From: a bacterium
GTDB taxonomy: Bacteria > Patescibacteriota > Patescibacteriia > 2-12-FULL-60-25
DNA length: 64,000 bases
Reading direction: 5' to 3'
Assembly (NCBI GenBank): GCA_021796435.1
Contig: JAJYXM010000016.1
Span: 1,060,625-1,124,624 of the forward strand
Shown: one piece after another, positions 1 to 64,000 of the stretch
Layout: each line of letters starts with the position of its first letter
Numbering within the stretch: the stretch's first letter is position 1
Made by a program: the position numbers and the translations under genes
The notes under the pieces: generated by a model
The model's database searches: none
Seen by the model: only the letters and a program-made list of their open reading frames with translations
What the model was told of the DNA's origin: nothing

Positions 1-174
1 GTTGCGCTTATGGGTAGTGCCGATGACGGCGTTAAATTTCGTGCTTCCAAAGAAATCCTTGACCGTGAGCTTGGTAGTCCCAAAGAGACTATCGAGCACA
101 AGGGTTTATTTGGGAGCGGCCTAAATTATGAACAGATACTCCGGAAAGCAAGAGACAAACCACCCGATGGTTAA
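1..174 (+). CDS. Phage terminase small subunit, C-terminal end (partial)
   Basis: An open frame runs in from the left edge and stops at 172-174. It encodes about 57 residues rich in charged helix-forming residues (FRASKEILDRELGSPKE). This resembles the C-terminal part of phage small terminases, where a phrase like ILDR..GKP is common. It overlaps the start of the large terminase gene by 47 nt, which is a usual arrangement for the pair. The small subunit binds viral DNA and hands it to the large subunit for packaging. The DNA-binding N-terminus is outside the window, so the assignment rests on the short motif and on position. Confidence 0.55.
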   Translation, partial: VALMGSADDGVKFRASKEILDRELGSPKETIEHKGLFGSGLNYEQILRKARDKPPDG

Positions 175-1768
175 GCAACTCATGGAATTCTTGAGGCGTT
201 GCGACGCTGATCCGCAAGAATTCATCGAGGAGTGTCTGTCCATAAAGACCAAGGATCAGCAAGCAGTTCTTTTAAAGCTAAATACCGCTCAATCCCTAAT
301 CTACAAACGGATCAAGCAATTACGAACCCAAGGTAAACCCATTCGTATGATCGTACTCAAAGCAAGACAAGAAGGTGTATCAACACTTTGCGAAGCTCTG
401 ATCTTTGAGCGCACGGTGCGGTTTGAAAATACCAACTCGCTTATCGTTGCCCATGAGCCCGAATCAACCGAAGCAATATTTGCGATGAGCAAATTGTTCT
501 ACGACATGCTTCCGGTGGATGTGAAGCCCATGCGCCGCTACGACAACAAAAAGCAAATGGTATTTGAGAACCCCGAGGAGAAATCCCGAACGGCTGACCC
601 AGGCCTCCGGTCCCGAATGGTGATTGCCACCGCTGACAAGGTAAAGATTGGTCGAGGTCTTACGATCCATAACTTCCACGGCTCCGAAGTAGCGTTTTGG
701 AAGAATGCGAAAGATCTCATGCTCTCGGTCATGCAAGCCATCCCGAATCTAGCCAATACATCGGTATTCCTAGAATCAACGGCAAATGGATTTGGTGGAG
801 ACGGCGAATACTTTTACAAAGCCGTGCAAGACGCGCTGGCTGGCAAAAGCGAATTCGAGCTCATCTTCCTACCATGGCACTTAATGCCTGAATACAGCAT
901 GGAATTCACCAGTGATAAAGAAAAGATAAAGTTTTCCGAATCACTGGATGAATACGAAAAGGATCTCAAGATCAAAGCCAAACTCACCCTTGAACAACTG
1001 AACTGGCGACGTTGGGCAATCTACAACCTTTGCGGTGGCGACACGGAGAAATTCAAACAAGAGTATCCAGCAACCATCGAAGAAGCGTTTGTGGCTTCAA
1101 GCAAAGCAGTCATTCCAAAGCAGTACATAGAAGCCCAAGCCAAATTCGTAAGACCGGCAATCAGAAAGCTTGATGACATCCTGATCTATGAAGAGCCGAA
1201 CCCGCGACACTTCTATAGCTTGGGTGCAGATCCATCCGAGGGTATAGGGCAAGACGATTCCACGATGACCATCATCGACAAGATGACCGGCCGTGAAGTC
1301 GGAAGCTACATTGGGCAGATCCAACCTGACTTGTTTGCCAAGAAAATAAAACAAGCGGCTGAACTGTTCAATAACGCACTTGCCGTCATTGAAATCAACA
1401 ATCACGGATTAGCGGTAATCAATGCGCTCAAAAGCGAATACACGAATATTTATCAGCGAACCGTATTCGATAAAGCCACTAATACCAAACGAAAGGAGCT
1501 TGGCTGGAAGACAACCTATACCACCAAACCTCTCATGGTCGATGACTTTATCGCCGGATTGCGAGACGAGGAAATCGGCCTCTCAAGCCAAGCGACGGTA
1601 GGCCAAATGATGACATTCGTGCATACCAGCGAATCTAACCGGCACGGCATGGGAGCCGAAACCGGACAAAAAGATGACGCATTAATATCGGCAATGCTCT
1701 CATGGCAAGGATTAAAAGAATTGCCTGACGCAATGCCAAGAAAAGGTCGATCCATAAAGCTCTACTAA
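128..1768 (+). CDS. terL: Phage terminase large subunit (TerL)
   Basis: This 546-residue protein is the expected length for TerL, the ATP-driven motor and nuclease that packages DNA into the procapsid. The N-terminal ATPase carries a variant Walker A, KARQEGVST (about residues 78-86), of the R-Q-x-G-S type found in many terminases. An RNase H-like nuclease begins near residue 368 with GADPSEGIGQDDS, whose Asp is a probable metal ligand, and the C-terminus has a second acidic cluster (KDDALISAM). The start ATG lies in a TAAATTATG context without an SD motif. It is followed after 1 nt by the portal gene, the standard order in tailed phages. Confidence 0.9.
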   Translation: MNRYSGKQETNHPMVKQLMEFLRRCDADPQEFIEECLSIKTKDQQAVLLKLNTAQSLIYKRIKQLRTQGKPIRMIVLKARQEGVSTLCEALIFERTVRFENTNSLIVAHEPESTEAIFAMSKLFYDMLPVDVKPMRRYDNKKQMVFENPEEKSRTADPGLRSRMVIATADKVKIGRGLTIHNFHGSEVAFWKNAKDLMLSVMQAIPNLANTSVFLESTANGFGGDGEYFYKAVQDALAGKSEFELIFLPWHLMPEYSMEFTSDKEKIKFSESLDEYEKDLKIKAKLTLEQLNWRRWAIYNLCGGDTEKFKQEYPATIEEAFVASSKAVIPKQYIEAQAKFVRPAIRKLDDILIYEEPNPRHFYSLGADPSEGIGQDDSTMTIIDKMTGREVGSYIGQIQPDLFAKKIKQAAELFNNALAVIEINNHGLAVINALKSEYTNIYQRTVFDKATNTKRKELGWKTTYTTKPLMVDDFIAGLRDEEIGLSSQATVGQMMTFVHTSESNRHGMGAETGQKDDALISAMLSWQGLKELPDAMPRKGRSIKLY

Positions 1769-1769
1769 T

Positions 1770-3662
1770 ATGGCCACTACCAAACAACTACAAAAATTTA
1801 ATACCGAGTACGATGAAGCAAAAAAGAACTTCATGTACTATTTCAAACCCGAATTCGATCGGGCGTATAAGCTATTTTCATCGTACAACGGCGATCGCGC
1901 CGAACAGCTAGAACAAACGACCGATGGCGAGGTCTGGCAATCCAATGTCTTTATTCCTCAAGTCTTTTCATACATCAAAACCTTTTTGCAAAAGACCGTT
2001 GGCATTACTCCAGACTTCAAACTTGAGGGCAAGAACAGTGAAGCCATGAAAGATCTCATCTTGTGGCTTTGGGAGATTGGCATGTCGGATGACTTGATTG
2101 ATTATTTCCTCCAAGTCTTTATCTGCGGTACGACCATCGGCAAAGACTTCCTGCGTAAGGAAACCAAAAAGAAACGTAAAAAAGAGATTGGCTTGCTCGA
2201 TAACATTAAGCGTCTCGTTTTCAGAACAGAAACATCCAAGGTTGTCTTTCGGCCTGACTTCGATCCGGTGGACATTTATAACTTCTACCCTCATCCGAGG
2301 ATGAAAAAGATGGCCGACAACTTTCCGGTATTCCATCGCTACGTACTCACACTGGATGAAATGAAAGCCCAATATTCGGATGTACCGGCAAACACATGGA
2401 ATCAATTTGTCGATAAAGACGGCGAAGTCATCAAGTCTGGTGGGGACACCACGGATTATGCCTATGTGCGGAAAGAGGTTTTGCTTCAACTCCGCAAAAG
2501 CATTAAAGAGCCAACTAAGGCCTCAACACCAATACAGGGCAATCCAAACAATCCGGTTCAACTACCAACGAGCGATGAAAAATTATTTGAGGTTGTTGAG
2601 CGTTGGGTGGATGACCACATGACCGTATTCTTGCCGATGGATGGCACACCGATTGAAATCAAAGATAGCGATAACCCGTACGACCACCAAACAAAACCCT
2701 ATTCTCGCACCGGTTTCTTCCCCCGACCGTTCTCTTTTTACTGGATGGGCATACCAAAACTGGTTGACCATCTCCAAGAACTTTTAAACTCGGTAACCAA
2801 TCAACGAGTGGACGCCGTAACCATGCGAATACACAGCATGATTGCCGCGGCTCCGGTTGCACTGCCCGGCTATAAGCAATCAAGCATTACCGTGCGACCT
2901 CTTGGGATCCTTTGGACGAATGACCCGAATGCCGTTAAAGAACTCAAATTTGGAGATGTAAATTCGTCGGCGTTCGTTGAGCCAAGCCACATCAAAGAAG
3001 CCATGCGAATTGCTGTTGGCATTGATGAATACACGACAACCGCCGGACAAGATAAAAAACAAACGGCAACGGTTGCTTCATTTATGCGTGAAGCAACGCT
3101 TGAGGGCGTCAAACTTTTCCTCATCATGCTCCGCAATTCCTATGTCATGCACTTTGAACATTGGATCTGCATGATTAATCAATTCTGGACGAAGAAATCA
3201 ATCATGCCCGATAAGGCGATTGCCATTCTCGCACGCCACGGTCTCATCAACGAAACAACCGAGAATATCGAGGGACTGTTTGCTTACGAATATGAAATGT
3301 CGCTCGAATCCACATCGAGCCTTGCCACTAGCTCCGAACTCCGCAAATCAAAGGACTTGGAATTATGGGGGCTCATCAAAGACGTAAACGAACTGACCGA
3401 TCCCGAAACTGGCACGGTCTACTCGGTTAAGAAATTCAAAATCCTAATGAAGCTCTTTGAAGATTACGGATGGGAGCCTGACAACTACATCTCGGAAAAT
3501 AAACCAGCACCGGTTAATCCTGTTCCTACCCCACCGGGCCCCGGTGCTGGACTACCGCCCGGCGAAGCTCCGGCTGTAGATCCAAATGAAGCAGGTCTAC
3601 CAGCCGAACCATTGGCCGGTAATGAAATGGGCGCGGCATTTGCCGGTGCCATGAAGCAATAA
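1770..3662 (+). CDS. Phage portal protein
   Basis: This 630-residue protein directly follows terL. Position, length and a mostly alpha-helical middle with a Pro/Gly-rich C-terminal tail fit a podovirus-type portal, the dodecameric ring through which DNA enters and leaves the head. The segment around residues 300-360 (FFPRPFSFYWMGIPKLVDHLQELLNS, quoted in part) resembles the stem and clip region of portals of the P22/T7 type, which often have a G.P..... LQ..LN pattern. No enzymatic motif is expected. The gene starts 1 nt after terL and is probably translated from the same message. Confidence 0.85.
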   Translation: MATTKQLQKFNTEYDEAKKNFMYYFKPEFDRAYKLFSSYNGDRAEQLEQTTDGEVWQSNVFIPQVFSYIKTFLQKTVGITPDFKLEGKNSEAMKDLILWLWEIGMSDDLIDYFLQVFICGTTIGKDFLRKETKKKRKKEIGLLDNIKRLVFRTETSKVVFRPDFDPVDIYNFYPHPRMKKMADNFPVFHRYVLTLDEMKAQYSDVPANTWNQFVDKDGEVIKSGGDTTDYAYVRKEVLLQLRKSIKEPTKASTPIQGNPNNPVQLPTSDEKLFEVVERWVDDHMTVFLPMDGTPIEIKDSDNPYDHQTKPYSRTGFFPRPFSFYWMGIPKLVDHLQELLNSVTNQRVDAVTMRIHSMIAAAPVALPGYKQSSITVRPLGILWTNDPNAVKELKFGDVNSSAFVEPSHIKEAMRIAVGIDEYTTTAGQDKKQTATVASFMREATLEGVKLFLIMLRNSYVMHFEHWICMINQFWTKKSIMPDKAIAILARHGLINETTENIEGLFAYEYEMSLESTSSLATSSELRKSKDLELWGLIKDVNELTDPETGTVYSVKKFKILMKLFEDYGWEPDNYISENKPAPVNPVPTPPGPGAGLPPGEAPAVDPNEAGLPAEPLAGNEMGAAFAGAMKQ

Positions 3663-3666
3663 ACTT

Positions 3667-3903
3667 ATGAATGAATTAAACAAAACAACCGAAGAGACAA
3701 TAAGCAACTTGTATGAGACCAAGTATTTTGAAGCATTGTCTGACCTTATTGCCAACGAACTTGAAATCACCAAGACATGGCTACTCAACAAACAACTCAC
3801 TGCTGATGAAATTCGGTTTTATCAAGGTCGAGCCGAAGGTCTTGGTGTAATTCTCTTACGAATTAAAACCATCCACGAACAAACTATGAAAGCACCAACA
3901 TAA
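3667..3903 (+). CDS. Small phage protein of unknown function
   Basis: This 78-residue ORF lies 4 nt after the portal gene and before a structured intergenic region. It is predicted to be all helical, with many Glu, Lys and Leu residues, and has no Cys and no membrane segment. In tailed phages this slot between portal and scaffold often holds a small head-completion or scaffold-associated protein, but I recognise no family. The start context is ATAAACTTATG, with no SD, like the other genes of the module. Confidence 0.6.
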   Translation: MNELNKTTEETISNLYETKYFEALSDLIANELEITKTWLLNKQLTADEIRFYQGRAEGLGVILLRIKTIHEQTMKAPT

Positions 3904-3919
3904 CATCCAACAATTCAAA

Positions 3920-3982
3920 GGAAATCGCCAAAATTTTGAGAGGTTCAGCTGGCCTCTTAAGATGGGATTTCTGGCGATTTCC
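3920..3982 (+). other. Long imperfect stem-loop in phage intergenic region
   Basis: An 11-bp perfect inverted repeat (GGAAATCGCCA at 3920-3930, TGGCGATTTCC at 3972-3982) encloses a smaller stem (AGAGG/CCTCT). It lies between the upstream head genes and the scaffold gene, just before a terminator hairpin. It may be an RNA processing site or part of a transcription-attenuating structure. The 5' arm sequence recurs at 18,911-18,921 in the structured RNA at the end of the phage. Confidence 0.5.
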
Positions 3983-3997
3983 ACATCTTGAGAAGCC

Positions 3998-4028
3998 AAC
4001 CGAGCCTCCGCAAAGGGGCTCGGTTTAA
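3998..4028 (+). terminator. Rho-independent-type terminator before the scaffold gene
   Basis: A 9-bp stem (AACCGAGCC with GGCTCGGTT) with an 8-nt loop is followed by TTAATTAAT. It probably separates terminase and portal expression from the more strongly expressed capsid genes. The T-tract is short, so partial read-through is likely. Confidence 0.6.
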
Positions 4029-4103
4029 TTAATAGCTGGACGCCAAAGTATGACCGTGTGAGGCCGGTCAGAAAAAGGATCAATCCTGCTATCTAAAAAG
4101 CCT

Positions 4104-4958
4104 ATGGACAACAAAAACAATTCCGGCGCCGATCCGAATGCAAAGCCAGAGACACCGTCTTTTGACGATGCAGTCGGTAAGGAACAACCGGTAAATGCAA
4201 TTCCGTCGGGCACTCCGAGCGGAGACCAACCTGACAAGAAACCGGACGCCTCGAAACCCGAGGATCAATCCGGCGGTACGCCGAACGATAAAGGCGGAAG
4301 TCCCGAGGGTAAACAACCCGAGGGCGATAAGTCCTTTTGGGGAAAGTTTAAGAGCGAAGATGACGCACGACGCTCTTATGACGAAGCCCAAACCAAGATT
4401 ATCGAGCAAGGCAAAGAACTCAATGAGCTCAAAGCCTCTAATGAGAAAAACGATCAGTTTCTCTCAATCCTCGATAAAGCGTTGACCAAGCAACCACAAC
4501 TCGCAGAACAACTCAAAGCGGCTCTTGCCGAAGCAATGAAAGCTGGCGAGGGTGCGGATCCCACAAAGGACGAGCCCGATATTGAAGCCCTGCTTGATAA
4601 GAAGCTGGAAGAACGGGAGACGAAAGCAAAAACCAAGACCGAGATCGACAAATGGATTGCCGATCACGAGGATTTCAAAGATCCCGAAATCGGACACAAG
4701 GTGCTCGATGTTATCGAGAAAGAAAAACTCCCATTCAACGCTCGGACGCTTCAACTGGCTTACGATTCGATCACAAAGGATTCGCAAGCAAAGAAAGCGG
4801 CCGATGAAGCTCTTAAAAAAGAAGAGGTTAAAAATCTCGAGCGTGAAAATGCGTCGGGTGTCGGCGGTGGCCAACCGGCCAACAAAGGCGACACACCACA
4901 AGACAGTCCCTTTGATGATCTTGTGGGCTCAAGTATCAACCCAAATAAAGTCCGGTAA
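4104..4958 (+). CDS. Putative phage scaffolding protein
   Basis: This 284-residue, highly charged protein lies immediately upstream of the major capsid gene, the usual place for the scaffold. Residues 1-80 are low-complexity and rich in Pro, Gly, Asp and Lys. The region 85-250 is predicted helical and coiled (YDEAQTKIIEQGKELNELK and similar). The C-terminus is again Gly-rich. Scaffolds guide capsid assembly and then leave or are degraded. No protease catalytic motif is visible, so a fused maturation protease is unlikely. The start context is AAAGCCTATG without an SD. Assignment is by position and composition. Confidence 0.65.
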   Translation: MDNKNNSGADPNAKPETPSFDDAVGKEQPVNAIPSGTPSGDQPDKKPDASKPEDQSGGTPNDKGGSPEGKQPEGDKSFWGKFKSEDDARRSYDEAQTKIIEQGKELNELKASNEKNDQFLSILDKALTKQPQLAEQLKAALAEAMKAGEGADPTKDEPDIEALLDKKLEERETKAKTKTEIDKWIADHEDFKDPEIGHKVLDVIEKEKLPFNARTLQLAYDSITKDSQAKKAADEALKKEEVKNLERENASGVGGGQPANKGDTPQDSPFDDLVGSSINPNKVR

Positions 4959-5014
4959 CCCTTATTGGATTCGAGGTCTCGTAAGCGGTTGCTGGCCTGT
5001 AACAACTACAACCT

Positions 5015-6238
5015 ATGGCAGAACCAACCCACATCATCGGATCGAGAAATACGCTGACGATTGAACAATCCCAGCGTATCCCCGATGTCGATGACAAAAT
5101 TTTCCTCCTTGAACCTGGCGAGTCTCCGCTTACGGCTTTCTTGACCCAAATCGGAAAGATCGGTGACGGCGGCGGCAAGTTCAAGGGCATGGCTCTCCAA
5201 AAGAGAACCGTGTACAACCCGGAATTCATGGAATATGAGGACCAGTATTCCGGTGTCTGGGCGCAGATCAACAATGGTGCTGGATATTCATCCGGTGCCA
5301 CTGCTCTCGTCGTGGACAACCCCAGTGCCGCCATCTTCACCAAGTTCGATCTGATTAAAAACACTCGAACCGGTGAAATCATGCGCGTTACAGCAGTCGA
5401 CTATTCGACCCAAACTCTCACGGTTACCCGTGGAGCCGGTGCGACTGCGGCCGCCGCTATCAACGATAACGACTGGCTCTTGGTCATCGGCCCTGCGTTT
5501 GAAGAAGGATCAAAGTCTGGTGATTCCAATACGACCAAACTCGTAAAGGTCACCAACTTTACCCAAATCTTCAAAACGAAGTTCGGGGTCACCCAAACCG
5601 AAAATGCCTCAAAGCTTTATCCATCCGGCAACCCCGGTGCGGACTTGAAGTACCTGCGTGCAAAGCACGGTATCGAACAAGCCAAGAAGATCGAGCGCGC
5701 ATATTGGTTTGGTGAAAAGAAAGAAGTTACCGGTCCAGATGGCAAACCATTGCGTCTCACCGGTGGCATTCTTGAGGCGATTATCGCCGCTGGCAACGTG
5801 CAAGACGAAGCCGCTTCGTCTCTCACCGAGCCGGAGTTCCGATCGTTCTTGCAGAACTATGCCTTTAAGTACGGCTCGTCCGAAAAGTATTTCTTCTGCG
5901 GAAATACCGTACTTGGCTACCTGGAGGGCTTTGCAACTTCCAAGATGTACATCGTACCGAGCGATAAAACTTACGGCGTTGAAATCCGCAAGTTCCAATC
6001 GTCATTCGGCACGCTGAACATTGTTCGCCACCCGATGTTCGACAACCAGTACGCCGGTATGGGCGTGGTGGTCGATCTTTCTACGCTCAAGCATTGTCCA
6101 TTGAATGGCCGAGACACCATGCTCGAAACCAACATCCAAGACAATGACGCTGACGAGGAAGTCGATCAGTACAAGTCCGAAGCCGGTTTGCAGAGGTGCA
6201 ATTTCGAGAAGAATGCACTTTTGAAGGGCGTCGCCTAA
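5015..6238 (+). CDS. Major capsid protein, DUF5309/SU10-like
   Basis: This 407-residue protein has the N-terminal pattern of the DUF5309 (SU10 major capsid) family: LTIEQSQRIPDVDDKIFLLEPGESPLTAFL, here given only to show the conserved IPDVDDKI..LEP..SPL core. The family adopts the HK97 fold and forms the icosahedral shell. The gene follows the putative scaffold and is followed by a strong hairpin at 6255-6299, consistent with a highly expressed transcript. The start is ACAACCTATG with no SD. The family assignment is from recognition of the N-terminal motif and context, not from a profile search. Confidence 0.8.
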   Translation: MAEPTHIIGSRNTLTIEQSQRIPDVDDKIFLLEPGESPLTAFLTQIGKIGDGGGKFKGMALQKRTVYNPEFMEYEDQYSGVWAQINNGAGYSSGATALVVDNPSAAIFTKFDLIKNTRTGEIMRVTAVDYSTQTLTVTRGAGATAAAAINDNDWLLVIGPAFEEGSKSGDSNTTKLVKVTNFTQIFKTKFGVTQTENASKLYPSGNPGADLKYLRAKHGIEQAKKIERAYWFGEKKEVTGPDGKPLRLTGGILEAIIAAGNVQDEAASSLTEPEFRSFLQNYAFKYGSSEKYFFCGNTVLGYLEGFATSKMYIVPSDKTYGVEIRKFQSSFGTLNIVRHPMFDNQYAGMGVVVDLSTLKHCPLNGRDTMLETNIQDNDADEEVDQYKSEAGLQRCNFEKNALLKGVA

Positions 6239-6254
6239 TCGGATCAACGGCTCT

Positions 6255-6299
6255 GCTCTGACTCGCTGGCTTTCACTCATGGAAGCCAGGAGTAAGAGC
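6255..6299 (+). terminator. Hairpin after the major capsid gene
   Basis: A nested stem (GCTCT/AGAGC, ACTC/GAGT, CTGGCTT/AAGCCAG) lies 17 nt after the capsid stop. There is no T-run behind it, so it may stabilise the capsid mRNA 3' end or cause only partial termination. Confidence 0.5.
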
Positions 6300-6334
6300 G
6301 GAAGCCAGCAATTACAAATTAATCATTCACATCT

Positions 6335-6703
6335 ATGGCTAAATTTAATTCCCACATCAAATCCCTAAGAATCGTTCTCAAACCGGCAGTGCCGACATTT
6401 GAGGGCGGTATGAAAGTCGGCGATGTTGCGGGCAAGTATGCCCAGTTCGTCGATGGTCAGTTCGAGACCAATGACGAAGAAGTCATTGCCAAGCTCGAAT
6501 CATTACCAACATTCGGCGTTGATTTCTGGAAAGCGTCGGATGAGCAACAGCAAGAATCCAATGAGCCGGAGGTCGACGGCGACTTGCAGAAACACACAAA
6601 GAAAGAGCTTCAAGCGATGGCCGAAGAAAAAGGCATTGAACTTGATGGATCAGAAACGAAAGATCGCCTGATCGAACTCCTGCAAGAGAAGCAAGAAAAC
6701 TAA
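6335..6703 (+). CDS. Small phage protein with C-terminal SAP/HeH-like domain
   Basis: This 122-residue protein has a beta-rich N-terminus (residues 1-60) and an acidic linker. The C-terminal 35 residues read like a helix-extended-helix (SAP, HeH or Rho-N) fold: KHTKKELQAMAEEKGIEL followed by ETKDRLIELL. Such domains bind nucleic acid and are common at the ends of phage head-tail joining proteins. It lies between the capsid gene and another virion gene. A head-completion role is likely but not shown. Confidence 0.6.
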   Translation: MAKFNSHIKSLRIVLKPAVPTFEGGMKVGDVAGKYAQFVDGQFETNDEEVIAKLESLPTFGVDFWKASDEQQQESNEPEVDGDLQKHTKKELQAMAEEKGIELDGSETKDRLIELLQEKQEN

Positions 6704-6715
6704 ACATCCACGCTT

Positions 6716-7495
6716 ATGGCAATCGTATCTGCTGACCTAAAAGAATATAAGTCGAATGCCACGAACTCGGACGGACAAGATATTTCCGCAACCGAAGTAG
6801 TGGACAATACCGACAATAACTTGTTCACCGACATAACCGGTGATGAGGCGGCCGCTGGCGGTACGGAATATCGCAAGATTTTCCGTAAGAACACGCACGG
6901 CTCGCTCACATGGCAAAACGTGGTTACGTGGCTTTTGAGCCAACCCACCAACGCCGCATTGTCATTTGGTTTTGGTATCAACCATACCGATGACGCCGAC
7001 GGAGCCCAAGGCAACATGTCGGCATTCGGTGCGAATGCCGTTGTTGCAGTAGTTTCCGATGGCGCTGATACCCGACAAATAACTGTTGTCGGTGAAGACG
7101 CGTCCGGAAATAAACAATCAGAAAACTTAACCCTCAACGGTACAACCGAAGTTGTGGGAGCTTTGACGTTCTCAAAACTCTATGGAGCCTATGCGGCTTC
7201 ACTCTCCGGATCTCGCACCGTAACTATTCGACAAGGATCTGGTGGCACTACCCGAGGCACTATCGCGCCAAATAAAAAGATTAGTTTTATTTGGTACGGC
7301 AAAAAGTACTCCGGTGGATCATTGGTTAACGCCGAGGGTGGCGACATGAACAGCAAAGCTACTGGCATGAAAAATGGCGACATTGCTTCAGCCGGAAACT
7401 TTGGCTTGTGGTATCGCATTACGTGGCCAGCTGGGGCCGGTGCGGTAACCGCTAACTCAACACAAGTGAAGTCCGAGGGCGATACCGCCGCATAA
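6716..7495 (+). CDS. Putative virion structural protein
   Basis: This 259-residue protein is rich in Gly, Ala, Thr and Asn and is predicted mostly beta. Residues 100-180 have short repeating beta strands (ITVVGEDASGN, LTLNGTTEV), as in head decoration or fibre proteins. I do not recognise a family. It starts 12 nt after the SAP-like gene and ends 12 nt before the beta-helix protein, so it belongs to the late structural operon. Start context CGCTTATG, no SD. Confidence 0.6.
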   Translation: MAIVSADLKEYKSNATNSDGQDISATEVVDNTDNNLFTDITGDEAAAGGTEYRKIFRKNTHGSLTWQNVVTWLLSQPTNAALSFGFGINHTDDADGAQGNMSAFGANAVVAVVSDGADTRQITVVGEDASGNKQSENLTLNGTTEVVGALTFSKLYGAYAASLSGSRTVTIRQGSGGTTRGTIAPNKKISFIWYGKKYSGGSLVNAEGGDMNSKATGMKNGDIASAGNFGLWYRITWPAGAGAVTANSTQVKSEGDTAA

Positions 7496-7507
7496 CACTT
7501 ATAACCT

Positions 7508-9049
7508 ATGGCCAAAACTTTTCTCACCAAAAAGAACAATGCCAAAAGCACAATCACTGACAATCCTCTCGGATCGGGAGCGACTACTTTGAATGTGCAA
7601 TCTGGCGATGGTGCAAAGTTTCCGGCCGCCCCATTCCATGCCACGCTCTACACAACAGACGCGGCACTTGGGGAGATTGTAAGAGTAACGGCAAAGTCTA
7701 CCGACGCCTTCACGATCACACGAGCCCAAGAAGGCACATCTGCCCAGTCATGGGCGCAAAACGCTCACATTGAACTTCTGGTAACCGCCAAGATGTTTGA
7801 TGACTTGCAAGCTCGAACCGAAGTCGTTGTAGCAACGGATGGATCCGGTGATTACAACTGCGACGGCACGGCTGATGAGACGGAAATCAACGAAGCGATA
7901 AGCAATTTGCCGTCCGGTGGTGGTGTCGTTGTTCTCAAAAAAGGAACATATACCATTGCCGGAAACATCAACATCTTGAAAAGCAACGTCATCCTGCGTG
8001 GCGAGGGAAAATCCACCAAGATCACCATGGCTAATGCAACCAACGTTGACATGATCCAAGTTGGGAACGGATCAACCATCGTGAATGATTGCGTGGTTGA
8101 AGACTTGCTAGTGGATGGTAACAAAGCAAATCAAACATCGCTCGGTGCGGCCATTGTGATATATGGCTCATCCGGCACGAAAGCACTCCGCAATATCGTG
8201 CGTGGCTGTCGCCTGACAAACTGCAACTTGGATTGTCTAAAGCTCATCTACGCCGATAAAAGCATTATTGAAAACAATGTCATTGATGAAAATACCGGCG
8301 GTGCTGGTATCGGTATTTTCTCAAGCTCACAAACAAACAACATCATTGGGAACACTCTGATCCATAACCAGTATGGGGTTTATTCAAATGCCCACTACAA
8401 CAATGTCGCTGGCAATCTGTTTGTTGATAACACCACGTACGGCGTGTATCTCAATGGCGTTGTGAACTTCAACGTGTCCGGCAACTGGTTTGGAAGCGTT
8501 GCATTTTTCCAAACCGGCGTGTACTTGGCGGCCAGTACCGCAAGAACTGCGATCACCGGTAACAGTTTCTATCAGCCATATCGTGCGATTCTAGGTGCGG
8601 CTGATTCAAACGTGATTGGAAACACGATTAGTGGTAACAGCATTTATCTCGCAAACCAAGAAGCGATCTATTTGCAAGCCGGAGCAAATCAAAACGCCAT
8701 CGTGGGCAACACGATCCGCTCAACCGCAATGCACGCTATCAGAATCCGCGGATCCAAAAACGTTATCTCAAGCAACATGCTAATTGATAACGGCACGGGA
8801 ACTAACAACACCTACAGCGACATTTATCTCGATGACAACGGTAGCACTTTTTCGACGTACAACACGGTCATTGGCAATAACTGCCAAGCGGCCGCCGCAA
8901 ATAAGGTGGCATACCACATTCGAGAGAATGCCAGTGGCGATGACTTCAATCTGGTTATCGGCAATGTGTGCAAGGACGGCGTTACCGCTCAAATCTCATT
9001 GCAAGGTACGAACTCGGTGCGAGGTACAAACATACCGGCGTCCGGATAA
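7508..9049 (+). CDS. Parallel beta-helix protein, putative tail spike
   Basis: This 513-residue protein has a beta N-terminal region (1-105) and then a right-handed parallel beta-helix. Short turns rich in Asn and Gly recur about every 22-25 residues, for example NVILRGEG, NIIGNTLI, NNVAGNLF, NVIGNTIS and NAIVGNTI. This NosD/pectate-lyase-like pattern is typical of phage tail spikes that bind or cut surface polysaccharide. No catalytic residues can be assigned by eye. In a wall-bearing host it would act in adsorption. The start follows ATAACCTATG. Confidence 0.75.
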   Translation: MAKTFLTKKNNAKSTITDNPLGSGATTLNVQSGDGAKFPAAPFHATLYTTDAALGEIVRVTAKSTDAFTITRAQEGTSAQSWAQNAHIELLVTAKMFDDLQARTEVVVATDGSGDYNCDGTADETEINEAISNLPSGGGVVVLKKGTYTIAGNINILKSNVILRGEGKSTKITMANATNVDMIQVGNGSTIVNDCVVEDLLVDGNKANQTSLGAAIVIYGSSGTKALRNIVRGCRLTNCNLDCLKLIYADKSIIENNVIDENTGGAGIGIFSSSQTNNIIGNTLIHNQYGVYSNAHYNNVAGNLFVDNTTYGVYLNGVVNFNVSGNWFGSVAFFQTGVYLAASTARTAITGNSFYQPYRAILGAADSNVIGNTISGNSIYLANQEAIYLQAGANQNAIVGNTIRSTAMHAIRIRGSKNVISSNMLIDNGTGTNNTYSDIYLDDNGSTFSTYNTVIGNNCQAAAANKVAYHIRENASGDDFNLVIGNVCKDGVTAQISLQGTNSVRGTNIPASG

Positions 9050-9055
9050 ACACTT

Positions 9056-10399
9056 ATGCTCAATTCCTATCAACTCAACACGGCACAACTCAACAACACC
9101 GGCTCAACTCCGGTAAGTAAATCTACAAGTTACTTGCTCGATCTGTTTGTGTTGATAGCGAAGCCGATCATCTATCTTTTCGACCAATTCATTCTTGCCC
9201 TGAATGTAAAAACATACATTCTCGACATTCGGAATCTTGCCGCAAAGATGGCAACGTATCTGTTCGATGAATGGAATAGCGCAACGAAAGCCCTGACCTA
9301 TGTGCTCGATATACGAAGCTTGGCGGCAAAGACATTGCTGTATCTCATCGACATACGAATTTTGGTTACCAAAACCATGACGTATGTGTGGGATGGTTTT
9401 GCACTTATCGCTAAGGCAATGACCTATGTTTTGGACATCATCGGCGGTGCAGTAATGACGCTGACCTACAAGTTGGATATCCGAAATCTGATTGCAAAGT
9501 ATCCGAGCTATGTATTCGACATTCTGATTACTCTCGGCAAGCAATGGACGTACAAGTTCGACAACATGCTTTCGGCGATCAGAACGACGATCTATCAGTT
9601 CGATATCCGCAATCTTGCAACACGACTTGAAACATATCTGCTCGATGTCGGCGACGCAGTTGCAAAAATGCTGACCTATAAACTGGATATCCGAAATTTG
9701 GCCAGCGAGACCCTGACGTACATTCTCGACCTCCGAACTCTCACGGCAAAAGCATGGACATACGTACTCGATATCCAAAATCTTGCCACCAAGACATTGC
9801 GATACGTTCTCGACATCAGAAATCTTGTCGTAAAGCTGGAAACTTATTTGTCCGACATTCTATTGAATGTCCAAAAACAAATGAGGTACTTGCTGGATAT
9901 CACAAGCTTTGTAGCTCGAACATTCATCTATAAATTCGACATCAACTCTCTCATTGCAAAGATAGAGACCTACAAGCTCGATATCAGAATTCTCATTGCC
10001 AAACTGGAAACGTATCTCTTGGACATCCGACAATTCGCTACTAAAACAACCCGATACGTGATGGATATCCTCATCACTCTCTCGAAGACGTGGATATACA
10101 AATTCGACATTCTCATCACGCTCGGCAAACAGTGGACGTATCTGCTCGATATTCGAGGACTTATAAGCAAGGCGTGGACGTATGTGTGGGAGATCTTCAA
10201 GATCCCTGCCGGTGTGAAGATCGCAATCAGTCTTATGTCGGCAAAACTCTCGGTCCTGTTGCTTTCGGCAAAAGAGACCTTAGGGCTTGCCACCGCCAAA
10301 TCAAATGTTGAGGTCAAAACCGCTCGGGAAGAACAACGAATACAGACGGCTAAGGTCGATGTATCTCTACCGAGCAAGAAGCAAGACATAAACCTATGA
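9056..10399 (+). CDS. Phage protein made of 26 tandem 14-residue repeats
   Basis: This 447-residue protein contains 26 uninterrupted 14-residue units from residue 22 to 385, with consensus K-x-x-T-Y-x-L-D-I-R-x-L-x-A. The Tyr at position 5 is present in all 26 units. The acidic residue at position 8 is Asp in 25 and Glu in the last. The final 60 residues form a Lys/Ala-rich helix. There are no Cys residues. I know no family with this repeat. Its place between a beta-helix spike and a BppU-like protein suggests a fibre, solenoid or length-setting part of the tail. The stop overlaps the next start by 4 nt. Confidence 0.8.
   Translation: MLNSYQLNTAQLNNTGSTPVSKSTSYLLDLFVLIAKPIIYLFDQFILALNVKTYILDIRNLAAKMATYLFDEWNSATKALTYVLDIRSLAAKTLLYLIDIRILVTKTMTYVWDGFALIAKAMTYVLDIIGGAVMTLTYKLDIRNLIAKYPSYVFDILITLGKQWTYKFDNMLSAIRTTIYQFDIRNLATRLETYLLDVGDAVAKMLTYKLDIRNLASETLTYILDLRTLTAKAWTYVLDIQNLATKTLRYVLDIRNLVVKLETYLSDILLNVQKQMRYLLDITSFVARTFIYKFDINSLIAKIETYKLDIRILIAKLETYLLDIRQFATKTTRYVMDILITLSKTWIYKFDILITLGKQWTYLLDIRGLISKAWTYVWEIFKIPAGVKIAISLMSAKLSVLLLSAKETLGLATAKSNVEVKTAREEQRIQTAKVDVSLPSKKQDINL
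9119..10210 (+). repeat. 42-bp tandem coding repeats (26 units)
   Basis: The in-frame DNA repeat underlies the 14-residue protein repeat. The DNA units have diverged (GTACTCGATATCC, AAACTGGATATCC, TTGGACATCCG at equivalent places) while Tyr and Asp are kept. This implies selection on the protein rather than recent slippage. Confidence 0.9.
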
Positions 10400-10710
10400 G
10401 CGTAAAAATTGTACAAAACGATACTCGGCCGCCGCTGGAATTCACCCTGACCCAAGATGGTGCGCCGGTGGATCTCACCGGATGCACGGTGAAGTTCTAC
10501 ATGAAAGACGCCACTACCGGCTCGGTGAAAATCAACGGTGCAACATGCACCATCACTGACGCCACCAAGGGCAAATGCCGGTATAGCTGGACAGGCACGG
10601 ACACCAACACGGTCGCAACGTATCTCGGTGAGGTCGAGGTTACGTTTGCTGACGGCAAAATACAGACCGGCTATAAGCAAATAACGATCATCGTCCGCGA
10701 TGACATCTAA
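10396..10710 (+). CDS. BppU N-terminal-like baseplate protein
   Basis: This 104-residue protein matches the short immunoglobulin-like domain found at the N-terminus of phage upper baseplate protein BppU: it opens with a strand and RPPLEFTLTQDGAPVDLTG, then VKFYMKD, then a YLGEVEVTFADGK strand pair. In lactococcal phages the domain anchors receptor-binding proteins to the baseplate. Here it stands alone and directly follows the repeat protein with a 4-nt overlap, suggesting that the two are assembled together. Start context AAACCTATG. Confidence 0.7.
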   Translation: MSVKIVQNDTRPPLEFTLTQDGAPVDLTGCTVKFYMKDATTGSVKINGATCTITDATKGKCRYSWTGTDTNTVATYLGEVEVTFADGKIQTGYKQITIIVRDDI

Positions 10711-10715
10711 AACCT

Positions 10716-11348
10716 ATGATTAGAAGCGCAATAAAATCTGCGATCAAGAACGAAGTCGATGACCAGACCATCGACGACAATCTGCTCAATACGTGGGTGC
10801 AAAAAGCCGACGAGAAAGTGCAAATGTGGCGGCCAGCCGATGACCGCGATCAGACATTTGACTATTGGGACTATCTCAAGACTGAACAGCCCTATACCAC
10901 GGTTGCTAACCAACCAAAGTATCCGGTCCCCGATAACTTCCGAGCATTCTTGGAATTAAAAATTGGTACTGACACGCAACCATATAAACTCATCGACTTC
11001 CGCAAACGAAGTGATTACTCGGATCATGCCGTGTATCTCTTGGGTGGCTCATTCTATCCGCTCTCTACGCCAACCAGCGATGGTACCAGTATGAATTTGG
11101 TGTTTGTCCGCATAAGCGATGATTTTGCTTCAGACAATGACGAGCCCGAAGTTGAAAAGCTTTACCACCAAGCATACGTCGAATGGGGCAAAAAGATGTA
11201 CTACAACCTCCAAGGCGATACCGAACTTGAACGCCAAGCTGAAAACAATTTTGAAAAAATCATGCTCGGCAAATGGCGAGATCAAGAGCTTGCCCGAATG
11301 GCCGCGGCTTCCGACCAAGCGGAGATCCCTAGAAGCAGTCTTGTATAA
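10716..11348 (+). CDS. Putative phage adaptor / head-tail connector protein
   Basis: This 210-residue protein begins with a helical segment (IRSAIKSAIKNEVDDQTIDDNL) followed by WVQKADEKVQMWRP and a central beta region. Helical connector proteins that sit under the portal (gp6 or gatekeeper type) share a similar start. It is conserved in position in several short-tailed phages, between fibre genes and large structural genes. The family assignment is tentative. It starts 5 nt after the BppU-like gene with AAAACCTATG and no SD. Confidence 0.5.
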   Translation: MIRSAIKSAIKNEVDDQTIDDNLLNTWVQKADEKVQMWRPADDRDQTFDYWDYLKTEQPYTTVANQPKYPVPDNFRAFLELKIGTDTQPYKLIDFRKRSDYSDHAVYLLGGSFYPLSTPTSDGTSMNLVFVRISDDFASDNDEPEVEKLYHQAYVEWGKKMYYNLQGDTELERQAENNFEKIMLGKWRDQELARMAAASDQAEIPRSSLV

Positions 11349-11353
11349 AACCT

Positions 11354-13081
11354 ATGGCACTAGCAAAGAAAATTTGGAAATTGTCTCGTTTTGAAAAAGG
11401 TATCGGCAACATCAATGCTGATGGCATGTTTTGGTGGGCGCAAAATCTTGATTTTGAATCGAGCCCGCCATTCATCCGAGTTGCGGCGAAACTCTTGCGA
11501 GAAACCGACAGCTCCGTTACCACAACGCTTGCCGATGTCTTTTGGGGAACGATCTTTGACGGCACCAACTACGTCAACAACATGCTCGACGGTAAGATTT
11601 TCCGTTACAACTATCCCACATGGTCAGAAGTGCATGACAATGTGAATGCTTGGGGAGGTCTTGGACTTTTTGGAGATAGCCAAGTCGATAATTTTGTTGA
11701 AAAAGGATATCTCTATTACGCCTCAAATGGCTGGGCTGGCCGATACGACGCTAACTCCTCGACGTGGACAGACGCATGGCAACCGTTTGCGGTATCAAAT
11801 AATGCCGAGCTTTGCCCAATCACCAAGTTTTTAAAATTCGTCTGCTTTGGCAATCAACGCTACCTCGCCGTCTGGGATCAAGGAGCCGGTTCTTGGAATT
11901 CAACCCGTATCACTTTGCCGCTCGGATACAAAATAAAATGGATTCAACCGCTTACCGACTATCTGGTCATTTGTGCCTATCACGGCGCATACGGATCCGC
12001 ATTGTTCTTTTGGGATGGCTACTCGCAAACCTATAACCGCGTATTGCAATTACCAACGGTTAACTCTCCGGCCGGTGTTGTCGATAAAAATCGCCTGTAC
12101 GTAATCACAAGTGATGGATGGATCAGTCTGTTCGATGGCGCCGGACTGATCAAACTCAATCGCTTTCCGGATATGGAGCTTGGCGACATCCAGCTTTCTA
12201 TCAATCCTGACGCCGTAAAAGTATTTCAAGGAGTGATCCTCATTGGTCTCCGGGCCCACGGCTTTAACATGGACAAGCGATATTACGCCGGTGGCATTTG
12301 GTGTTTCAATCCGGCAACTCGGGCCCTCTACTTCAAACACACAATGTCGCATGGTGGCATTACCAATATCAGCGGTTACGGTGTAATCACCATTGGGAGC
12401 ATTTTCTTGCAAAGCGGTGGTAATGCGTTTCGCGTTGCGTGGTACAAAGGCGGCGGCTCTGACGCGTATCTCATCGACGTTAATTTCGATTCGGGATCTT
12501 TCAGACCTTACAACTGGAATGCGATTATCGTCAGTCCATTGCTTGATGACGAGCCGTACCGGCGCAAAAGGTTTGTTCAAACAATTCTCAACTTTTGGAA
12601 ACCTCTCATAAACACAAGCTTCGCTCGATACGTGGTGAAGTACAACACCACGGAGAAATATCAAAAGTATTCAGCATTCGCTACCGGTGGCGGCAATAAC
12701 TATTTCACCGTCTCATTCGGCATTGGCAATTTTGAAGTCGGCGATGAAGTAACGGTGGTGGCTGGAAATGGAGCCGGACAAGTTAGACACATTCTCTCAA
12801 TCAACACTTCAACCAACACGATCACCGTCGATGAAGGACTGTTTGCGAGTGCCAACTACGATAACACTTCCTACATTTTGGTTACTCCATTTAAAAAGGT
12901 TGGAGTGATCAAAGGGAGTGATTATCCGGCGGCAATTAATAAATTGCTCCGGTTCAATGCGAGGTCGAAGAAGATACAGATAAAAATTGAAATTTGGTCA
13001 CCAACCGGATTTGTGGGTGAGTGGGACATGGGTCTGAAAGATCTCTCTACCGTTTACATTCCGGATCGAATAATCAAATAA
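11354..13081 (+). CDS. Large phage structural protein, possible beta-propeller
   Basis: This 575-residue protein has many short beta strands with W, G and D-rich turns (FDGTNYVNN, FFWDGYSQTYN, YVITSDGWISLFDG). This looks like a beta-propeller or other multi-bladed fold, followed by a separate beta domain at about 440-510 (VGDEVTVVAGNGAGQV). There is no signal peptide. The spacing from the adaptor-like gene is 5 nt. Tail-tube or nozzle proteins of podoviruses have comparable size and beta content. I cannot name a family with confidence. Confidence 0.6.
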   Translation: MALAKKIWKLSRFEKGIGNINADGMFWWAQNLDFESSPPFIRVAAKLLRETDSSVTTTLADVFWGTIFDGTNYVNNMLDGKIFRYNYPTWSEVHDNVNAWGGLGLFGDSQVDNFVEKGYLYYASNGWAGRYDANSSTWTDAWQPFAVSNNAELCPITKFLKFVCFGNQRYLAVWDQGAGSWNSTRITLPLGYKIKWIQPLTDYLVICAYHGAYGSALFFWDGYSQTYNRVLQLPTVNSPAGVVDKNRLYVITSDGWISLFDGAGLIKLNRFPDMELGDIQLSINPDAVKVFQGVILIGLRAHGFNMDKRYYAGGIWCFNPATRALYFKHTMSHGGITNISGYGVITIGSIFLQSGGNAFRVAWYKGGGSDAYLIDVNFDSGSFRPYNWNAIIVSPLLDDEPYRRKRFVQTILNFWKPLINTSFARYVVKYNTTEKYQKYSAFATGGGNNYFTVSFGIGNFEVGDEVTVVAGNGAGQVRHILSINTSTNTITVDEGLFASANYDNTSYILVTPFKKVGVIKGSDYPAAINKLLRFNARSKKIQIKIEIWSPTGFVGEWDMGLKDLSTVYIPDRIIK

Positions 13082-13085
13082 ACCT

Positions 13086-13364
13086 ATGCCCGAAGACACA
13101 ACAACCAATTCAGCAGAAGCCACACCGGCACCGGTGGAAGAAAAACCAGTGGAGACACCGCCGGTGGAGGTCAAAAAGAAATTCACACTGGAAAAAGTAG
13201 ATGCGGAGAATGTGAAAAAAGTCGATTCACGTCCTGATGTAACGATCATTAACATTCCCAATCTGCAAAAGCAAAAAGAAGAGGTCGAAGACATGATAGG
13301 CAAATTACAAACGCAACTCGATCAGATTAATGAGGTCCTGTTCGAGTACGCAAAACTTCCATAG
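13086..13364 (+). CDS. Small Pro/Glu-rich phage protein with coiled coil
   Basis: This 92-residue protein has an acidic Pro/Thr/Glu-rich N-terminal half (residues 1-40) and a C-terminal heptad-like helix (LQKQKEEVEDMIGKLQTQLD). No family is recognised. It lies 4 nt after the large structural gene and 2 nt before the next ORF, so it is part of the late operon. It may be a chaperone or virion linker. Start context ATAAACCTATG. Confidence 0.6.
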   Translation: MPEDTTTNSAEATPAPVEEKPVETPPVEVKKKFTLEKVDAENVKKVDSRPDVTIINIPNLQKQKEEVEDMIGKLQTQLDQINEVLFEYAKLP

Positions 13365-13366
13365 CT

Positions 13367-13564
13367 ATGAACAACGACGATCAAAACAAAATAGATCCGC
13401 AATTAGGTTCGCTCTTGAGGCAACTGCGCGATATTCCCATTCTCGACGTAGCACCGACCGATACGCCAAGAACGCCGGTCAGTTTCGCGCTGTATGAAAA
13501 CGGCGGTACGCGTCGGTTTTACATTTTCTTCAATGGCAACTGGAGGTACGTAACCCTTACTTAA
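13367..13564 (+). CDS. Small phage protein, unknown
   Basis: This 65-residue ORF starts 2 nt after the preceding stop and ends 4 nt before the LysM gene. The C-terminal half is a compact beta pattern (RFYIFFNGNWRYVTL) that resembles short domains attached to fibres. Tight packing between genes on both sides supports it being real. Confidence 0.6.
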   Translation: MNNDDQNKIDPQLGSLLRQLRDIPILDVAPTDTPRTPVSFALYENGGTRRFYIFFNGNWRYVTLT

Positions 13565-13568
13565 ATCT

Positions 13569-14903
13569 ATGGCAACAATAACCATTCAAAAAGGACAAAC
13601 CCTTTCGGGGATCGCCAAACAGCAAGGCACCACTGTTAACGATCTCTTGAAAGCCAACCCGTCCATCAAAGATCCCAACCTGATCTATGCCGGATCATCC
13701 CTAAATCTACCGGAAGCCCCGAAAACCCCTCTGGTTACCCCTGGGGCAAGCGGGGCAACCCCGAGCCCTACCGGAACACCGACTACCCCTGTAACCACCC
13801 GGGTTGACCAACTGGGTGGCTCTGGTGCCCCAACGATCCCCGAGAAGAGCACCTTATACGGTGCTGAAGTACCCTCAACCACTTCATTGCTTCAAAAGTA
13901 CCGCTCCGATCTCGGCCTCGATACCGCTCTTAAATCCATGCAGGATAACCAGACGGCCTATCTCGACACGCTCAAAAATCTACCTAAAAAGGGAGATCTC
14001 TATAAGACCGAGCGTGCCAATCGTGGCATTGATGAAATGCAAAGCAATCTCCAAAGCTTGGATGACCGCTTGGCCACCATGGAGAATGCGATTAACGATT
14101 CAGAGAAAGATATTCGAGACCGTACCATCGCAAGCGGTGGCATGGTAACTGAAAGTCAAACACAACGGCTCGTCGCTTCCGAAAAAAATCCTCTCATTGA
14201 AAGTTATCGAAAACTACTTGATGAGCGTAATCGTTTGGCCGACAAACTTGGTGTCGCTGATACAGCGGCAAAAGAAGCGGCTGGCATGGCCTATGAAGAT
14301 TCAACACTTCCGCTCACCGTTGCCGAAAAGACGCTCGGATTCCAAAAAGATCAATACAGCGTGCTCGGAGATCTCTTGAGCCAAGTGTTCGGCGCGTCCG
14401 AAAAAGACGTAGCCAATATCATCGACGCCGCCAAGTACGGCAAAGAGGAAGAAAAGAAAAATGCTCAAGATGTAATTGACCGGGCAATCAAGCTGGCCAA
14501 TCTCGCCAATGACACACCAGCCGGAGTTACTTATGACATTGGCGGTACAAAAGTCGTGGGCAGAAAAACAGCAAGTGGATCTGACGGCGGCACATCGAGC
14601 GACGTTGAAGCATACGCATTGGAACTCTTGAACAATCCAAACTTTGCGATAACCAATGTACCGCAAAACATCAGAGCCCAAGTGTTGCAGAAACGAGATC
14701 AGATCGTGAACGAAGCCAACACGCAACAGCAAGCAGACGCGCAAGCCGCTGAAGCGTTGAAAGCAAGTCAGCCCAAACTAACGGCGCATGACTTTGGTGC
14801 TGGGGTCAAAGATGTATTCACTGAAAAGATACCGAGCCTTGCGAAATCCGGTTACAACACGACCAAGGATTTCTTTAAGGGTCTATTCGGTGTCGGAAAT
14901 TAA
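13569..14903 (+). CDS. LysM-domain virion protein
   Basis: This 444-residue protein starts with a LysM domain (about residues 3-48: IQKGQTLSGIAKQQGTTVN, then NPSIKDPNLIYAGSSLNLP), which binds peptidoglycan or chitin-like glycans. A Pro/Thr-rich linker (50-105) and a long helical region (110-320) follow. There is no signal peptide. A structural protein with LysM in the late operon would help the particle engage the wall during DNA delivery, or help lysis. No hydrolase catalytic domain is visible. Start context TAAATCTATG. Confidence 0.8.
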   Translation: MATITIQKGQTLSGIAKQQGTTVNDLLKANPSIKDPNLIYAGSSLNLPEAPKTPLVTPGASGATPSPTGTPTTPVTTRVDQLGGSGAPTIPEKSTLYGAEVPSTTSLLQKYRSDLGLDTALKSMQDNQTAYLDTLKNLPKKGDLYKTERANRGIDEMQSNLQSLDDRLATMENAINDSEKDIRDRTIASGGMVTESQTQRLVASEKNPLIESYRKLLDERNRLADKLGVADTAAKEAAGMAYEDSTLPLTVAEKTLGFQKDQYSVLGDLLSQVFGASEKDVANIIDAAKYGKEEEKKNAQDVIDRAIKLANLANDTPAGVTYDIGGTKVVGRKTASGSDGGTSSDVEAYALELLNNPNFAITNVPQNIRAQVLQKRDQIVNEANTQQQADAQAAEALKASQPKLTAHDFGAGVKDVFTEKIPSLAKSGYNTTKDFFKGLFGVGN

Positions 14904-14909
14904 ATCTCT

Positions 14910-17723
14910 ATGGCCTACGTAAAAGATCCAACAACAGGAAAGTACATCAAGACCGATCTTGCACCGGCCAAATCTGTTGCGCCTATTAACGTGCCAGCAC
15001 CGGTCCCATCATCAGCGGTGAAGTACACCAAAGACGCAAGCGGCAAATACACCACTACGGCCGTTGATGAATCGAGCGCAATACCAAGAAAGACAAACGT
15101 AACCACGGTAGCCGGATTAAAGGATTACGCCACGCAACAAGGACTTAATGTGTCAGACGCCGAGCCGAAAGAATCTCTTTTGCAAAAGATTTTCCATGTA
15201 CTCAATACCGGCGCATACGCCGTGGGAGGACTTATCAGTGGCAAGGGAATGATCGAGGGAATCAAACAACATACTTTGCCATCGGAAGCTCTTGGAATAA
15301 AAAACCCTATCGGAAGCTTCATTGCCGACGTGCTCCTTGATCCGACTACCTATATAACATTCGGCTATGGGGCCGAAGCCAAGCTTGCGACTAAGGCCGG
15401 TGAAGTTGCATTGAGTAAAGCCGGTACATCCTTACTCAAAAAATCAATCTTGGAACTCGGAGAAGAAGCCGGAAGAAAAGCTGTTGCCACCAAAGTGCTT
15501 GAAGAGGGTGGAGAAAAGTTTTTGGCAAAAGATGGGCTCAAATTCATGGGCAAACAAATCTTGCCCCGAGCAGTAGTAACCGCACCGTTCCGAGCCGCTG
15601 ATACTATCGTCGAAAAGACGCCAGTTGTAGGCAAACTCTACCAAGGTGCAAAAGATCTCGCTGGTAAAGCATTCGTGCCGTTCAAATCCATTAAAGAATT
15701 GCCCGGTGGCGTTGGCCAAGAATACCTTGATAAGTTTTCTGCATTCAGCAAAGGCACACGAGATCAAGTCAGCAAGGCAGTACAAGAAGCCGTCGATCTT
15801 GGTAAAACCGCCAAGAAAGAAATTGGAAGTAAGGCTGGAATTGAAATCGGCAAACTGCTTGAAAGCCCAGTGGTTAAAGGTGCCGAGCAAGCCATTGAAG
15901 CTCCGAAAAGTGCCGTCGATAACATTCTTGAGTACATTCGTGGTCAGCATGAAAAGTTTGCCACGATTGAAAAAGAGAAAGGCATTCTCGATACTCAAAT
16001 CCCTGATTACGTTCGCCACTATCTAACACCGGAGGGTCGTGAGTTCTTAAACAAGACCGGCATGAACATTACGGCCGAGCTCAATAAACCACTCCGCATT
16101 AAAAATCCATTCTCTAAAACTCGACAACTTGATGGCACTATCGAGGGAATTAATAAATATTTCCAAGGTAGATATGGCGTACAGCTCTTTGAGCCTGACG
16201 CATTCAAAGCGTTTGCCGCTCGTAAAGCTGAACACATCAAAGCAACAAATACTTACGACTTCCTCACCAATATCGGAAAAGAATTTGGCAGAACCGCCGA
16301 AACGGTAACCAAAGAAATTAAAAATCCGATTACCGGTAAACTCACGACCAAAGAAACGGTTAAGCCGATCTTTGAGAATGGCATTCGCTATATCGAAAGC
16401 TCGGTCCCACAACTTAAAGGCACGCTCTTGCCGGAGCAAATCGTAAAGCATGTCGATGACACCTATAAGACGATCACCAATGAGGAAGCCACCAAAAAAT
16501 TTATCAATCTATACGATAAAGTTTTGGGCTTTTGGAAAGGATCTGTTACCGGCTGGTTTCCCTCATTCCACACGCGCAACACCATTGGCGGCATGTTCAA
16601 CAACTGGATCGCCGGTGTAAAAAGTCCAGCTCGATATCTGCAAGCAGATCAAATTGCTCGTGGCGTTGAGGGAGCAATCACTACCAAACTTGGCACCAAA
16701 TACTCGTATGGCCAAATCCGTGAATTGGCCAGCAAGCTCGGGGTTGTCGGACAACCCGGGTATTTGGATGTAATGCGTGAGGTCGAAAAGGATATCGGCA
16801 AAGGTCCCGTGTCCAAGCTCATGGATCTACCCAAAAACGCAATGGAGGTTGTCGAAAACCGATTGCGTTTGCCGCTATTCGTTGACCGCCTGATCAAAGG
16901 CGACGCTCCCGAACAAGCCGCAAAACAAGTTTTCCAATTCCACTTCGACTATGCACCGGAGGCATTAACCGGCTTCGAGCAAAACGTAATGAAGCGACTG
17001 ATGCCGTTCTATCGTTGGACGCGTGGCAACATTCCGCTTCAGCTCGAGCAGATGGTTAAACAGCCCGGCAAATACGCCGCTGTTGGAAAACTCGTCGACA
17101 ACTTGCAAAACGATAAAGAAAAAGCAAAAGAAGAGTTTGCGGCATTGCCACCTTACATGCGAGAAGGTCTGCCAATTCGCCTAGGGGAGAAAAACGGCTT
17201 TTCTCAATACCTGTATGGTTTAGGACTTCCGGTTGAGGATATCAATCGCCTCTATAAAGGAAGCCCACAACGAACGCTGGCAAGTTTCGTTGGTGAACTC
17301 TCTCCGCTCTTGAAGTATCCGATTGAAGTTGGCACCGGTCAAAACCTATTCACTGGCGAGCCGATTGCTGAAAGTAGCAATGTGTACCCATTCGTGAACT
17401 CGATACCCGGACTGCGTGATTGGTTGGAAGTAAGCGAGCATAAAAATAAGGATGGAAAAATCAGTTATCGAGGCAATGCCTATAAACTTCACTTCCTTAA
17501 TACAGCTCTTGGTCGCTTCTATACGACTGCTGGAAAAATGACCGATGACAACACGTCGGGAGCCGTAAAGTTTCTGTATGGACTGATCGGCGCGAAAGCA
17601 AAGAACGTGGATATCGAAAAGGAAAAGTTTTGGAGACAGCAAGAGCTTCAAGACCGACTGGAGCAAGAATTGGAAAGTCGAGGTCTGATCAATAAGTACG
17701 AGAGAGCGTACGTCCCGAAATAA
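14910..17723 (+). CDS. Large putative internal / DNA-ejection protein
   Basis: This 937-residue protein is the largest of the module and sits just before the lysis genes. It has small hydrophobic Gly/Ala-rich stretches near residues 90-170 (AYAVGGLISG, IGSFIADVLLD) and long helical segments. A C-terminal region (about 690-780: FHFDYAPEALTGFEQNVMK, LMPFYRWTRGNIPLQLEQM) resembles segments in large polyvalent and internal virion proteins of podoviruses. Such proteins leave the head to form a channel for DNA. No lysozyme or transglycosylase motif was found. Confidence 0.6.
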   Translation: MAYVKDPTTGKYIKTDLAPAKSVAPINVPAPVPSSAVKYTKDASGKYTTTAVDESSAIPRKTNVTTVAGLKDYATQQGLNVSDAEPKESLLQKIFHVLNTGAYAVGGLISGKGMIEGIKQHTLPSEALGIKNPIGSFIADVLLDPTTYITFGYGAEAKLATKAGEVALSKAGTSLLKKSILELGEEAGRKAVATKVLEEGGEKFLAKDGLKFMGKQILPRAVVTAPFRAADTIVEKTPVVGKLYQGAKDLAGKAFVPFKSIKELPGGVGQEYLDKFSAFSKGTRDQVSKAVQEAVDLGKTAKKEIGSKAGIEIGKLLESPVVKGAEQAIEAPKSAVDNILEYIRGQHEKFATIEKEKGILDTQIPDYVRHYLTPEGREFLNKTGMNITAELNKPLRIKNPFSKTRQLDGTIEGINKYFQGRYGVQLFEPDAFKAFAARKAEHIKATNTYDFLTNIGKEFGRTAETVTKEIKNPITGKLTTKETVKPIFENGIRYIESSVPQLKGTLLPEQIVKHVDDTYKTITNEEATKKFINLYDKVLGFWKGSVTGWFPSFHTRNTIGGMFNNWIAGVKSPARYLQADQIARGVEGAITTKLGTKYSYGQIRELASKLGVVGQPGYLDVMREVEKDIGKGPVSKLMDLPKNAMEVVENRLRLPLFVDRLIKGDAPEQAAKQVFQFHFDYAPEALTGFEQNVMKRLMPFYRWTRGNIPLQLEQMVKQPGKYAAVGKLVDNLQNDKEKAKEEFAALPPYMREGLPIRLGEKNGFSQYLYGLGLPVEDINRLYKGSPQRTLASFVGELSPLLKYPIEVGTGQNLFTGEPIAESSNVYPFVNSIPGLRDWLEVSEHKNKDGKISYRGNAYKLHFLNTALGRFYTTAGKMTDDNTSGAVKFLYGLIGAKAKNVDIEKEKFWRQQELQDRLEQELESRGLINKYERAYVPK

Positions 17724-17727
17724 TCGC

Positions 17728-17955
17728 ATGGAAAAAGAAACCTACCAAAACCAACTTCAAGATGAACGTCTGGATCGTGTAGAAAAAGCCGTAAATGAGA
17801 TCAAAGACAACCATCTTACTCACATGCAGACCGACCTAACCAAAGTCGGAACAGATGTTGATTGGCTCAAAAGGTTTTTTTGGATCATCGCAACGGCGTC
17901 TATCGGCGGTCTGATAACCGCAATCATCAACTTACTACTAACCATCAATAAATAA
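17728..17955 (+). CDS. XhlA-like haemolysin/holin-associated membrane protein
   Basis: This 75-residue protein has a charged N-terminal coiled segment and one C-terminal membrane helix (FFWIIATASIGGLITAIINLL). This is the layout of the XhlA family, which works with a holin and an endolysin in phage lysis. It lies 4 nt before the amidase gene. With the amidase and the membrane protein at 18,532 it forms a compact lysis cassette. Confidence 0.75.
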   Translation: MEKETYQNQLQDERLDRVEKAVNEIKDNHLTHMQTDLTKVGTDVDWLKRFFWIIATASIGGLITAIINLLLTINK

Positions 17956-17959
17956 ACCT

Positions 17960-18526
17960 ATGGAAATAATCCAAAAGAAATCACCAAACTTCTGGGTAGG
18001 TCGCAAAGGTTACCGCCCTGAAGCAATCGTCATCCATATCATGGACGGCACACTTTCCGGAACTGATGCGTGGTTTGCGAATCACGAATCACAAGTAAGC
18101 GCGCATTATGGTATTGGCAAGAATGGCGAGGTCCATCAATACGTGCAAGAAACCGATACCGCTTGGCACGCTGGTCGCGTCGATACGCCGGTTTGGAAAC
18201 TTATAAGGCCAAACCTCAATCCAAATCTATACACGATCGGCATTGAGCATGAGGGTCGACCAAACGATATTTGGACGGAGGAAATGAAAAGAATGAGTGC
18301 AAGCCTGATCCGAGAAATTTGCCAACGTTGGCAGATTCCCATTGACCGGAATCACATCGTTGGCCACTTTGAGATTTTCTCAAAGAAACCAAATTGCCCA
18401 GCAAGCAACAAGCAGATACTAGATGACTTAGTTGCGCTTGCAGGTCAACAAACGCCCAATCTATCTATCGAGGACGGTGTGAGGAAAATCGAGGAAGGAT
18501 TGGCGATCATTAAACGAGCATTTTAA
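17960..18526 (+). CDS. N-acetylmuramoyl-L-alanine amidase (endolysin)
   Basis: This 188-residue protein is an Amidase_2/T7-lysozyme-type zinc enzyme that cuts the bond between MurNAc and the peptide stem. Visible features are the first zinc His in AIVIHIMDG, the SAHYGIGKNGEVHQYV strand region, GIEHEG, and a second zinc His with Cys in HIVGHFEIF...PNCPAS. Zinc ligands His-His-Cys match T7 lysozyme. There is no signal peptide, so export depends on the holin. The C-terminal 35 residues are a short helical tail. Start context ATAAACCTATG. Confidence 0.9.
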   Translation: MEIIQKKSPNFWVGRKGYRPEAIVIHIMDGTLSGTDAWFANHESQVSAHYGIGKNGEVHQYVQETDTAWHAGRVDTPVWKLIRPNLNPNLYTIGIEHEGRPNDIWTEEMKRMSASLIREICQRWQIPIDRNHIVGHFEIFSKKPNCPASNKQILDDLVALAGQQTPNLSIEDGVRKIEEGLAIIKRAF

Positions 18527-18531
18527 CCACT

Positions 18532-18747
18532 ATGACAACACCCACAAAAGAAGCATTAAAGCACCTTGTAATCGTGTTCTTTTATTCGGCGGTATCATCA
18601 ATCTTGCCGCTACTCATTGCCTATGCCCAGAACGACCCTCGATGGGCGTTGCTGATCCCGGTAATCAACGCCGCATGGTATTCTGTAACCCGATACCTAA
18701 AGGAGCAAAAGCTGATCGAGGACGATATTGCCCGTGGAGAGGAATAA
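18532..18747 (+). CDS. Putative holin
   Basis: This 71-residue protein has two predicted membrane helices (VIVFFYSAVSSILPLLIAY, then WALLIPVINAAWYSV) separated by a short polar turn, and a charged C-terminal tail (KEQKLIEDDIARGEE). It follows the endolysin gene by 5 nt. Size, topology and place in the lysis cassette fit a class II type holin that releases the amidase. It is the last phage gene before the terminator at 18,762. Confidence 0.75.
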   Translation: MTTPTKEALKHLVIVFFYSAVSSILPLLIAYAQNDPRWALLIPVINAAWYSVTRYLKEQKLIEDDIARGEE

Positions 18748-18761
18748 CCGCTAGAGCTTGC

Positions 18762-18824
18762 GAAAATCCGGTCCTAGTAGACCTTTACGGCAAATGCCGG
18801 AACGTCGAAAGAGGCCGGATTTTC
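18762..18824 (+). terminator. Structured terminator at the end of the phage late operon
   Basis: A 10-bp stem (GAAAATCCGG with CCGGATTTTC) encloses a second small hairpin (CGGCA/TGCCG). It lies 14 nt after the holin stop codon and directly before an independent promoter. It marks the likely end of late transcription. Confidence 0.65.
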
Positions 18825-18825
18825 C

Positions 18826-18854
18826 TTGAAAGAAAGGCGTAATTGTCGTATAAT
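18826..18854 (+). promoter_or_regulatory. Strong sigma-70-type promoter (TTGAAA-N17-TATAAT)
   Basis: A -35 box TTGAAA (18,826-18,831), exact 17-nt spacer and consensus -10 TATAAT (18,849-18,854) predict a start near 18,861. No ORF with a usable start follows before the terminator at 18,935, so it should drive a short non-coding RNA. Confidence 0.75.
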
Positions 18855-18861
18855 TTTATCA

Positions 18862-18961
18862 AGTTTACTGAAAGATAACGATTTAGCCGCGATTGCTGGT
18901 TCAAAGTTCCGGAAATCGCCACCGCCATGAAAATACGATGGGATTTTACCCATCGTTTTTT
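18862..18961 (+). ncRNA. Roughly 100-nt structured RNA at the phage end
   Basis: The promoter just upstream and the hairpin ACGATGGG...CCCATCGT with a T-run (18,935-18,961) define a short transcript. Its body folds into a 10-bp stem (GCGATT + CTGG pairing with CCGG + AATCGC around one mismatch). It ends in ...CCACCGCCA before the terminator, like the 3' end of a tRNA, but I cannot draw a normal tRNA cloverleaf. It may be a degenerate tRNA, a phage sRNA, or a host RNA used as attachment site. No known RNA family (4.5S, 6S, tmRNA) matches. Confidence 0.5.
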
Positions 18962-19124
18962 CATATGGTTCGGATGGGTGGGATTCGAACGGGGAGGGTT
19001 TGGGAACCGGGAGGTTTCCACTGTTGCCGGGGAGAGCTCACGAGAGGGCGAAGGCCCTTTCGTGGGACCCCGCCTCTCGCGAGAGGCGGGGGACGTGAGA
19101 TTCCCACCCTCTCCGCCATGAAAA
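18922..19124 (+). repeat. tRNA-end repeat element, copy 1
   Basis: A 12-bp direct repeat CCGCCATGAAAA (18,922-18,933 and 19,113-19,124) brackets a terminator and a structured unit of about 150 nt. The unit includes ATTCGAACGGGG, GGGTTTGGG, TGCCGGGGAGAGCTCACGA, a hairpin closed by GGGC/GCCC, CTTTCGTGGGA, and the tRNA-like ending GATTCCCACCCTCTCCGCCA. The same order of blocks is found at 60,053-60,252 on the other strand behind tRNA-Met. A 24-nt perfect palindrome at 19,068-19,091 is specific to this copy. Confidence 0.65.
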
Positions 19125-19147
19125 ACAGACCCTTGCGGGTCTGTTTT
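19125..19147 (+). terminator. Terminator after repeat copy 1
   Basis: ACAGACCC, loop TTGC, GGGTCTGT and a T-run form a clear intrinsic terminator directly behind the repeat element and upstream of the deformylase gene. Confidence 0.75.
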
Positions 19148-19181
19148 GTGTATTCAGACCGTTGCTGTTAACCTTGCTAAT

Positions 19182-19745
19182 ATGAATATGCTCGATGAGA
19201 TAAAACGAAGTATCCAGGCTTTTGAGACCGTCCTAGACGAAATACCTGAAATTCGTTACGCCGGTGATCCCGTTTTACGACAAGTAACCAATCTGACGAC
19301 GTTAAAAGAAGGTATGGAGATTGGCGGAAAGATGAAAAACGTATTATTAAAGTACAGAAATATTACAGGCTGGGGACGCGGCTTTGCAGCTCCGCAGATC
19401 GGAGAGGATAAATCAGTATTCATCACATTCGTTGATGATCAAGTCGAAGTTTTCATCAATCCAAATATTACAGAAAAATCTGACAAAACGAACTTCTATA
19501 AAGAACTATGCATGAGCGTTGGTGTCATGTCTGCCGACGTGGAAAGACCGGATTGGATTGTTATGGAATGGATGGATGAAAAGGGTTCTACGAGGTCAGA
19601 GAAGTTTGATGGATTTAAGGCGCGACTTTATCAGCACGAAGTAGCGCACTTGCGCGGACGATTGAATTTGGACGATGCGTCTCCGGGAGGTATTGAGTAT
19701 GCAATTTTTGATCCGCTTAAAGAAAAGCTAAGAGACACAAGATAG
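19182..19745 (+). CDS. def: Peptide deformylase
   Basis: This 187-residue enzyme removes the formyl group from the N-terminal Met of new proteins. Motif 1 appears as GRGFAAPQIGE (normally GxGxAAPQxG). Motif 2 is ELCMSVG, where the usual EGCLS has Leu for Gly but keeps the metal-binding Cys. Motif 3 is QHEVAHLRG with the HExxH zinc/iron site intact. All three metal ligands are therefore present. I start at ATG 19,182, since an upstream in-frame ATG at 19,146 would overlap the terminator. A further in-frame ATG at 19,188 is also possible. It stands alone, downstream of the phage end. Confidence 0.88.
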   Translation: MNMLDEIKRSIQAFETVLDEIPEIRYAGDPVLRQVTNLTTLKEGMEIGGKMKNVLLKYRNITGWGRGFAAPQIGEDKSVFITFVDDQVEVFINPNITEKSDKTNFYKELCMSVGVMSADVERPDWIVMEWMDEKGSTRSEKFDGFKARLYQHEVAHLRGRLNLDDASPGGIEYAIFDPLKEKLRDTR

Positions 19746-19825
19746 GTCTGAACATCAAAACCGCAACCCTCGTGCCTCAAAATCGCATTTCGCTTAACCC
19801 TCAAAAAAGCCTTAGTTGCAGCGCT

Positions 19826-19854
19826 TTGTGATAAGTGCCCAAACTAGGTAGAAT
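19826..19854 (+). promoter_or_regulatory. Promoter for the 19,864 operon, near-leaderless
   Basis: TTGTGA (19,826-19,831), a 17-nt spacer and TAGAAT (19,849-19,854) place the start of transcription at about 19,861, only about 3 nt before the ATG at 19,864. This predicts an essentially leaderless mRNA, in line with the scarcity of SD motifs around it. Confidence 0.55.
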
Positions 19855-19863
19855 CTTAAGGGT

Positions 19864-20400
19864 ATGAAATACGTCGCGCTACTACGAGGCATCAACGTCG
19901 GCAAGACGAAAAGGATTGAGATGAAGAAGCTTAAGGAGATTTTTGAGCAACTCGGATATTCCAATGTCTCGACCTACATTAATTCCGGGAACGTTATCTT
20001 CGAATCGGGTAAAGCACAAAAGACCGTGCGCAGCGCAATCGAGAAAGCTTTGAAAAAAGAGTTCGGCGTAGAGATTCCGACGCTCGTCAGAACAATTAAA
20101 GAGATGCAGAAGGTTGCAGACGCAATCCCCTCTGGCTGGAAGAATGACGACAAGCAAAGGACGGATGTCGCATATCTATTCGATAAAGCCGATAAGAAAA
20201 GCATAGTTGACGAACTGCCGATCAAGAAAGAGTTTATCGATGTTCGCTATGTCAAAGGAGCTATCTTTTGGAATGTAAAAAGAGAATATGTTTTCAAGAG
20301 CCACCTCGGCAAGATAATCTCCCACCCCATCTATCAGCTTATGACCGTGCGCAATGTGAATACGGCGCTTAAACTCGCAGGAATACATCATGGAAATTAA
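19864..20400 (+). CDS. DUF1697 family protein
   Basis: This 178-residue protein has the DUF1697 signature: MKYVALLRGINVGKTKRI at the start, then MKKLKEIFEQLGYSNVSTYI and NSGNVIF. The family has a ferredoxin-like fold and no established biochemical function. It is the first gene of a compact operon with an MBL-fold hydrolase (11-nt overlap) and a DUF1801 protein. This stretch is more AT-rich by eye than the genes from 22 kb on. Confidence 0.9.
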   Translation: MKYVALLRGINVGKTKRIEMKKLKEIFEQLGYSNVSTYINSGNVIFESGKAQKTVRSAIEKALKKEFGVEIPTLVRTIKEMQKVADAIPSGWKNDDKQRTDVAYLFDKADKKSIVDELPIKKEFIDVRYVKGAIFWNVKREYVFKSHLGKIISHPIYQLMTVRNVNTALKLAGIHHGN

Positions 20401-20974
20401 GCATTTCAGCTATCGAAAGACTAATTATCACCTGATCCTCGGCGGTGACGGAAAGATCGTCGCTTTTGATGCTGGCTGGCCTGGTACTTACTTCGAATAC
20501 GCAAAAGCAATGAAAGACACGGGATTCGGGATCGAACAGGTAGATTTCGCAGTCGTCAGCCACTTCCATTTGGACCATGCCGGTCTAATAGGAGAGATGA
20601 TCAAGGATGGGATCACCTGCGTCGTCTTCGACAATCAGGCAGATAAAATCGACGAGATGGAGGGAATAATACTGAAGAAGCAGAAAGATTATGTGAGGAT
20701 CGATAAGAGCAAGCTACTGCGGATGAAATGCGACGAATCAAGACAGTGGCTATCTAGCCTGGGGATCCAAGGAGAAGTCGTACAGACTCCGGGCCACTCC
20801 ACTGACAGCGTCTCTTTCGTTTCGGATGATGGAGATGCTCTGATCGGAGACCTTTACCGCGAAGAAATAGCCCTGGATCCGGAGAGTCGGTTGAGCTTGC
20901 GATTACTGAGGAACAAAAAGGTAAAAAATATCTATCCAGCACACGGTGAAAATTATTTAGTCCAATATGAATAA
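20390..20974 (+). CDS. MBL-fold metallohydrolase
   Basis: This 194-residue protein belongs to the metallo-beta-lactamase fold. The HxHxDH metal motif appears as SHFHLDHAG (about residues 58-66), followed by TPGHSTDSVSF for the next His and by GDALIGDLYREE for the bridging Asp. The C-terminal IYPAHGENY gives the last His. Substrate is unknown; relatives include glyoxalase II-like and quinolone-biosynthesis-like hydrolases. It overlaps the genes on both sides by 8-11 nt, so translation is coupled. Confidence 0.85.
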   Translation: MEIKHFSYRKTNYHLILGGDGKIVAFDAGWPGTYFEYAKAMKDTGFGIEQVDFAVVSHFHLDHAGLIGEMIKDGITCVVFDNQADKIDEMEGIILKKQKDYVRIDKSKLLRMKCDESRQWLSSLGIQGEVVQTPGHSTDSVSFVSDDGDALIGDLYREEIALDPESRLSLRLLRNKKVKNIYPAHGENYLVQYE

Positions 20975-21440
20975 ACCATCATCACGGATCAAATCCGGTC
21001 CCTTAGACGAATATATCGCTCGATACCCAAAAGACGTGCAGGTCATCCTGAAAAAAATCAGGTCGTTGATAAAAAAAGTCGCGCCGCAAGCGGAAGAGAC
21101 GATCAGTTACGGGATGCCGACTTTCGATATGGATGGGAAACATCTGGTACATTTCGCTACGTTCAAAAACCATGTCGGTTTTTTCCCGACGCCCTCGCCG
21201 ATAGTCGCATTCAAAAAAGAATTGGCGGCATTCAAGACCTCGAAAGGCACTATCCAGTTTCCGCTTGATGAACCAATCCCCTATGACCTGATCCGAAGAA
21301 TCACCATCTTCAGAGTAAAAGAGATCAAAGACGGTCCGAGTCTGAAACGCGAAAAAATCTGCAGCCGCGGTCACAAATATACCGGGGCTGGACCATGCCC
21401 CAAGTGTTGGCCAGGAAGAGAGAAAAATAAGACAAAATAA
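20967..21440 (+). CDS. DUF1801 family protein with C-terminal zinc-ribbon-like tail
   Basis: This 157-residue protein has the DUF1801 (YdhG-like) core: DEYIARYPKDVQVILKKIR, then ETISYGMPTF and FATFKNHVGFFPTP. The family folds like the frataxin/YjbR group and its role is not settled. The extra C-terminal segment CSRGHKYTGAGPCPKCWPG carries three Cys and one His in a zinc-ribbon-like arrangement that is not part of the core family. It is the last gene of the operon begun at 19,864. Confidence 0.85.
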   Translation: MNKPSSRIKSGPLDEYIARYPKDVQVILKKIRSLIKKVAPQAEETISYGMPTFDMDGKHLVHFATFKNHVGFFPTPSPIVAFKKELAAFKTSKGTIQFPLDEPIPYDLIRRITIFRVKEIKDGPSLKREKICSRGHKYTGAGPCPKCWPGREKNKTK

Positions 21441-21477
21441 GCTCTAAACTGTTATTAATGATCATAATCAAGCCAAT

Positions 21478-21960
21478 ATGCCCAACAAACCTATTTCAGA
21501 GACAAACTGTTGCCCAAAATTCGATCCGACCCCCTGGGACGGAAAAACGTTCGGATGGCAGAATAAGAAGTTCATCAAGGACAAAGTGTTTACCTTGTTC
21601 TACATTCCGATGAACTTCGGTTCAGTCATCACGAAGCTGAACAAAAAGATTGAAAATGCTGGTGCGGATGTGCCGGACTGGCTTTGCTTGGCAGACGACA
21701 CATCGAAATGGAACATGGACATCTATTTAGCAGTCGATAAAGACATACCGGGCTCCGAGAATGTCCAGTTATCAGGCAAGTATTTCAGCAAAGTCTACGA
21801 AGGCAACTTTAAAGACACTGGGAAGTGGCATAAAGACTTCATCGATTACCTCAAGAGCCACGACATGGAGATGAAAAAGATGTACACGTGGTACACGACC
21901 TGCCCCAAGTGTGCGAAACATTACGGAAAGAACTACGTCGTCTTGGTGGCGCAACTTTAA
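21478..21960 (+). CDS. Conserved protein with CCPxFDPxPWDGK motif
   Basis: This 160-residue protein opens with NCCPKFDPTPWDGKTFGW. That motif defines a small conserved family seen across bacteria and usually annotated only as hypothetical or as a hydrolase without proof. The C-terminal half has TTCPKCAKHYGKNYVVLVAQ with a CxxC pair. With the N-terminal CC this could form a metal site. It has no signal peptide. It lies 37 nt after the DUF1801 gene and may be cotranscribed. Function unknown. Confidence 0.75.
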   Translation: MPNKPISETNCCPKFDPTPWDGKTFGWQNKKFIKDKVFTLFYIPMNFGSVITKLNKKIENAGADVPDWLCLADDTSKWNMDIYLAVDKDIPGSENVQLSGKYFSKVYEGNFKDTGKWHKDFIDYLKSHDMEMKKMYTWYTTCPKCAKHYGKNYVVLVAQL

Positions 21961-22030
21961 AGATTCATGACTCTACCCGCACTATTCCTGCTTCGGTTAG
22001 GTGAATGACGATGACAAGATTATTACAATA

Positions 22031-22064
22031 ATAGGCGACGGCAGAAGAACCTGCCATCGCCTAT
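22031..22064. terminator. Bidirectional hairpin between convergent genes
   Basis: ATAGGCGA/TCGCCTAT and GGCAG/CTGCC form a long stem with one mismatch and a 6-nt loop. It sits between the plus-strand gene ending at 21,960 and hisS ending at 22,068 on the minus strand. T-runs are weak, so efficiency is uncertain. Confidence 0.55.
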
Positions 22065-22067
22065 CGA

Positions 22068-23378
22068 TTACCCTGAGGTGAGAGTCTTGAGGATGTGTAC
22101 GATGCTTTCGCGCTTTGCACTTGTCTGCTCGCCGGTCGAAAGCTCCTTGAGGGTGACTTCGCCTCTGGTTTGCTCGTCCGGTCCATAGAAAAGGCAAAAG
22201 CGTGCGCCTCTCTCCGACGCGAGACGGATCTGTTTCCCGATCTTGCCCTCTTCGAGGTAGATCTCTGCGGTCATGCCCGCATCCCTTAGTTCGGTCGCGA
22301 TACGGAGAGCCTCTGCCCGCGAAGCGCTATCCCAGACCGTGACGAAGACCTGCGGGCTCGGCGTGTCTTTTTTGTTCTGCTCGTCCGCCAGGAGCGTAGA
22401 GAGGATGCGATCGATGCCGAGCGAGCCGCCGCACGCCGGGACCTGTTTGCCCGTTATGCCGCCGATGAGGTCGTCGTATCTTCCGCCGGAAGCGATGGCG
22501 CCCGGAGCCCCGTCCAAAGTGATCTCGAAGATGGGGCCGGTGTAGTAGTCGAGGCCGCGCGCGAGGAACGGCGAGAACTTGATTGCGCCCTCTTTAAGCA
22601 GCGGCTTGACCAGTGAGATGACTTCATCCACCTCTCTAAGGCCTTGACGTCCGGTCAACGATGCCTCGATCCGATCCCTTGGTGCAGCCCCTTCCAAAAG
22701 GTCGTCTTCTATCCGATTGACGGCTGCTTCTGGGAGACTGGAGCTTTTCAGCTCCTGGATGACGCCACTCGCGCCAATCTTGTCGAGTTTATCGAGAGCA
22801 ATCAGCGTGCTCTGTCTCTGCTCTTGCGGGACGCCGTAGACTTCGAGTAACCCGGCAAGCACCTTGCGTGAGTTGAGGTTGACGACGCAGCCGGAAAGGC
22901 CGAGGCGCGAGAGTGCCCTCGTCAGGGCAAGGATTACTTCGGCATCAGCAAGGAGCGATGTGCTTCCGATGACGTCGACGTCGCATTGATAGAACTCACG
23001 GAAACGTCCTTTGCCGGGGCGGTCGGCCCGCCACACAGGACTCATCTGATAGCGGCGGAAGGGCCGAGGGAGCCTTTCCTGGTGTTCGGCGAAAAAGCGT
23101 ACCAACGGGACGGTAAGGTCGTAGCGCAACGCAAGATCCGTTTCGCCGCTGTCCGCCCGGTCACCGCGCTTGAGTATCTTGAAGATGAGCTTTTCACCTT
23201 CTTCACCATACTTGCCCATGAGGGTCTCTAGCCTTTCAAAGGCAGGGGTGTCGATCGGCAGAAAGCCGAAGCTCTCGAACACTCCCTTGATCGTGCCGAA
23301 AGCCCATTCGCGTTTTTTTACTTCTCCAGGCAAAAAATCCCTGGTCCCCGATGGGGGTTTCATATTCAGCTCTTTCAT
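22068..23378 (-). CDS. hisS: Histidyl-tRNA synthetase
   Basis: This 436-residue class II enzyme charges tRNA-His. It begins MKPPSGTRDFLPGE, the typical HisRS opening (PRGTRDxLP), has RYDLTVPLVRF, motif 2 in SPVWRADRPGKGRFREFYQCDVD, the histidine-binding loop ARGLDYYTG, and motif 3 in GGSLGIDRIL with its Arg. The C-terminal anticodon-binding domain (residues 340-430) is complete. There are two in-frame ATGs; the second (MKPPSG) may be the real start. An upstream GGCGGAGAAG gives a weak SD-like match, rare in this region. Confidence 0.95.
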   Translation of the reverse strand: MKELNMKPPSGTRDFLPGEVKKREWAFGTIKGVFESFGFLPIDTPAFERLETLMGKYGEEGEKLIFKILKRGDRADSGETDLALRYDLTVPLVRFFAEHQERLPRPFRRYQMSPVWRADRPGKGRFREFYQCDVDVIGSTSLLADAEVILALTRALSRLGLSGCVVNLNSRKVLAGLLEVYGVPQEQRQSTLIALDKLDKIGASGVIQELKSSSLPEAAVNRIEDDLLEGAAPRDRIEASLTGRQGLREVDEVISLVKPLLKEGAIKFSPFLARGLDYYTGPIFEITLDGAPGAIASGGRYDDLIGGITGKQVPACGGSLGIDRILSTLLADEQNKKDTPSPQVFVTVWDSASRAEALRIATELRDAGMTAEIYLEEGKIGKQIRLASERGARFCLFYGPDEQTRGEVTLKELSTGEQTSAKRESIVHILKTLTSG

Positions 23379-23430
23379 AGCGTCTTCTCCGCCGGTCGGG
23401 TCTCCTTGTCAAGGAACTGCATGACGTAAT

Positions 23431-23459
23431 GGTTTAGCATCTTATGCTGCCAGCGTCAA
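23431..23459 (-). promoter_or_regulatory. Putative hisS promoter
   Basis: On the minus strand TTGACG (23,454-23,459), a 17-nt spacer and TAAACC (23,431-23,436) lie about 50 nt upstream of hisS. A small stem (TCCTTG/CAAGGA) follows in the leader. No T-box features were recognised. Confidence 0.45.
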
Positions 23460-23504
23460 TGCACTTCCTCCAGTTACCCTACGTACCAAGGCGGAACTTA
23501 TGCG

Positions 23505-24803
23505 TTAGTTTAATTTTTTTGAGAAAGAATCGAGATCATCTATTACGACCAGAGTGGAACGATCCTGGCAAGCCACTTCGACTTGATGTTTGGGGCTAAA
23601 ATCCTTTTTCAGGATTATGCGATGCGTCGGATGACCATGTCCGTGGCACCCTCCTCCCGTATCGATTACGGCTCGGTGCCCGTTTTTCCTTAAACTGCCG
23701 ACCAGCTCGATCGCGGCCGCATAATCTACGGCCGGCTCTTCGCAAGAGACGTGGAAGCATCTGTGTTGATCCTTGTAATCGAAAAGTCCGCACTGCTTGA
23801 GCATTTCGATGGTCCCTGAATGTCCGAAGCCGAAACCAATCGCCGGCAAGTCCCTCTTGCCATACATGCCGACCAACCAATCGTACCGCCCACCACCTGA
23901 AAGTGCCCCGAATTTCTTCTCCTTATCCGAAACTTCAAATATTATGCCGGTGTAGAACGATCCACGAGCCACGGACAGATCCAGACGACAGATATCATAA
24001 ATCCCGTACCATCGCAGGAGCGCCGAGAGCCGTTTGAGCCTTTCCAGTATCTGTAGAGACTTGTCGGCAATACGTCCGTTGGTCTTTTCGATTTGCGCGA
24101 TCCCCTCGTCAAAAGCGCCTTTTACAGAAATGGCCTCGATGATCGACTCTATCTTGCCCATGTCCAAACCGAGCTTTTGGAATCTCTGGATGAATTCCTG
24201 CTTATCTATCTTTTCGATGTCGTCCACGATCTTCACCGCGGTATAATAATCTCTCTTATCGACGCCAGCGCAGTCCAAGATGTTCTCCAGGATCTTCCTC
24301 TCGCCGATGAGGATCTCCACTTCGCCATATAATCCGAGATTCCTATAGATGCTGGCGACGCAGGCCAGGACTTCCGCATCGGTTTCCACCGAACCGCAGC
24401 CGATGACATCGGCATCCGTCTGCCAAAATTCCCTTGCCCTATCCTGTTTAATCACATCCTCCTGCCTCCATCTTTTGGATGTATTGAACCAACGGATCGG
24501 TAGCGCAACCTCCTCGAGTTCCTGGACCATCCTGGCCCTGGTAGGCGTCTGTTCTGGGATAAGCGTAAGGCGGTTGTTCCGCTTATCCACGAAACTGAAG
24601 GTCTGACCAATCAACCCTTCCGACCAGGGCGGTTTGACCTCGTACAGGTCCCTTCTCTCTATTGAAGGCGGGCTGATTCCCCTGAAGCCAAAAGATTCCA
24701 GCGTCCCCTCCACCGTCTCGCAGACCTTGCGCCGCTTCGCCCATTCCTCGGGATAGATGCTCTGGAAACCTTCCAGTGATATGTAATTGCGTTCCTTGTC
24801 CAT
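23505..24803 (-). CDS. HisRS-like paralogue lacking the motif 3 arginine
   Basis: This 432-residue protein has the class II core: motif 2 as KRWRQEDVIKQDRAREFWQ and a histidine-loop equivalent ARGSFYTG in place of ARGLDYYTG. Motif 3 reads GFGFGHSGTIEML, without the conserved Arg that contacts ATP. The C-terminal domain contains a Cys/His-rich run (GGGCHGHGHPTH) not normal for the anticodon domain. It could be a regulatory HisZ-like protein, a resistance form, or an enzyme using the fold for another amino acid product. It follows the transporter gene by 5 nt and is probably cotranscribed with it. Confidence 0.8.
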   Translation of the reverse strand: MDKERNYISLEGFQSIYPEEWAKRRKVCETVEGTLESFGFRGISPPSIERRDLYEVKPPWSEGLIGQTFSFVDKRNNRLTLIPEQTPTRARMVQELEEVALPIRWFNTSKRWRQEDVIKQDRAREFWQTDADVIGCGSVETDAEVLACVASIYRNLGLYGEVEILIGERKILENILDCAGVDKRDYYTAVKIVDDIEKIDKQEFIQRFQKLGLDMGKIESIIEAISVKGAFDEGIAQIEKTNGRIADKSLQILERLKRLSALLRWYGIYDICRLDLSVARGSFYTGIIFEVSDKEKKFGALSGGGRYDWLVGMYGKRDLPAIGFGFGHSGTIEMLKQCGLFDYKDQHRCFHVSCEEPAVDYAAAIELVGSLRKNGHRAVIDTGGGCHGHGHPTHRIILKKDFSPKHQVEVACQDRSTLVVIDDLDSFSKKLN

Positions 24804-24808
24804 GTCGA

Positions 24809-25900
24809 TCAGGGCTGGCTTTTCCTGCGCGGGAACAGTCGCATCTTCCGGAGAAGATCGATGATTTTCTCGTTATATTCTTTCTTAAGGACGAAATGCC
24901 CCAAAAGCGAGATGACAATCATCGCTGTCACGACTTTCCATCTGTATCCGGCGTAAATATTCCAGATTTTTGCCATACCGAGATCCATCAGATATGGCCA
25001 GGCGACGATACCGACCAGGGCCAGCACCAAACCCGGCGTCTTTCCGATGCCGATTTTTTTGGTCAAAAATTGTATGGACGCTACGGCACTACCTATGGTG
25101 GACGTAGCCAAAGCAAAAATAACCATCAGCAGCAGGCTACCCAAGAGCAGAGTCGGCCTAAAGAATAATCCGGTCAGCACGACGAAAGCCATATATAAGC
25201 CGAACCATAGGCCTCCCCATAGACTTAATTTGACCGGATCTTCTTTTTGTTCGAAGCGCTGCCACATCATCGGGTCCGTGAAGACGCCGGAAATGATGCC
25301 TAGGAAACCCAAAGGAAAGACCCAAGCGACACCGGCAGGCGTGATCATGTGCAAATTAGGATTGATGCCGAATCTACTCGTCCAAATCGAAAGCATAGCC
25401 AGCAAAAAGACAGACAGCATCTGGAGTGAATAATAGCCAAGGTCGGTCAATACGCTGCCACGCAGGCCATATCTGAAGATGTAAAACAGGATCAGCAATG
25501 AGAAAACGATGATCGAAGGCACGCTGTAGGCGCTATCGAGGAAGTGATATGAGGCGACATCCTGCCCTCCTCCCAGGCCTATAAGCAGGGCTTGCATGTT
25601 CATGATCACGGCCATCGCTGCAATGAACAACGAGAATAGGATGAGAGGGATGAAATCTATCCACTTCTTGAATTCAGGGATCTTCTTCGTGACCAAACCG
25701 AAAAGCGGCATGGCCAGGATATTCCCTGCAACCCAAAAAAGCGATGGGATTATCCCCATCGTATACATGAAGGCCATGGTCGCGATCATACTGACGCCCC
25801 AAGACCAAGATGCCGCAAGGCTTATTCCTACTCGCCAGTAGCTCATGCTCTTGATGTCGTCCTGGTTCTCTTTCCTTTTCAGGATTTTGCCTAAAAACAT
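24809..25900 (-). CDS. Multi-pass membrane transporter, possibly APC/SSS-like
   Basis: This 363-residue protein has about ten hydrophobic segments and short charged loops. The N-terminal SWSWGVSMIATMAFMYTMG resembles the first broken helix of the LeuT-fold (APC and sodium/solute symporter) families, and the chain is shorter than a typical SSS protein (about 450). Substrate cannot be read from the sequence. It is the first gene of a two-gene unit with the HisRS-like paralogue, so histidine or a histidine-like compound is a reasonable guess. Start TTAGTATG without SD. Confidence 0.65.
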   Translation of the reverse strand: MFLGKILKRKENQDDIKSMSYWRVGISLAASWSWGVSMIATMAFMYTMGIIPSLFWVAGNILAMPLFGLVTKKIPEFKKWIDFIPLILFSLFIAAMAVIMNMQALLIGLGGGQDVASYHFLDSAYSVPSIIVFSLLILFYIFRYGLRGSVLTDLGYYSLQMLSVFLLAMLSIWTSRFGINPNLHMITPAGVAWVFPLGFLGIISGVFTDPMMWQRFEQKEDPVKLSLWGGLWFGLYMAFVVLTGLFFRPTLLLGSLLLMVIFALATSTIGSAVASIQFLTKKIGIGKTPGLVLALVGIVAWPYLMDLGMAKIWNIYAGYRWKVVTAMIVISLLGHFVLKKEYNEKIIDLLRKMRLFPRRKSQP

Positions 25901-26010
25901 ACTAATTTAGAATGTTAAAATTCTTATTGGGAGCTAAGCCTTTCTTTCGTTTTAAGGGTATCACCATAAAGAATATTGAGTCAATTTACAGTTCGGGCTG
26001 TCGAACAACT

Positions 26011-26571
26011 TTAATTCCATCCCCTTACTCCAGCTCGCGCCAACAATTTTGCAGTCTCCAGCTCCCTGTTCTCCACGACCCATCTATACAAGACCGGGGA
26101 GACAACTGCCGAAAGAGCGATATTGCCGGCCAAGTGGTACAGCGTAAACGGGATTTGCCCGGTCAAAGCGAGCATGAATGGCATCTTGAACATAAGAACG
26201 CCCATACCGATTCCCGTAACAGCGTCGTAGATAAGTGTCGCGACAATGGCATAGCCGACGTAGTATCTGACTTTGTTGGGCTTATTTTTCAGATAAATTC
26301 CGGCAAGTGCGCCCAGTACGCCGTAGGTTGTCGCCGTGATCAAGGACCATTGGCCCAAGGTGCCGGTGATAAGATCAAAACCAAATACGGCAAGCAAACA
26401 AAAAATGAGACCGGAAAGCCAGCCCCATTTTTTTGAGAATGGCATCATGCTGGACATGATCGGCTCGACATTCGGCGGATGTGGCGCAAGGCGTAAGCCA
26501 AGGACGACAAGCAATCCGATGAAATATTTGATGGTGTTTTGGGGAGTTTTCATATAAAAAGATTTCAACAT
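26011..26571 (-). CDS. ECF transporter S-component-like membrane protein
   Basis: This 186-residue protein has five or six hydrophobic helices and an early segment LRLAPHPPNVEPIMSSM. A PPNVEP phrase near the end of the first helix is common in a group of small ECF-type substrate-binding (S) components. The energising ECF-A and T proteins are not nearby. Substrate, probably a vitamin or cofactor precursor, is unknown. A second in-frame ATG at 26,553 (MKTPQN) is an alternative start. It lies beside the comF remnant, 62 nt from it. Confidence 0.65.
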   Translation of the reverse strand: MLKSFYMKTPQNTIKYFIGLLVVLGLRLAPHPPNVEPIMSSMMPFSKKWGWLSGLIFCLLAVFGFDLITGTLGQWSLITATTYGVLGALAGIYLKNKPNKVRYYVGYAIVATLIYDAVTGIGMGVLMFKMPFMLALTGQIPFTLYHLAGNIALSAVVSPVLYRWVVENRELETAKLLARAGVRGWN

Positions 26572-26632
26572 CGCGTGCCTGGTTGAGCAAGGTCAAGGAT
26601 ACACATAGTTATGCATCGGACAAATGAGAGCA

Positions 26633-26746
26633 TCAACTCCCCACGGCTAGCGCAAGACCAAAAACTTTTTCAGCCGCCTTCAAAACCCGCGCCGCTTCCT
26701 GCATGGTCGCACCTGTCGTGACCACATCGTCCACGAGCAGGATGTT
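26633..26746 (-). pseudogene. Remnant of the comF 3' end (left repeat of the island)
   Basis: These 114 bp repeat the last part of comF at 37,330-37,449 with one substitution and a 6-bp in-frame deletion. They still encode NILLVDDVVTTGATMQEAAR and the stop codon in the comF frame. The sequence upstream in this frame is island DNA, so it is not part of a working gene. Together with the intact copy it forms the long direct repeats around the island. It is best read as the displaced original 3' end of comF after insertion. Confidence 0.92.
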
Positions 26747-26879
26747 CAAACGTACATTCAAGTTGCTGCGCGATCTGCGGGCACAAGGCATATCGCACAT
26801 CGAGGCCGTTGCAGAGCGGTACAGGATCGCGTCGCAAATGATCGAAGAACTTATACCAGGACATCCGGCGATGACTTGA
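26742..26879 (+). CDS. Small ORF at the island's left boundary
   Basis: A 45-residue ORF (MFKRTFKLLRDLRAQGISHI, ending in EELIPGHPAMT) starts within the last bases of the left comF repeat and stops before the helicase terminator. The amino acid pattern (amphipathic helices, HTH-like AVAERYRIASQM) looks coding rather than random. It could be the end of a longer island gene, for instance a recombination gene cut by an earlier rearrangement, or a short real gene. No family recognised. Confidence 0.3.
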   Translation: MFKRTFKLLRDLRAQGISHIEAVAERYRIASQMIEELIPGHPAMT

Positions 26880-26899
26880 CACGAAACCCAGAAACAGAA

Positions 26900-26930
26900 G
26901 ACCCGCACCACGAGGAGTGTGATGCGGGTC
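26900..26930 (-). terminator. Terminator behind the island helicase gene
   Basis: On the minus strand GACCCGCATCAC and GTGGTGCGGGTC form a 12-bp stem with a 7-nt loop, followed by TTCTGTTTC. It closes the leftmost island transcription unit before the comF remnant. Confidence 0.8.
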
Positions 26931-26945
26931 GGATAGCAGGAGCGA

Positions 26946-29465
26946 TCAATCATCGTCCTCAAGAAGACGGAGGATCGCGCTCCGAGGATAGTAGTCGAAG
27001 ATCTGTCCGCCTTGGCCTTTACCTGGACGGGGATTTAGCTTTGCTGCGGTGACCCTGCGCTCCAGGGTGGTCGCGGAACAACCAAGATTGTTTACGTATG
27101 CGTTGAGCGTACCCCAGTCCTCACCGTCCAACACGAAGAAACCATTGGCTTCGGCTCTCGGCAGATCTTGAAGGAGGTCAGAACACGCCTGTCGCACCTC
27201 ATCAAGAGGATAGAACTGCAGCTTGTGGCCATTGCAATCCCTGCCGTACTTGAAGCGATGTACGCTCCGGGCTATGCGGATCTCGACGACCGGACTGCTA
27301 ATGCCGATGAGCGATGCAGCAGCATGACGCGAAGCCCACTGCTTGCCCTCAAGTTCGAACGTCCCCTTGGAGTCGGCCTGCGGAAGGTCTTCCAACAGGT
27401 CCACACAGGCCTTCTTCACCTGACTGAGCGGGTAGCAATCGTAGCGCTGCCCACCAGGCATGCGTCCGGCTTTGCCGGCGACCCCGTTTTTTTCGCAGTA
27501 GCTCTTCATGGTAGTGACTTCGAGCTCAAGCGTCCTCGCCAGAGCAGACAGATTACCCCATCTGTCGCCTTCGAAATCGAAGAATCCGTCCTCCCCTATC
27601 AGCATCAGGTCTTCCAGAAGATTGGCGCATACCGAACGCGCATCGCTGAGACGGAAGAGGGTCGAAGGCTTCCCCAGACACATCCCCTCTTTGCGGGGAC
27701 ACTTGCTGGCATATAAACGAACACGGACAGCCGCCCTGGAGAGCTCGATCTTGTCCGCCAGCTTATTTATCGTGCCCCATACCTCACCTTCGATGGTAAC
27801 GAAGCCTCGTCTATCTGCCTTAGGCTTATCAGCCATGATGTCGGAGCAAAGCGCCCGTACGTCATTAAGCGCATAGTATATCCAGAACCTGCCCATCGTG
27901 TTCTTCACGCGGCGTGTCCTTACCTTGCCTTTACGGAGCCGCGACCTGACGGCAGAAGTTGAGATCTCGAGCAGATGCGCGCAAGTCGACATGCTCGCCC
28001 AGATCTCACCGTCCGCTTCGAGGGTACCGCGGGATCCTGCCTTGGGCTCTTCCTGCTGTTCCGTGTACATGTCGACGACTACAAGCTTGGGCTTGGCGTC
28101 TTTGGGCAGATACGGCGACTCTTCGAGATTACTACCACGTATCCGGACGCCGTTGCCGATCAACATGCCGCCGACCGGGATTTCCTCGCCAGGCTTGCCA
28201 TAGAGTGCAGGTGCGCTCAAAGGCGCGAACTTGGTGCCCTGGAAATGCCCGTCGAGTATCAGCGCGACCTTATAACCGTCCTCCAAAGGACGCAGAGCGC
28301 GGCCCATCCCTTGCTCGTAGAAGACGCGGCTCTTGGTCGGACGCAACATCATGCAGACTTCGGCATTCGGCGCATCCCAGCCTTCGCGCAGCACCATGAC
28401 GGACGTGAGCAGGCGTATCTCGTTCTCGTTGTAGGCCTGCAGCAGGATGTTGCGTTCCAGGTCCGGTGTCTGCCCATGTATGCAAGCCGTGGCGATGCCC
28501 AGCGAACCGATGGCTTCGGCGAGTTCCTCGGCTGCCTTGACGCTCGGGCAGATGGCATAGGCCTGCCGCTGCGCCAGGTTATAGTCGGAAGACTCGTAGA
28601 GCCGACGTACGGTCTCGCACATGACTGACCAGTGCTTGCTCATCAGATCCTGGAGTTTCGACTCGTCGTAATCAGGACCATTACGGCCCTCCACGATCGG
28701 GAGGCCGTTAAGGCTGACGTCGAATTCGACCCTGCCCCAGGCCAAAGGAGCTAGCCAGCCGTTCTCGATTCCCCAGCGCACCGACCTCCGGTCGAGGCAC
28801 GTCTGGAAGTGTGTATCGGCGAATCTGTCACGCGGGCCGTAAAGCACCTGGCCGTTCTCCAGTTCGACCGGAACGTAGCCGCCTTTGGCCGAGGTGGTCA
28901 GGTAGTCCGGCGTGGCCGAGAATCCGACGATGACCGCCTCGGAGAACTGCTCGAAGCCCGCCTGTGCCGGATCGATATAGCCCCAGTGACATTCGTCGCG
29001 GATGATCAATTGTGGGTCGAGCTGTTGGCGGATGCGCTGAGCTAGTTTGTTAAAGCTCGCGTCCGTGGTGAGTACGACTGCCGAATGGTCCATGCCGCGG
29101 ACGGCAATCGTCTCACCATCTCCGTCCTGGATGTTGGTCAGACTTGAGACGTGGCCCAACACACCGCCGGTGAACTTGACGATGACGCGAGCCGTCTGCT
29201 CGAGCAGGGTCTTGGTAGGGACGATGACGAGCGAACGCAAGCCGACCGCAGACGCGACCATGGCGGCGAATAGCACGGTCTTGCCCAGCCCTGTAGCGTG
29301 ATTGACGTAAGCACGCCGGCTGCCTTGAAAGTCGTTGAGCCAACGGACTGCCGACTCAAGGGTCTCGACCTGGTAGGGGCGTAGGACCAACGGCAAATCG
29401 CCCGGCTGGGCGATCAGCTGACCGATGCTTTGCCCCAGGACGGCGCGGATTTCCGTATGTTCCAT
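26946..29465 (-). CDS. SF2 helicase with five C-terminal 74-residue repeats
   Basis: This 839-residue protein has an N-terminal superfamily 2 helicase of the SSL2/Res type: Walker A HATGLGKT (56-63), Walker B DECH (157-160), motif III GFSATP (181-186) and motif VI QGMGRALRP (385-393). From residue 485 on there are five units of about 74 residues. Each starts G-(E/K/D)-x-W (486, 560, 633, 707, 781), continues with an LA..L.(I/L)S.. helix pair, and ends with a (F/Y)YPL..VR..C.DLLEDLP phrase. The repeats look like serial helix-turn-helix units for binding nucleic acid. No nuclease or methylase partner is present, which argues against a restriction subunit. I start at ATG 29,465 (AAGGAAG upstream); a longer ORF exists but runs through the promoter. 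Confidence 0.88.
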   Translation of the reverse strand: MEHTEIRAVLGQSIGQLIAQPGDLPLVLRPYQVETLESAVRWLNDFQGSRRAYVNHATGLGKTVLFAAMVASAVGLRSLVIVPTKTLLEQTARVIVKFTGGVLGHVSSLTNIQDGDGETIAVRGMDHSAVVLTTDASFNKLAQRIRQQLDPQLIIRDECHWGYIDPAQAGFEQFSEAVIVGFSATPDYLTTSAKGGYVPVELENGQVLYGPRDRFADTHFQTCLDRRSVRWGIENGWLAPLAWGRVEFDVSLNGLPIVEGRNGPDYDESKLQDLMSKHWSVMCETVRRLYESSDYNLAQRQAYAICPSVKAAEELAEAIGSLGIATACIHGQTPDLERNILLQAYNENEIRLLTSVMVLREGWDAPNAEVCMMLRPTKSRVFYEQGMGRALRPLEDGYKVALILDGHFQGTKFAPLSAPALYGKPGEEIPVGGMLIGNGVRIRGSNLEESPYLPKDAKPKLVVVDMYTEQQEEPKAGSRGTLEADGEIWASMSTCAHLLEISTSAVRSRLRKGKVRTRRVKNTMGRFWIYYALNDVRALCSDIMADKPKADRRGFVTIEGEVWGTINKLADKIELSRAAVRVRLYASKCPRKEGMCLGKPSTLFRLSDARSVCANLLEDLMLIGEDGFFDFEGDRWGNLSALARTLELEVTTMKSYCEKNGVAGKAGRMPGGQRYDCYPLSQVKKACVDLLEDLPQADSKGTFELEGKQWASRHAAASLIGISSPVVEIRIARSVHRFKYGRDCNGHKLQFYPLDEVRQACSDLLQDLPRAEANGFFVLDGEDWGTLNAYVNNLGCSATTLERRVTAAKLNPRPGKGQGGQIFDYYPRSAILRLLEDDD

Positions 29466-29526
29466 CTTCCTTATCTTTCCGAATTTTCGAGGTCCGTGAT
29501 TCCATCGCCATGATCGGCGATGGGCT

Positions 29527-29555
29527 AACTTACGAATAAAACCGACTTTTGTCAA
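29527..29555 (-). promoter_or_regulatory. Island promoter for the helicase gene (TTGACA-N17-TAAGTT)
   Basis: A perfect -35 TTGACA (29,550-29,555), 17-nt spacer and TAAGTT (29,527-29,532) on the minus strand. The predicted leader of about 55 nt contains a 7-bp hairpin (CATCGCC/GGCGATG) that may affect translation. Confidence 0.7.
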
Positions 29556-29589
29556 TCGCCGTGGAATGGTTGTTACCGTAAAAAAAGAA

Positions 29590-29618
29590 GAACCCGCATC
29601 CATCCAGGACACGGGCTC
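29590..29618 (-). terminator. Terminator behind the tandem RNase III gene
   Basis: GAGCCCGTGTCC pairs with GGATGCGGGTTC (minus strand, with wobble pairs), followed by TTCTTTTTTT. It lies 19 nt after the stop codon and upstream of the helicase promoter. Confidence 0.85.
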
Positions 29619-29636
29619 GATATCAGGTCTTTGAAT

Positions 29637-31103
29637 TCAGCCGACCTTACGCCGGGCCAATTCTTCCAGGGCCACACGGGCAGCGGAGATCTCGGCCGAT
29701 TTCTTGTTACGGCCGGTACCGCTTCCGAGCGTCTCCTCCCCCATCACGACATTGCAGGTGAATATCGGGTCGTCATCGGGGCCCTCTCGCCCGGAAAACT
29801 CGTAGCTCACGCGAGGCAGATGGCGCTGGGAGAGAAGGTTGTTGAGGAGCAGCTTAGGATTCCTTTCGCTCCAGGTCCGTCCCTCTTCGATGAAAGCGGA
29901 CATGCGGGAGTGGATGATGGCGTCTACGATCATCCTCGCTGTGCCGATACCCCGGTCAAGGTACACTGTGCCCAAGACCGCTTCGAAAGCATCAGCTAAT
30001 GCCTTACGGCGCGTATCAGGGAATCTCTCGAAGTTGTCCAGCTCCTTAAGGCCAAATCGGACGGCTCCGTGCAATCCCAGCTTTTCGACAGCGACATCCG
30101 CCAACTTCCTGTTCGCCACGAGCGAATCTCGGGCCCCGAATATCCTATTGATATCTCCGCTGAATTTGTCCAGAAGGAACTCCGTAACCGTGAACTCAAG
30201 GACCGCATCACCCAGGAACTCGAGCCGTTCGTTGTGGCCATAGCTCGAGGGGTGTTCATAGTGGAGAGACTTGTGGATGAGCGCTTGGTATAGGAGGTCA
30301 CGGTCCGAGAAAGCCGCATCTAGACGTTGCTCGAGCGTCGAAAGCACGGACTCCATTCCAGACGGGATGACCGGTTCTGAGTAGAGCAGGTAGAGACGCT
30401 TGCGCAGCCTCTTGCCCAGAGATTCGAGTACTAATGGTGTCCATTCCCCGATGCACTCGACTGCTTGTACGGCTGCGGCCTGAGTCGCGTATCCTACGTC
30501 CGGACCACTGCCTTTCGCGACCAGGACGTATCCGACGAAACAGCCCACGGTGATTTGGCCATCCTCTTCGAGGGGCTCGAAGTAAGCGGGCAGACCCAGG
30601 CGGAGCAGCGCCATCTCTTGGATGGCATTTAACGGGTCATCCGTCTTCTTGATCGTCTCATCGAGAGTCGCGACTGCGCAGCGCGTAAAGGCCGTATGGC
30701 AGGCCCTGAAGCCTTGTTCGAGCAGTAACGCTCCGAACGCCATCTTGGTCGCCAAGACCCGTTGCTTCCTGGGACGCCAGATAGGGCGCGTGCCGGAGCC
30801 GTCCATCATCATGTTCAGCCCCATGGCCACAGCGACTTCGTGGAGGCCCTTCTGCAGGAAGGCGTCGCGCCAAGGGGTCATGCTACTTTCGCGTCGGTCA
30901 TGCCTGGTCCGGAACATGTGCTCGGAGGCAAGAAGCCTGAGAAGCGACTGGCCCATGATGAGGAACCGGAGATTGTCTGGGGTGACGGTCAAGCGTTCTT
31001 CCGTCAGCGCACTCTGAATGAAGTCCGAGAAAGGACCAGCATCCGGGAAAGGTACACCGATCCGCCCTTCGACATGGAGTAGGTCCAATTTCAATCCCAC
31101 CAT
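29637..31103 (-). CDS. Tandem RNase III: dead domain, dsRBD, intact domain, dsRBD
   Basis: This 488-residue protein is about twice the length of RNase III. The C-terminal half is a complete enzyme: NERLEFLGDA (291-300), ADAFEA with Asp371 and Glu374, and a dsRNA-binding domain (about 412-484). The N-terminal half aligns with the same fold but lacks the catalytic acids: NLRFLIMGQS (44-53) lines up without gaps to NERLEFLGDS with Glu to Leu and Asp to Gln, and LATKMAFGALLLEQG (117-131) replaces the second motif. It is followed by a dsRBD-like segment (155-220). The domain order recalls Dicer and Drosha, where two RNase III domains pair within one chain; here one side is inactive. AGGAGG lies 2 nt before the ATG, so GTG at 31,100 is an equally likely start. 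Confidence 0.88.
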   Translation of the reverse strand: MVGLKLDLLHVEGRIGVPFPDAGPFSDFIQSALTEERLTVTPDNLRFLIMGQSLLRLLASEHMFRTRHDRRESSMTPWRDAFLQKGLHEVAVAMGLNMMMDGSGTRPIWRPRKQRVLATKMAFGALLLEQGFRACHTAFTRCAVATLDETIKKTDDPLNAIQEMALLRLGLPAYFEPLEEDGQITVGCFVGYVLVAKGSGPDVGYATQAAAVQAVECIGEWTPLVLESLGKRLRKRLYLLYSEPVIPSGMESVLSTLEQRLDAAFSDRDLLYQALIHKSLHYEHPSSYGHNERLEFLGDAVLEFTVTEFLLDKFSGDINRIFGARDSLVANRKLADVAVEKLGLHGAVRFGLKELDNFERFPDTRRKALADAFEAVLGTVYLDRGIGTARMIVDAIIHSRMSAFIEEGRTWSERNPKLLLNNLLSQRHLPRVSYEFSGREGPDDDPIFTCNVVMGEETLGSGTGRNKKSAEISAARVALEELARRKVG

Positions 31104-31138
31104 AACCTCCTGGTCGGTTGTCCAATGTACGGATAACC

Positions 31139-31167
31139 AAGTTAGACCGTATCGACTACCATGTCAA
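31139..31167 (-). promoter_or_regulatory. Island promoter for the tandem RNase III gene (TTGACA-N17-TAACTT)
   Basis: Minus strand TTGACA (31,162-31,167), 17-nt spacer, TAACTT (31,139-31,144). It matches the helicase promoter in both boxes except one base of the -10, giving an island consensus TTGACA-N17-TAASTT. Confidence 0.7.
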
Positions 31168-31186
31168 ACCCTCTTAAGTAACTGAA

Positions 31187-31217
31187 AAGGGCGACATCTT
31201 GGATCGATGCCGCCCTT
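31187..31217 (-). terminator. Terminator of the rnc-sigma-DnaA-like operon
   Basis: AAGGGCGGCATC pairs with GATGTCGCCCTT on the minus strand, loop of 7 nt, followed by TTC. It lies 28 nt after the DnaA-domain gene and just ahead of the next promoter. Confidence 0.75.
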
Positions 31218-31244
31218 GTGTTTGGCGTCCAGAATGGCGCCTTA

Positions 31245-33017
31245 TTAACGAAGGGAAGACAGAAGTTCCTGCGCCATGCGGGTAGCTTCCGCCAGTGACG
31301 TATCAGCGAGCTCTTGTGCTTGAGCCAGACTCCCGCTGAGTGCCTTGAGCGTGTTGTACGCCATCTCCAGCTGTGCCACGTGCATCGCCAGGTCATCACG
31401 CTTCTTCCGCAGCTCAGGCAGTACCCGTTCAAGTTCAGCGACTACCGAAGCCAATGTGCCCGTCCCGCCTAAGGTAACCGAGGCATGAATCTTGGTTCCC
31501 GCGGTTATGGTCGGAGCGTTGGGCGCGGCTGCGCGCATGACTGGGCGGGCCGGCGTATGTCGGTTCCGCGCTGATCCGGGCGCAGACGGACGCATCGGTC
31601 CATCCATGCTTTGGACTTGTGAGGAGACCAGAATGATCGTCCTCCAGCCATCCTTCTGCTGGACATGGCCGCTGGCGACAAACCATTCAAGTGCTGCCGT
31701 GGACTGATTGGCACTCAGCTTGAAGCGGATCTGCAGCATGGGTAGGGCTCCGCCCACCAACTTTTCCCCATGCACGTCGTGGGCACGCATCAGCAGGTGA
31801 GCGAACATCTCCCCGTAGGTGACGATAGGGCGGGCCGAAGGGAGCTGCGCCAAGTCGACGGCGGAAGTTGACGATCCACTTGTCATACGTCGCCGGCCAG
31901 CACTTGAGATGCGTGGTTTCAAGGTCTCGGCGCGTGTCTTGGCACGCCGATGATACGGCGTGGTAGCGTCCCTAGGTTTGGCTCCCGGGCTTTTTAGTTT
32001 CTCCTGGAGGTCCTCGATCCCTTCTGTTTTGAGCAAGGTGACCTGACTCCATGGCTCGGAACCCTGTAGATGGCCATCGGCCACCAATGACGCTAATGCT
32101 CTATGTGCTTCCGCCCGCATCAGGTGGGCTCGTGACATCAGTATGGCCACGGGTGACGTGACGCTCCAGACGCCGTCCCGCTCTACACCGTGCTCCATCA
32201 ACAGACGGCTCAAGGTGGCGACGTTCCTGAGTCGCGGTGAATCGTGCAGTTCTAGACGCGGTTCAGGACCGGACTTGCCCACACCTTCAGACGCCTGGGT
32301 TTCCTCGGGACGCTTCAGGGGAGCCAAGAAGTCACGCGGATCGATGGCATCGCCACTTGATCCGATGATGCCCTCGATCGAGGCGAGCTCCTGGCGGATC
32401 CTTGGGTCGGTCTTGAGCAGGTCGTCGATGTTCTCGACGGCATGCATGACGGTCGTGTGGTCACGGCCGCCGAACACGCGTCCGATTTCCGGGAAACTGC
32501 CATCCAATCTTTTACGGCATAGGTACATAGCCATCTGTCGGGCGAAAGCCACACCCTTGTGCCTATCCTGCTTGAACAGTTCAGCCGGTTCGATCCCGTA
32601 ATAGGTGCAGACCGCGGACATGACCCTGCCAGCCCCATCCAAAAGAGGTCGCTCCGGAAGTACACCCGCGCCGCGTTCCATGGTTTGCGTCGACCCTTCC
32701 GCATTCGCCTCTGGCCCTCGGGCCAGAACGCGGACACGGTCAATGACGCGGCCCATGGCGACATCGGGTGTACCCTCGAAAGTCTGGTTACGCGGTACGA
32801 ACCCGATCCCTTCGGCACAGACGCTGCAGAGACCGCGTTCTGCGTCGGCGATACATTCATCCTTGCCGCACTTGGCGCAGCGTCGTGTCGGCGCACTGCA
32901 ACCGGCACACTCATCCGCGCCTTGTTCGCTGCGGCAGATGTCGACAGGAATGAAGTCGTTGATCATCCGACAACGGACCTTGCCGCCGTCGGCACCTTGG
33001 ATGGCTTCAGACGGCAT
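31245..33017 (-). CDS. Zinc-cluster protein with stand-alone DnaA domain IV
   Basis: This 590-residue protein starts with a Cys-rich region (Cys16, 28, 37, 40, 47, 50, 55, 64, 67; several CxxC pairs) likely to bind zinc. Residues 127-205 match DnaA domain IV, the helix-turn-helix that reads DnaA boxes: VCTYYGIEPAELF, ARQMAMYLCRK and the signature FGGRDHTTVMHA (182-193). The AAA+ ATPase of DnaA is missing. Two winged-helix-like segments follow (about 260-330 and 395-465), then a C-terminal coiled coil (510-590). It may guide replication or transcription of the island from DnaA-box-like sites. A strong SD (GGAGGTGATC, 4 nt before the ATG) defines the start; it overlaps the sigma gene by 11 nt. 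Confidence 0.85.
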   Translation of the reverse strand: MPSEAIQGADGGKVRCRMINDFIPVDICRSEQGADECAGCSAPTRRCAKCGKDECIADAERGLCSVCAEGIGFVPRNQTFEGTPDVAMGRVIDRVRVLARGPEANAEGSTQTMERGAGVLPERPLLDGAGRVMSAVCTYYGIEPAELFKQDRHKGVAFARQMAMYLCRKRLDGSFPEIGRVFGGRDHTTVMHAVENIDDLLKTDPRIRQELASIEGIIGSSGDAIDPRDFLAPLKRPEETQASEGVGKSGPEPRLELHDSPRLRNVATLSRLLMEHGVERDGVWSVTSPVAILMSRAHLMRAEAHRALASLVADGHLQGSEPWSQVTLLKTEGIEDLQEKLKSPGAKPRDATTPYHRRAKTRAETLKPRISSAGRRRMTSGSSTSAVDLAQLPSARPIVTYGEMFAHLLMRAHDVHGEKLVGGALPMLQIRFKLSANQSTAALEWFVASGHVQQKDGWRTIILVSSQVQSMDGPMRPSAPGSARNRHTPARPVMRAAAPNAPTITAGTKIHASVTLGGTGTLASVVAELERVLPELRKKRDDLAMHVAQLEMAYNTLKALSGSLAQAQELADTSLAEATRMAQELLSSLR

Positions 33018-34062
33018 GAGCGATCACCTCCAAATCCTGAAGCACGTCCACGATCTCGGCGATCTCCTGACCGGTGATGCCAAGGCTTCTTTCGAGCTGC
33101 TCGAGGGCAACCACTTCGATCTGACGGATACGCTCGCGGGTCACTTCGTAACGGGCGCCGATCTCCTCGAGCGTCATTGGGTCGAAGTCACCCAGGCCGA
33201 AACGCAGCCTCAAGACCATGGCGGAACGCGGGGGCTGTGAATCGACTGCCGCCTCGATGCGTCCGACTGCTTGGCGGTATTCCTCATAGAGCCGCCGCGC
33301 TTCGACGATCGTCTCGGTGGACGGTGGACCGAAATCCGTGATATCCGCAACGGTCAAATCGTCATGCCCTGTAGCATATATGGGTGCATCCAGTTCGACC
33401 TTGCCGCGATGCAGAGTGCCGATCAGCCTGACCACATCGGACAGTCCGAGCTTGGCCGCGAGTTGGGTATCGTACGTCTTGATCTTCTGGAAGACGGCCA
33501 ACTCCTTGGGCCACCGTCCAGTCTCGATATATAGATCCCTCAAGGCGCGTCGGGTCAACGACAGCGCCTCCTGATAATGCACAGGGATGCGGTAAGGCTC
33601 TTTGAATGTCTGGTCACACAGGGCACGGGTTATAGCCTGCCGTACCCAGCTGTAGGCATAGGTGCTGAAGCGGTACCCCAGCTCGATGTCGAACAAATCG
33701 ATAGCTTTCATCAGGCCGATGACGCCCTCTTGGACCATGTCGAGCAAGGGCAGACCGCGACCGGTATAGCTAAGCGCGATCTTGATGACCAGTTTGATGT
33801 TGCCGTACACGAGCAGATCCCGTGCTCGGAGCCGTGCCACTTCGTCACCGTGGTGGAACTTATCGAACAGGAAGTCGAAATCTTCCTTCTCCTTGAGCAT
33901 CGGGAACTGCCTGAGCTGTTCCAGATAGACCCGGATGTCGTCATAGAAACCTTTCCTCGGGTCCGTATCTATGTTCTCGAGGATCTGGTCACCGACGGCT
34001 TCGGCACGCTCGATGTCGCGCTCGGCCCGGGCCTCGCGCCACTTCTGCCTCGCTGCATTCAT
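33007..34062 (-). CDS. Sigma-70 family factor encoded by the island
   Basis: This 351-residue protein carries sigma regions 2, 3 and 4 but only a short region 1. Region 2 runs from about 82 to 152 (YGNIKLVIKIALSY, DMVQEGVIGLMKAID, YRFSTYAYSWVRQAITRAL, the part that melts and reads the -10 box). Region 4 is at 283-330 (LTLEEIGARYEVTRERIRQIE, partly shown; it binds the -35 box). Length fits a group 2 sigma factor rather than a short ECF type. GGAGGT lies 5 nt before the ATG, inside the end of the RNase III gene, and the two genes overlap by 4 nt. It presumably directs RNA polymerase to the island's TTGACA promoters; that link is inferred. Confidence 0.92.
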   Translation of the reverse strand: MNAARQKWREARAERDIERAEAVGDQILENIDTDPRKGFYDDIRVYLEQLRQFPMLKEKEDFDFLFDKFHHGDEVARLRARDLLVYGNIKLVIKIALSYTGRGLPLLDMVQEGVIGLMKAIDLFDIELGYRFSTYAYSWVRQAITRALCDQTFKEPYRIPVHYQEALSLTRRALRDLYIETGRWPKELAVFQKIKTYDTQLAAKLGLSDVVRLIGTLHRGKVELDAPIYATGHDDLTVADITDFGPPSTETIVEARRLYEEYRQAVGRIEAAVDSQPPRSAMVLRLRFGLGDFDPMTLEEIGARYEVTRERIRQIEVVALEQLERSLGITGQEIAEIVDVLQDLEVIAHAV

Positions 34063-34838
34063 CGTCTACCTCCATTACGAGAGCGGCGGACAGCGGAAGC
34101 CTGGCTGCAGGATTCCGTGATGCGTCCCTCCCAATCCTTCAGGGTCTCAGCAGCCCGTCTGGCTGCATCAACCTCCGCCTCTTTCTTGCTCGCGCCTTGC
34201 GCTTGCGACACAAGCACGAGTCCGACGTAACATCCGATGACGTAAGTCTTGGCGTGATCCGGGCCGTGCTCACGCAGCACCTGATATTTCGGAGTGAGGC
34301 CGAAACGCGCCTGCATATCTTCTTGGAACTTCCCCTTGGGGTCGTACTGGTCTGAGATGCTGCGCAACAGATGCACATGGAGGTAACGGTCGAGGAAAAG
34401 CCTACAGACGCCCAGACCTTGGTCGAGGAAAAGGGCGGCGACGAAAGCCTCGAAGACATTGGCGCAAATGTGCCTGAAAGCCTTGGGGTTGGATCGGTTG
34501 TCGCTGACCTGACCACGGGAAATGAACAGGGCCTCGTGCAGGCCACATGACATCGCGACGTCGGCCAGCGTATCCGTGCAGACCAACGCAGCACGGAAAC
34601 TCGTCAGGTGACCCTCGGCCTTGTCCGGAAACTTGCGGTAAAGCTGTTCAGTCACGATCAGCTCTACAACTGAGTCACCCAAGAACTCCAATCGTTCGTT
34701 GTGCCCGGTAGGGTGTGCGGCACACTCGTTCAGGAATGACCTGTGGGTCAGAGCTTCGACGAGGAGTAGACGGTTGTTGAAGCCTACACCGAGCCTCTCC
34801 TCAAGCGCAGCAAGCCGATCTTCAGTCGTCTTATCCAT
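34059..34838 (-). CDS. RNase III with Asp-to-Asn change in the second motif
   Basis: This 259-residue protein has normal RNase III architecture: nuclease domain (10-155) and dsRBD (166-234). The first signature is intact, HNERLEFLGDS with Glu51 and Asp55. In the second, the usual ADxFEA reads ANVFEA, so the metal ligand Asp is Asn127 while Glu130 is kept. The change may lower or alter metal-dependent cleavage. Its dsRBD (YVGLVLVSQAQGASKKEAE) resembles the first dsRBD of the tandem RNase III (FVGYVLVAKGSG), suggesting that they share a common source. It is the first gene of a three-gene operon with the sigma factor and the DnaA-like protein. Confidence 0.92.
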   Translation of the reverse strand: MDKTTEDRLAALEERLGVGFNNRLLLVEALTHRSFLNECAAHPTGHNERLEFLGDSVVELIVTEQLYRKFPDKAEGHLTSFRAALVCTDTLADVAMSCGLHEALFISRGQVSDNRSNPKAFRHICANVFEAFVAALFLDQGLGVCRLFLDRYLHVHLLRSISDQYDPKGKFQEDMQARFGLTPKYQVLREHGPDHAKTYVIGCYVGLVLVSQAQGASKKEAEVDAARRAAETLKDWEGRITESCSQASAVRRSRNGGRR

Positions 34839-34891
34839 CCTTTACTGATCCCTTTCTGTCTTTCTTCGGTTGGAAAGAGCGAGGCACCATA

Positions 34892-34959
34892 AATTGACCA
34901 GAAAAAAACGGTTTAGTCAAGACGAAATTGTTGACAAAAACCGTAAAAATTGGTATTTC
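34892..34959. promoter_or_regulatory. Symmetrical divergent promoter region of the island
   Basis: An inverted repeat of ACGGTTTAGTCAA (34,908-34,920) and TTGACAAAAACCGT (34,931-34,944), 10 nt apart, places two outward-facing TTGAC -35 boxes each followed by AAACCGT. Rightward: TTGACA, 17 nt, TATTTC (34,954-34,959), towards the HrpB-like gene. Leftward: TTGACT, 17 nt, TCAATT (34,892-34,897), towards the RNase III operon. Such symmetry suggests joint control by one regulator, perhaps an island protein. Confidence 0.6.
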
Positions 34960-35004
34960 GCATTATGCACATTCAATATCATCCCACAGAAAGGCGGATA
35001 CGTG

Positions 35005-37284
35005 ATGGCGAAGGAACTTCCGGTCTGGGGGGCCATTCCGAGCCTCCTCGAAGCGGTCAGTCGAGGCCGCAACGTCGTGCTTACGGCGCCACCCGGTTCC
35101 GGCAAGACGACGCAGGTGCCGCAAGCCCTGCTCGACAGCGGGTCTGTCCGAGGCTCGATCGTCGTGGTGCAGCCGCGGCGGGTCGCCTGTCGCGCAGTCA
35201 GCAAGTGGGTCGCGTCCGAACGCAAGATCGGGATCGGCGGAGAGGTTGGGTACATCGTCCGATACGACGGCAAGACATCATCGGATACCAAGATCCTGTA
35301 CGTGACAGATGGTGTCCTATTGCGCTTCCTCGAAAGGGATCCCGGACTCTCCTGGGCCGGTGCCGTCGTCTTCGACGAATTCCATGAGCGTCGGGCCACG
35401 ACCGACGTAGCACTGAGCCTGCTACGCACCGAACAGATGCGGCGACCATCACTACGGCTGCTCGTGATGTCTGCCACGATCGAGAGTACGCAGGTGAGCC
35501 GCTACCTTGATGCGGTCAACCTGGACGCGGCGGGCACGAGTTTTCCGGTCGAGGTACGTTACCAACCGATCGGTTCACATGACGAAGCGTTGGATGCGGT
35601 CGCTCCCGCGGTCGCCAGCCTGCATTCGTCGGACAAACCAGGAGACATCCTGGTGTTCCTGGCGGGCAAGGAAGAGATAAAGCGCGTCGCCGAGTCTATC
35701 GCTGCGTTCAAGCTGAAGGATGCGATCGTCCTGCCGCTACACGGAGAGCTGATGCGGAAGGCACAAGACCGCGTCTTCCGACCGACGAATGGGCGCAAAG
35801 TGATCCTGGCTACGAACGTCGCAGAAACCTCCGTGACCATACCGAACGTGCGCTGCGTCATCGATACGGGCTACGAGAAACGGGCGGATTATGATCCGGC
35901 CCTCGGCATCAACCGTCTGTCACTCATGCGCATCTCAAGGTCTTCAGCCGACCAACGCAAAGGCCGCGCGGGACGGGAAGCGCCTGGCCTGTGCATCCGC
36001 CTTTGGGACCGCAAGATACAGGACGAGATGGCCGAGCATGCGCCCGTCGAGATGTTGCGTACCGACCTTTCCGAGGTCGTCATGACGCTCAAGTCAGTCG
36101 GTATCGTGGATCCTCTGACTTTCCCCTTCCTGGAGCAACCGGAGACGGAGCGGCTGGAAGCGGCCGAACAGGGCCTGACGGATCTTGGTGCGCTGGGAGA
36201 AGACCGACGTTTGAGCCCTTTGGGCTGGCGCATGCTGCGTCTGCCTTTGCCGCCGCGCTATGCGCGTATGGTGGTGGAGAGCGAACACAGCGGCTGCCTC
36301 AAGGAGGTCGCCAGCATCGCAGCCCTGATGTCCGGGCGTCCGATACTCTACGACCAACGTGAGCTCGGGGAACGCGAGCATGGTCGGCTGCATTTCGCCC
36401 AGGACGATTCATCGGACTTCTTCTCGCTCCTCGAGATGTTCCGGGTCTCGCGTATACACCGTTGGACCGAGGGGTGGTGCGAGCAGAACGGCGTGAACTT
36501 CGATGCGCTCGAAGAGGCGATCCGGTTGCGGCGAAAGATCATCCATGCGGCGTTCACCCGCGGTTCGCCGCAGACCAACCGCCCCGGGGAGCCTGAGGCT
36601 ATCCGGCGCTGCATCCTAGCTGGGCTGGTCGATCGGGTGGCGCAGCAGGAGTCGCAATACAACTACCGGCTCACCAACGGTCTGGAGTGTAGCCTAGACG
36701 GGAACACTGTCGTGACCGGAAAACTGTTGGCTGCCGCCGATGTCAGGCTCAAGCGTCTGAAGAAGAACGATGCAAACCAGACAGCGACGCTGGGCTATGT
36801 CACTCGCGTGGATGCGGACATGTGCAGACGCGTGATGCCACGCTTGCTCAAGACCGTCATCATTCCCGTGTCATTCGACCGCAGCCTGGGGATCCTCACA
36901 GTGCGCGAAACTACCCGCTCCGGCGAGCTTCTGCTCGACAGCCTCGAGAGAAGGGTCGACATCGTCGAGGCTGTACATATCCTCGCCGAGCAGAAGCGGC
37001 GGGCCAAACTCAACGGATGGCATCGCGTAGATGTATCACCCGGCTTAAGACGTAAGTCGTATGTCGTCTGGCAGGGCCAGAAGATGCCGGTAGAGGCTCA
37101 AGATGCAGGCCCACACTGGGCCAGCGTCTATGGCAGCCAGTCACCTAAGATCATCCTGCGCGAGAAGATCGTCGTCCTGCCCGGGATCGAGGATGAAACG
37201 CCAGAGCCTTTGCCTGCGGATATCAGGCAGAAGGTGGAACGTACATCTTCCGCACTGTCCAAGCTGCTGAAAGCTTGCAGCTGA
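35005..37284 (+). CDS. HrpB-like DEFH-box helicase
   Basis: This 759-residue protein is a DExH helicase of the HrpA/HrpB type: Walker A APPGSGKTT (28-36), QPRRVACRA, Walker B DEFH (124-127, the HrpB form), SAT (156-158) and motif VI QRKGRAGR. A winged-helix and helical-bundle region and an HrpB-like C-terminus follow. Relatives unwind or remodel RNA, and HrpB itself has no settled role. It is the only plus-strand gene of the island and is divergent from the RNase III operon. I start at ATG 35,005, 7 nt after AAAGGCGG; an in-frame extension to 34,870 would cover the promoter. Confidence 0.92.
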   Translation: MAKELPVWGAIPSLLEAVSRGRNVVLTAPPGSGKTTQVPQALLDSGSVRGSIVVVQPRRVACRAVSKWVASERKIGIGGEVGYIVRYDGKTSSDTKILYVTDGVLLRFLERDPGLSWAGAVVFDEFHERRATTDVALSLLRTEQMRRPSLRLLVMSATIESTQVSRYLDAVNLDAAGTSFPVEVRYQPIGSHDEALDAVAPAVASLHSSDKPGDILVFLAGKEEIKRVAESIAAFKLKDAIVLPLHGELMRKAQDRVFRPTNGRKVILATNVAETSVTIPNVRCVIDTGYEKRADYDPALGINRLSLMRISRSSADQRKGRAGREAPGLCIRLWDRKIQDEMAEHAPVEMLRTDLSEVVMTLKSVGIVDPLTFPFLEQPETERLEAAEQGLTDLGALGEDRRLSPLGWRMLRLPLPPRYARMVVESEHSGCLKEVASIAALMSGRPILYDQRELGEREHGRLHFAQDDSSDFFSLLEMFRVSRIHRWTEGWCEQNGVNFDALEEAIRLRRKIIHAAFTRGSPQTNRPGEPEAIRRCILAGLVDRVAQQESQYNYRLTNGLECSLDGNTVVTGKLLAAADVRLKRLKKNDANQTATLGYVTRVDADMCRRVMPRLLKTVIIPVSFDRSLGILTVRETTRSGELLLDSLERRVDIVEAVHILAEQKRRAKLNGWHRVDVSPGLRRKSYVVWQGQKMPVEAQDAGPHWASVYGSQSPKIILREKIVVLPGIEDETPEPLPADIRQKVERTSSALSKLLKACS

Positions 37285-37294
37285 CCGGACTCGA

Positions 37295-37330
37295 AAGGGT
37301 CGCCAACTCATGGCGACCCTTAATTCTTTT
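37295..37330 (+). terminator. Terminator at the right end of the island
   Basis: AAGGGTCGCC, 7-nt loop, GGCGACCCTT and TAATTCTTTT form a clear terminator behind the HrpB-like gene. Its T-run ends exactly where the comF repeat begins. Confidence 0.85.
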
Positions 37331-37449
37331 CAACTCCCCACGGCTAGCGCAAGACCAAAAACTTTTTCTACTCCAGCCGCCTTCAAAACCCGCGCCGCTT
37401 CCTGCATGGTCGCACCTGTCGTGACCACATCGTCCACGAGTAGGATGTT
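37330..37449. repeat. Right direct repeat of the island (3' end of intact comF)
   Basis: These 120 bp match 26,633-26,746 except for one substitution and an extra 6 bp. They include the comF stop codon and the codons for its phosphoribosyltransferase core motif. They are the right attachment-like repeat. Confidence 0.9.
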
Positions 37450-38028
37450 TTTTGGGATACGGATACCGGGTTTTACGTAAAAGACGCCACTGATATTCGC
37501 ATGACGCATTAGGCCATGCCCCAAAGCAGCTTGAGTCGTCAGTGATTCTTTCCTTACCAAGATGTCTGCTATATGCGCCCAAGGCACAATCCTTTCTTTG
37601 ACTATGCCAGTCAACAAACAGGCTTGGTCGAATCCCCTGTTACGGATGCTTTTTGGTGCGCCGATCAGCGGTTGGATGGCCAAGTCAGGCAGACCAGCCC
37701 AAGGCCAGACGTCCAATCGGGCTCCACGCCAAACCCGAATATATTCGGCGACTACAGGCGCGATGACAGTGCCTCCCCGGTATTTGATGGAGTGGATGAC
37801 TTTGCGTAAACCCGGATCGTGATAAAAACCTGCTGCAACCAGTCCATCCAACGCGCTTTTGCGATTACAGCCTTCGACATGATTCGCATGGTTGCACGAA
37901 GGACAAAGGTTCTTCAGGGAGAATTCACATTTCGTGGAGCATTTTTTGCACCACCACGAGCCAAAGTCGTCACATACGACGCAACGCGGCGGAAACGCGA
38001 TGTCGAGCAAATACGAAAAGAATCCCAT
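37330..38028 (-). CDS. comF: ComF family competence protein
   Basis: This 232-residue protein is a full-length ComF: an N-terminal four-Cys zinc motif (CVVCDDFGSWWCKKC, then LCPSCNH) and a C-terminal phosphoribosyltransferase domain with the PRPP loop NILLVDDVVTTGATMQEAA (residues about 194-213). ComF acts in DNA uptake during natural transformation, probably with the ComFA helicase and DprA. dprA is also in this window (50,798). The gene's 3' end is the insertion site of the island, but the reading frame is complete. Confidence 0.93.
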   Translation of the reverse strand: MGFFSYLLDIAFPPRCVVCDDFGSWWCKKCSTKCEFSLKNLCPSCNHANHVEGCNRKSALDGLVAAGFYHDPGLRKVIHSIKYRGGTVIAPVVAEYIRVWRGARLDVWPWAGLPDLAIQPLIGAPKSIRNRGFDQACLLTGIVKERIVPWAHIADILVRKESLTTQAALGHGLMRHANISGVFYVKPGIRIPKNILLVDDVVTTGATMQEAARVLKAAGVEKVFGLALAVGS

Positions 38029-38072
38029 ATCCCACAGCTAACACGGATCTCGGATCGAAGCAACCAAAAAGA

Positions 38073-38090
38073 GGCGAATAATCATTCGCC
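38073..38090 (-). terminator. Terminator between the transfer operon and comF
   Basis: On the minus strand GGCGAAT, loop GATT, ATTCGCC and TCTTTTT form an intrinsic terminator, so comF is probably transcribed on its own. Confidence 0.75.
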
Positions 38091-38118
38091 CCCACCTGAA
38101 TCATGCTTAAAATCTTGG

Positions 38119-38751
38119 TTACAGGCTCTTATCCTCCCAAACCATTTCGTCCAGCAGGTAATCATTGCCCGTCGCTTGCACGAAAGTCACGGTCACTTTC
38201 TTGGCCATCGTCGAGACGGGAGTGGATGGATTGCCGTTGTCGATATTCTGGATAGCCTCGACGGTGAAGACGATCTTGGAATCCCCTATGCTGCCTTCGG
38301 TCAGCTTGACGGAGATCGAGCGAGTCGAGATCCCATAAGGTCCGGAGGACAACGGATGCGCCGCGACCATGGATGCCTGTTCTTGCTGCAGTTCTTCCTT
38401 GAACGTCAGGGAAGCGTCCAGCATGGCATCGGAATACCCCAGGAAACCGTTCTGGTTAGAACCGGATCCGATACGTTCGACGGACGTACGCGCCTTATTC
38501 TCGAGCACTTTCATGGGGTCGATCGGAGGAGGAGTGGCGGGCGCCACAGGCGTAGTCGTTTCCGTCTGCCCGCTGGGTTGTGAAGGCGTCGACGGCAGGC
38601 TCGCGGAAGGTTGCAGCGTCGTTGTCGTTTCAGGGACGGTCTGATCCGTAGGCTGTTGCTGGAAGAAAGGCGTGAGAAGCAGATACAGCCCCACTCCCAA
38701 AAGGAGCAGCACGATGAGGATGAGGATGGCCAGTTTAGTTCTCTTTTCCAT
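38119..38751 (-). CDS. Membrane-anchored protein at the end of the transfer operon
   Basis: This 210-residue protein has one N-terminal membrane helix (LAILILIVLLLLGVGLYLLL), a Pro/Thr/Ser-rich linker (30-85), and a C-terminal alpha/beta domain of about 120 residues with alternating strands (SISVKLTEGS, IVFTVEAI, KVTVTFVQAT). The layout is that of VirB8-like NTF2-fold proteins of type IV secretion systems, but I cannot confirm homology. It lies 16 nt after the VirB4 gene in the same operon. Confidence 0.6.
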   Translation of the reverse strand: MEKRTKLAILILIVLLLLGVGLYLLLTPFFQQQPTDQTVPETTTTLQPSASLPSTPSQPSGQTETTTPVAPATPPPIDPMKVLENKARTSVERIGSGSNQNGFLGYSDAMLDASLTFKEELQQEQASMVAAHPLSSGPYGISTRSISVKLTEGSIGDSKIVFTVEAIQNIDNGNPSTPVSTMAKKVTVTFVQATGNDYLLDEMVWEDKSL

Positions 38752-38767
38752 ATATGCTTGATATCAG

Positions 38768-40669
38768 TTACTTGCCGCCGCCTTCGAGCGCTTCCTGGAA
38801 TTCCTTCTTCTCCGCTTCGATCTTCAGGAGCTGGTTCGGGTCGGTGGTGACGATCTGATCCTCGGTGTATGAAGCCACAATCTGGATGGCGGCATGCTTG
38901 TTGCCCGCGAAGAAGATGCCTTCGCCTTTACCGGACTCTAGGAGCAGATATTTTTCGGATTGGGTGAGCAGGAAGACACGCGCGATCAGGTCTATGGCGG
39001 CCGGCGACTGTTTGAGCAGGAGCTGCATGGATGAGTTGGTCACGATGGCCTGGCCATAGGGCGAGGTCAAGAAGTCGTTCACGTCCTGCGTGATGGTGGT
39101 GATGCCGAGGAAATATTTACGGCAACGTTTGACCAGGGCGAAGATGAACTTGGCCGAATCTTCGTGTTGCATGAGCCACCAGGCTTCGTCGATGACCAGG
39201 ATGCGGCGCTTGCGTTCGGAGCGCACGACGTTCCAGATGTAGTTGACGATGGTGTAGATGGCCATAGGACGCAACTCGTCCTCCAGGTCGCGTACCGAGA
39301 AAGTGACGAGCTGGTTGTTCATCTTGACGGTCGTCGGTGAATTCAAGAGTCCGGAGAACGTGCCTTCGGTGAATTTCTTGAGGCGCACGACGATATCGCT
39401 CGTGCCTTCCATACCTTCCAGGATGTCCTGGAAGTCCTGCAGGATCGGCGGCTCGACCTTGGAGAGGTCGGCGCCGGGTACGATGTCTTTCTTGGCGTAA
39501 GTCTCGAGCAAAGCGCGATCCAAGAGCGAATCCTCGGCCACCGTTATCTTGCCCAACATCAGGCGCAACAAGCCCTTCATGGTGATGACGGCGCTGCGGA
39601 TGATGTCCTCGAGCGAGATGGCTTCACCGGAAGGTCGCGGAAGATCGAAAGGATTGATCTTCGCCTGGGAAGCGAGCGAGATGTTGATGTAGGTGCCGCC
39701 GACGGCATCAGACAGATGCTTATACTCCATTTCAGGGTCGATGACGATGACGTCCGTGCCCAACATCATGGAGCGCAGGATCTCGAGTTTGACGGCGTAG
39801 GATTTTCCGGCGCCTGATGTGGCGAAGACGACGGCGTTGGCGTTCTGCAAGGAAAAGCGGTCGAAGAGGATGAGCGACTGGTTGTGGCGGTTGATGCCGT
39901 ACATGATGCCGTTGTCGGACGTAAGCTCCGCCGAGGTGAACGGGAAGCTCGAGGCCAAAGGAGAGGTGCTCATGTTGAAGGTGATCATGAGCTCATCGTT
40001 GGCCAAAGGCAGAGTCGAATTGAAGCCTTGCTCCGCCTGGAAATACGCACGTTTGGTGTAGATCAACATCGAACCGAAAGTGGATTCGACGGTGTTCGAG
40101 AGGCGCTCCAGCTGCTCCGGCGAAGTCGAGTAGAACGTCACATAGAAAGCGAACTGGAAGAAGTGTTCGATGCCCTGCGTCAGGTCATCGCGCAATTGTT
40201 CGATGTCGCGCAGAGCTGTTTCGGCTATTGGGTCGCGCGGCTTGCCGCTCTCGGCATCCGAGGTTATCTGGGCTTCGAGGATACCGACTTTCTTCTTGAG
40301 CTGCTTGAGCACGACATCCGCCTTGATGGGATAGAAGAACATCGAGATGTCCATCTGCGCGTTCAGGTTGATGATGGGCGAAGACCATCCGACGGTGACG
40401 TAACGCGGGTAAGTGATGATGAACAGCGTCCTGACCCAGACGTCGCCCAGACGCACGAAGCTCGGCTCGACTTTCATCGAACTCGGCGCGATCAGGTCTT
40501 TGATGGACGCGACGCCCTTGCGGTATACCCGCTCCTCCTCCAGGGCGACACGCTGCTCCTGCTGCTGTTTCTTGAGCTCCGCGGCGCTCGGCGTCTTCTT
40601 GAGTCCGATACCACCGGCGGTGATGGCCGACGGCTCGAACTTTTTTTCCTCCTGTGTCTTGAATGCCAT
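38768..40669 (-). CDS. VirB4/TraC-type ATPase
   Basis: This 633-residue protein is the AAA+ motor of a type IV secretion or conjugation system. Walker A is ATSGAGKSYAVKLE (about residue 282), Walker B is RILVIDEAWWLM (about 492), and TTITQDVNDFL and QLLLKQSP match the VirB4 C-terminal core. The N-terminus has a charged linker. VirB4 powers pilus assembly and substrate transfer at the inner membrane. In Patescibacteria such genes are often chromosomal and may serve pili or DNA uptake rather than conjugation. Start AATATG without SD. Confidence 0.92.
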   Translation of the reverse strand: MAFKTQEEKKFEPSAITAGGIGLKKTPSAAELKKQQQEQRVALEEERVYRKGVASIKDLIAPSSMKVEPSFVRLGDVWVRTLFIITYPRYVTVGWSSPIINLNAQMDISMFFYPIKADVVLKQLKKKVGILEAQITSDAESGKPRDPIAETALRDIEQLRDDLTQGIEHFFQFAFYVTFYSTSPEQLERLSNTVESTFGSMLIYTKRAYFQAEQGFNSTLPLANDELMITFNMSTSPLASSFPFTSAELTSDNGIMYGINRHNQSLILFDRFSLQNANAVVFATSGAGKSYAVKLEILRSMMLGTDVIVIDPEMEYKHLSDAVGGTYINISLASQAKINPFDLPRPSGEAISLEDIIRSAVITMKGLLRLMLGKITVAEDSLLDRALLETYAKKDIVPGADLSKVEPPILQDFQDILEGMEGTSDIVVRLKKFTEGTFSGLLNSPTTVKMNNQLVTFSVRDLEDELRPMAIYTIVNYIWNVVRSERKRRILVIDEAWWLMQHEDSAKFIFALVKRCRKYFLGITTITQDVNDFLTSPYGQAIVTNSSMQLLLKQSPAAIDLIARVFLLTQSEKYLLLESGKGEGIFFAGNKHAAIQIVASYTEDQIVTTDPNQLLKIEAEKKEFQEALEGGGK

Positions 40670-40671
40670 AT

Positions 40672-40775
40672 TACGATTTAATTACAAATGCCAAATGACG
40701 AATGCCGAATCAGGGGTCTGAGTGGCCCGGACGTCCCGAACGTGCGTGATCCGTAATTCGTCATTCGTGATTCAA
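40672..40775. repeat. Palindromic intergenic repeat, copy A
   Basis: AATTACAAATGCCAAATGAC and a further AATG unit on one side face GTAATTCGTCATTCGTGATT on the other, forming a long imperfect hairpin. The core unit AATGACG/AATGCC is repeated. A second member lies at 41,457-41,548, one gene away. Confidence 0.7.
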
Positions 40776-41456
40776 TTAACCTTCGGTCTGAAGTTTCCCC
40801 GTGTTCACCATACGTTCGGTCTCGAACAGCTCCGGGTTGTACATGGTGTACAAGAGTTCGATGGTGCTTTGCGTATCGAGCATCACGGCGTTGAGCGACA
40901 TGGACTGCAGGCCGCTGATGATGGAGTTCACGCGCAGCATTAGCGATTCCTTGTTCTTGCGGAATTTCTCGTCGGACAGATGGATGGCGACGGACGGCGT
41001 GATGATCTCGGACATGCGCGCGAAGAAACCTTTCTGTTTGTCGGTCGAGGGATCGAGCGGGACGACGACGAAGAATTTCTTCTGCATGATGTCCCCTGTC
41101 TCGACCAGCCACTTGATGAAGTCGCGGTAATCGGTGATCTGGCGCTTCAGCAATTCGTTGCCCTGGCCTTTCTCGGCGTCCTTCAGCTTGCGCAGATACT
41201 CGTCGATGTTCATGCGGCGCGATTGGATCAGGATCTGGATAGGAAAATCCAAGCCGTTCAAGAACTGCATGTAGGCCTGCACTATGGCGTTCTGCTCATC
41301 CATGGACTTGAGCGAGAAGTTGATGCTCGAGACCAGAAGGATGCCGCGGATCGTCCCGTCTTTCATGATCACGATATCCTCCTTGATCTCCGCCACGTCG
41401 AGATATCGTTGGACCGGTACGCCAGGCTTACTGCCTGCAAGTTTGATGCTTTGCAT
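40776..41456 (-). CDS. TraC-like N-terminal domain protein of the transfer system
   Basis: This 226-residue protein matches the N-terminal, non-ATPase part of TraC/VirB4 proteins found as a separate gene in Patescibacteria: VQRYLDVAEIKEDIVIMKDG, IRGILLVSSINF, then a helical region with FPIQILIQSRRMNIDEYL. It has no Walker motifs. It precedes the VirB4 ATPase in the operon and probably binds it at the membrane. The gene ends at 40,776 and is separated from virB4 by a palindromic repeat. Confidence 0.8.
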   Translation of the reverse strand: MQSIKLAGSKPGVPVQRYLDVAEIKEDIVIMKDGTIRGILLVSSINFSLKSMDEQNAIVQAYMQFLNGLDFPIQILIQSRRMNIDEYLRKLKDAEKGQGNELLKRQITDYRDFIKWLVETGDIMQKKFFVVVPLDPSTDKQKGFFARMSEIITPSVAIHLSDEKFRKNKESLMLRVNSIISGLQSMSLNAVMLDTQSTIELLYTMYNPELFETERMVNTGKLQTEG

Positions 41457-41548
41457 AGGATAAATGACGAATTACAAATGACGAATGACGAATCTAGGCA
41501 CTTTTCTTCCCTTTAATTTGGCATTTGGCATTTGTAATTCGTAATTCT
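41457..41548. repeat. Palindromic intergenic repeat, copy B
   Basis: GAATTACAAATGACGAATGA on the left faces GGCATTTGGCATTTGTAATTC on the right (shown here in part), giving an imperfect inverted repeat of about 26 bp per arm around a 20-nt centre. It belongs to the same family as copy A. Confidence 0.7.
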
Positions 41549-41986
41549 TCATATATCCTCCTCCGGCTTATAAACGCCGCCGGTATTGACCACCAGCGAG
41601 AGGTCACGCAAACGGCTGCTTTCGGGTTTTTCCTTATGCGGCGTGACTTTGACCGGTGCCGAAATCTGGCTCTTCATGAATTCCCGCAACTCCGCTTCGG
41701 TGTGTCGTTTATCCCAGATGCGTAAAGCCGGACGCGTGACTGTCTGCAGCATGTTGACGAAGAAGACATGGAAAGGCTGGCCGTTGACTTTGACGAAGGC
41801 AAAAGTACTGCCCAAACCGGCGACGACGATGGTGAATACCAGGAAATAAGCGAACTGCAGGATCTTGAAGGCGATGAAGATGGAAAAAGCCGCGACCAAC
41901 ATGATCAAAAACTGCCTGACGGTGATCGGTCCCAGGATCTGGTCTTCTTTGTCTATGAATTGCGGTACGATGAACTTCTCTGGCAT
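41549..41986 (-). CDS. PrgI family protein
   Basis: This 145-residue protein has the PrgI layout: KFIVPQFIDKEDQILGPIT, then two adjacent membrane helices (FLIMLVAAFSIFIAFKIL, YFLVFTIVVAGLGSTFAFV) and a soluble tail with the phrase NGQPFHVFF. PrgI/VirB3-like proteins sit in the inner membrane and partner VirB4. Its place between the large VirB6-like region and the TraC-like gene is the common order in Patescibacteria. Confidence 0.88.
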   Translation of the reverse strand: MPEKFIVPQFIDKEDQILGPITVRQFLIMLVAAFSIFIAFKILQFAYFLVFTIVVAGLGSTFAFVKVNGQPFHVFFVNMLQTVTRPALRIWDKRHTEAELREFMKSQISAPVKVTPHKEKPESSRLRDLSLVVNTGGVYKPEEDI

Positions 41987-42006
41987 GGGATTAGATGGTA
42001 GCTAGG

Positions 42007-42128
42007 ATGGCTTGCGTTTTTGAGTACAGTACAAGGAAAACCCGAGCAACGGAGCGACGCGTACTTAAGCGTACGCAGAGCGAGTAGCGCATGTTTTGAC
42101 GAAGTAATGTGCCAAAAACGCAAGCCAT
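42007..42128. repeat. Palindromic element with 16-bp perfect terminal inverted repeats
   Basis: ATGGCTTGCGTTTTTG (42,007-42,022) and its exact complement (42,113-42,128) bracket 90 bp that contain an inner hairpin (GCGTAC/GTACGC) and the phrase GAGTACAGTACAAGG. It lies in the only sizeable gap of the operon. It could be a MITE-like insertion or an RNA processing structure. Confidence 0.65.
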
Positions 42129-42129
42129 A

Positions 42130-44007
42130 TTACTCAAAGTGTAGCTTACTATTCAGGTTAATGACAGCTGCGACTTCTTCCGGCGTCATGGCGTCCTGAC
42201 CGGCGGCACGTTTTTCGGCAGCAGCATCCGTCACGCTCTTGCCGGAGCGGAACGCTTCTGAAACCAACGACATGTATGAACCGAGCAATGGCGATTTGTT
42301 CCACGCTTGGATGCCCTCCAGACGTTTCTCGAACGACTCCTGCCCCAGCGTCTCGATCTTCTGCATTATCCTGTCTGCGGCAGCTTTGGGATCCTTGCCC
42401 ATGCGACGGAATTCTTCGAGCGAGACCGTGCCGAGCTCCTGCACCAGGCCGGAGAGGCGCGGACCGGCGTATTTCACATCATCCATCTTGGGCTTTAAGC
42501 CGACAGAGGCAGGTTGCTTCATGATGGTCTGCTTGGAGACCGTGATCTCGGGACGAGACGCTTGTGAAAACGGCATCTGCGGCTGTACCGGCTCAAAACG
42601 CGCCGCTGGCGCAGGCTGGGCTGATGCCTTGGACGGCGTTTTGATCGTCTTCTGGCTTGCCGCGGCTTCGGTCTTCGGTTCCATCTTCTCTATCGGCGCG
42701 GCGCCTGCGGCGACTGCCGGGACAAGTTCGCCGAAACGTTCCTTCTCGATCCGTTTCTCCTTCAGATCGATGGGATGCTCCGTAATTGGCGTCGTGGCGC
42801 CTGGCAGGAAGGATTTCTTCATCTGTTGGGCTAACCTCTTCTTGGTTTCCTCGTCCTGTTTACGTGACAGGATCTTGTCCTGATACCACTTGGCATGTTC
42901 TTCGGCTTCACGGACTTTCCGCTCCTCTATCTTGGCTCGTTGTTCCGCAAGTTGCGTCTCGATCTTGCCTTTCTCCTCATCCAGTATAGATTGGTGAAAA
43001 TCCGCGTAAGCTTTTTCTATCAGGTTCCCGAGGTTCTCGGCCGCTGCGTGATCCAAGCCCAGACCGCCGACCTTGGTGTCGCGTTCGAAGAGCTGTACGA
43101 CTTCGAGCGCACTGCGGACGTCGCGCATGCGGGAAGAGATGATGTGCTTAAGACGGTTCGTCAAATACTCGTCCGTGGGCTTGTTGGGCAAGGAATCGAA
43201 AGTCTTGGCCACGGCGGACTCCAGGGCGGTCATGGGACGCTTCGCCTCTTCGGGCATGTTCTGCCTGATGGCCGTTATTTCGGCGTCCTCTTCGCCCGGA
43301 GGAGGAGCCTTCGCACGCTCTTCAGCCTCGGTTTTTTTACGCGCTTCCTCAGCCAACCAGTCGGAATACCCCTCTTCAGACATGAGCTTGACCGAGCCTA
43401 CGATCTCATCCATCACTTCGACCGTCTTGCTGGCCATGGCTTCATCTAGGCCTAAACCGCCGAAATCCTCGGGGCGCATCATGACTTCCTTGACCTGACT
43501 GTCGATGCGTACGCCTTTGACCTTGCTCGTGATGAGGTCGCGCAGACGTTCACGCATCTGCGGACCCATGAGGGTAAAGCCGGAACGGGTCGCGATTTCG
43601 GTCGCGGCGCCGGAAAACGTCATGGGCTTGAGATAGACTTTCGTGTTGGGCCAACCGGCTGTAGTGATGCGCTTCTGGTCGAGGATGGATGTGAGCTCGC
43701 GCCCGAAAAGTTCGCGTAGCGGCCAAGCTTCGAGCTTCAAGAACTCCGCCAGGAATCCCTGCCATTTCTCTTCCGGCAATGCAGTCGGGACCAGCTTCTT
43801 CTTGATTTCGTCGACCGCCTGCGGCAATTCGATATCGCCGAAGATCGAGTCCATCACCTTATCGCCGATGAAGACCTTGGCGTCATCAGGGAACTTGTAT
43901 TCGCCCTGCAATGTCTGCTCCGCTTGATTGAAATTCTCAGAGAAAAGGAAGGTGCGCAACCCAGTGGGCATTTCGGCGAAAGAACTGAATTTCTGGCGTG
44001 CACCCAT
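42130..44007 (-). CDS. Large charged protein of the transfer operon, unknown
   Basis: This 625-residue soluble protein is rich in Glu, Lys, Ala and Arg, with long predicted helices (for example LAEQRAKIEERKVREAEEHA), a Pro/Ala/Thr-rich linker near 430-510, and no membrane segment or enzymatic motif. Proteins of this kind lie in the VirB6-PrgI interval of many Patescibacterial transfer operons; I know no function. I start at ATG 44,007, 5 nt after the VirB6-like stop; a GTG at 44,016 would be longer. Confidence 0.7.
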   Translation of the reverse strand: MGARQKFSSFAEMPTGLRTFLFSENFNQAEQTLQGEYKFPDDAKVFIGDKVMDSIFGDIELPQAVDEIKKKLVPTALPEEKWQGFLAEFLKLEAWPLRELFGRELTSILDQKRITTAGWPNTKVYLKPMTFSGAATEIATRSGFTLMGPQMRERLRDLITSKVKGVRIDSQVKEVMMRPEDFGGLGLDEAMASKTVEVMDEIVGSVKLMSEEGYSDWLAEEARKKTEAEERAKAPPPGEEDAEITAIRQNMPEEAKRPMTALESAVAKTFDSLPNKPTDEYLTNRLKHIISSRMRDVRSALEVVQLFERDTKVGGLGLDHAAAENLGNLIEKAYADFHQSILDEEKGKIETQLAEQRAKIEERKVREAEEHAKWYQDKILSRKQDEETKKRLAQQMKKSFLPGATTPITEHPIDLKEKRIEKERFGELVPAVAAGAAPIEKMEPKTEAAASQKTIKTPSKASAQPAPAARFEPVQPQMPFSQASRPEITVSKQTIMKQPASVGLKPKMDDVKYAGPRLSGLVQELGTVSLEEFRRMGKDPKAAADRIMQKIETLGQESFEKRLEGIQAWNKSPLLGSYMSLVSEAFRSGKSVTDAAAEKRAAGQDAMTPEEVAAVINLNSKLHFE

Positions 44008-44012
44008 AGTCG

Positions 44013-46859
44013 TCACTTATTCTTCCTTCGAGCCATCCCCCGGAGTGCATTATTCTTCTCGATTTCATCGCGTAGGTCCTTCACAGCCGTCTCGGCTGCA
44101 GACAGAGCGATGCCTTGAGCTTCGCGATTAATGGCGGCTTCGCCGGCTTTATAAGCCGATTGGACAAGGTTTTCCATCCCCTTGATCTGCTCAGTCGTGG
44201 CGGCGCCGCTGGCGATTGCCTTTTCGACCTGACCTAGGTTTCCTTTGAGCGAGGTGGCGACATTTACGGTCGCATCCCCCTGTTGACTGAACACGCCGGG
44301 GTCGATGGTCGAAATGACTTGTATGTTTTCACGGGCTTGAGTCTGGTCAGCTGCTGTCACACCGGAAATAGCTTCGCTGATGGCCTCCCTATGCGCTGTC
44401 GCATATGCTGGTCCAGCATATGCGCCGGTCGCCGCGTCATAGTTGAAGGCAGACGATGAAGCGACACCAGAACCTTGTAGACCGCCCATCACCCGTCTCG
44501 TCGGCTGATCGATGTTGGCTACCGCTGGATTGGTATAGACTCCAGCGCTGATCGCCGAATCCAGCAGGTCCGTCTGATTGGTATCGAGAGGGGCACTAAC
44601 GCCAGCTGCAAAATTGGCAAGCGGAGCACCTGTCAGCCTGCCGCCGCTGGATGCGGCTACACTCGCTTCCAGCTGCTGACGGCTACGCGTCGCAGCGTTC
44701 ATATTCTGTACGCCGTATCCTCCACCCGCGCCTCTTGACGCAACCTCAATGAATCCGTCAGCAGTCCTTACATAGCTCTTTCCGGTAGAATTTCCAGCGT
44801 TGAAACTACCAAGTACGCTAGGATCGCTTTGAGCCTGTCCAAGAGCGTTCTGGACTTGAGCGTAATAATCGCCACCGCGCTTCTTGGCATATTTCATGAA
44901 CTCAGTGTTCTGCGGATTATCCACGACAGCTCCGTTCTGTATCACGCCTTGAGCCTCAAGCAGGGCGATTGCAGCATCCAAGCTCTGCAAAGTCTTGGGC
45001 GACACGTCTCCGGGCTTGGCTTTGCGCATGGCCGCCCTGATGTCACCAATCTTCCCGTCTTTGATGAGGAGGCGCGGATCGGCTTCTTCCCATTTCTCCA
45101 TTTCTTCCATCAATTCCGTATCACCACTGAATTGGGCTCTGGCGTTTTTGATGTTCTGCCGCATCAGATCAAGATGAGATTGTTCCGCAGCAGCCTTGGA
45201 GCGTGCTTTCACTTCAGATTCGAACTCCGGGCTCCCGCGAGTCAAACTCGTTGAGGATGCGACATCAGCCTCGATAGCGGCTCTGTTGGTGGAGAGGAAA
45301 TCGTCATAATAAGCCTTCACCGTGTCCTTCTTCTGCAGATGGCTCAATTCCTTCTTGGTCGCCGCTTCACGCGCCGGATAATCCAAGGCCTTGCTCTTCT
45401 CGATAGCCAGGACCATGCCGCGCTGGCGTGCACCCAAGCCTTTTGTCTTTTCCTCGATCTTCTTGGCTTCCTCTGCCTTGACCTTACCGGCTGCACCAAG
45501 GAAGCGCGTACCGACTCCGCCCATAGCTTGTCCGGCTAGACTGCCTATGAAGCCACCCCTGGTCGCAAGTTGCTGCCCTCCCTGCAGGAACTTCTCACCG
45601 ATACCAGGCGCGAAGCGGCTGACAGCCAGCTTGCCGCCGAATTTGGCTCCGGCTCCGGCAGTTCGGCCAGCGGCACGCGCACCGGCACGCAAAGGCATAC
45701 CGATAGGCCCGCCTTTGGAGCTGATTTTGCTCGCGATATTACCTAAGCCTCCGCCGACCGATTTGGAGATCGAGACCGCGGCCTGCACGCCCATCAACAA
45801 GAATGCCGTCGCCACGACGAAGCGGGCTACGTTGTCCATACTGGCGGCTTGCGAGATGGCAGCTTTGAGATAATCCAGTTCTCCTCCGCCCTTGCTCAAG
45901 AAATCACCGAATGGCGCTTCATTTGAAGAGACTATAGCCATGGTCAGCCACAGGAAAAAGGCCATGATCGGCCCGCCAGCCAAGAGCGCACCGAGTTTCG
46001 ACCACCATTCGTTCCCGTACTGCGAGACTGATTTCTGCAGCTTCGGCGGCAAGGCCCAGATGAAAAAAGCCAACGGCGCGAAAATCAAGATCGCCCATAA
46101 GCCTATGACGCGGGCGATGAGATAGATCAACATGATGAGCAGGACGGTGCCGGTGATAGTCAACATGCCCAAGCCGAAGATAGCGGCCGTCATCAGACTG
46201 GTCTCCTGTGCGATGCCGGCGGCAGCGCCTGAAGCGCCGGCGTTTATGCTGGCGCTCGTCGTCGCCAAGGCCAAGACCTTATCCAGACCGAACGCTTTGA
46301 CGAAGTTGCCGAAGGCGGCATCCTTGAACCCGTTCACGAAGGTCAACATGATGACCTGCGAAAAGTCGATGAGCAGACCGACCAGCGTCTTGGAGAAGTT
46401 GATCAGCACAGCCATGAGCAACAAACGCGGGACGTATTTCTTGTAGTCGAATTCCTTATAGCCGATGATGGTGCCGAAAGCGATGACGAGCAGCACGACG
46501 ATGAAGAACATGTTCACGACGTCACGCACCAGCGGCCAGCCGGTGACGACGGCAGCGGCGTTAACGAAGTTGTTATATGAAGCGACCATGATGACCAGGT
46601 AAGTCAGCATCATGTCGAAGATCATCGCCATGTAGAGGATACCGATGAGCAACATGGTGATGATGATGATCACCATCTGCCCCAAAGGACCGCCCGTCGC
46701 CATGTATGCGCCGATATCTACGATGGGCGTCGCCAAGGCCTTGCGCGCCAGGAATAACTGGATGGCGAAAAGGACGGCCACAAAGATGCCGACCTTGATC
46801 TTAGGGTTGCCGATTTTACGGTCGATCTTTTCCCACAGGGAAAAAATTCGGTGAGCCAT
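44013..46859 (-). CDS. VirB6/TrbL-like polytopic membrane protein
   Basis: This 948-residue protein has a hydrophobic N-terminal half with about seven to nine membrane helices (for example IFVAVLFAIQLFLARKAL, GILYMAMIFDMMLTYLVIM, VVLLVIAFGTIIGYKEF) and a large soluble C-terminal half rich in Ala, Gly, Gln and Thr. This fits the extended VirB6/TrbL proteins that form the inner-membrane channel of type IV secretion systems. It is the first gene of the operon. I start at ATG 46,859 (MAHRIFSLW), since upstream in-frame codons overlap the promoter. Confidence 0.82.
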   Translation of the reverse strand: MAHRIFSLWEKIDRKIGNPKIKVGIFVAVLFAIQLFLARKALATPIVDIGAYMATGGPLGQMVIIIITMLLIGILYMAMIFDMMLTYLVIMVASYNNFVNAAAVVTGWPLVRDVVNMFFIVVLLVIAFGTIIGYKEFDYKKYVPRLLLMAVLINFSKTLVGLLIDFSQVIMLTFVNGFKDAAFGNFVKAFGLDKVLALATTSASINAGASGAAAGIAQETSLMTAAIFGLGMLTITGTVLLIMLIYLIARVIGLWAILIFAPLAFFIWALPPKLQKSVSQYGNEWWSKLGALLAGGPIMAFFLWLTMAIVSSNEAPFGDFLSKGGGELDYLKAAISQAASMDNVARFVVATAFLLMGVQAAVSISKSVGGGLGNIASKISSKGGPIGMPLRAGARAAGRTAGAGAKFGGKLAVSRFAPGIGEKFLQGGQQLATRGGFIGSLAGQAMGGVGTRFLGAAGKVKAEEAKKIEEKTKGLGARQRGMVLAIEKSKALDYPAREAATKKELSHLQKKDTVKAYYDDFLSTNRAAIEADVASSTSLTRGSPEFESEVKARSKAAAEQSHLDLMRQNIKNARAQFSGDTELMEEMEKWEEADPRLLIKDGKIGDIRAAMRKAKPGDVSPKTLQSLDAAIALLEAQGVIQNGAVVDNPQNTEFMKYAKKRGGDYYAQVQNALGQAQSDPSVLGSFNAGNSTGKSYVRTADGFIEVASRGAGGGYGVQNMNAATRSRQQLEASVAASSGGRLTGAPLANFAAGVSAPLDTNQTDLLDSAISAGVYTNPAVANIDQPTRRVMGGLQGSGVASSSAFNYDAATGAYAGPAYATAHREAISEAISGVTAADQTQARENIQVISTIDPGVFSQQGDATVNVATSLKGNLGQVEKAIASGAATTEQIKGMENLVQSAYKAGEAAINREAQGIALSAAETAVKDLRDEIEKNNALRGMARRKNK

Positions 46860-46895
46860 TTTTCTAAAAGGCACGCGCATATAAGCTATGCGGCG

Positions 46896-46901
46896 ATTAT
46901 A
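46896..46901 (-). promoter_or_regulatory. -10 box of the transfer operon promoter
   Basis: Minus strand TGTGCTATAAT, an extended -10 (TGn + TATAAT), lies 37 nt before the VirB6-like start. The -35 region is weak, as is usual when TGn is present. Confidence 0.6.
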
Positions 46902-47006
46902 GCACAAGCGGAACTAAAATTGCAGGAAATGATGGTGTCGGTAATGGCTGCGGAACGGGTTTGGAACATACACCCATCATCCCTCGCCAAAAATCGAACT
47001 TTCTGG

Positions 47007-47012
47007 TATATT
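47007..47012 (+). promoter_or_regulatory. -10 box of the LCP gene promoter
   Basis: TGGTATATT, an extended -10, puts the start of transcription near 47,019, about 12 nt before the ATG at 47,031. The short leader has no SD motif. Confidence 0.5.
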
Positions 47013-47030
47013 CAAACGACTAGAAATGGC

Positions 47031-48497
47031 ATGAAAATCAACTTCATAGACACCGATTTGGAACAAAAGGCGCGCCGCACCACGATAGCCGTAGCTGCGG
47101 TTTTTACTTTGTTGGTCGGCGTATTGTCGGCGCTTGGTGCAGCCGCCTCATACCGCTCCGCGACCGACGGTTCCGACTTCTTCAGCAACGCCGGCAGCAT
47201 CTTCTCGCTTTCCGACATCAAACGCCTGGTCTGGGGACAAAGCGGAGACACTAACCCGACTTTAGCGTCATCGACCGACGGACGTCTCAATATACTCATC
47301 CTGGGCATCGGCGGAGACGGACACGACGGTCCGCAACTGACCGACACCATAATCCTGGCGAGTCTGGACCAGAAAGAGAATCGCATAGGCATGCTCTCCA
47401 TCCCCCGCGATACGGCTTACCCCTTGGGCAACGGGCAGTTCGAGAAGATCAATGCCGTGAACGCTTACGCCGAAAAGGAACACCCTGGGGAAGGCGCACG
47501 CGATACGGCTGACGCCTTCAGCAAACTCCTGGGAGTGAGGATAGACCGCGTCTTCCGCGTCGACTTCAAGGGCTTCGAGGATTTCATAGATGCCTTAGGG
47601 GGCATAGACGTAAACGTCGAACATTCCTTCACCGACAGTTCCTTCCCCACGGATGACGACGGCGCGGATCCATATAAATGGACGACCGTGAGCTTCAAGC
47701 AGGGTGAGCAGACGATGAACGGCAAGCGCGCTCTGCAATATGTCCGTTCGCGCCACGGGACTAACGGTGAGGGCTCTGATTTCGCGCGTAGCCGCCGTCA
47801 ACAGCTCGTGATCGGCGCGATCCGCGACAAACTGGTCTCGCGCGACGTACTCACGGATCCGAAGAAGATCAGCGAACTGTGGAATACCCTCTCGTCACAT
47901 ATCCAGACCGACGTCACTGCCTGGGATGCGCTCAAGCTGGCGCCGTTAGTGCTCAACTACAAAGACGCGAAAGTGCAGACGCATGTCTTGACCGATGCAG
48001 CTGACGGAGAACTCATACCGGCCAACGTGGATGGTGCGTTCATGCTGTTCCCCAAGAAGCCTGACTGGTCGGAGATACGTGCCCTGGCTGCTGACCCTTT
48101 CCAGTCGAAAGAAGAGATAGCTGCTGCCGCCAAACCGGTCGAACCGACCAACCTGGAGATCAAGAACGGGACGTTCCGCACAGGTTATGCCGCGCAAATC
48201 TCGAGCAAGCTGGAAAGCCTAGGGTACAACATCAACGCCACAGGGAACGCCACCAAGCGCGGCTTCGAAAAAACCATCATCTACGACCTGACTGGAGGCA
48301 AGAAACAGGAGGAGCTGGCCAAGCTACAGAAGATGCTGAGCGCTGACGTATCCAGCCCCATAGTCGAAGGCAAAACAGTCAAACCGGACGCTCAAACGAC
48401 CGAGACCTTATACGTCAGCTCGACGGATTTCCTAATCGTCCTAGGCGATTCAAGCCTGGGGCTAATCAACACATATGCCGTCACCTCGAACCCGTAA
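47031..48497 (+). CDS. LytR-CpsA-Psr (LCP) family protein
   Basis: This 488-residue membrane protein has a cytoplasmic N-terminus, one membrane helix (IAVAAVFTLLVGVLSALGAAA) and an extracellular LCP domain (about 80-300): LNILILGIGGDG, DTIILASLD, MLSIPRDTAYPL, FEDFIDALGGIDV and ALQYVRSRHG...FARSRRQQ. LCP enzymes move polymers from lipid carriers onto the wall or onto proteins. A C-terminal LytR_C-like domain (about 375-470) follows. I choose ATG 47,031 because it fits the promoter and topology. The end overlaps der by 23 nt. Confidence 0.92.
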   Translation: MKINFIDTDLEQKARRTTIAVAAVFTLLVGVLSALGAAASYRSATDGSDFFSNAGSIFSLSDIKRLVWGQSGDTNPTLASSTDGRLNILILGIGGDGHDGPQLTDTIILASLDQKENRIGMLSIPRDTAYPLGNGQFEKINAVNAYAEKEHPGEGARDTADAFSKLLGVRIDRVFRVDFKGFEDFIDALGGIDVNVEHSFTDSSFPTDDDGADPYKWTTVSFKQGEQTMNGKRALQYVRSRHGTNGEGSDFARSRRQQLVIGAIRDKLVSRDVLTDPKKISELWNTLSSHIQTDVTAWDALKLAPLVLNYKDAKVQTHVLTDAADGELIPANVDGAFMLFPKKPDWSEIRALAADPFQSKEEIAAAAKPVEPTNLEIKNGTFRTGYAAQISSKLESLGYNINATGNATKRGFEKTIIYDLTGGKKQEELAKLQKMLSADVSSPIVEGKTVKPDAQTTETLYVSSTDFLIVLGDSSLGLINTYAVTSNP

Positions 48498-49917
48498 ACT
48501 CCCCATCGTCGCACTAGTAGGACGGGCCAATGTCGGTAAATCGACACTCTGGAATAAGTTGACCGAATCCGGCCAGGCCATAGTTTCGGCTACGCCGCAC
48601 ACCACACGCGACAGAAAGTACGGGACTGTCCTCTGGCGCGGCGAAGCTTTCGAAGTCGTGGATACGGGCGGCTTGGACATCAGCAAGACGGATGCCATCG
48701 GCAAGGGCATGCATGAGCAATTGGATTTAGCCCTGAAAGACGCGGATCTGGTGCTTTTCATGATAGACGCCAAAGAAGGCGTGATGCCTCAAGAGATAAA
48801 AGCGGCCGAAGAGATCGGCAGATTGCATAAGGAAATCGTCCTGGTGGCCAATAAGGTCGATCATCTTAAGCATCTCGGTCAGGCTTTCTCCAAGGAAGTC
48901 TATGCGCTTAATCTGGGGGAACCGATCGCCTGTTCCGCCTCTACCGGCAAGGGCGTAGGAGACCTGCTGGATCTGGTCTACGAAAAACTGACTGCCATGG
49001 GACGACCTCCAGTGAATGCGGATGAGCTGACCGGGCTGAAGATCGTGGTCATGGGTCGACCGAACGTCGGTAAGTCATCGGTCGTCAACGCGATACTCGG
49101 CGAAGAGCGCGTGATCGTCTCCCCGGTCGCACATACCACGCGGGAACCTATCGATACGCACCTGGTCTGGAAAGACCAACCGATCGTGCTGGTGGACACG
49201 GCCGGCATCCGACGCGCGACGCGCATCAAGGAGAAAGTCGACGAAGCGAGCTTGGAACGTAACCGTAATGCTTTGCGTCGAGCCGATATCGCCCTCCTTG
49301 TGCTGGACGTGACCGAACCCCCGGGCCAGCAAGACAAACAGCTAGCCGGGCTGATGAAGGATCAGAACAAAGGGCTGATCATCGTGGCGAACAAATGGGA
49401 CTTGGTGGATGACAAAAGCGAAGCCACGTCGCGTGATTATGAAGCGCGGATCCGCATGTCATTCCCCTTCCTGGCATGGGCGCCCATCATCTTCATGTCG
49501 GCCAAATCCAAACAACGCGTCGGTAAGCTGATGGACATGGCACTGAAAGTCCGCGACGAAAGGCGGCGTACTATAGATTACAACGCGCTGCAAAGAGTGC
49601 TGAAGTCGGCTTTGACCAAAAAGAAGCCTTTGGCCGATCTTGGTAACTTCTCGCCTTACGTGCACGATGTGGAACAACTAGGCATCGAACCGCCGAGGTT
49701 CCGCATCACTGTCCGCGGGCAGAAACAGAATCTGGCATCGGCGTGGGTCAGGTTCTTCGAGAACCGCTTACGCGAGAAGTTCGGGTTCGTCGGGACGCCA
49801 ATAGACATCAAAGCCTATAACGCACCCATGGGCACACTTGAAGAGCAGGAAAAAGATTTCAAGGGAAAACGCAAGCAGCGACGTAAACGTCCGATCGGCA
49901 GAAAAGGCCATTACTAA
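48475..49917 (+). CDS. der: GTPase Der (EngA)
   Basis: This 480-residue protein has two GTPase domains in tandem, the hallmark of Der, which helps mature the large ribosomal subunit. Domain 1: GRANVGKSTLWNKL (G1), DTGG (G3), NKVD (G4). Domain 2: GRPNVGKSSVVNAI, DTAG, NKWD. A KH-like domain (about 385-470) and a basic tail (KGKRKQRRKRPIGRKG) complete it. Length and order are normal. It starts within the end of the LCP gene. Confidence 0.97.
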   Translation: MPSPRTRKLPIVALVGRANVGKSTLWNKLTESGQAIVSATPHTTRDRKYGTVLWRGEAFEVVDTGGLDISKTDAIGKGMHEQLDLALKDADLVLFMIDAKEGVMPQEIKAAEEIGRLHKEIVLVANKVDHLKHLGQAFSKEVYALNLGEPIACSASTGKGVGDLLDLVYEKLTAMGRPPVNADELTGLKIVVMGRPNVGKSSVVNAILGEERVIVSPVAHTTREPIDTHLVWKDQPIVLVDTAGIRRATRIKEKVDEASLERNRNALRRADIALLVLDVTEPPGQQDKQLAGLMKDQNKGLIIVANKWDLVDDKSEATSRDYEARIRMSFPFLAWAPIIFMSAKSKQRVGKLMDMALKVRDERRRTIDYNALQRVLKSALTKKKPLADLGNFSPYVHDVEQLGIEPPRFRITVRGQKQNLASAWVRFFENRLREKFGFVGTPIDIKAYNAPMGTLEEQEKDFKGKRKQRRKRPIGRKGHY

Positions 49918-49951
49918 CGTCGAGCATGTAGCATTAACGCACCAAGAGGAT

Positions 49952-50509
49952 ATGAAACTGATCGTCGGATTGGGGAATCCAGGTAAAGAATACGTCAGGA
50001 CGCGCCATAACGCTGGTTTCTTGGCATTGGATGCGCTGGCAGAAAAGCTGGATATTTTTTGGGCAGCCAAGCCGGAGTTCAAGGCCGAGGTGGCGAAGAC
50101 CTTCATAGAGACAAATCGTGTACTCTTGGCTAAACCAAAGACTTACATGAATCTTTCTGGCCAAAGCGTAGTGGCGCTCATGAACTTCTATAAAGTCGAA
50201 CCGGATGACGTCCTGCTGGTCCAGGACGACATGGATCGCGTCCCCGGTCAGATGGACTTCCTGCCGCAAGGCGGTGATGCAGGACACAACGGCATCGCTT
50301 CGATATTCGAATTGACGGGGCGGCAAGATTTCACGCGCTTGCGGATCGGCATAGGGCGTCCAGACAATAAAGAGATCAAAACGGAGGATTGGGTCTTGGG
50401 CGGATTGAACCCTGAAACCGTCAAAATGATCGAAGCAGCACCGGAAGCGATCACCGACTGGATCACTATCGGGCTGCAGAAAGCCATGAACAAGTGGAAC
50501 GCGAAGTAG
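49952..50509 (+). CDS. pth: Peptidyl-tRNA hydrolase
   Basis: This 185-residue enzyme frees tRNA from peptidyl-tRNA. Visible family features: MKLIVGLGNPGKEY, TRHNAGF with the catalytic His, KPKTYMNLSG, and QDDMD with the Asp, plus GGDAGHNGI (usually GGSAGHNGL). The ATG at 49,952 fits these alignments; an upstream in-frame start would overlap der. AGAGGAT lies just before the start, a weak SD-like match. Confidence 0.95.
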   Translation: MKLIVGLGNPGKEYVRTRHNAGFLALDALAEKLDIFWAAKPEFKAEVAKTFIETNRVLLAKPKTYMNLSGQSVVALMNFYKVEPDDVLLVQDDMDRVPGQMDFLPQGGDAGHNGIASIFELTGRQDFTRLRIGIGRPDNKEIKTEDWVLGGLNPETVKMIEAAPEAITDWITIGLQKAMNKWNAK

Positions 50510-50527
50510 AAAAATAGAATAGCCGAA

Positions 50528-50620
50528 CAACAACCACCCCCCCCCATCCCCTCCTCATTTGAGGAGGGGAGCTTTTTTAGACTCCCCTCCTTGGTTAAGG
50601 AGGGGCAGGGGTGGTTGTTG
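50528..50620. repeat. MITE-like palindromic element
   Basis: Terminal inverted repeats CAACAACCACCCC (50,528-50,540) and GGGGTGGTTGTTG (50,608-50,620) enclose two hairpins built from CCCCTCCTC/GAGGAGGGG and CCCCTCCTT/AAGGAGGGG. A run of nine C (50,537-50,545) sits in the left arm. From general recollection, similar CCACCCCTGCCCCTCCTT sequences recur as dispersed repeats in several bacterial groups. Confidence 0.75.
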
Positions 50621-50640
50621 AGCCATGTGGAGCCGAACGC

Positions 50641-50784
50641 TTGACACCGCTGCCTGAATAAGGCAGCGGTATTAGTATGGCCAGTACGCGAAAAAATAAA
50701 AAACCGCTGTGTTCTGCCGGCGCTTGGTCATACAACCGGGATACTTGATTTCTCCCAGGATAACCGCGCGTCAGCAGAACACAG
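50641..50784 (+). promoter_or_regulatory. Structured region upstream of dprA
   Basis: A 9-bp hairpin (ACCGCTGCC/GGCAGCGGT, 50,646-50,670) begins within a TTGACA sequence and ends at TATTAG. Further on, CTGTGTTCTGC (50,707-50,717) and GCAGAACACAG (50,774-50,784) form a perfect 11-bp inverted repeat around 56 nt, ending 13 nt before the dprA start. It may be a leader structure or a protein-binding site. Confidence 0.4.
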
Positions 50785-50797
50785 GGGTCCAGTTTTG

Positions 50798-51952
50798 ATG
50801 ACAATGTCTTACCAATATACTGACGATCCTGTCAACCCGACCACCCTATGGGACGCTGATCGTCTGGGGTTCTTGGTCTTGGCTTCATTCGAAGGCTTTG
50901 GCTCCAGGACCCTGAACAAGCTGAACGTTTTCTTCCGGACAGAAGGAAACCGAGCAGTCCGTGCAGGGATGGAACAGCTGATTTCCCTCGGGGTGACGCA
51001 GAAAGCGGCAGAAAAATTCTTGTCGTTCCGCGAAGAAACTGACGCCCTTAATCTAGCACGTGACATGGATGCGGAAGGTATCGCCTTGCTGACCATCAAC
51101 GACGCAAGCTATCCCCCGCAGCTCAAACATATACCTGACCCGCCATTCGCACTATTCATCCGAGGCAATCCGGAGTGGCGTGAGAAGAACGTAGCCATAG
51201 TCGGCACACGGCGTATGACATCATATGGCCGGCACGTCGCTGCGTCCCTGGCGAGAGACTTGGCGTGCGCCGGCGTCGGGATAGTCTCCGGCTTGGCGCT
51301 GGGTGTGGATACGGTGGCGCTCGAAAGCGCCAATGCTTACGGATCGACTATCGCCGTATTGGGATCCGGTGTCGACGATACCACGATATATCCGCGGGCG
51401 AATTTCCATCTGGCTAAAAGCATGATCGAAAGCGGCAGCATCGTGATGAGCGAATTCCCCCTCAGGACATTGGGATTGAAGCACCACTTCCCGTTGCGTA
51501 ATCGGATCATCTCCGGACTGTGCCAAGCTACCGTCGTCGTGGAAGCTGCAGAAGGGTCGGGATCGCTCATCACCGCCAACTCGGCATTGGACCAGAACCG
51601 TGACGTTTTTTCCGTGCCCGGTCCGATAACTTCTCCCCAATCGCAGGGCACCAACAAACTGCTCAAGATGGGCGCCATCCCATGCACCAGCGCGGCCGAT
51701 ATCCTGGAACAGCTTTCTTTGCCGGCTGCAGAGGCCCTAGGCCGGCATCCGATTAAGTTGACCGAGAGGCAAATCGCGCTACTGCGGATCCTGGACATCC
51801 CGTTGCATGTGGATGACATTTCTCGCCAGCTGAAGCTGGATACAGGGAGCGTCTCGGCAGAGGTAATGGCCCTAGAATTAGCCGGTTTAGCCTCGTCCAC
51901 GGGTGGCAAGATCTATGTCCGAACGCCAGCATCCCTACTATATATAGGTTGA
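50798..51952 (+). CDS. dprA: DNA processing protein DprA
   Basis: This 384-residue protein protects incoming single-stranded DNA and loads RecA in natural transformation. It has an N-terminal helical SAM-like region, the Rossmann-like core with VAIVGTRRMTSYGRH, SGLALGVDT, IAVLGSGVD, YPRAN, EFPLRT and ALDQNRDVFSVPGPI, and a C-terminal winged-helix (DprA_WH) segment (about 320-384). With comF in the same window it supports a competence function. Two ATGs lie in frame; I use the first after the in-frame TTG. Confidence 0.96.
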   Translation: MTMSYQYTDDPVNPTTLWDADRLGFLVLASFEGFGSRTLNKLNVFFRTEGNRAVRAGMEQLISLGVTQKAAEKFLSFREETDALNLARDMDAEGIALLTINDASYPPQLKHIPDPPFALFIRGNPEWREKNVAIVGTRRMTSYGRHVAASLARDLACAGVGIVSGLALGVDTVALESANAYGSTIAVLGSGVDDTTIYPRANFHLAKSMIESGSIVMSEFPLRTLGLKHHFPLRNRIISGLCQATVVVEAAEGSGSLITANSALDQNRDVFSVPGPITSPQSQGTNKLLKMGAIPCTSAADILEQLSLPAAEALGRHPIKLTERQIALLRILDIPLHVDDISRQLKLDTGSVSAEVMALELAGLASSTGGKIYVRTPASLLYIG

Positions 51953-52008
51953 CATTTTGACCTGGTGCTGGTAGAAATAAGGACTCTTTGCTATCTTTCC
52001 AAAGAATT

Positions 52009-54252
52009 ATGAAGCTAGTCATAGTCGAATCACCCACCAAAGCCAAGACAATTTCCCGATTTTTAGGCAAGGATTACAAGGTCCTGGCCAGTTATGGTCA
52101 TATCCGGGATTTGCCTAAATCTAAGCTCGGAGTCGACGTCGAACACAATTTTGAACCAACCTACACGGTTTCTGCCGACCATAAGGCCAAAGTCAAGGAA
52201 ATCAAGACTGCAGCGGATAAAGCCAAGGAAGTCCTTCTGGCGACTGACGAAGACCGTGAAGGAGAGGCTATAGCCTGGCATCTGGCGCATGTTTTAGGCG
52301 CGGATGTAGAAAAAATCGACCGGATAACTTTCCACGAGATCACCGACCATGCGATCAAGGAGGCCTTGGCCCATCCAAGGAAGCTTGACATGCGGCTCAT
52401 CAACGCCCAGCAGGCGCGTCGTATATTGGATAGATTGGTCGGTTATGAACTAAGCCCCTTGCTCTGGAAGAAGATCCGCCGCGGGCTTTCCGCGGGTCGC
52501 GTGCAGTCGGTCGCATTGAGGCTCGTCGTTGAACGTGAACAGGAAATCCAAGCTTTCAATCCGGTCGAATACTGGTCCGTGGAAGGCGTCTTTGCGGCGC
52601 GCGATGGACAACCGGAGACGCAAACCTTCGAAGGCAAACTGCATGCCCTGGACGGCAAGACTTTGGACAAGATGGCGATCAAGACCGAAGAAGAGGCGAA
52701 GACGATCGTCAGCAAGCTGGAAGGCCAACCGTTCCGGGTAAGCAAGATTGACGCCAAGGAAAGGAAAGCCTCCCCTCCTCCGCCGTTCACCACATCCACT
52801 TTGCAGCAGGAAGCGAACAAGCGTCTGGGCTTTTCGGCTAAACAGACGATGACCTTGGCGCAGCGTCTGTACGAAGGTATCGATCTCGGCGAAAGCGGTC
52901 CCACGGGTCTCATCACCTACATGCGTACCGACTCGGTGAATCTTTCGGATAAATTCCTGGGCGAAGCAGCCGAACATGTGAAGAGCTCATATGGCGCAGA
53001 ATACACCCTGAAAGAACCTAGAAAGTACAAGACCAAATCTAAGGGCGCGCAAGAAGCGCACGAAGCCATCAGACCGACCGATCCGACTCGCGTGCCTGAA
53101 TCGATAGAAAACAAGCTTGAAGCGAACGAATTCAAGCTCTATAAGCTTATCTGGCAGCGTGCCGTCGCGACACAGATGAGCGATGCGCGCATACAGAACA
53201 CCTCTGCAGATTTGGCTTGCGGCAACGCGATATTCCGCTCCACGGGCCAGACTGTGGTCTTCGACGGTTATCTCAAACTTTTCCCGGATCAGGATAAGGA
53301 CAAATTCCTGCCTGACCTCAAGACAGGAGATGAGATCGACGCCAAGTCCGTCGAGGCGAAACAGCACTTCACCGAACCGCCGGCGCGTTTCAGCGATGCG
53401 ACATTGGTCAAAGCGCTCGAAGAGATGGGCATCGGACGTCCTTCGACCTATGCCCCCACCATCTCGACATTGATCGAACGCGATTACGTGGAGCGCGACG
53501 ATAAGAAACGTTTCCTGCCTACCCCGATCGGCACCGAAGTCACAAGCATGCTGAAGCAGAATTTCCCTGATATCGTCGACTTTGATTTCACCTCGCGCAT
53601 GGAGAATAGCTTGGACAAGATAGCTGAAGGCGAAATGGAATGGCAACCTTTGCTCCAGGCGTTCTATGGGCCGTTCGAGACGAACCTGAAGAATAAGGAA
53701 AAGGAGATGGAAGCGGAGGAGCAGAAGATGGCCGAGGGCCTGAAGTGCGAAAAGTGCGGAAGCCCGATGGTGGTGAAACGTGGTAGGTTCGGGAAATTCT
53801 TCGCCTGCTCGAATTATCCGGAGTGCAAATTCACCATGCCGATGCCAGGCGAGAAAAAACGCGAGGAGCCGGAACCGACGGACGAAAAATGCCCGACCTG
53901 CGGCGCACCGATGGTGAAACGCGTCGGATCATATGGTCCGTTCCTCTCATGTTCACGCTACCCTGAATGCAAGACCATCAAGAACATAGATAGGTTCGTG
54001 CTGGATCAATCAGGCAACCAGATAGCCTGCCCTAAGTGCAAACAAGGCTTCATCACGGAGAGGCTGTCGAAAAAGAAGAAAGTCTTCTACTCCTGCAACC
54101 GTTACCCGGACTGCGATCAGGCCTTCTGGGACAGACCGACCGGCGAGGCATGCCCGAAGTGCGGTTATCCGACATTGCTGCGCAAGGGAGCGACAAAAAT
54201 ATACTGCCCGAACGAAGGATGCGGGTATAAGGAAACGCAAGAAAAAGATTAA
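52009..54252 (+). CDS. topA: DNA topoisomerase I
   Basis: This 747-residue type IA enzyme relaxes negative supercoils. It begins MKLVIVESPTKAKTI, contains the Toprim acids in ATDEDREGEAIAWH, HEIT, and the catalytic Tyr in GPTGLITYMRTDSV (about 302). Four Cys4 zinc fingers end the chain (CEKCGSPM/CSNYPEC; CPTCGAPM/CSRYPEC; CPKCKQGF/CNRYPDC; CPKCGYPT/CPNEGC). The ATG at 52,009 gives the canonical N-terminus. An extended -10 TTTGCTATCTT sits about 14 nt upstream, so the leader would be very short. Confidence 0.97.
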   Translation: MKLVIVESPTKAKTISRFLGKDYKVLASYGHIRDLPKSKLGVDVEHNFEPTYTVSADHKAKVKEIKTAADKAKEVLLATDEDREGEAIAWHLAHVLGADVEKIDRITFHEITDHAIKEALAHPRKLDMRLINAQQARRILDRLVGYELSPLLWKKIRRGLSAGRVQSVALRLVVEREQEIQAFNPVEYWSVEGVFAARDGQPETQTFEGKLHALDGKTLDKMAIKTEEEAKTIVSKLEGQPFRVSKIDAKERKASPPPPFTTSTLQQEANKRLGFSAKQTMTLAQRLYEGIDLGESGPTGLITYMRTDSVNLSDKFLGEAAEHVKSSYGAEYTLKEPRKYKTKSKGAQEAHEAIRPTDPTRVPESIENKLEANEFKLYKLIWQRAVATQMSDARIQNTSADLACGNAIFRSTGQTVVFDGYLKLFPDQDKDKFLPDLKTGDEIDAKSVEAKQHFTEPPARFSDATLVKALEEMGIGRPSTYAPTISTLIERDYVERDDKKRFLPTPIGTEVTSMLKQNFPDIVDFDFTSRMENSLDKIAEGEMEWQPLLQAFYGPFETNLKNKEKEMEAEEQKMAEGLKCEKCGSPMVVKRGRFGKFFACSNYPECKFTMPMPGEKKREEPEPTDEKCPTCGAPMVKRVGSYGPFLSCSRYPECKTIKNIDRFVLDQSGNQIACPKCKQGFITERLSKKKKVFYSCNRYPDCDQAFWDRPTGEACPKCGYPTLLRKGATKIYCPNEGCGYKETQEKD

Positions 54253-54254
54253 GG

Positions 54255-54280
54255 AAAAGGCGGCTCTTAAGCCGCCTTTT
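54255..54280. terminator. Bidirectional terminator between topA and the convergent gene
   Basis: AAAAGGCGGCT, loop CTTA, AGCCGCCTTTT serves both strands. The stop codon of the minus-strand gene at 54,267 lies inside the loop. Confidence 0.9.
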
Positions 54281-56372
54281 TTGGTTTTTTGGAGCTTCCT
54301 TTGCCCACAGAGTCTAGCGCATCAATGACATTCTCGACGACCTTGGAAGGAGACGTCGTCAGATCGACGAACGTATCCGCCGTCTTGGTGAATGCGCCTT
54401 CAACCGCGGCTCCCACGCCTTCATGCGGAGCCCAATCGCCCACCATGCCGACTTCGACGCCTCTCTTCTTCGCTTCTTCGGCTGCAATCGCCTGGGCTTC
54501 TGCGTTTTTCGCCTTGCCCTCCAACTGGGCCAGCAATACCTTGGAGTCCTGCAGGCGCTTCAGCTGATTGTTGATGTCCGTATCCATGTCGCCGACCTGT
54601 TTACGCAAGCCTTCGACATAAATTATCATCTGCTGCAGTTCGGTATTCTTGTGGTCGAACTCGTTGATCTTGACCTGCAGATCCTTACCGCGCCTTACAT
54701 CCCCTTCCAGTTCGACACGTTCGGCATGCAATTTGTCGACCTCTGCGCCTACCTCGGTCAGCCTCTCTTCACCTAAATGTAGTTCCTTCTGTTTCTCCCA
54801 CTGGGCCCGGCGTTTTTCGGTTATCTCGTTGGCGCTCTGCAGCATCTCGACCTGCAGTCGGATCTTGTTGCCGACAGCCTTGTTGATCGGCGCGACCTTG
54901 GACAAGTTATCGATCAACGTCTGACGCGTCAACATGACGTCCTCCATGTCCTTCAAGGCCAGCTGGTAGCGTTCTCCGTCTTTCTTGACGAAGAAATCGT
55001 GGAACTGATCGGGAGAGATGGCGAACGCCCAAGATTCGACCTGCATCATGCCTTCGAAATCGTCGAACTCCGGCATTTCGGGACGAGGCGGCAGGCTGGC
55101 TGCCGGTCTTTCTGCAGTCTCCGCTTCCTCCTCTTCAGCCTCGCCTTCCAGATCAGGGTTCTCCTGGAAGAAAGCATCCAAGGCTTTCAGTCTTTCCCCT
55201 GGATCCGACAAACCATAAATTATCCTGAAGAGATGTTCACGTGCCGTACCCATCTTCTTGAAAGCATCCGTGCCTGAAGATGTGCGTTCCAGGTCCAAAG
55301 CCTTATCGCTCACGTCCTTGAACTGTGCCAACATCTCATCCGTGGTGAAGCCCTCCTGTTTACGCAATTCACGAGCGACAGCTCCGATGCCTTGGTATAG
55401 TTCGTTGATCTCTTTTTCCTTATTCTCCTTGCCGGCTTCGGGTTGCTCTGTCTCTGCAGCAGACGCTGCGATAGGCTCTTCCATAAGCGTAGGAGCGGGT
55501 TTGGTCGGGGGTCTTTCGACGACAGTCGGCGCAGGGCGAGGCGTGGCAACGACCTCCAAGTCCAACTCGGGCAATCCCAACGTGGCCTGAAGTGACTTGA
55601 GGTCGTCGATATAGCTGACTCCTCGTGCGGTCTGCAGTTTATCCACCCCTGCGAAGATATTCTTCAAGCGACCGGCCATCATGCTCAACTTGTCCATGCC
55701 GATGACGCCAATGTTCCTGTCGGGATGGGCTTTGGCTAATATCTTGTTCAACCTGGACTTCATCTCATCGGATGCCTCGAAATTCGCTTGCTGGAACTCC
55801 TTAACCAAAGATACCAAAGACAGCATCACTTCGTTTAGTTTAGTTTTCTCCGGAGACAACCCCTGTTCGGTCTCTTCGACGGCTGGATTTTCGGCTGTAG
55901 CTGGCGCTGCCTCATGGGCTTCCGCAGTGGCTGTATGCGGGCTTTCCGCTGGTGCTGAACCTGGTTCTTCCGGCGATAAAGCTAAACCTGTTTCGGTCGG
56001 GGCGACAGCGGGCGCTTCTGATTTTCGTATGGACGCGTTCAGCTCTGCTTCGGTGTTAACTTTACCCTCAGGCAATCCCGTGGATAGCGTTTTCTGGATC
56101 TCCTGGCGTGTTACGTCTTTAGCTTTGTTTATCTCTTCCGCAGCCGCGTTCGCTTCACCGGTCAAAGCAGCATGGATGTCCGGATCGTCCGATTCGGCGA
56201 CCCATTCCCGTGATGCTGCGACGTCATGCAGGCTTTCTTGGTTGATCCTATCCACGTCCTGCGATATCGCATCCCAACCCTGGTCGATAAGCTGTTCCAA
56301 ATCATCCGGCCTGGCTTCGACCTGTTTGAGGCGTTCTTGGGGCGATAGTCCTTGCTCCTGCATGTCTGGCAT
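54267..56372 (-). CDS. Large coiled-coil protein, unknown
   Basis: This 701-residue soluble protein is acidic and mostly helical. Residues 1-180 are rich in Ala, Glu and Pro. A segment near 215-240 reads AKAHPDRNIGVIGMDKL, faintly like the HPD region of J domains, but I do not see a full J domain. The coiled coil from about 460 to 640 is long (LHAERVELEGDVRRGKDLQV). The C-terminus is Gly/Lys-rich. It has no signal peptide. I start at ATG 56,372. It is unique in this window and not assigned to a family. Confidence 0.6.
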   Translation of the reverse strand: MPDMQEQGLSPQERLKQVEARPDDLEQLIDQGWDAISQDVDRINQESLHDVAASREWVAESDDPDIHAALTGEANAAAEEINKAKDVTRQEIQKTLSTGLPEGKVNTEAELNASIRKSEAPAVAPTETGLALSPEEPGSAPAESPHTATAEAHEAAPATAENPAVEETEQGLSPEKTKLNEVMLSLVSLVKEFQQANFEASDEMKSRLNKILAKAHPDRNIGVIGMDKLSMMAGRLKNIFAGVDKLQTARGVSYIDDLKSLQATLGLPELDLEVVATPRPAPTVVERPPTKPAPTLMEEPIAASAAETEQPEAGKENKEKEINELYQGIGAVARELRKQEGFTTDEMLAQFKDVSDKALDLERTSSGTDAFKKMGTAREHLFRIIYGLSDPGERLKALDAFFQENPDLEGEAEEEEAETAERPAASLPPRPEMPEFDDFEGMMQVESWAFAISPDQFHDFFVKKDGERYQLALKDMEDVMLTRQTLIDNLSKVAPINKAVGNKIRLQVEMLQSANEITEKRRAQWEKQKELHLGEERLTEVGAEVDKLHAERVELEGDVRRGKDLQVKINEFDHKNTELQQMIIYVEGLRKQVGDMDTDINNQLKRLQDSKVLLAQLEGKAKNAEAQAIAAEEAKKRGVEVGMVGDWAPHEGVGAAVEGAFTKTADTFVDLTTSPSKVVENVIDALDSVGKGSSKKPKKAA

Positions 56373-56473
56373 ATGGAGGTAAAATAGCAAATTATCGGCA
56401 TATCTTCCAGCGCAGCGAGGGACGGAAAGCGGCTGGTTTACAAGATTTGCCGATTATGAGACATCATTATAGT

Positions 56474-57985
56474 ATGACTTTCATGGAAGCGACGATCGAC
56501 GGGTTACTCGCCATGGTGGCGGAATACCAACCGAACGCAGATCTGGCCAAGATCCGCGAGGCTTATGATTACGCCGCCAAAGCGCATGGAGACCAAAAAC
56601 GCGAATCCGGCGAACCATATATCATCCATCCGCTCAAGACGGCGATAAACCTGGCCGAGATGAAACTTCCGCAGAACATCGTCATCGCGGGCCTGTTGCA
56701 TGACGTACCGGAAGACACCAAATCTTCGCTTGAAGACATCAAGGAGCATTTCGGCGAAGATGTAGCCAAGATGGTCGCCGGCATCACCAAGGTAGGCACC
56801 ATTAAATACCGCGGCGTCGAAAGGTATATCGAAAACCTACGCAAGATGTTCCTGACGCTAGCCGAAGACGTACGCGTGGTCATCATCAAATTCGCCGACC
56901 GCTTGCACAACCTGGAGACGCTGCAAGCCAAGGAGCCGAAGAAACAGTATCGCATCGCCCTGGAAAGCTTGGAGATCTATGCGCCGATCGCCAATCGCTT
57001 AGGCATGGGAGAGATCAAAGGGCGCCTGGAAGACGCGGCCTTCCGTTTCGTATTGCCTAAAGAGTATGAATGGGCCGAGAACCTGCAACAGACCGCTTTG
57101 ACCAAGCAGCACGACTATCTGGAGAACGTGTTGGCGCAGACGCGCAAGACGCTGGATGATACGGGCTTGGAATATATCGATGTGCATGGTCGGGTGAAGC
57201 ACCTTTATTCGCTATACAAAAAGCTGCTGAAGCATGACCGTAACATCGCCGGCATCCACGACATCATCGCCATCCGCGTGATCGTCAAGAACATCGCCGA
57301 TTGTTATGCGGCGTTAGGCGTGATACACGGCAAATGGACGCCGCTCAAAGGGCGCATCAAAGACTATATCGCCCAACCCAAACCGAACGGCTACAGGTCT
57401 TTGCATACGACCGTCTTCTGCGAAGGCGGAGAGATAGTGGAATTCCAGATCCGTACGGAAGAGATGCACCAGGCGGCAGAATTCGGTATCGCCGCGCACT
57501 GGTCATACGACGAACAGAAAGTCGCTGCCGCCAAGGAAAACAAGGAGGCGCCAGGCTTCGACTGGGTGGCGCAATTGACGGAAATCCAAAAGGAAATCTC
57601 GGATCGGCAGCAATACCTGAAGAATCTTGAGGAGGTGAAGATAGACATCTTCAAAGACCGTATCTTCGTATTCACCCCAAAGGGAGACGTCATCGATCTG
57701 CCGGAAGATTCCACGCCTGTCGATTTCGCCTATCTGATACACACAGAGTTAGGGAACACGTGCACCGGAGCTAGAGTAAACGATGAGATGGCGTCGCTCG
57801 ATAAACCGCTCAAAAGCGGCGATGTGGTCGAGATCATAACTGATAAATCCCGTAAGGGACCCAACCCCGATTGGCTGAAGTTCGTGAAGACGCGGCACGC
57901 CAAGACACACATCAGGCAATATGCCAGATCCAGCATAGCCAGCTGGATAAGTTCCGTGATACCGAAAAAGCTACTCAAGAAATAA
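56474..57985 (+). CDS. RelA/SpoT family (p)ppGpp synthetase/hydrolase without ACT domain
   Basis: This 503-residue protein has an HD hydrolase domain (SGEPYIIHPL, GLLHDVPEDT), the synthetase domain (GRVKHLYSLYKKL, GIHDIIAIRVIV, PNGYRSLHTTVF) and a TGS domain (about 395-455). It ends soon after, whereas bifunctional enzymes are about 700 residues with helical, zinc-finger and ACT parts. It therefore can probably make and break (p)ppGpp but lacks part of the ribosome-sensing module. ATG 56,474 is chosen; ATG 56,483 is also possible and would be near-leaderless behind a TATAGT box. Confidence 0.9.
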   Translation: MTFMEATIDGLLAMVAEYQPNADLAKIREAYDYAAKAHGDQKRESGEPYIIHPLKTAINLAEMKLPQNIVIAGLLHDVPEDTKSSLEDIKEHFGEDVAKMVAGITKVGTIKYRGVERYIENLRKMFLTLAEDVRVVIIKFADRLHNLETLQAKEPKKQYRIALESLEIYAPIANRLGMGEIKGRLEDAAFRFVLPKEYEWAENLQQTALTKQHDYLENVLAQTRKTLDDTGLEYIDVHGRVKHLYSLYKKLLKHDRNIAGIHDIIAIRVIVKNIADCYAALGVIHGKWTPLKGRIKDYIAQPKPNGYRSLHTTVFCEGGEIVEFQIRTEEMHQAAEFGIAAHWSYDEQKVAAAKENKEAPGFDWVAQLTEIQKEISDRQQYLKNLEEVKIDIFKDRIFVFTPKGDVIDLPEDSTPVDFAYLIHTELGNTCTGARVNDEMASLDKPLKSGDVVEIITDKSRKGPNPDWLKFVKTRHAKTHIRQYARSSIASWISSVIPKKLLKK

Positions 57986-58006
57986 AGAGTGACGAACAGG
58001 GCTGGC

Positions 58007-58921
58007 TCAAGACTCTCCGGAAAGTTTGTGGAACAGCGTATTGAAATCCTCGTCGTTCAGGAAAGATATGCGGATTTCGCCCTCGCCCTTGGGCAAGCGT
58101 TTGATTACGACTTTAGTGCCTAAAGCGCTACGCATCTTCTCCTCCGCGTTATTCAGGTTGGCGTCGAAAAGCTGCGGATGACGCGGGCGGCGGTGCGGTA
58201 TGCGGGCTTCAGTCTGACGGACCGTGAAATTGCCCTCTAACATCCTCGCGAACATCGCCAACTGCTCATCTTCACCGGGCAACGAGAGCAACGTGCGTGC
58301 GTTCGAAGCGGATATCTTCTGTTGTGCCAGAGCATCCTTGATGGGTTGCGGCAGATTCAGCAGTCGGATGGTGTTGGCGACCTGCGAACGGCTTTTTCCG
58401 ACGCGCTTAGCCAACTCCTCCTGCGTCAAATTGAATTCATCCTGAAGGCGCAAAAAGGATTCAGCTTCCTCCAGGGCGTTGAGCTCTTGCCGCTGGATGT
58501 TCTCGATCAAGGCAAGTTCCAGTTTCTGCTGTTCGTTAGCCGTCCTGACAATGGCCGGAATGGTGTCCAAACTCGCGATCTTGGAGGCGCGCAAACGACG
58601 TTCGCCGGCTATCAATTCGAACCTGCCGCCATCCGAAGGTGTGACGACGATGGGCTGCAGCACGCCGTGCGTCTGGATCGACGCGATAAGATCCTCAAGT
58701 TGGGCATGATCGAAGTGATGCCGCGGTTGGTGCGGGTTAGGATCGATCAGGTCTATCGGCAGATAGTAGATGCGATCGGTGTTCGGCCTGACTTCAACAG
58801 CTTCTTCCGGCGATACGACTGCAACTTGGTCATCGGACTCCGGAGCCTGCGGGCTCAGCGGATTCTTGGGCGGGATCAATGCGCCTAAACCTCGGCCTAA
58901 ACCTGATTGTCTTGCAAACAT
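58007..58921 (-). CDS. parB: Chromosome partitioning protein ParB
   Basis: This 304-residue protein has the ParB N-terminal CTPase-type motifs (PNPHQPRHHF, GERRLRASK), a helix-turn-helix for parS (FNLTQEELAKRVGKSRSQVAN) and a C-terminal dimerisation part. It starts RQSGLGRGLGALIP, a typical ParB opening that interacts with ParA. It lies 47 nt after parA on the same strand; no parS was identified in the window. Confidence 0.95.
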   Translation of the reverse strand: MFARQSGLGRGLGALIPPKNPLSPQAPESDDQVAVVSPEEAVEVRPNTDRIYYLPIDLIDPNPHQPRHHFDHAQLEDLIASIQTHGVLQPIVVTPSDGGRFELIAGERRLRASKIASLDTIPAIVRTANEQQKLELALIENIQRQELNALEEAESFLRLQDEFNLTQEELAKRVGKSRSQVANTIRLLNLPQPIKDALAQQKISASNARTLLSLPGEDEQLAMFARMLEGNFTVRQTEARIPHRRPRHPQLFDANLNNAEEKMRSALGTKVVIKRLPKGEGEIRISFLNDEDFNTLFHKLSGES

Positions 58922-58968
58922 AAAGATATTGTCATGATAGATTTTCCGCTCGTGTGACGCAAGCGCGA

Positions 58969-59745
58969 TCAGCGCAGATGCTGCATCTCACCGTCCAATA
59001 TTTCACGAGCGAGCCTCTCGTAAGCCCTAGCGCCTTTGGACGAAGCATCGAAAGTCAGGATACTGCGACCGAAAGACGGCGCCTCGGCGAGACGTACGCT
59101 ACGCGGGATGACCGAACGGAAAATATTGTTGGGGAAATATTTATAGAGCTCCTGCATCACGTCGTCAGAGAGCCTGGTGCGTCCGTCGTACATGGTCAGG
59201 ACCGCTCCCAAGACGCTGACTTCGGGGCGCAGACGGTCGCGCACCAAGGTCACGGTCTCCAAGAGCTGTCCCAGACCTTCCAGGGCATAATATTCCGCTT
59301 GCACCGGAATCAATATCTCATCAGCCGCTACGATGCCGTTCAAGGTGATCAAACCGAGCGTAGGCGGGCAGTCTATCAAGACATAGTCATAATCGTTCCT
59401 GACCTCAAGTAGCGAGTCATAAAGCTTGAATTCGCGGCGCTGCATCTCGACCAGTTCTATATTGAGTCCTGCTAGGGCTGTCGTAGCCGGAGCGATGCGC
59501 AGAGTCTCGTGTGAGGTCGGTTGCACTATCTCACGCATGCTCACATTGCCCAGTACCGCCTCGTAGACGCCGCGTTCCAGTGCGCGATGATCGATGCCTA
59601 GTCCGGAAGTCGCGTTGGCCTGCGGGTCCAAGTCGACGACCAAAACGAATTTTCCGGCTTCAGCCAGATAAGCGCCTAGATTGATGGCGGTCGTGGTCTT
59701 GCCCACTCCCCCTTTTTGGTTGACGACAGAGATGATTCGACCCAT
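58969..59745 (-). CDS. parA: Chromosome partitioning ATPase ParA (Soj)
   Basis: This 258-residue P-loop ATPase has the deviant Walker A KGGVGKTTTAIN (residues 11-22), Walker A' VVDLDPQANATSG and Walker B YVLIDCPPTLGL. With ParB it moves chromosome origins apart. Length and motifs are normal for a chromosomal ParA. It precedes parB in an operon and lies just before the tRNA cluster. Confidence 0.96.
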   Translation of the reverse strand: MGRIISVVNQKGGVGKTTTAINLGAYLAEAGKFVLVVDLDPQANATSGLGIDHRALERGVYEAVLGNVSMREIVQPTSHETLRIAPATTALAGLNIELVEMQRREFKLYDSLLEVRNDYDYVLIDCPPTLGLITLNGIVAADEILIPVQAEYYALEGLGQLLETVTLVRDRLRPEVSVLGAVLTMYDGRTRLSDDVMQELYKYFPNNIFRSVIPRSVRLAEAPSFGRSILTFDASSKGARAYERLAREILDGEMQHLR

Positions 59746-59894
59746 AAGCTAGCGCTCGTAGTTTACTCTGAAAAGGCCCCTTGGAGCAAGGGTCAGAAAC
59801 ACGGAGGCATTGACTGGTCAAGCCGAATGAGGTAAATTTCGTGCCATAAAAATACGGCTGTTTTCGGGGAATACTCGGCTTGTTGGAAAATGGG

Positions 59895-59981
59895 GGGCGA
59901 GTGGCGGAATTGGTAGACGCACAGGACTCAAAATCCTGCGGTCGCAAGGCCATGAGGGTTCGATTCCCTCCTCGCCCACCA
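59895..59981 (+). tRNA. tRNA-Leu (CAA)
   Basis: An 87-nt class II tRNA with acceptor GGGCGAG/CTCGCCC, anticodon loop CTCAAAA (anticodon CAA), a long variable arm, T loop TTCGATT and encoded ACCA end. Confidence 0.95.
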
Positions 59982-60005
59982 CATTTCAAGAAGTCGATAG
60001 ATATC

Positions 60006-60033
60006 ACAAAATCCGCTGCAAAGCGGATTTTGT
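60006..60033. terminator. Bidirectional terminator between tRNA-Leu and the repeat element
   Basis: ACAAAATCCGCT, loop GCAA, AGCGGATTTTGT. It ends transcription of tRNA-Leu on the plus strand and of the repeat element on the minus strand. Confidence 0.85.
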
Positions 60034-60052
60034 ATTGATCGCGTTCAACGCG

Positions 60053-60252
60053 ATGGTGCCGGAGGTGGGAATCTTCGTCGCTCCGCTCCCACGAAAGGGT
60101 TTCCACACTTTCGTGAGCTATCCCCGGCGGCAGTGGGGAAACATGCTGCGCTTGTTTCCCCAAACCCCTTCAACGGTTCGATTCTACACTGACATCCATA
60201 CAAAAGCTCCCGCTTACGCGAGAGTTTTTGTATGGTGCCGGAGGTGGGAATC
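60053..60252 (-). repeat. tRNA-end repeat element, copy 2, behind tRNA-Met
   Basis: The last 20 nt of tRNA-Met plus one base (60,232-60,252) are repeated exactly at 60,053-60,073. Between the two lie a terminator hairpin (CTCTCGCG/CGGGAG region) and a structured unit. In minus-strand order the unit holds GAATCGAACCG, GGGGTTTGGGGAAAC, GTTTCCCCACTGCCGCC, GGGGATAGCTCACGA, CCCTTTCGTGGGAG and GATTCCCACC. The same blocks in the same order make up copy 1 at 18,971-19,119. The end looks like a truncated tRNA. Confidence 0.75.
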
Positions 60253-60309
60253 GAACCCACGACCTCGGGCTTATGAGTCCCACGCTCTAACCAACTGAGC
60301 TACCCCGGC
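60233..60309 (-). tRNA. tRNA-Met (CAT), elongator-like
   Basis: A 77-nt cloverleaf with acceptor GCCGGGG/CTCCGGC, D arm GCTC/GAGC, anticodon loop CTCATAA, T loop TTCGATT and encoded ACCA. The anticodon stem has an A31-G39 mismatch. It could also be the lysidine-type tRNA-Ile that shares anticodon CAT. Confidence 0.9.
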
Positions 60310-60587
60310 CGACACCTGTGGGCTTCCGCATTTGGCGCATTACGTTGTCGCAAACTCCGTTTTTTGTTCGTCGTACGTTCCCGTACGCCCCCGCCCGCAA
60401 CGCCTGAGCGCAGCGATGGCGGGCAGGTCACAGAAATACTCGTTTGTTCCTAGTACTGCATCCAAAGGCGAAAGTCCTAGTTATTCCTTTTGTGGCAAAA
60501 TCTTAAACGATTGGCGAAAAAAAATCAACCCCCACACCAGTTCGAGATGCAAACGGTATGGGGGCGAGAATATGGTCCCAGGGCGCC
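60310..60587. other. Gap without a gene between tRNA-Met and the HAD gene
   Basis: No ORF is convincing here. The minus strand carries an intrinsic terminator for the HAD gene at 60,529-60,564 (CCCCCATACC/GGTGTGGGGG with a run of T). A GC-rich imperfect palindrome (GCCCGCAACGCC/GGCGGGC region) lies at about 60,392-60,426. Confidence 0.5.
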
Positions 60588-61259
60588 TCAGCCCAGCAGG
60601 CCCAAGGCTCGGAGCTCTCCGATGAGGATGTCGGTAGCAGCTTCCGCGCCTACGGAGCCGATGAGATATTGTACCCCTTCGATTCCGAATTCGCGGGCAG
60701 CGGCGACATTGTCCGCGAGGTCATCCACGAAGATGCACTCTTCTGGCGGAACCTGGGCCAGCTCAAGGGCGCGCCGGAACATCGCTTCATGAGGCTTCAG
60801 CTGCCCGACCTCGTAACTGACGACCATGGCGTCGGGTCGGAAGTCGTTGATCTCCAGAGCGCGCATGACACGGTGCGGATCCGCATCGGAGAGCATGATG
60901 ATCCGCTCGACCCTACCTTCGCGACGCAATCTTTCCCACAACGCGATGATGCGAACATTGGGTTCGAAAATGTCGACGAAGATCGGCCAGAACTTTTCAG
61001 CTGGCAGGCTGCGGTCGAAGCGCTCCTCAAGGACCCGGCGGTACCTCTCCGGAGAGATGGCTCCGGTCAAGATATCCTGATGGATACCCTTGAGATAATC
61101 CGTCCGCACGGAGGTCTCTCCCTGCATCTCCAGGTACAGGAGTTGACTTGTCGTTTCGACGTCCAGGCCGACCATCTCGGCTAGGGCTTTCACGAAACCG
61201 TCGAATACGAGCAGAGCGATGACGTTACCGACATCGGAGAAAAGGACTCTGTAGGACAC
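60588..61259 (-). CDS. HAD superfamily phosphatase, YihX-like
   Basis: This 223-residue protein has HAD motif I as LFSDVGNVIA (D-x-G instead of D-x-D, as in the FDLGNV group that includes YihX), motif II LSD, motif III Lys in VGQLKPHEAMF, and motif IV FVDDLADNV. It should be a small-molecule phosphatase, substrate unknown. I place the start at GTG 61,259 (VSYRVLFSD), which follows AAAGGGTGG, an SD-like sequence uncommon in this host. The longer ORF begins at 61,319. The DNA is more GC-rich by eye than the parAB genes. Confidence 0.85.
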   Translation of the reverse strand: MSYRVLFSDVGNVIALLVFDGFVKALAEMVGLDVETTSQLLYLEMQGETSVRTDYLKGIHQDILTGAISPERYRRVLEERFDRSLPAEKFWPIFVDIFEPNVRIIALWERLRREGRVERIIMLSDADPHRVMRALEINDFRPDAMVVSYEVGQLKPHEAMFRRALELAQVPPEECIFVDDLADNVAAAREFGIEGVQYLIGSVGAEAATDILIGELRALGLLG

Positions 61260-61348
61260 TGGACCACCCTTTCGCAATGAACGTGCAGGAAACTTCGCAT
61301 GAAAATCTAAAATCGTCAAGAAACGGGGGAGGTAGTCCGGCTAAAACA

Positions 61349-61369
61349 AAAAACTCCCTTTCGGGAGTT
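61349..61369 (-). terminator. Terminator behind initiator tRNA-Met
   Basis: AACTCCC, loop GAAA, GGGAGTT followed by TTTTTG on the minus strand, 8 nt after the tRNA 3' end. Confidence 0.85.
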
Positions 61370-61376
61370 CTCTGTT

Positions 61377-61452
61377 TGGTTGCGGGAGCCGGACTCGAAC
61401 CGGCGACCTCCGGGTTATGGGCCCGGCGAGCTGCCAACTGCTCTATCCCGCG
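61377..61452 (-). tRNA. Initiator tRNA-fMet (CAT)
   Basis: A 76-nt tRNA with anticodon loop CCCATAA. It shows the two initiator marks: an unpaired C1-A72 at the end of the acceptor stem (CGCGGGA with TCCCGCA) and three consecutive G-C pairs at the bottom of the anticodon stem (CCGGG/CCCGG). The CCA is encoded. Confidence 0.95.
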
Positions 61453-61498
61453 ATGTCTAACAAGACTTATTGATAATCTTGAATAAATGGAGTCTACG

Positions 61499-62671
61499 CT
61501 ATACAGCCCTGTCTGTCAACACGTCCAATATCACGTTCGCTGCGATTTCCCAGCCCATTTTAGTGCTGCGCATCTTACCTTGACGCGCAACATCAGCACG
61601 CTTCTGTTCGCTATCCATAAGTTCGAGCAATGATTGCTTCCAGGCGCGCAAATCATCGGGCGGCAGACACGGAGAAGCGTCACCTACGACTTCGGGCAAG
61701 GCTCCACCGGTAGACGACAATACGGCAGTACCTGCCTGCATAGCCTCGAGCGCAACAAGCCCGAAACCTTCGTAAAACGACGGAAGCGCGACAAGTTCAG
61801 CCGCCAACAGCAAGTCTCGACGATGTTCGTCCGTCGGCGCTTCGATGCGGTGCAGACGAGATTGGGTGTCCGTCCTGCCCCGTTGCGCATCTACGAGCGA
61901 TGAAGAAATGGCATCCAGTTTCCATCCATCACGTCCGGCGATGACCAAATCGGTCGGACGCTTGAATTCGGAACGAGCTTCATCCCAAGCCTTGAGAAGC
62001 ATGGGCAGGTTCTTCCTCGGTTCCAAGGTGCCCAGGTAGAGGATGAAAGGTCGTGTCACGCCGCGCTCAGCCAAACGGTATCTTGCTTTTTGTTTAGCCT
62101 GGGCCAAGGCCTCGTCGTGCAGTGAGGCAAGCTCCGGATCCCCGCCCTCCAACGTAACGCGTACCGTGGAAGGATCGAGTTGGAATTTTTTGACCAATTC
62201 GTCTTTGGTGAACTGGGAAACGCATAGCACATGGCCAGCCTTACGGATGCCTTTGCGGAACAAGTTGGTGGTGATAGCCCGGCGGAAAAGCGATTCCGGA
62301 AACCATTCCGGATGGTCGAATATTGCGACATCATGCACCCAAGGGACGACCGGGATCTTGATCCCAGGAGCGACAGCTCCCGAAGGAACGAACAATACGT
62401 CGCAACCATAGGCCTCAAGGGATTGGCGCAATGATCCCCCGGTGGCGCTATTCAGTTTGATTATGCGGCATTTGCCGCTGGACATGTTCCTGAAGATCTC
62501 CTTGCCGTGCTCTTGCGCGGCTTCGCGCGGGATATAAAGGGATAACGTGAGATTAGGGTGTCCGGAAGACAATGCGAATAGGGCTTTCGTGATTTCACGC
62601 GACGCGTGAGCGATACCCGTACCGGGCGTCCCTCCGGGCGGTAAACACCGCAAGTCTATCCCGAGGATCAT
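61499..62671 (-). CDS. Glycosyltransferase family 4-type protein
   Basis: This 390-residue protein is a GT-B glycosyltransferase. The C-terminal donor-binding half shows FILYLGTLEPRKNLPMLLKAW, LVIAGRDGWK, and the E-x7-E region in SFYEGFGLVALEAMQAGTAV. The N-terminal acceptor half starts MILGIDLRCLP. It most likely adds a sugar to a cell-surface glycan; donor and acceptor are unknown. I start at ATG 62,671. It is 20 nt downstream of the carboxypeptidase gene, on the same strand. Confidence 0.93.
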   Translation of the reverse strand: MILGIDLRCLPPGGTPGTGIAHASREITKALFALSSGHPNLTLSLYIPREAAQEHGKEIFRNMSSGKCRIIKLNSATGGSLRQSLEAYGCDVLFVPSGAVAPGIKIPVVPWVHDVAIFDHPEWFPESLFRRAITTNLFRKGIRKAGHVLCVSQFTKDELVKKFQLDPSTVRVTLEGGDPELASLHDEALAQAKQKARYRLAERGVTRPFILYLGTLEPRKNLPMLLKAWDEARSEFKRPTDLVIAGRDGWKLDAISSSLVDAQRGRTDTQSRLHRIEAPTDEHRRDLLLAAELVALPSFYEGFGLVALEAMQAGTAVLSSTGGALPEVVGDASPCLPPDDLRAWKQSLLELMDSEQKRADVARQGKMRSTKMGWEIAANVILDVLTDRAV

Positions 62672-62691
62672 AGTTTCATGGGCACATAGCT

Positions 62692-63615
62692 TCAATCCCA
62701 TTCATAAGTGTCGAAAGCCCAGTTGGTCAAAGCTTTGATGTCCTGGAAACGTGCGAAATGGTTGTCATCACCTAGCTCCACGGCCACTACACTGGACCCA
62801 TCACCGCGCTGCGTGATTTGGGCCATGCAATAGCCCGCTTCAGGCAAAGAACCGGTCTTAGCTGCAACGACGGAATACGGCTTTTTGTTCAGGAAAGTGG
62901 AAAGCAACAAGTTGGTCGTCTTGACGTCATAGACCTGTCCGGTCTTGTGCCCGCGAATGATGACTTCTGGCTTCTGCATCGCGGCCGTGATCTGCGGATA
63001 GCCGGAAGCGTGTGTGATGATTGCGGCTATATCCGCGGCATTGGCGCTGTTGCGTGGATCGAGACCGGAAGGATCGGCGTAATGCGGCGATTCAAGGTTC
63101 ATTTCCCTAGCCTTGGCGTTCATGGCGGCGACGAAATTCTCGCGTCCTAGGGTCGATCGCGCCAAAGCGCTGGCCGAAGCGTTGACCGAACCGACCAACA
63201 TGCTTTCCAGGAGTTCGCCATACGTCAGCTGCTCTCCGACCTTGAAGATCGGCTTGCTTTCGTTATCAAAATCCTCCGCCTTCATCTCGACCAAAGCCGT
63301 CATGTCCACCTTCTGGTCAAGGAAGACCATGGCGGTCATGAGTTTGGTCAAGCTCGCGATGGGCATGACTTCATGCTCATTCTGCGCGAAGAGCACTTTT
63401 CCGGAAGCCACGTCAGCCACGAATACGGCTGCCGCGTTGGTCTTGATGCCCAGGCTCTCTTTCCTCTTCTTGATCGGGGCGGATATCTGCTGCGGGACCG
63501 TCACCTCGGCTTGAGGCATCTGCTCTATATATTGGTCGAACAAAGTCTGTGCCTGGACAGGCGAAGCGAGGGTTATGGCAGCCAAAGCGCCGATGAGGGT
63601 CTCGAACATAATCAT
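62692..63615 (-). CDS. D-alanyl-D-alanine carboxypeptidase (peptidase S11)
   Basis: This 307-residue penicillin-binding protein trims the terminal D-Ala of peptidoglycan stems. It has a signal peptide (LIGALAAITLASPVQAQ), the active-site SxxK in IASLTKLMTA, SVN in the second motif and KTG in AAKTGSLPEAGYC. The usual C-terminal membrane-anchoring helix is not seen. Two ATGs lie in frame (63,615 and 63,609). The first overlaps the scpB stop by 4 nt, so the genes are coupled. Confidence 0.93.
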   Translation of the reverse strand: MIMFETLIGALAAITLASPVQAQTLFDQYIEQMPQAEVTVPQQISAPIKKRKESLGIKTNAAAVFVADVASGKVLFAQNEHEVMPIASLTKLMTAMVFLDQKVDMTALVEMKAEDFDNESKPIFKVGEQLTYGELLESMLVGSVNASASALARSTLGRENFVAAMNAKAREMNLESPHYADPSGLDPRNSANAADIAAIITHASGYPQITAAMQKPEVIIRGHKTGQVYDVKTTNLLLSTFLNKKPYSVVAAKTGSLPEAGYCMAQITQRGDGSSVVAVELGDDNHFARFQDIKALTNWAFDTYEWD

Positions 63616-64000
63616 GTATCTATTGTTTTATTTTGATTTTCGGTTTCATTTTTTTGGTCTAAAGACGCGATATCTTCAGTCTGTTGCGGAACGGATTCCT
63701 GAAGACCCTGCAGCATGTCGGAAATCACGGCATGACCGCGCAATTCGGCGTAATCCGGCAGCCCCTCGGCGCTGGCCAATCCCAAGTGGTTCAAGAACTC
63801 GAAGGTGACGGAATATAAAGGCTGGCCCAGGCGTTGGTCGCTTTTCTCTTCGACCAAGCCACGTAACATGAGGTTCCTGATGATGACGGAGGAATGCACG
63901 CCGCGGATCTGCTCTAGTTCGGGACGCGTCATGGGACCGCGATACGCCAAGATGGTCAATGCCTCCAGTGCGGCTCGCGTCAGTTCGCCCTGCGTCTCTT
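63612..64000 (-). CDS. scpB: Segregation and condensation protein ScpB (partial)
   Basis: The C-terminal about 129 residues of ScpB, running out of the window on the right. The winged-helix pattern ELTRAALEALTILAYRGPMT, RPELEQIRGVHSSVIIRNLM and GLVEEKSDQRLGQPLYSVT is typical. ScpB with ScpA and SMC condenses the chromosome. An acidic, Gln/Glu-rich tail ends the protein. It overlaps the carboxypeptidase gene by 4 nt. Confidence 0.93.
   Translation of the reverse strand, partial: ETQGELTRAALEALTILAYRGPMTRPELEQIRGVHSSVIIRNLMLRGLVEEKSDQRLGQPLYSVTFEFLNHLGLASAEGLPDYAELRGHAVISDMLQGLQESVPQQTEDIASLDQKNETENQNKTIDT

Follow-up and report, generated by a model that had tools for sequence, protein, structure and literature searches.

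What brings genes for two RNase III proteins, two SF2 helicases, a sigma factor and a DnaA-domain protein together at one place of a bacterial chromosome, and do they form a system? The genes lie in a window of 64,000 nucleotides (the whole stretch of DNA analysed) from a genome of 1.63 Mb in 28 contigs (G000), which is 100% complete by the tool's figure. Profile searches of the window revealed all six genes where the earlier note had placed them, with intact family motifs. The host possesses its own RNase III (C1:1185052), RpoD (C1:775628) and full-length DnaA (C1:1498228); therefore the genes of this group are extra copies. They are listed here with the surrounding signals and repeats.

26633..26746, minus strand: distal direct repeat, a detached comF 3′ end that matches 37330-37449
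26930-26900, minus strand: terminator-like hairpin after HelA, a good hairpin
26946..29612, minus strand: HelA, SF2 helicase of the RadD kind, its C-terminus carrying five MerR/Xis-like winged-HTH modules (ResIII 1e-19, Helicase_C 2e-12)
29590..29618, minus strand: terminator-like hairpin separating the tandem RNase III gene from HelA, with a stem of 12 bp and a T tract
29637..31103, minus strand: tandem RNase III-dsRBD / RNase III-dsRBD protein, RNase III profile twice in one chain (first copy 4.7e-6)
31245..33017, minus strand: Zn-ribbon / DnaA_C / winged-HTH / coiled-coil regulator (Bac_DnaA_C 5.6e-27, residues 132-197)
33007..34062, minus strand: non-housekeeping sigma-70 factor, regions 2 and 4 detected
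34059..34838, minus strand: RNase III, above the TIGR02191 cut-off, overlapping the sigma gene by 4 nt
34839..35004, no strand: divergent control region with TTGACA at 34931 and a perfect DnaA box, TTATGCACA, at 34963-34971
34870..37284, plus strand: HrpB-like DEAH helicase, 449 bits against the HrpB cut-off of 546
37295..37321, plus strand: terminator-like hairpin after HrpB, a good hairpin
37330..37449, minus strand: proximal direct repeat, formed by the intact comF at its 3′ end
37330..38028, minus strand: intact comF (Pribosyltran and double zinc ribbon), the apparent insertion site

Comparison with homologues placed the likely starts of HelA and HrpB at 29465 and 35005. These genes form what looks like an inserted cassette that joins RNA-cutting enzymes, a transcription factor of its own and two helicases; what it does is a guess, perhaps defence against invading DNA. 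Four transcription units had been proposed for it, and this is borne out in part: good terminator-like hairpins stand behind HelA, the tandem RNase III and HrpB. On the promoter side one was readable by eye (TTGACA at 34931), but an automatic scan of the window gave fewer matches than shuffled sequence, with no excess. A dedicated promoter motif was considered and rejected, since the upstream regions showed ordinary TTGACA-17-TAnnnT boxes by eye and the scan showed no excess.

The cassette is bracketed by direct repeats of about 114 bp, which the earlier note had missed. They begin at the comF stop codon, and the two copies showed 99% identity over 76 nt plus 100% over 39 nt with one 6-nt deletion; the genome contains these two copies and no third. 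The relatives G315, G380 and G381 have a single comF and no cassette, and in the sister genome G315 other genes stand downstream of it. The whole 22.0-37.3 kb stretch differs in G315, which is thus not a perfectly clean empty site. Islands integrated in gene 3′ ends likewise duplicate the target end and leave the gene intact, as at this comF; the window cassette differs from them in having no recombinase inside. A Magasanikbacterium pair of cassette genes (L050 7624-11605) is bracketed by an unrelated 31-bp repeat, present in exactly two copies in its genome and sharing no sequence with the comF repeat. Because both repeats are unique to their loci, the two cases seem to be insertions, though without a recombinase: no integrase or transposase was found among the window cassette ORFs, nor any recombinase in the L050 pair. 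Around three other HelA loci (L091, L049 and L035) no flanking repeats of at least 16 bp were found. We infer that the cassette is mobile and was moved by a recombinase acting in trans or since lost.

A serious rival to the defence reading arises here, namely a selfish mobile element whose sigma factor, RNase III and helicases serve its own maintenance (transcript and copy control), with the recombinase supplied in trans. It would account for the unique flanking repeats in two unrelated members and for the duplicated comF 3′ end, as gene-end integration restores its target. At the lone internal mismatch between the comF copies the detached copy shares a G with G315. This would fit an incoming element that supplied the intact gene with its end, but a single site is a weak sign. 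However, integrase, transposase, relaxase and replicase occur in no member, and repeats were found at only two of the inspected members and are mutually dissimilar. We regard this explanation as possible but doubtful; were it right, the element would arrive with transcription and RNA-processing machinery of its own.

The interval from the conserved backbone to the cassette (22000-26600) holds a hisS-like gene, a second His-tRNA-synthetase-like gene, a gene for a 363-aa membrane protein and an ECF-transporter-like gene. These were not found downstream of comF in G315, G380 and G381, therefore the region downstream of comF is variable. A 46-aa ORF (26744-26880, plus strand), HTH-like by eye, starts within the distal comF repeat and may be what is left of a gene that the insertion interrupted. 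Assembly contamination was also considered and rejected; the comF repeats, synteny with G315 on both sides and ABY1 relatives of the cassette speak against it.

Does the set recur? Recurrent co-occurrence at varied loci had been named as the check for a system, and a neighbourhood survey with HelA as the sole bait bore it out. HelA was found in 11 of the 381 genomes of the class sample (ABY1), about 3%. Within the family it occurs in G000 and G402 only, with a repeats-only protein in G408, and it was absent from the three same-genus genomes searched (G315, G380 and G381). The relatives are named Uhrbacteria and Magasanikbacteria (Patescibacteria) in public records, and we take their class to be ABY1, whose members are ultra-small bacteria. 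RNase III, sigma factor, regulator, HrpB and HelA are found together within about 15 kb in G000, G402, G465 and G541, all of them ABY1 Patescibacteria and from several families, at unrelated chromosomal sites, with comF or dnaE adjacent, pilus genes nearby, or a parB-like gene downstream. The arrangements, including smaller forms, are as follows.

Window (G000): RNase III, sigma, Zn/DnaA_C/winged-HTH regulator, tandem RNase III, HelA; HrpB divergent
G402 (L035): HelA, HrpB, DnaA_C protein, RNase III, sigma, Zn/winged-HTH protein, HelA; adjoins dnaE
G465 (L049/L094): HrpB upstream, then RNase III, sigma-winged-HTH fusion, DnaA_C protein, HelA, HelA
G541 (L091): RNase III, sigma, Zn/winged-HTH protein, HrpB, HelA
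G708 (L050/L087), smaller form: sigma-winged-HTH fusion and HelA
G391 and G482, smaller forms: sigma and Zn protein, no HelA

RNase III and sigma genes are adjacent in constant order in 4/4 full sets, overlapping by 4 nt in the window and L035 and by 32 nt in L091, with a 12 nt gap in L049; in two genomes (L049 and L050) the regulator forms a fusion with sigma. HelA stands apart from the other set members in L090, L092 and L093, and contig ends truncate the HelA loci L086, L088 and L089. HelA and the Zn-winged-HTH regulator coincide in 5 genomes (P = 8e-7, a value biased by a regulator profile seeded from HelA neighbourhoods), and this overlap was given no weight as separate evidence. The survey shows an accessory chromosomal cassette of ABY1 with the core RNase III, sigma and Zn/winged-HTH(/DnaA_C) regulator, in that order, usually with HelA and HrpB, and its composition varies among the carrier genomes. 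A chance neighbourhood of unrelated genes, for which the solo HelA copies might be quoted, is scarcely credible and is refuted by the recurrence: the five-part set was met four times with HelA as the sole bait, the RNase III-sigma order is conserved and fusions exist. RNase III, normally a housekeeping enzyme, is here repeatedly tied to a sigma factor in adjacent and mostly overlapping genes, and this pair travels with two helicases on a mobile-looking cassette.

The nearest curated family for HelA is RadD (NF053632, 2e-23), and the RadD structures 6jde and 8h5y are its best PDB relatives both by sequence and by fold. With RadD (E. coli YejH, a DNA repair helicase) it has the SF2 core in common, and the core motifs ATGLGKT, DECH, SATPDY and QGMGRALR are intact in HelA and conserved among its relatives. 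It differs from RadD in scoring 82.5 bits against the equivalog (NCBIfam) cut-off of 720, in carrying winged-HTH modules at its C-terminus and in belonging to an accessory cassette instead of the housekeeping gene set. The modules, of about 70 aa each, number one to six in HelA proteins and five in the window. Each was modelled confidently (AlphaFold, mean pLDDT 86) as two helices set between two beta-hairpins, with a closing helix; a full-length model was poor in the second RecA domain and the linker, and we draw no domain arrangement from it. The best sensible PDB match of a module is the excisionase Xis 4j2n (probability 0.99, 2.4 Å over 51 columns, E = 0.28), and PHROGs gave a MerR-like match (3e-4). 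The repeats resemble a modular DNA-binding array attached to a helicase, and binding is directly testable. A 518-aa protein of G408 (L045 8085-9200, minus strand) consists mostly of five such modules and has no helicase, and the C-terminus of the L036 regulator looks similar to them. It seems that the module is an undescribed DNA-binding repeat common to ABY1.

The cassette RNase III enzymes have the RNase III plus dsRBD architecture of bacterial RNase III. The catalytic signature HNERLEFLGD is intact in the RNase III at 34059-34838 and in the second half of the tandem protein; the first half reads DNLRFLIMGQ at this position and hence lacks the signature. Against TIGR02191 (cut-off 166) the former scored 210 bits and the whole tandem protein 190 bits. 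The tandem protein shares with Dicer and Drosha the two RNase III units per chain; it differs from them in that one of the two is without the catalytic signature and in having no PAZ domain and no fused helicase. An inactivation through Asp-to-Asn change at the second metal-ligand motif was considered and rejected, as the housekeeping RNase III of the same bacteria also has Asn. Both RNase III proteins of the earlier note are present in the window, but the pair is confined to this cassette and the relatives carry one. Processing of dsRNA, which had been proposed for the set, is plausible given its RNase III content. In the RNase III tree the cassette copies were not resolved and have long branches. 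The other helicase aligns over most of the HrpB profile (TIGR01970) and differs from HrpB in its sub-cut-off score and its cassette location.

The sigma factor and RNase III of the cassette are fast-evolving. Six housekeeping sigma factors and one further G000 sigma factor formed a single clade (100/100), with every cassette sigma factor outside it. As read from the sequence, the promoter recognition residues of the cassette sigma factor resemble the housekeeping ones, therefore they indicate no dedicated regulon, and this counts against a self-transcribed set. A sigma-70-like subunit, MzaA, is also known from the described anti-phage system MZA; the window sigma factor matches its C-terminal part (7e-61) through the common sigma core, with a score of 207 against a cut-off of 800, and Pfam and PADLOC scans recognised no further MZA components in the cassette.

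These enzymes bring in another serious rival, a host cassette of RNA metabolism or stress. Here the extra sigma factor would turn on the extra RNase III and RNA helicase for cold shock or structured-RNA decay, and HelA would repair R-loops or transcription-replication conflicts. All the enzymes are of housekeeping kinds, the sigma factor keeps housekeeping-like DNA-contact residues, the RNase III and sigma genes overlap, and RadD is the closest relative of HelA. The insertion marked by repeats, the fast evolution of sigma factor and RNase III, and a helicase limited to a few percent of genomes and missing from the same genus argue against it, and we hold it for a minority possibility.

The regulators have in common a Cys-rich N-terminus and one or two winged-HTH-like domains; some contain a sigma-4-like HTH, and DnaA_C is either fused or separate. 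Regulator relatives were found in L035, L091 and L036, and in L049 and L050 they are fused to sigma. A chromosomal DnaA combines an AAA+ ATPase with DnaA_C, and the window regulator has DnaA_C only, with the RDHTT recognition segment retained. This segment and the perfect DnaA box in the divergent promoter region could suggest a DnaA-type initiator and with it the core of a plasmid-like element, such as the earlier note had proposed. That proposal fails on several counts and is very improbable: the AAA+ domain is missing, no Rep, Par or MOB genes and no replicase, relaxase or recombinase were found, DnaA_C is missing in G541 and L050, and plasmid records yielded a single helicase match at 26%. 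The box is the only perfect one of the window, one per window is the number expected by chance, and it is not conserved in the relatives. Control of the divergent promoter by DnaA through this box was likewise rejected, as a single, suggestively placed box is absent from the relatives.

The cassette matches no described system. PADLOC has no model for the set, its matches being generic helicase or sigma similarity, and a full-text literature search on this combination in Patescibacteria returned no paper, nor did further searches yield anything of relevance (preprints were partly covered, and this is not proof of novelty); the earlier description of an undescribed system thus agrees with these searches. 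In IMG/VR the tandem RNase III and the sigma factor had no match and HelA matched only helicases at 22-28%, so a viral origin was rejected. Plasmid and phage records gave nothing beyond about 23-29% helicase similarity.

Our best guess, with a probability of roughly 0.4, is a self-transcribed conflict cassette directed against mobile elements; this defence reading is drawn from the context and the patchy distribution. The sigma factor and regulator proteins would switch the cassette on. The winged-HTH string would give HelA its hold on DNA, which the helicase would move along or unwind at the cost of ATP. Structured or duplex RNA associated with it (sense-antisense duplexes, transcripts derived from R-loops) would be opened and cut by HrpB and RNase III. 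In the window, the tandem RNase III may work as a ready-made pair in which one centre is active, so that one strand of a duplex is cut. The recurrence with a single bait, the RNase III-sigma adjacency, the fusions, the patchiness, the repeats, the intact motifs and a VIPR-like neighbour in G402 were counted in favour. Counted against were the lack of a DNA-acting nuclease and of any known defence effector in the set, the solo HelA genes, the sigma and regulator pairs without HelA (G391 and G482), the lack of a recombinase and of repeats around L091, L049 and L035, and the statistically unlinked VIPR neighbour. A more specific form is unlikely: surveillance of duplex RNA and R-loops with its own sigma factor, in which the HelA winged-HTH string reads foreign DNA, RNase III and the DEAH helicase destroy its duplex transcripts, and the Dicer-shaped, half-dead tandem protein nicks one strand. 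An immune function would make the cassette a self-transcribed defence based on RNase III, in bacteria about whose defence repertoire little is known.

VIPR is an RNA-guided system reported in 2026, and its published types III and V are reported to be enriched in defence islands (PMC13142463). The G402 cassette directly adjoins a VIPR-like locus, yet this is a separate system. A DinG-like helicase and Vipr-like pair was found there (L046 6671-13500 and L035 1-2330; G402 C2:451670-458310) and also in L059, L142, L144, L145, L146 and L148, in at least seven ABY1 genomes. The G402 Vipr-like protein matches the solved SUSP1 Vipr protein by profile (4.5e-7), and this locus belongs to the VIPR kind; the pair has the look of a cellular form of VIPR in which a helicase is the partner. 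Small-RNA-like arrays of about 25 units in G402 and about 20 in L146 were observed, a G402 unit consisting of a promoter-like TTGACA, about 90 nt and a terminator hairpin. The Vipr-like protein occurs in 11/381 genomes, and among these only G402 has HelA; for an overlap of at least one genome P = 0.28, which gives no statistical linkage. No VIPR relative was found in the window genome. The G402 array as a guide array for the cassette RNase III was rejected, as it belongs to the DinG and Vipr-like locus and is not co-distributed with HelA.

The late-phage region noticed earlier in the window exists at about 0.1-15 kb, but nothing ties it to the cassette. This prophage late region (128-15000, plus strand) encodes terminase, portal/adaptor, major head protein, tail fibre and endolysin, and has a lower GC content of 0.47. 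On the main contig, G000 C1:51000-70900 (L162) has a GC content of 0.645 and unrelated-looking genes, including a sigma factor in a 700-aa frame, a phage-type integrase and a response regulator; it is possibly foreign DNA or an assembly chimera. Another SF2 helicase of the window (51988-54252, plus strand) matched the DpdF model of PADLOC (9e-26) and is likely an ordinary RecQ-type enzyme.
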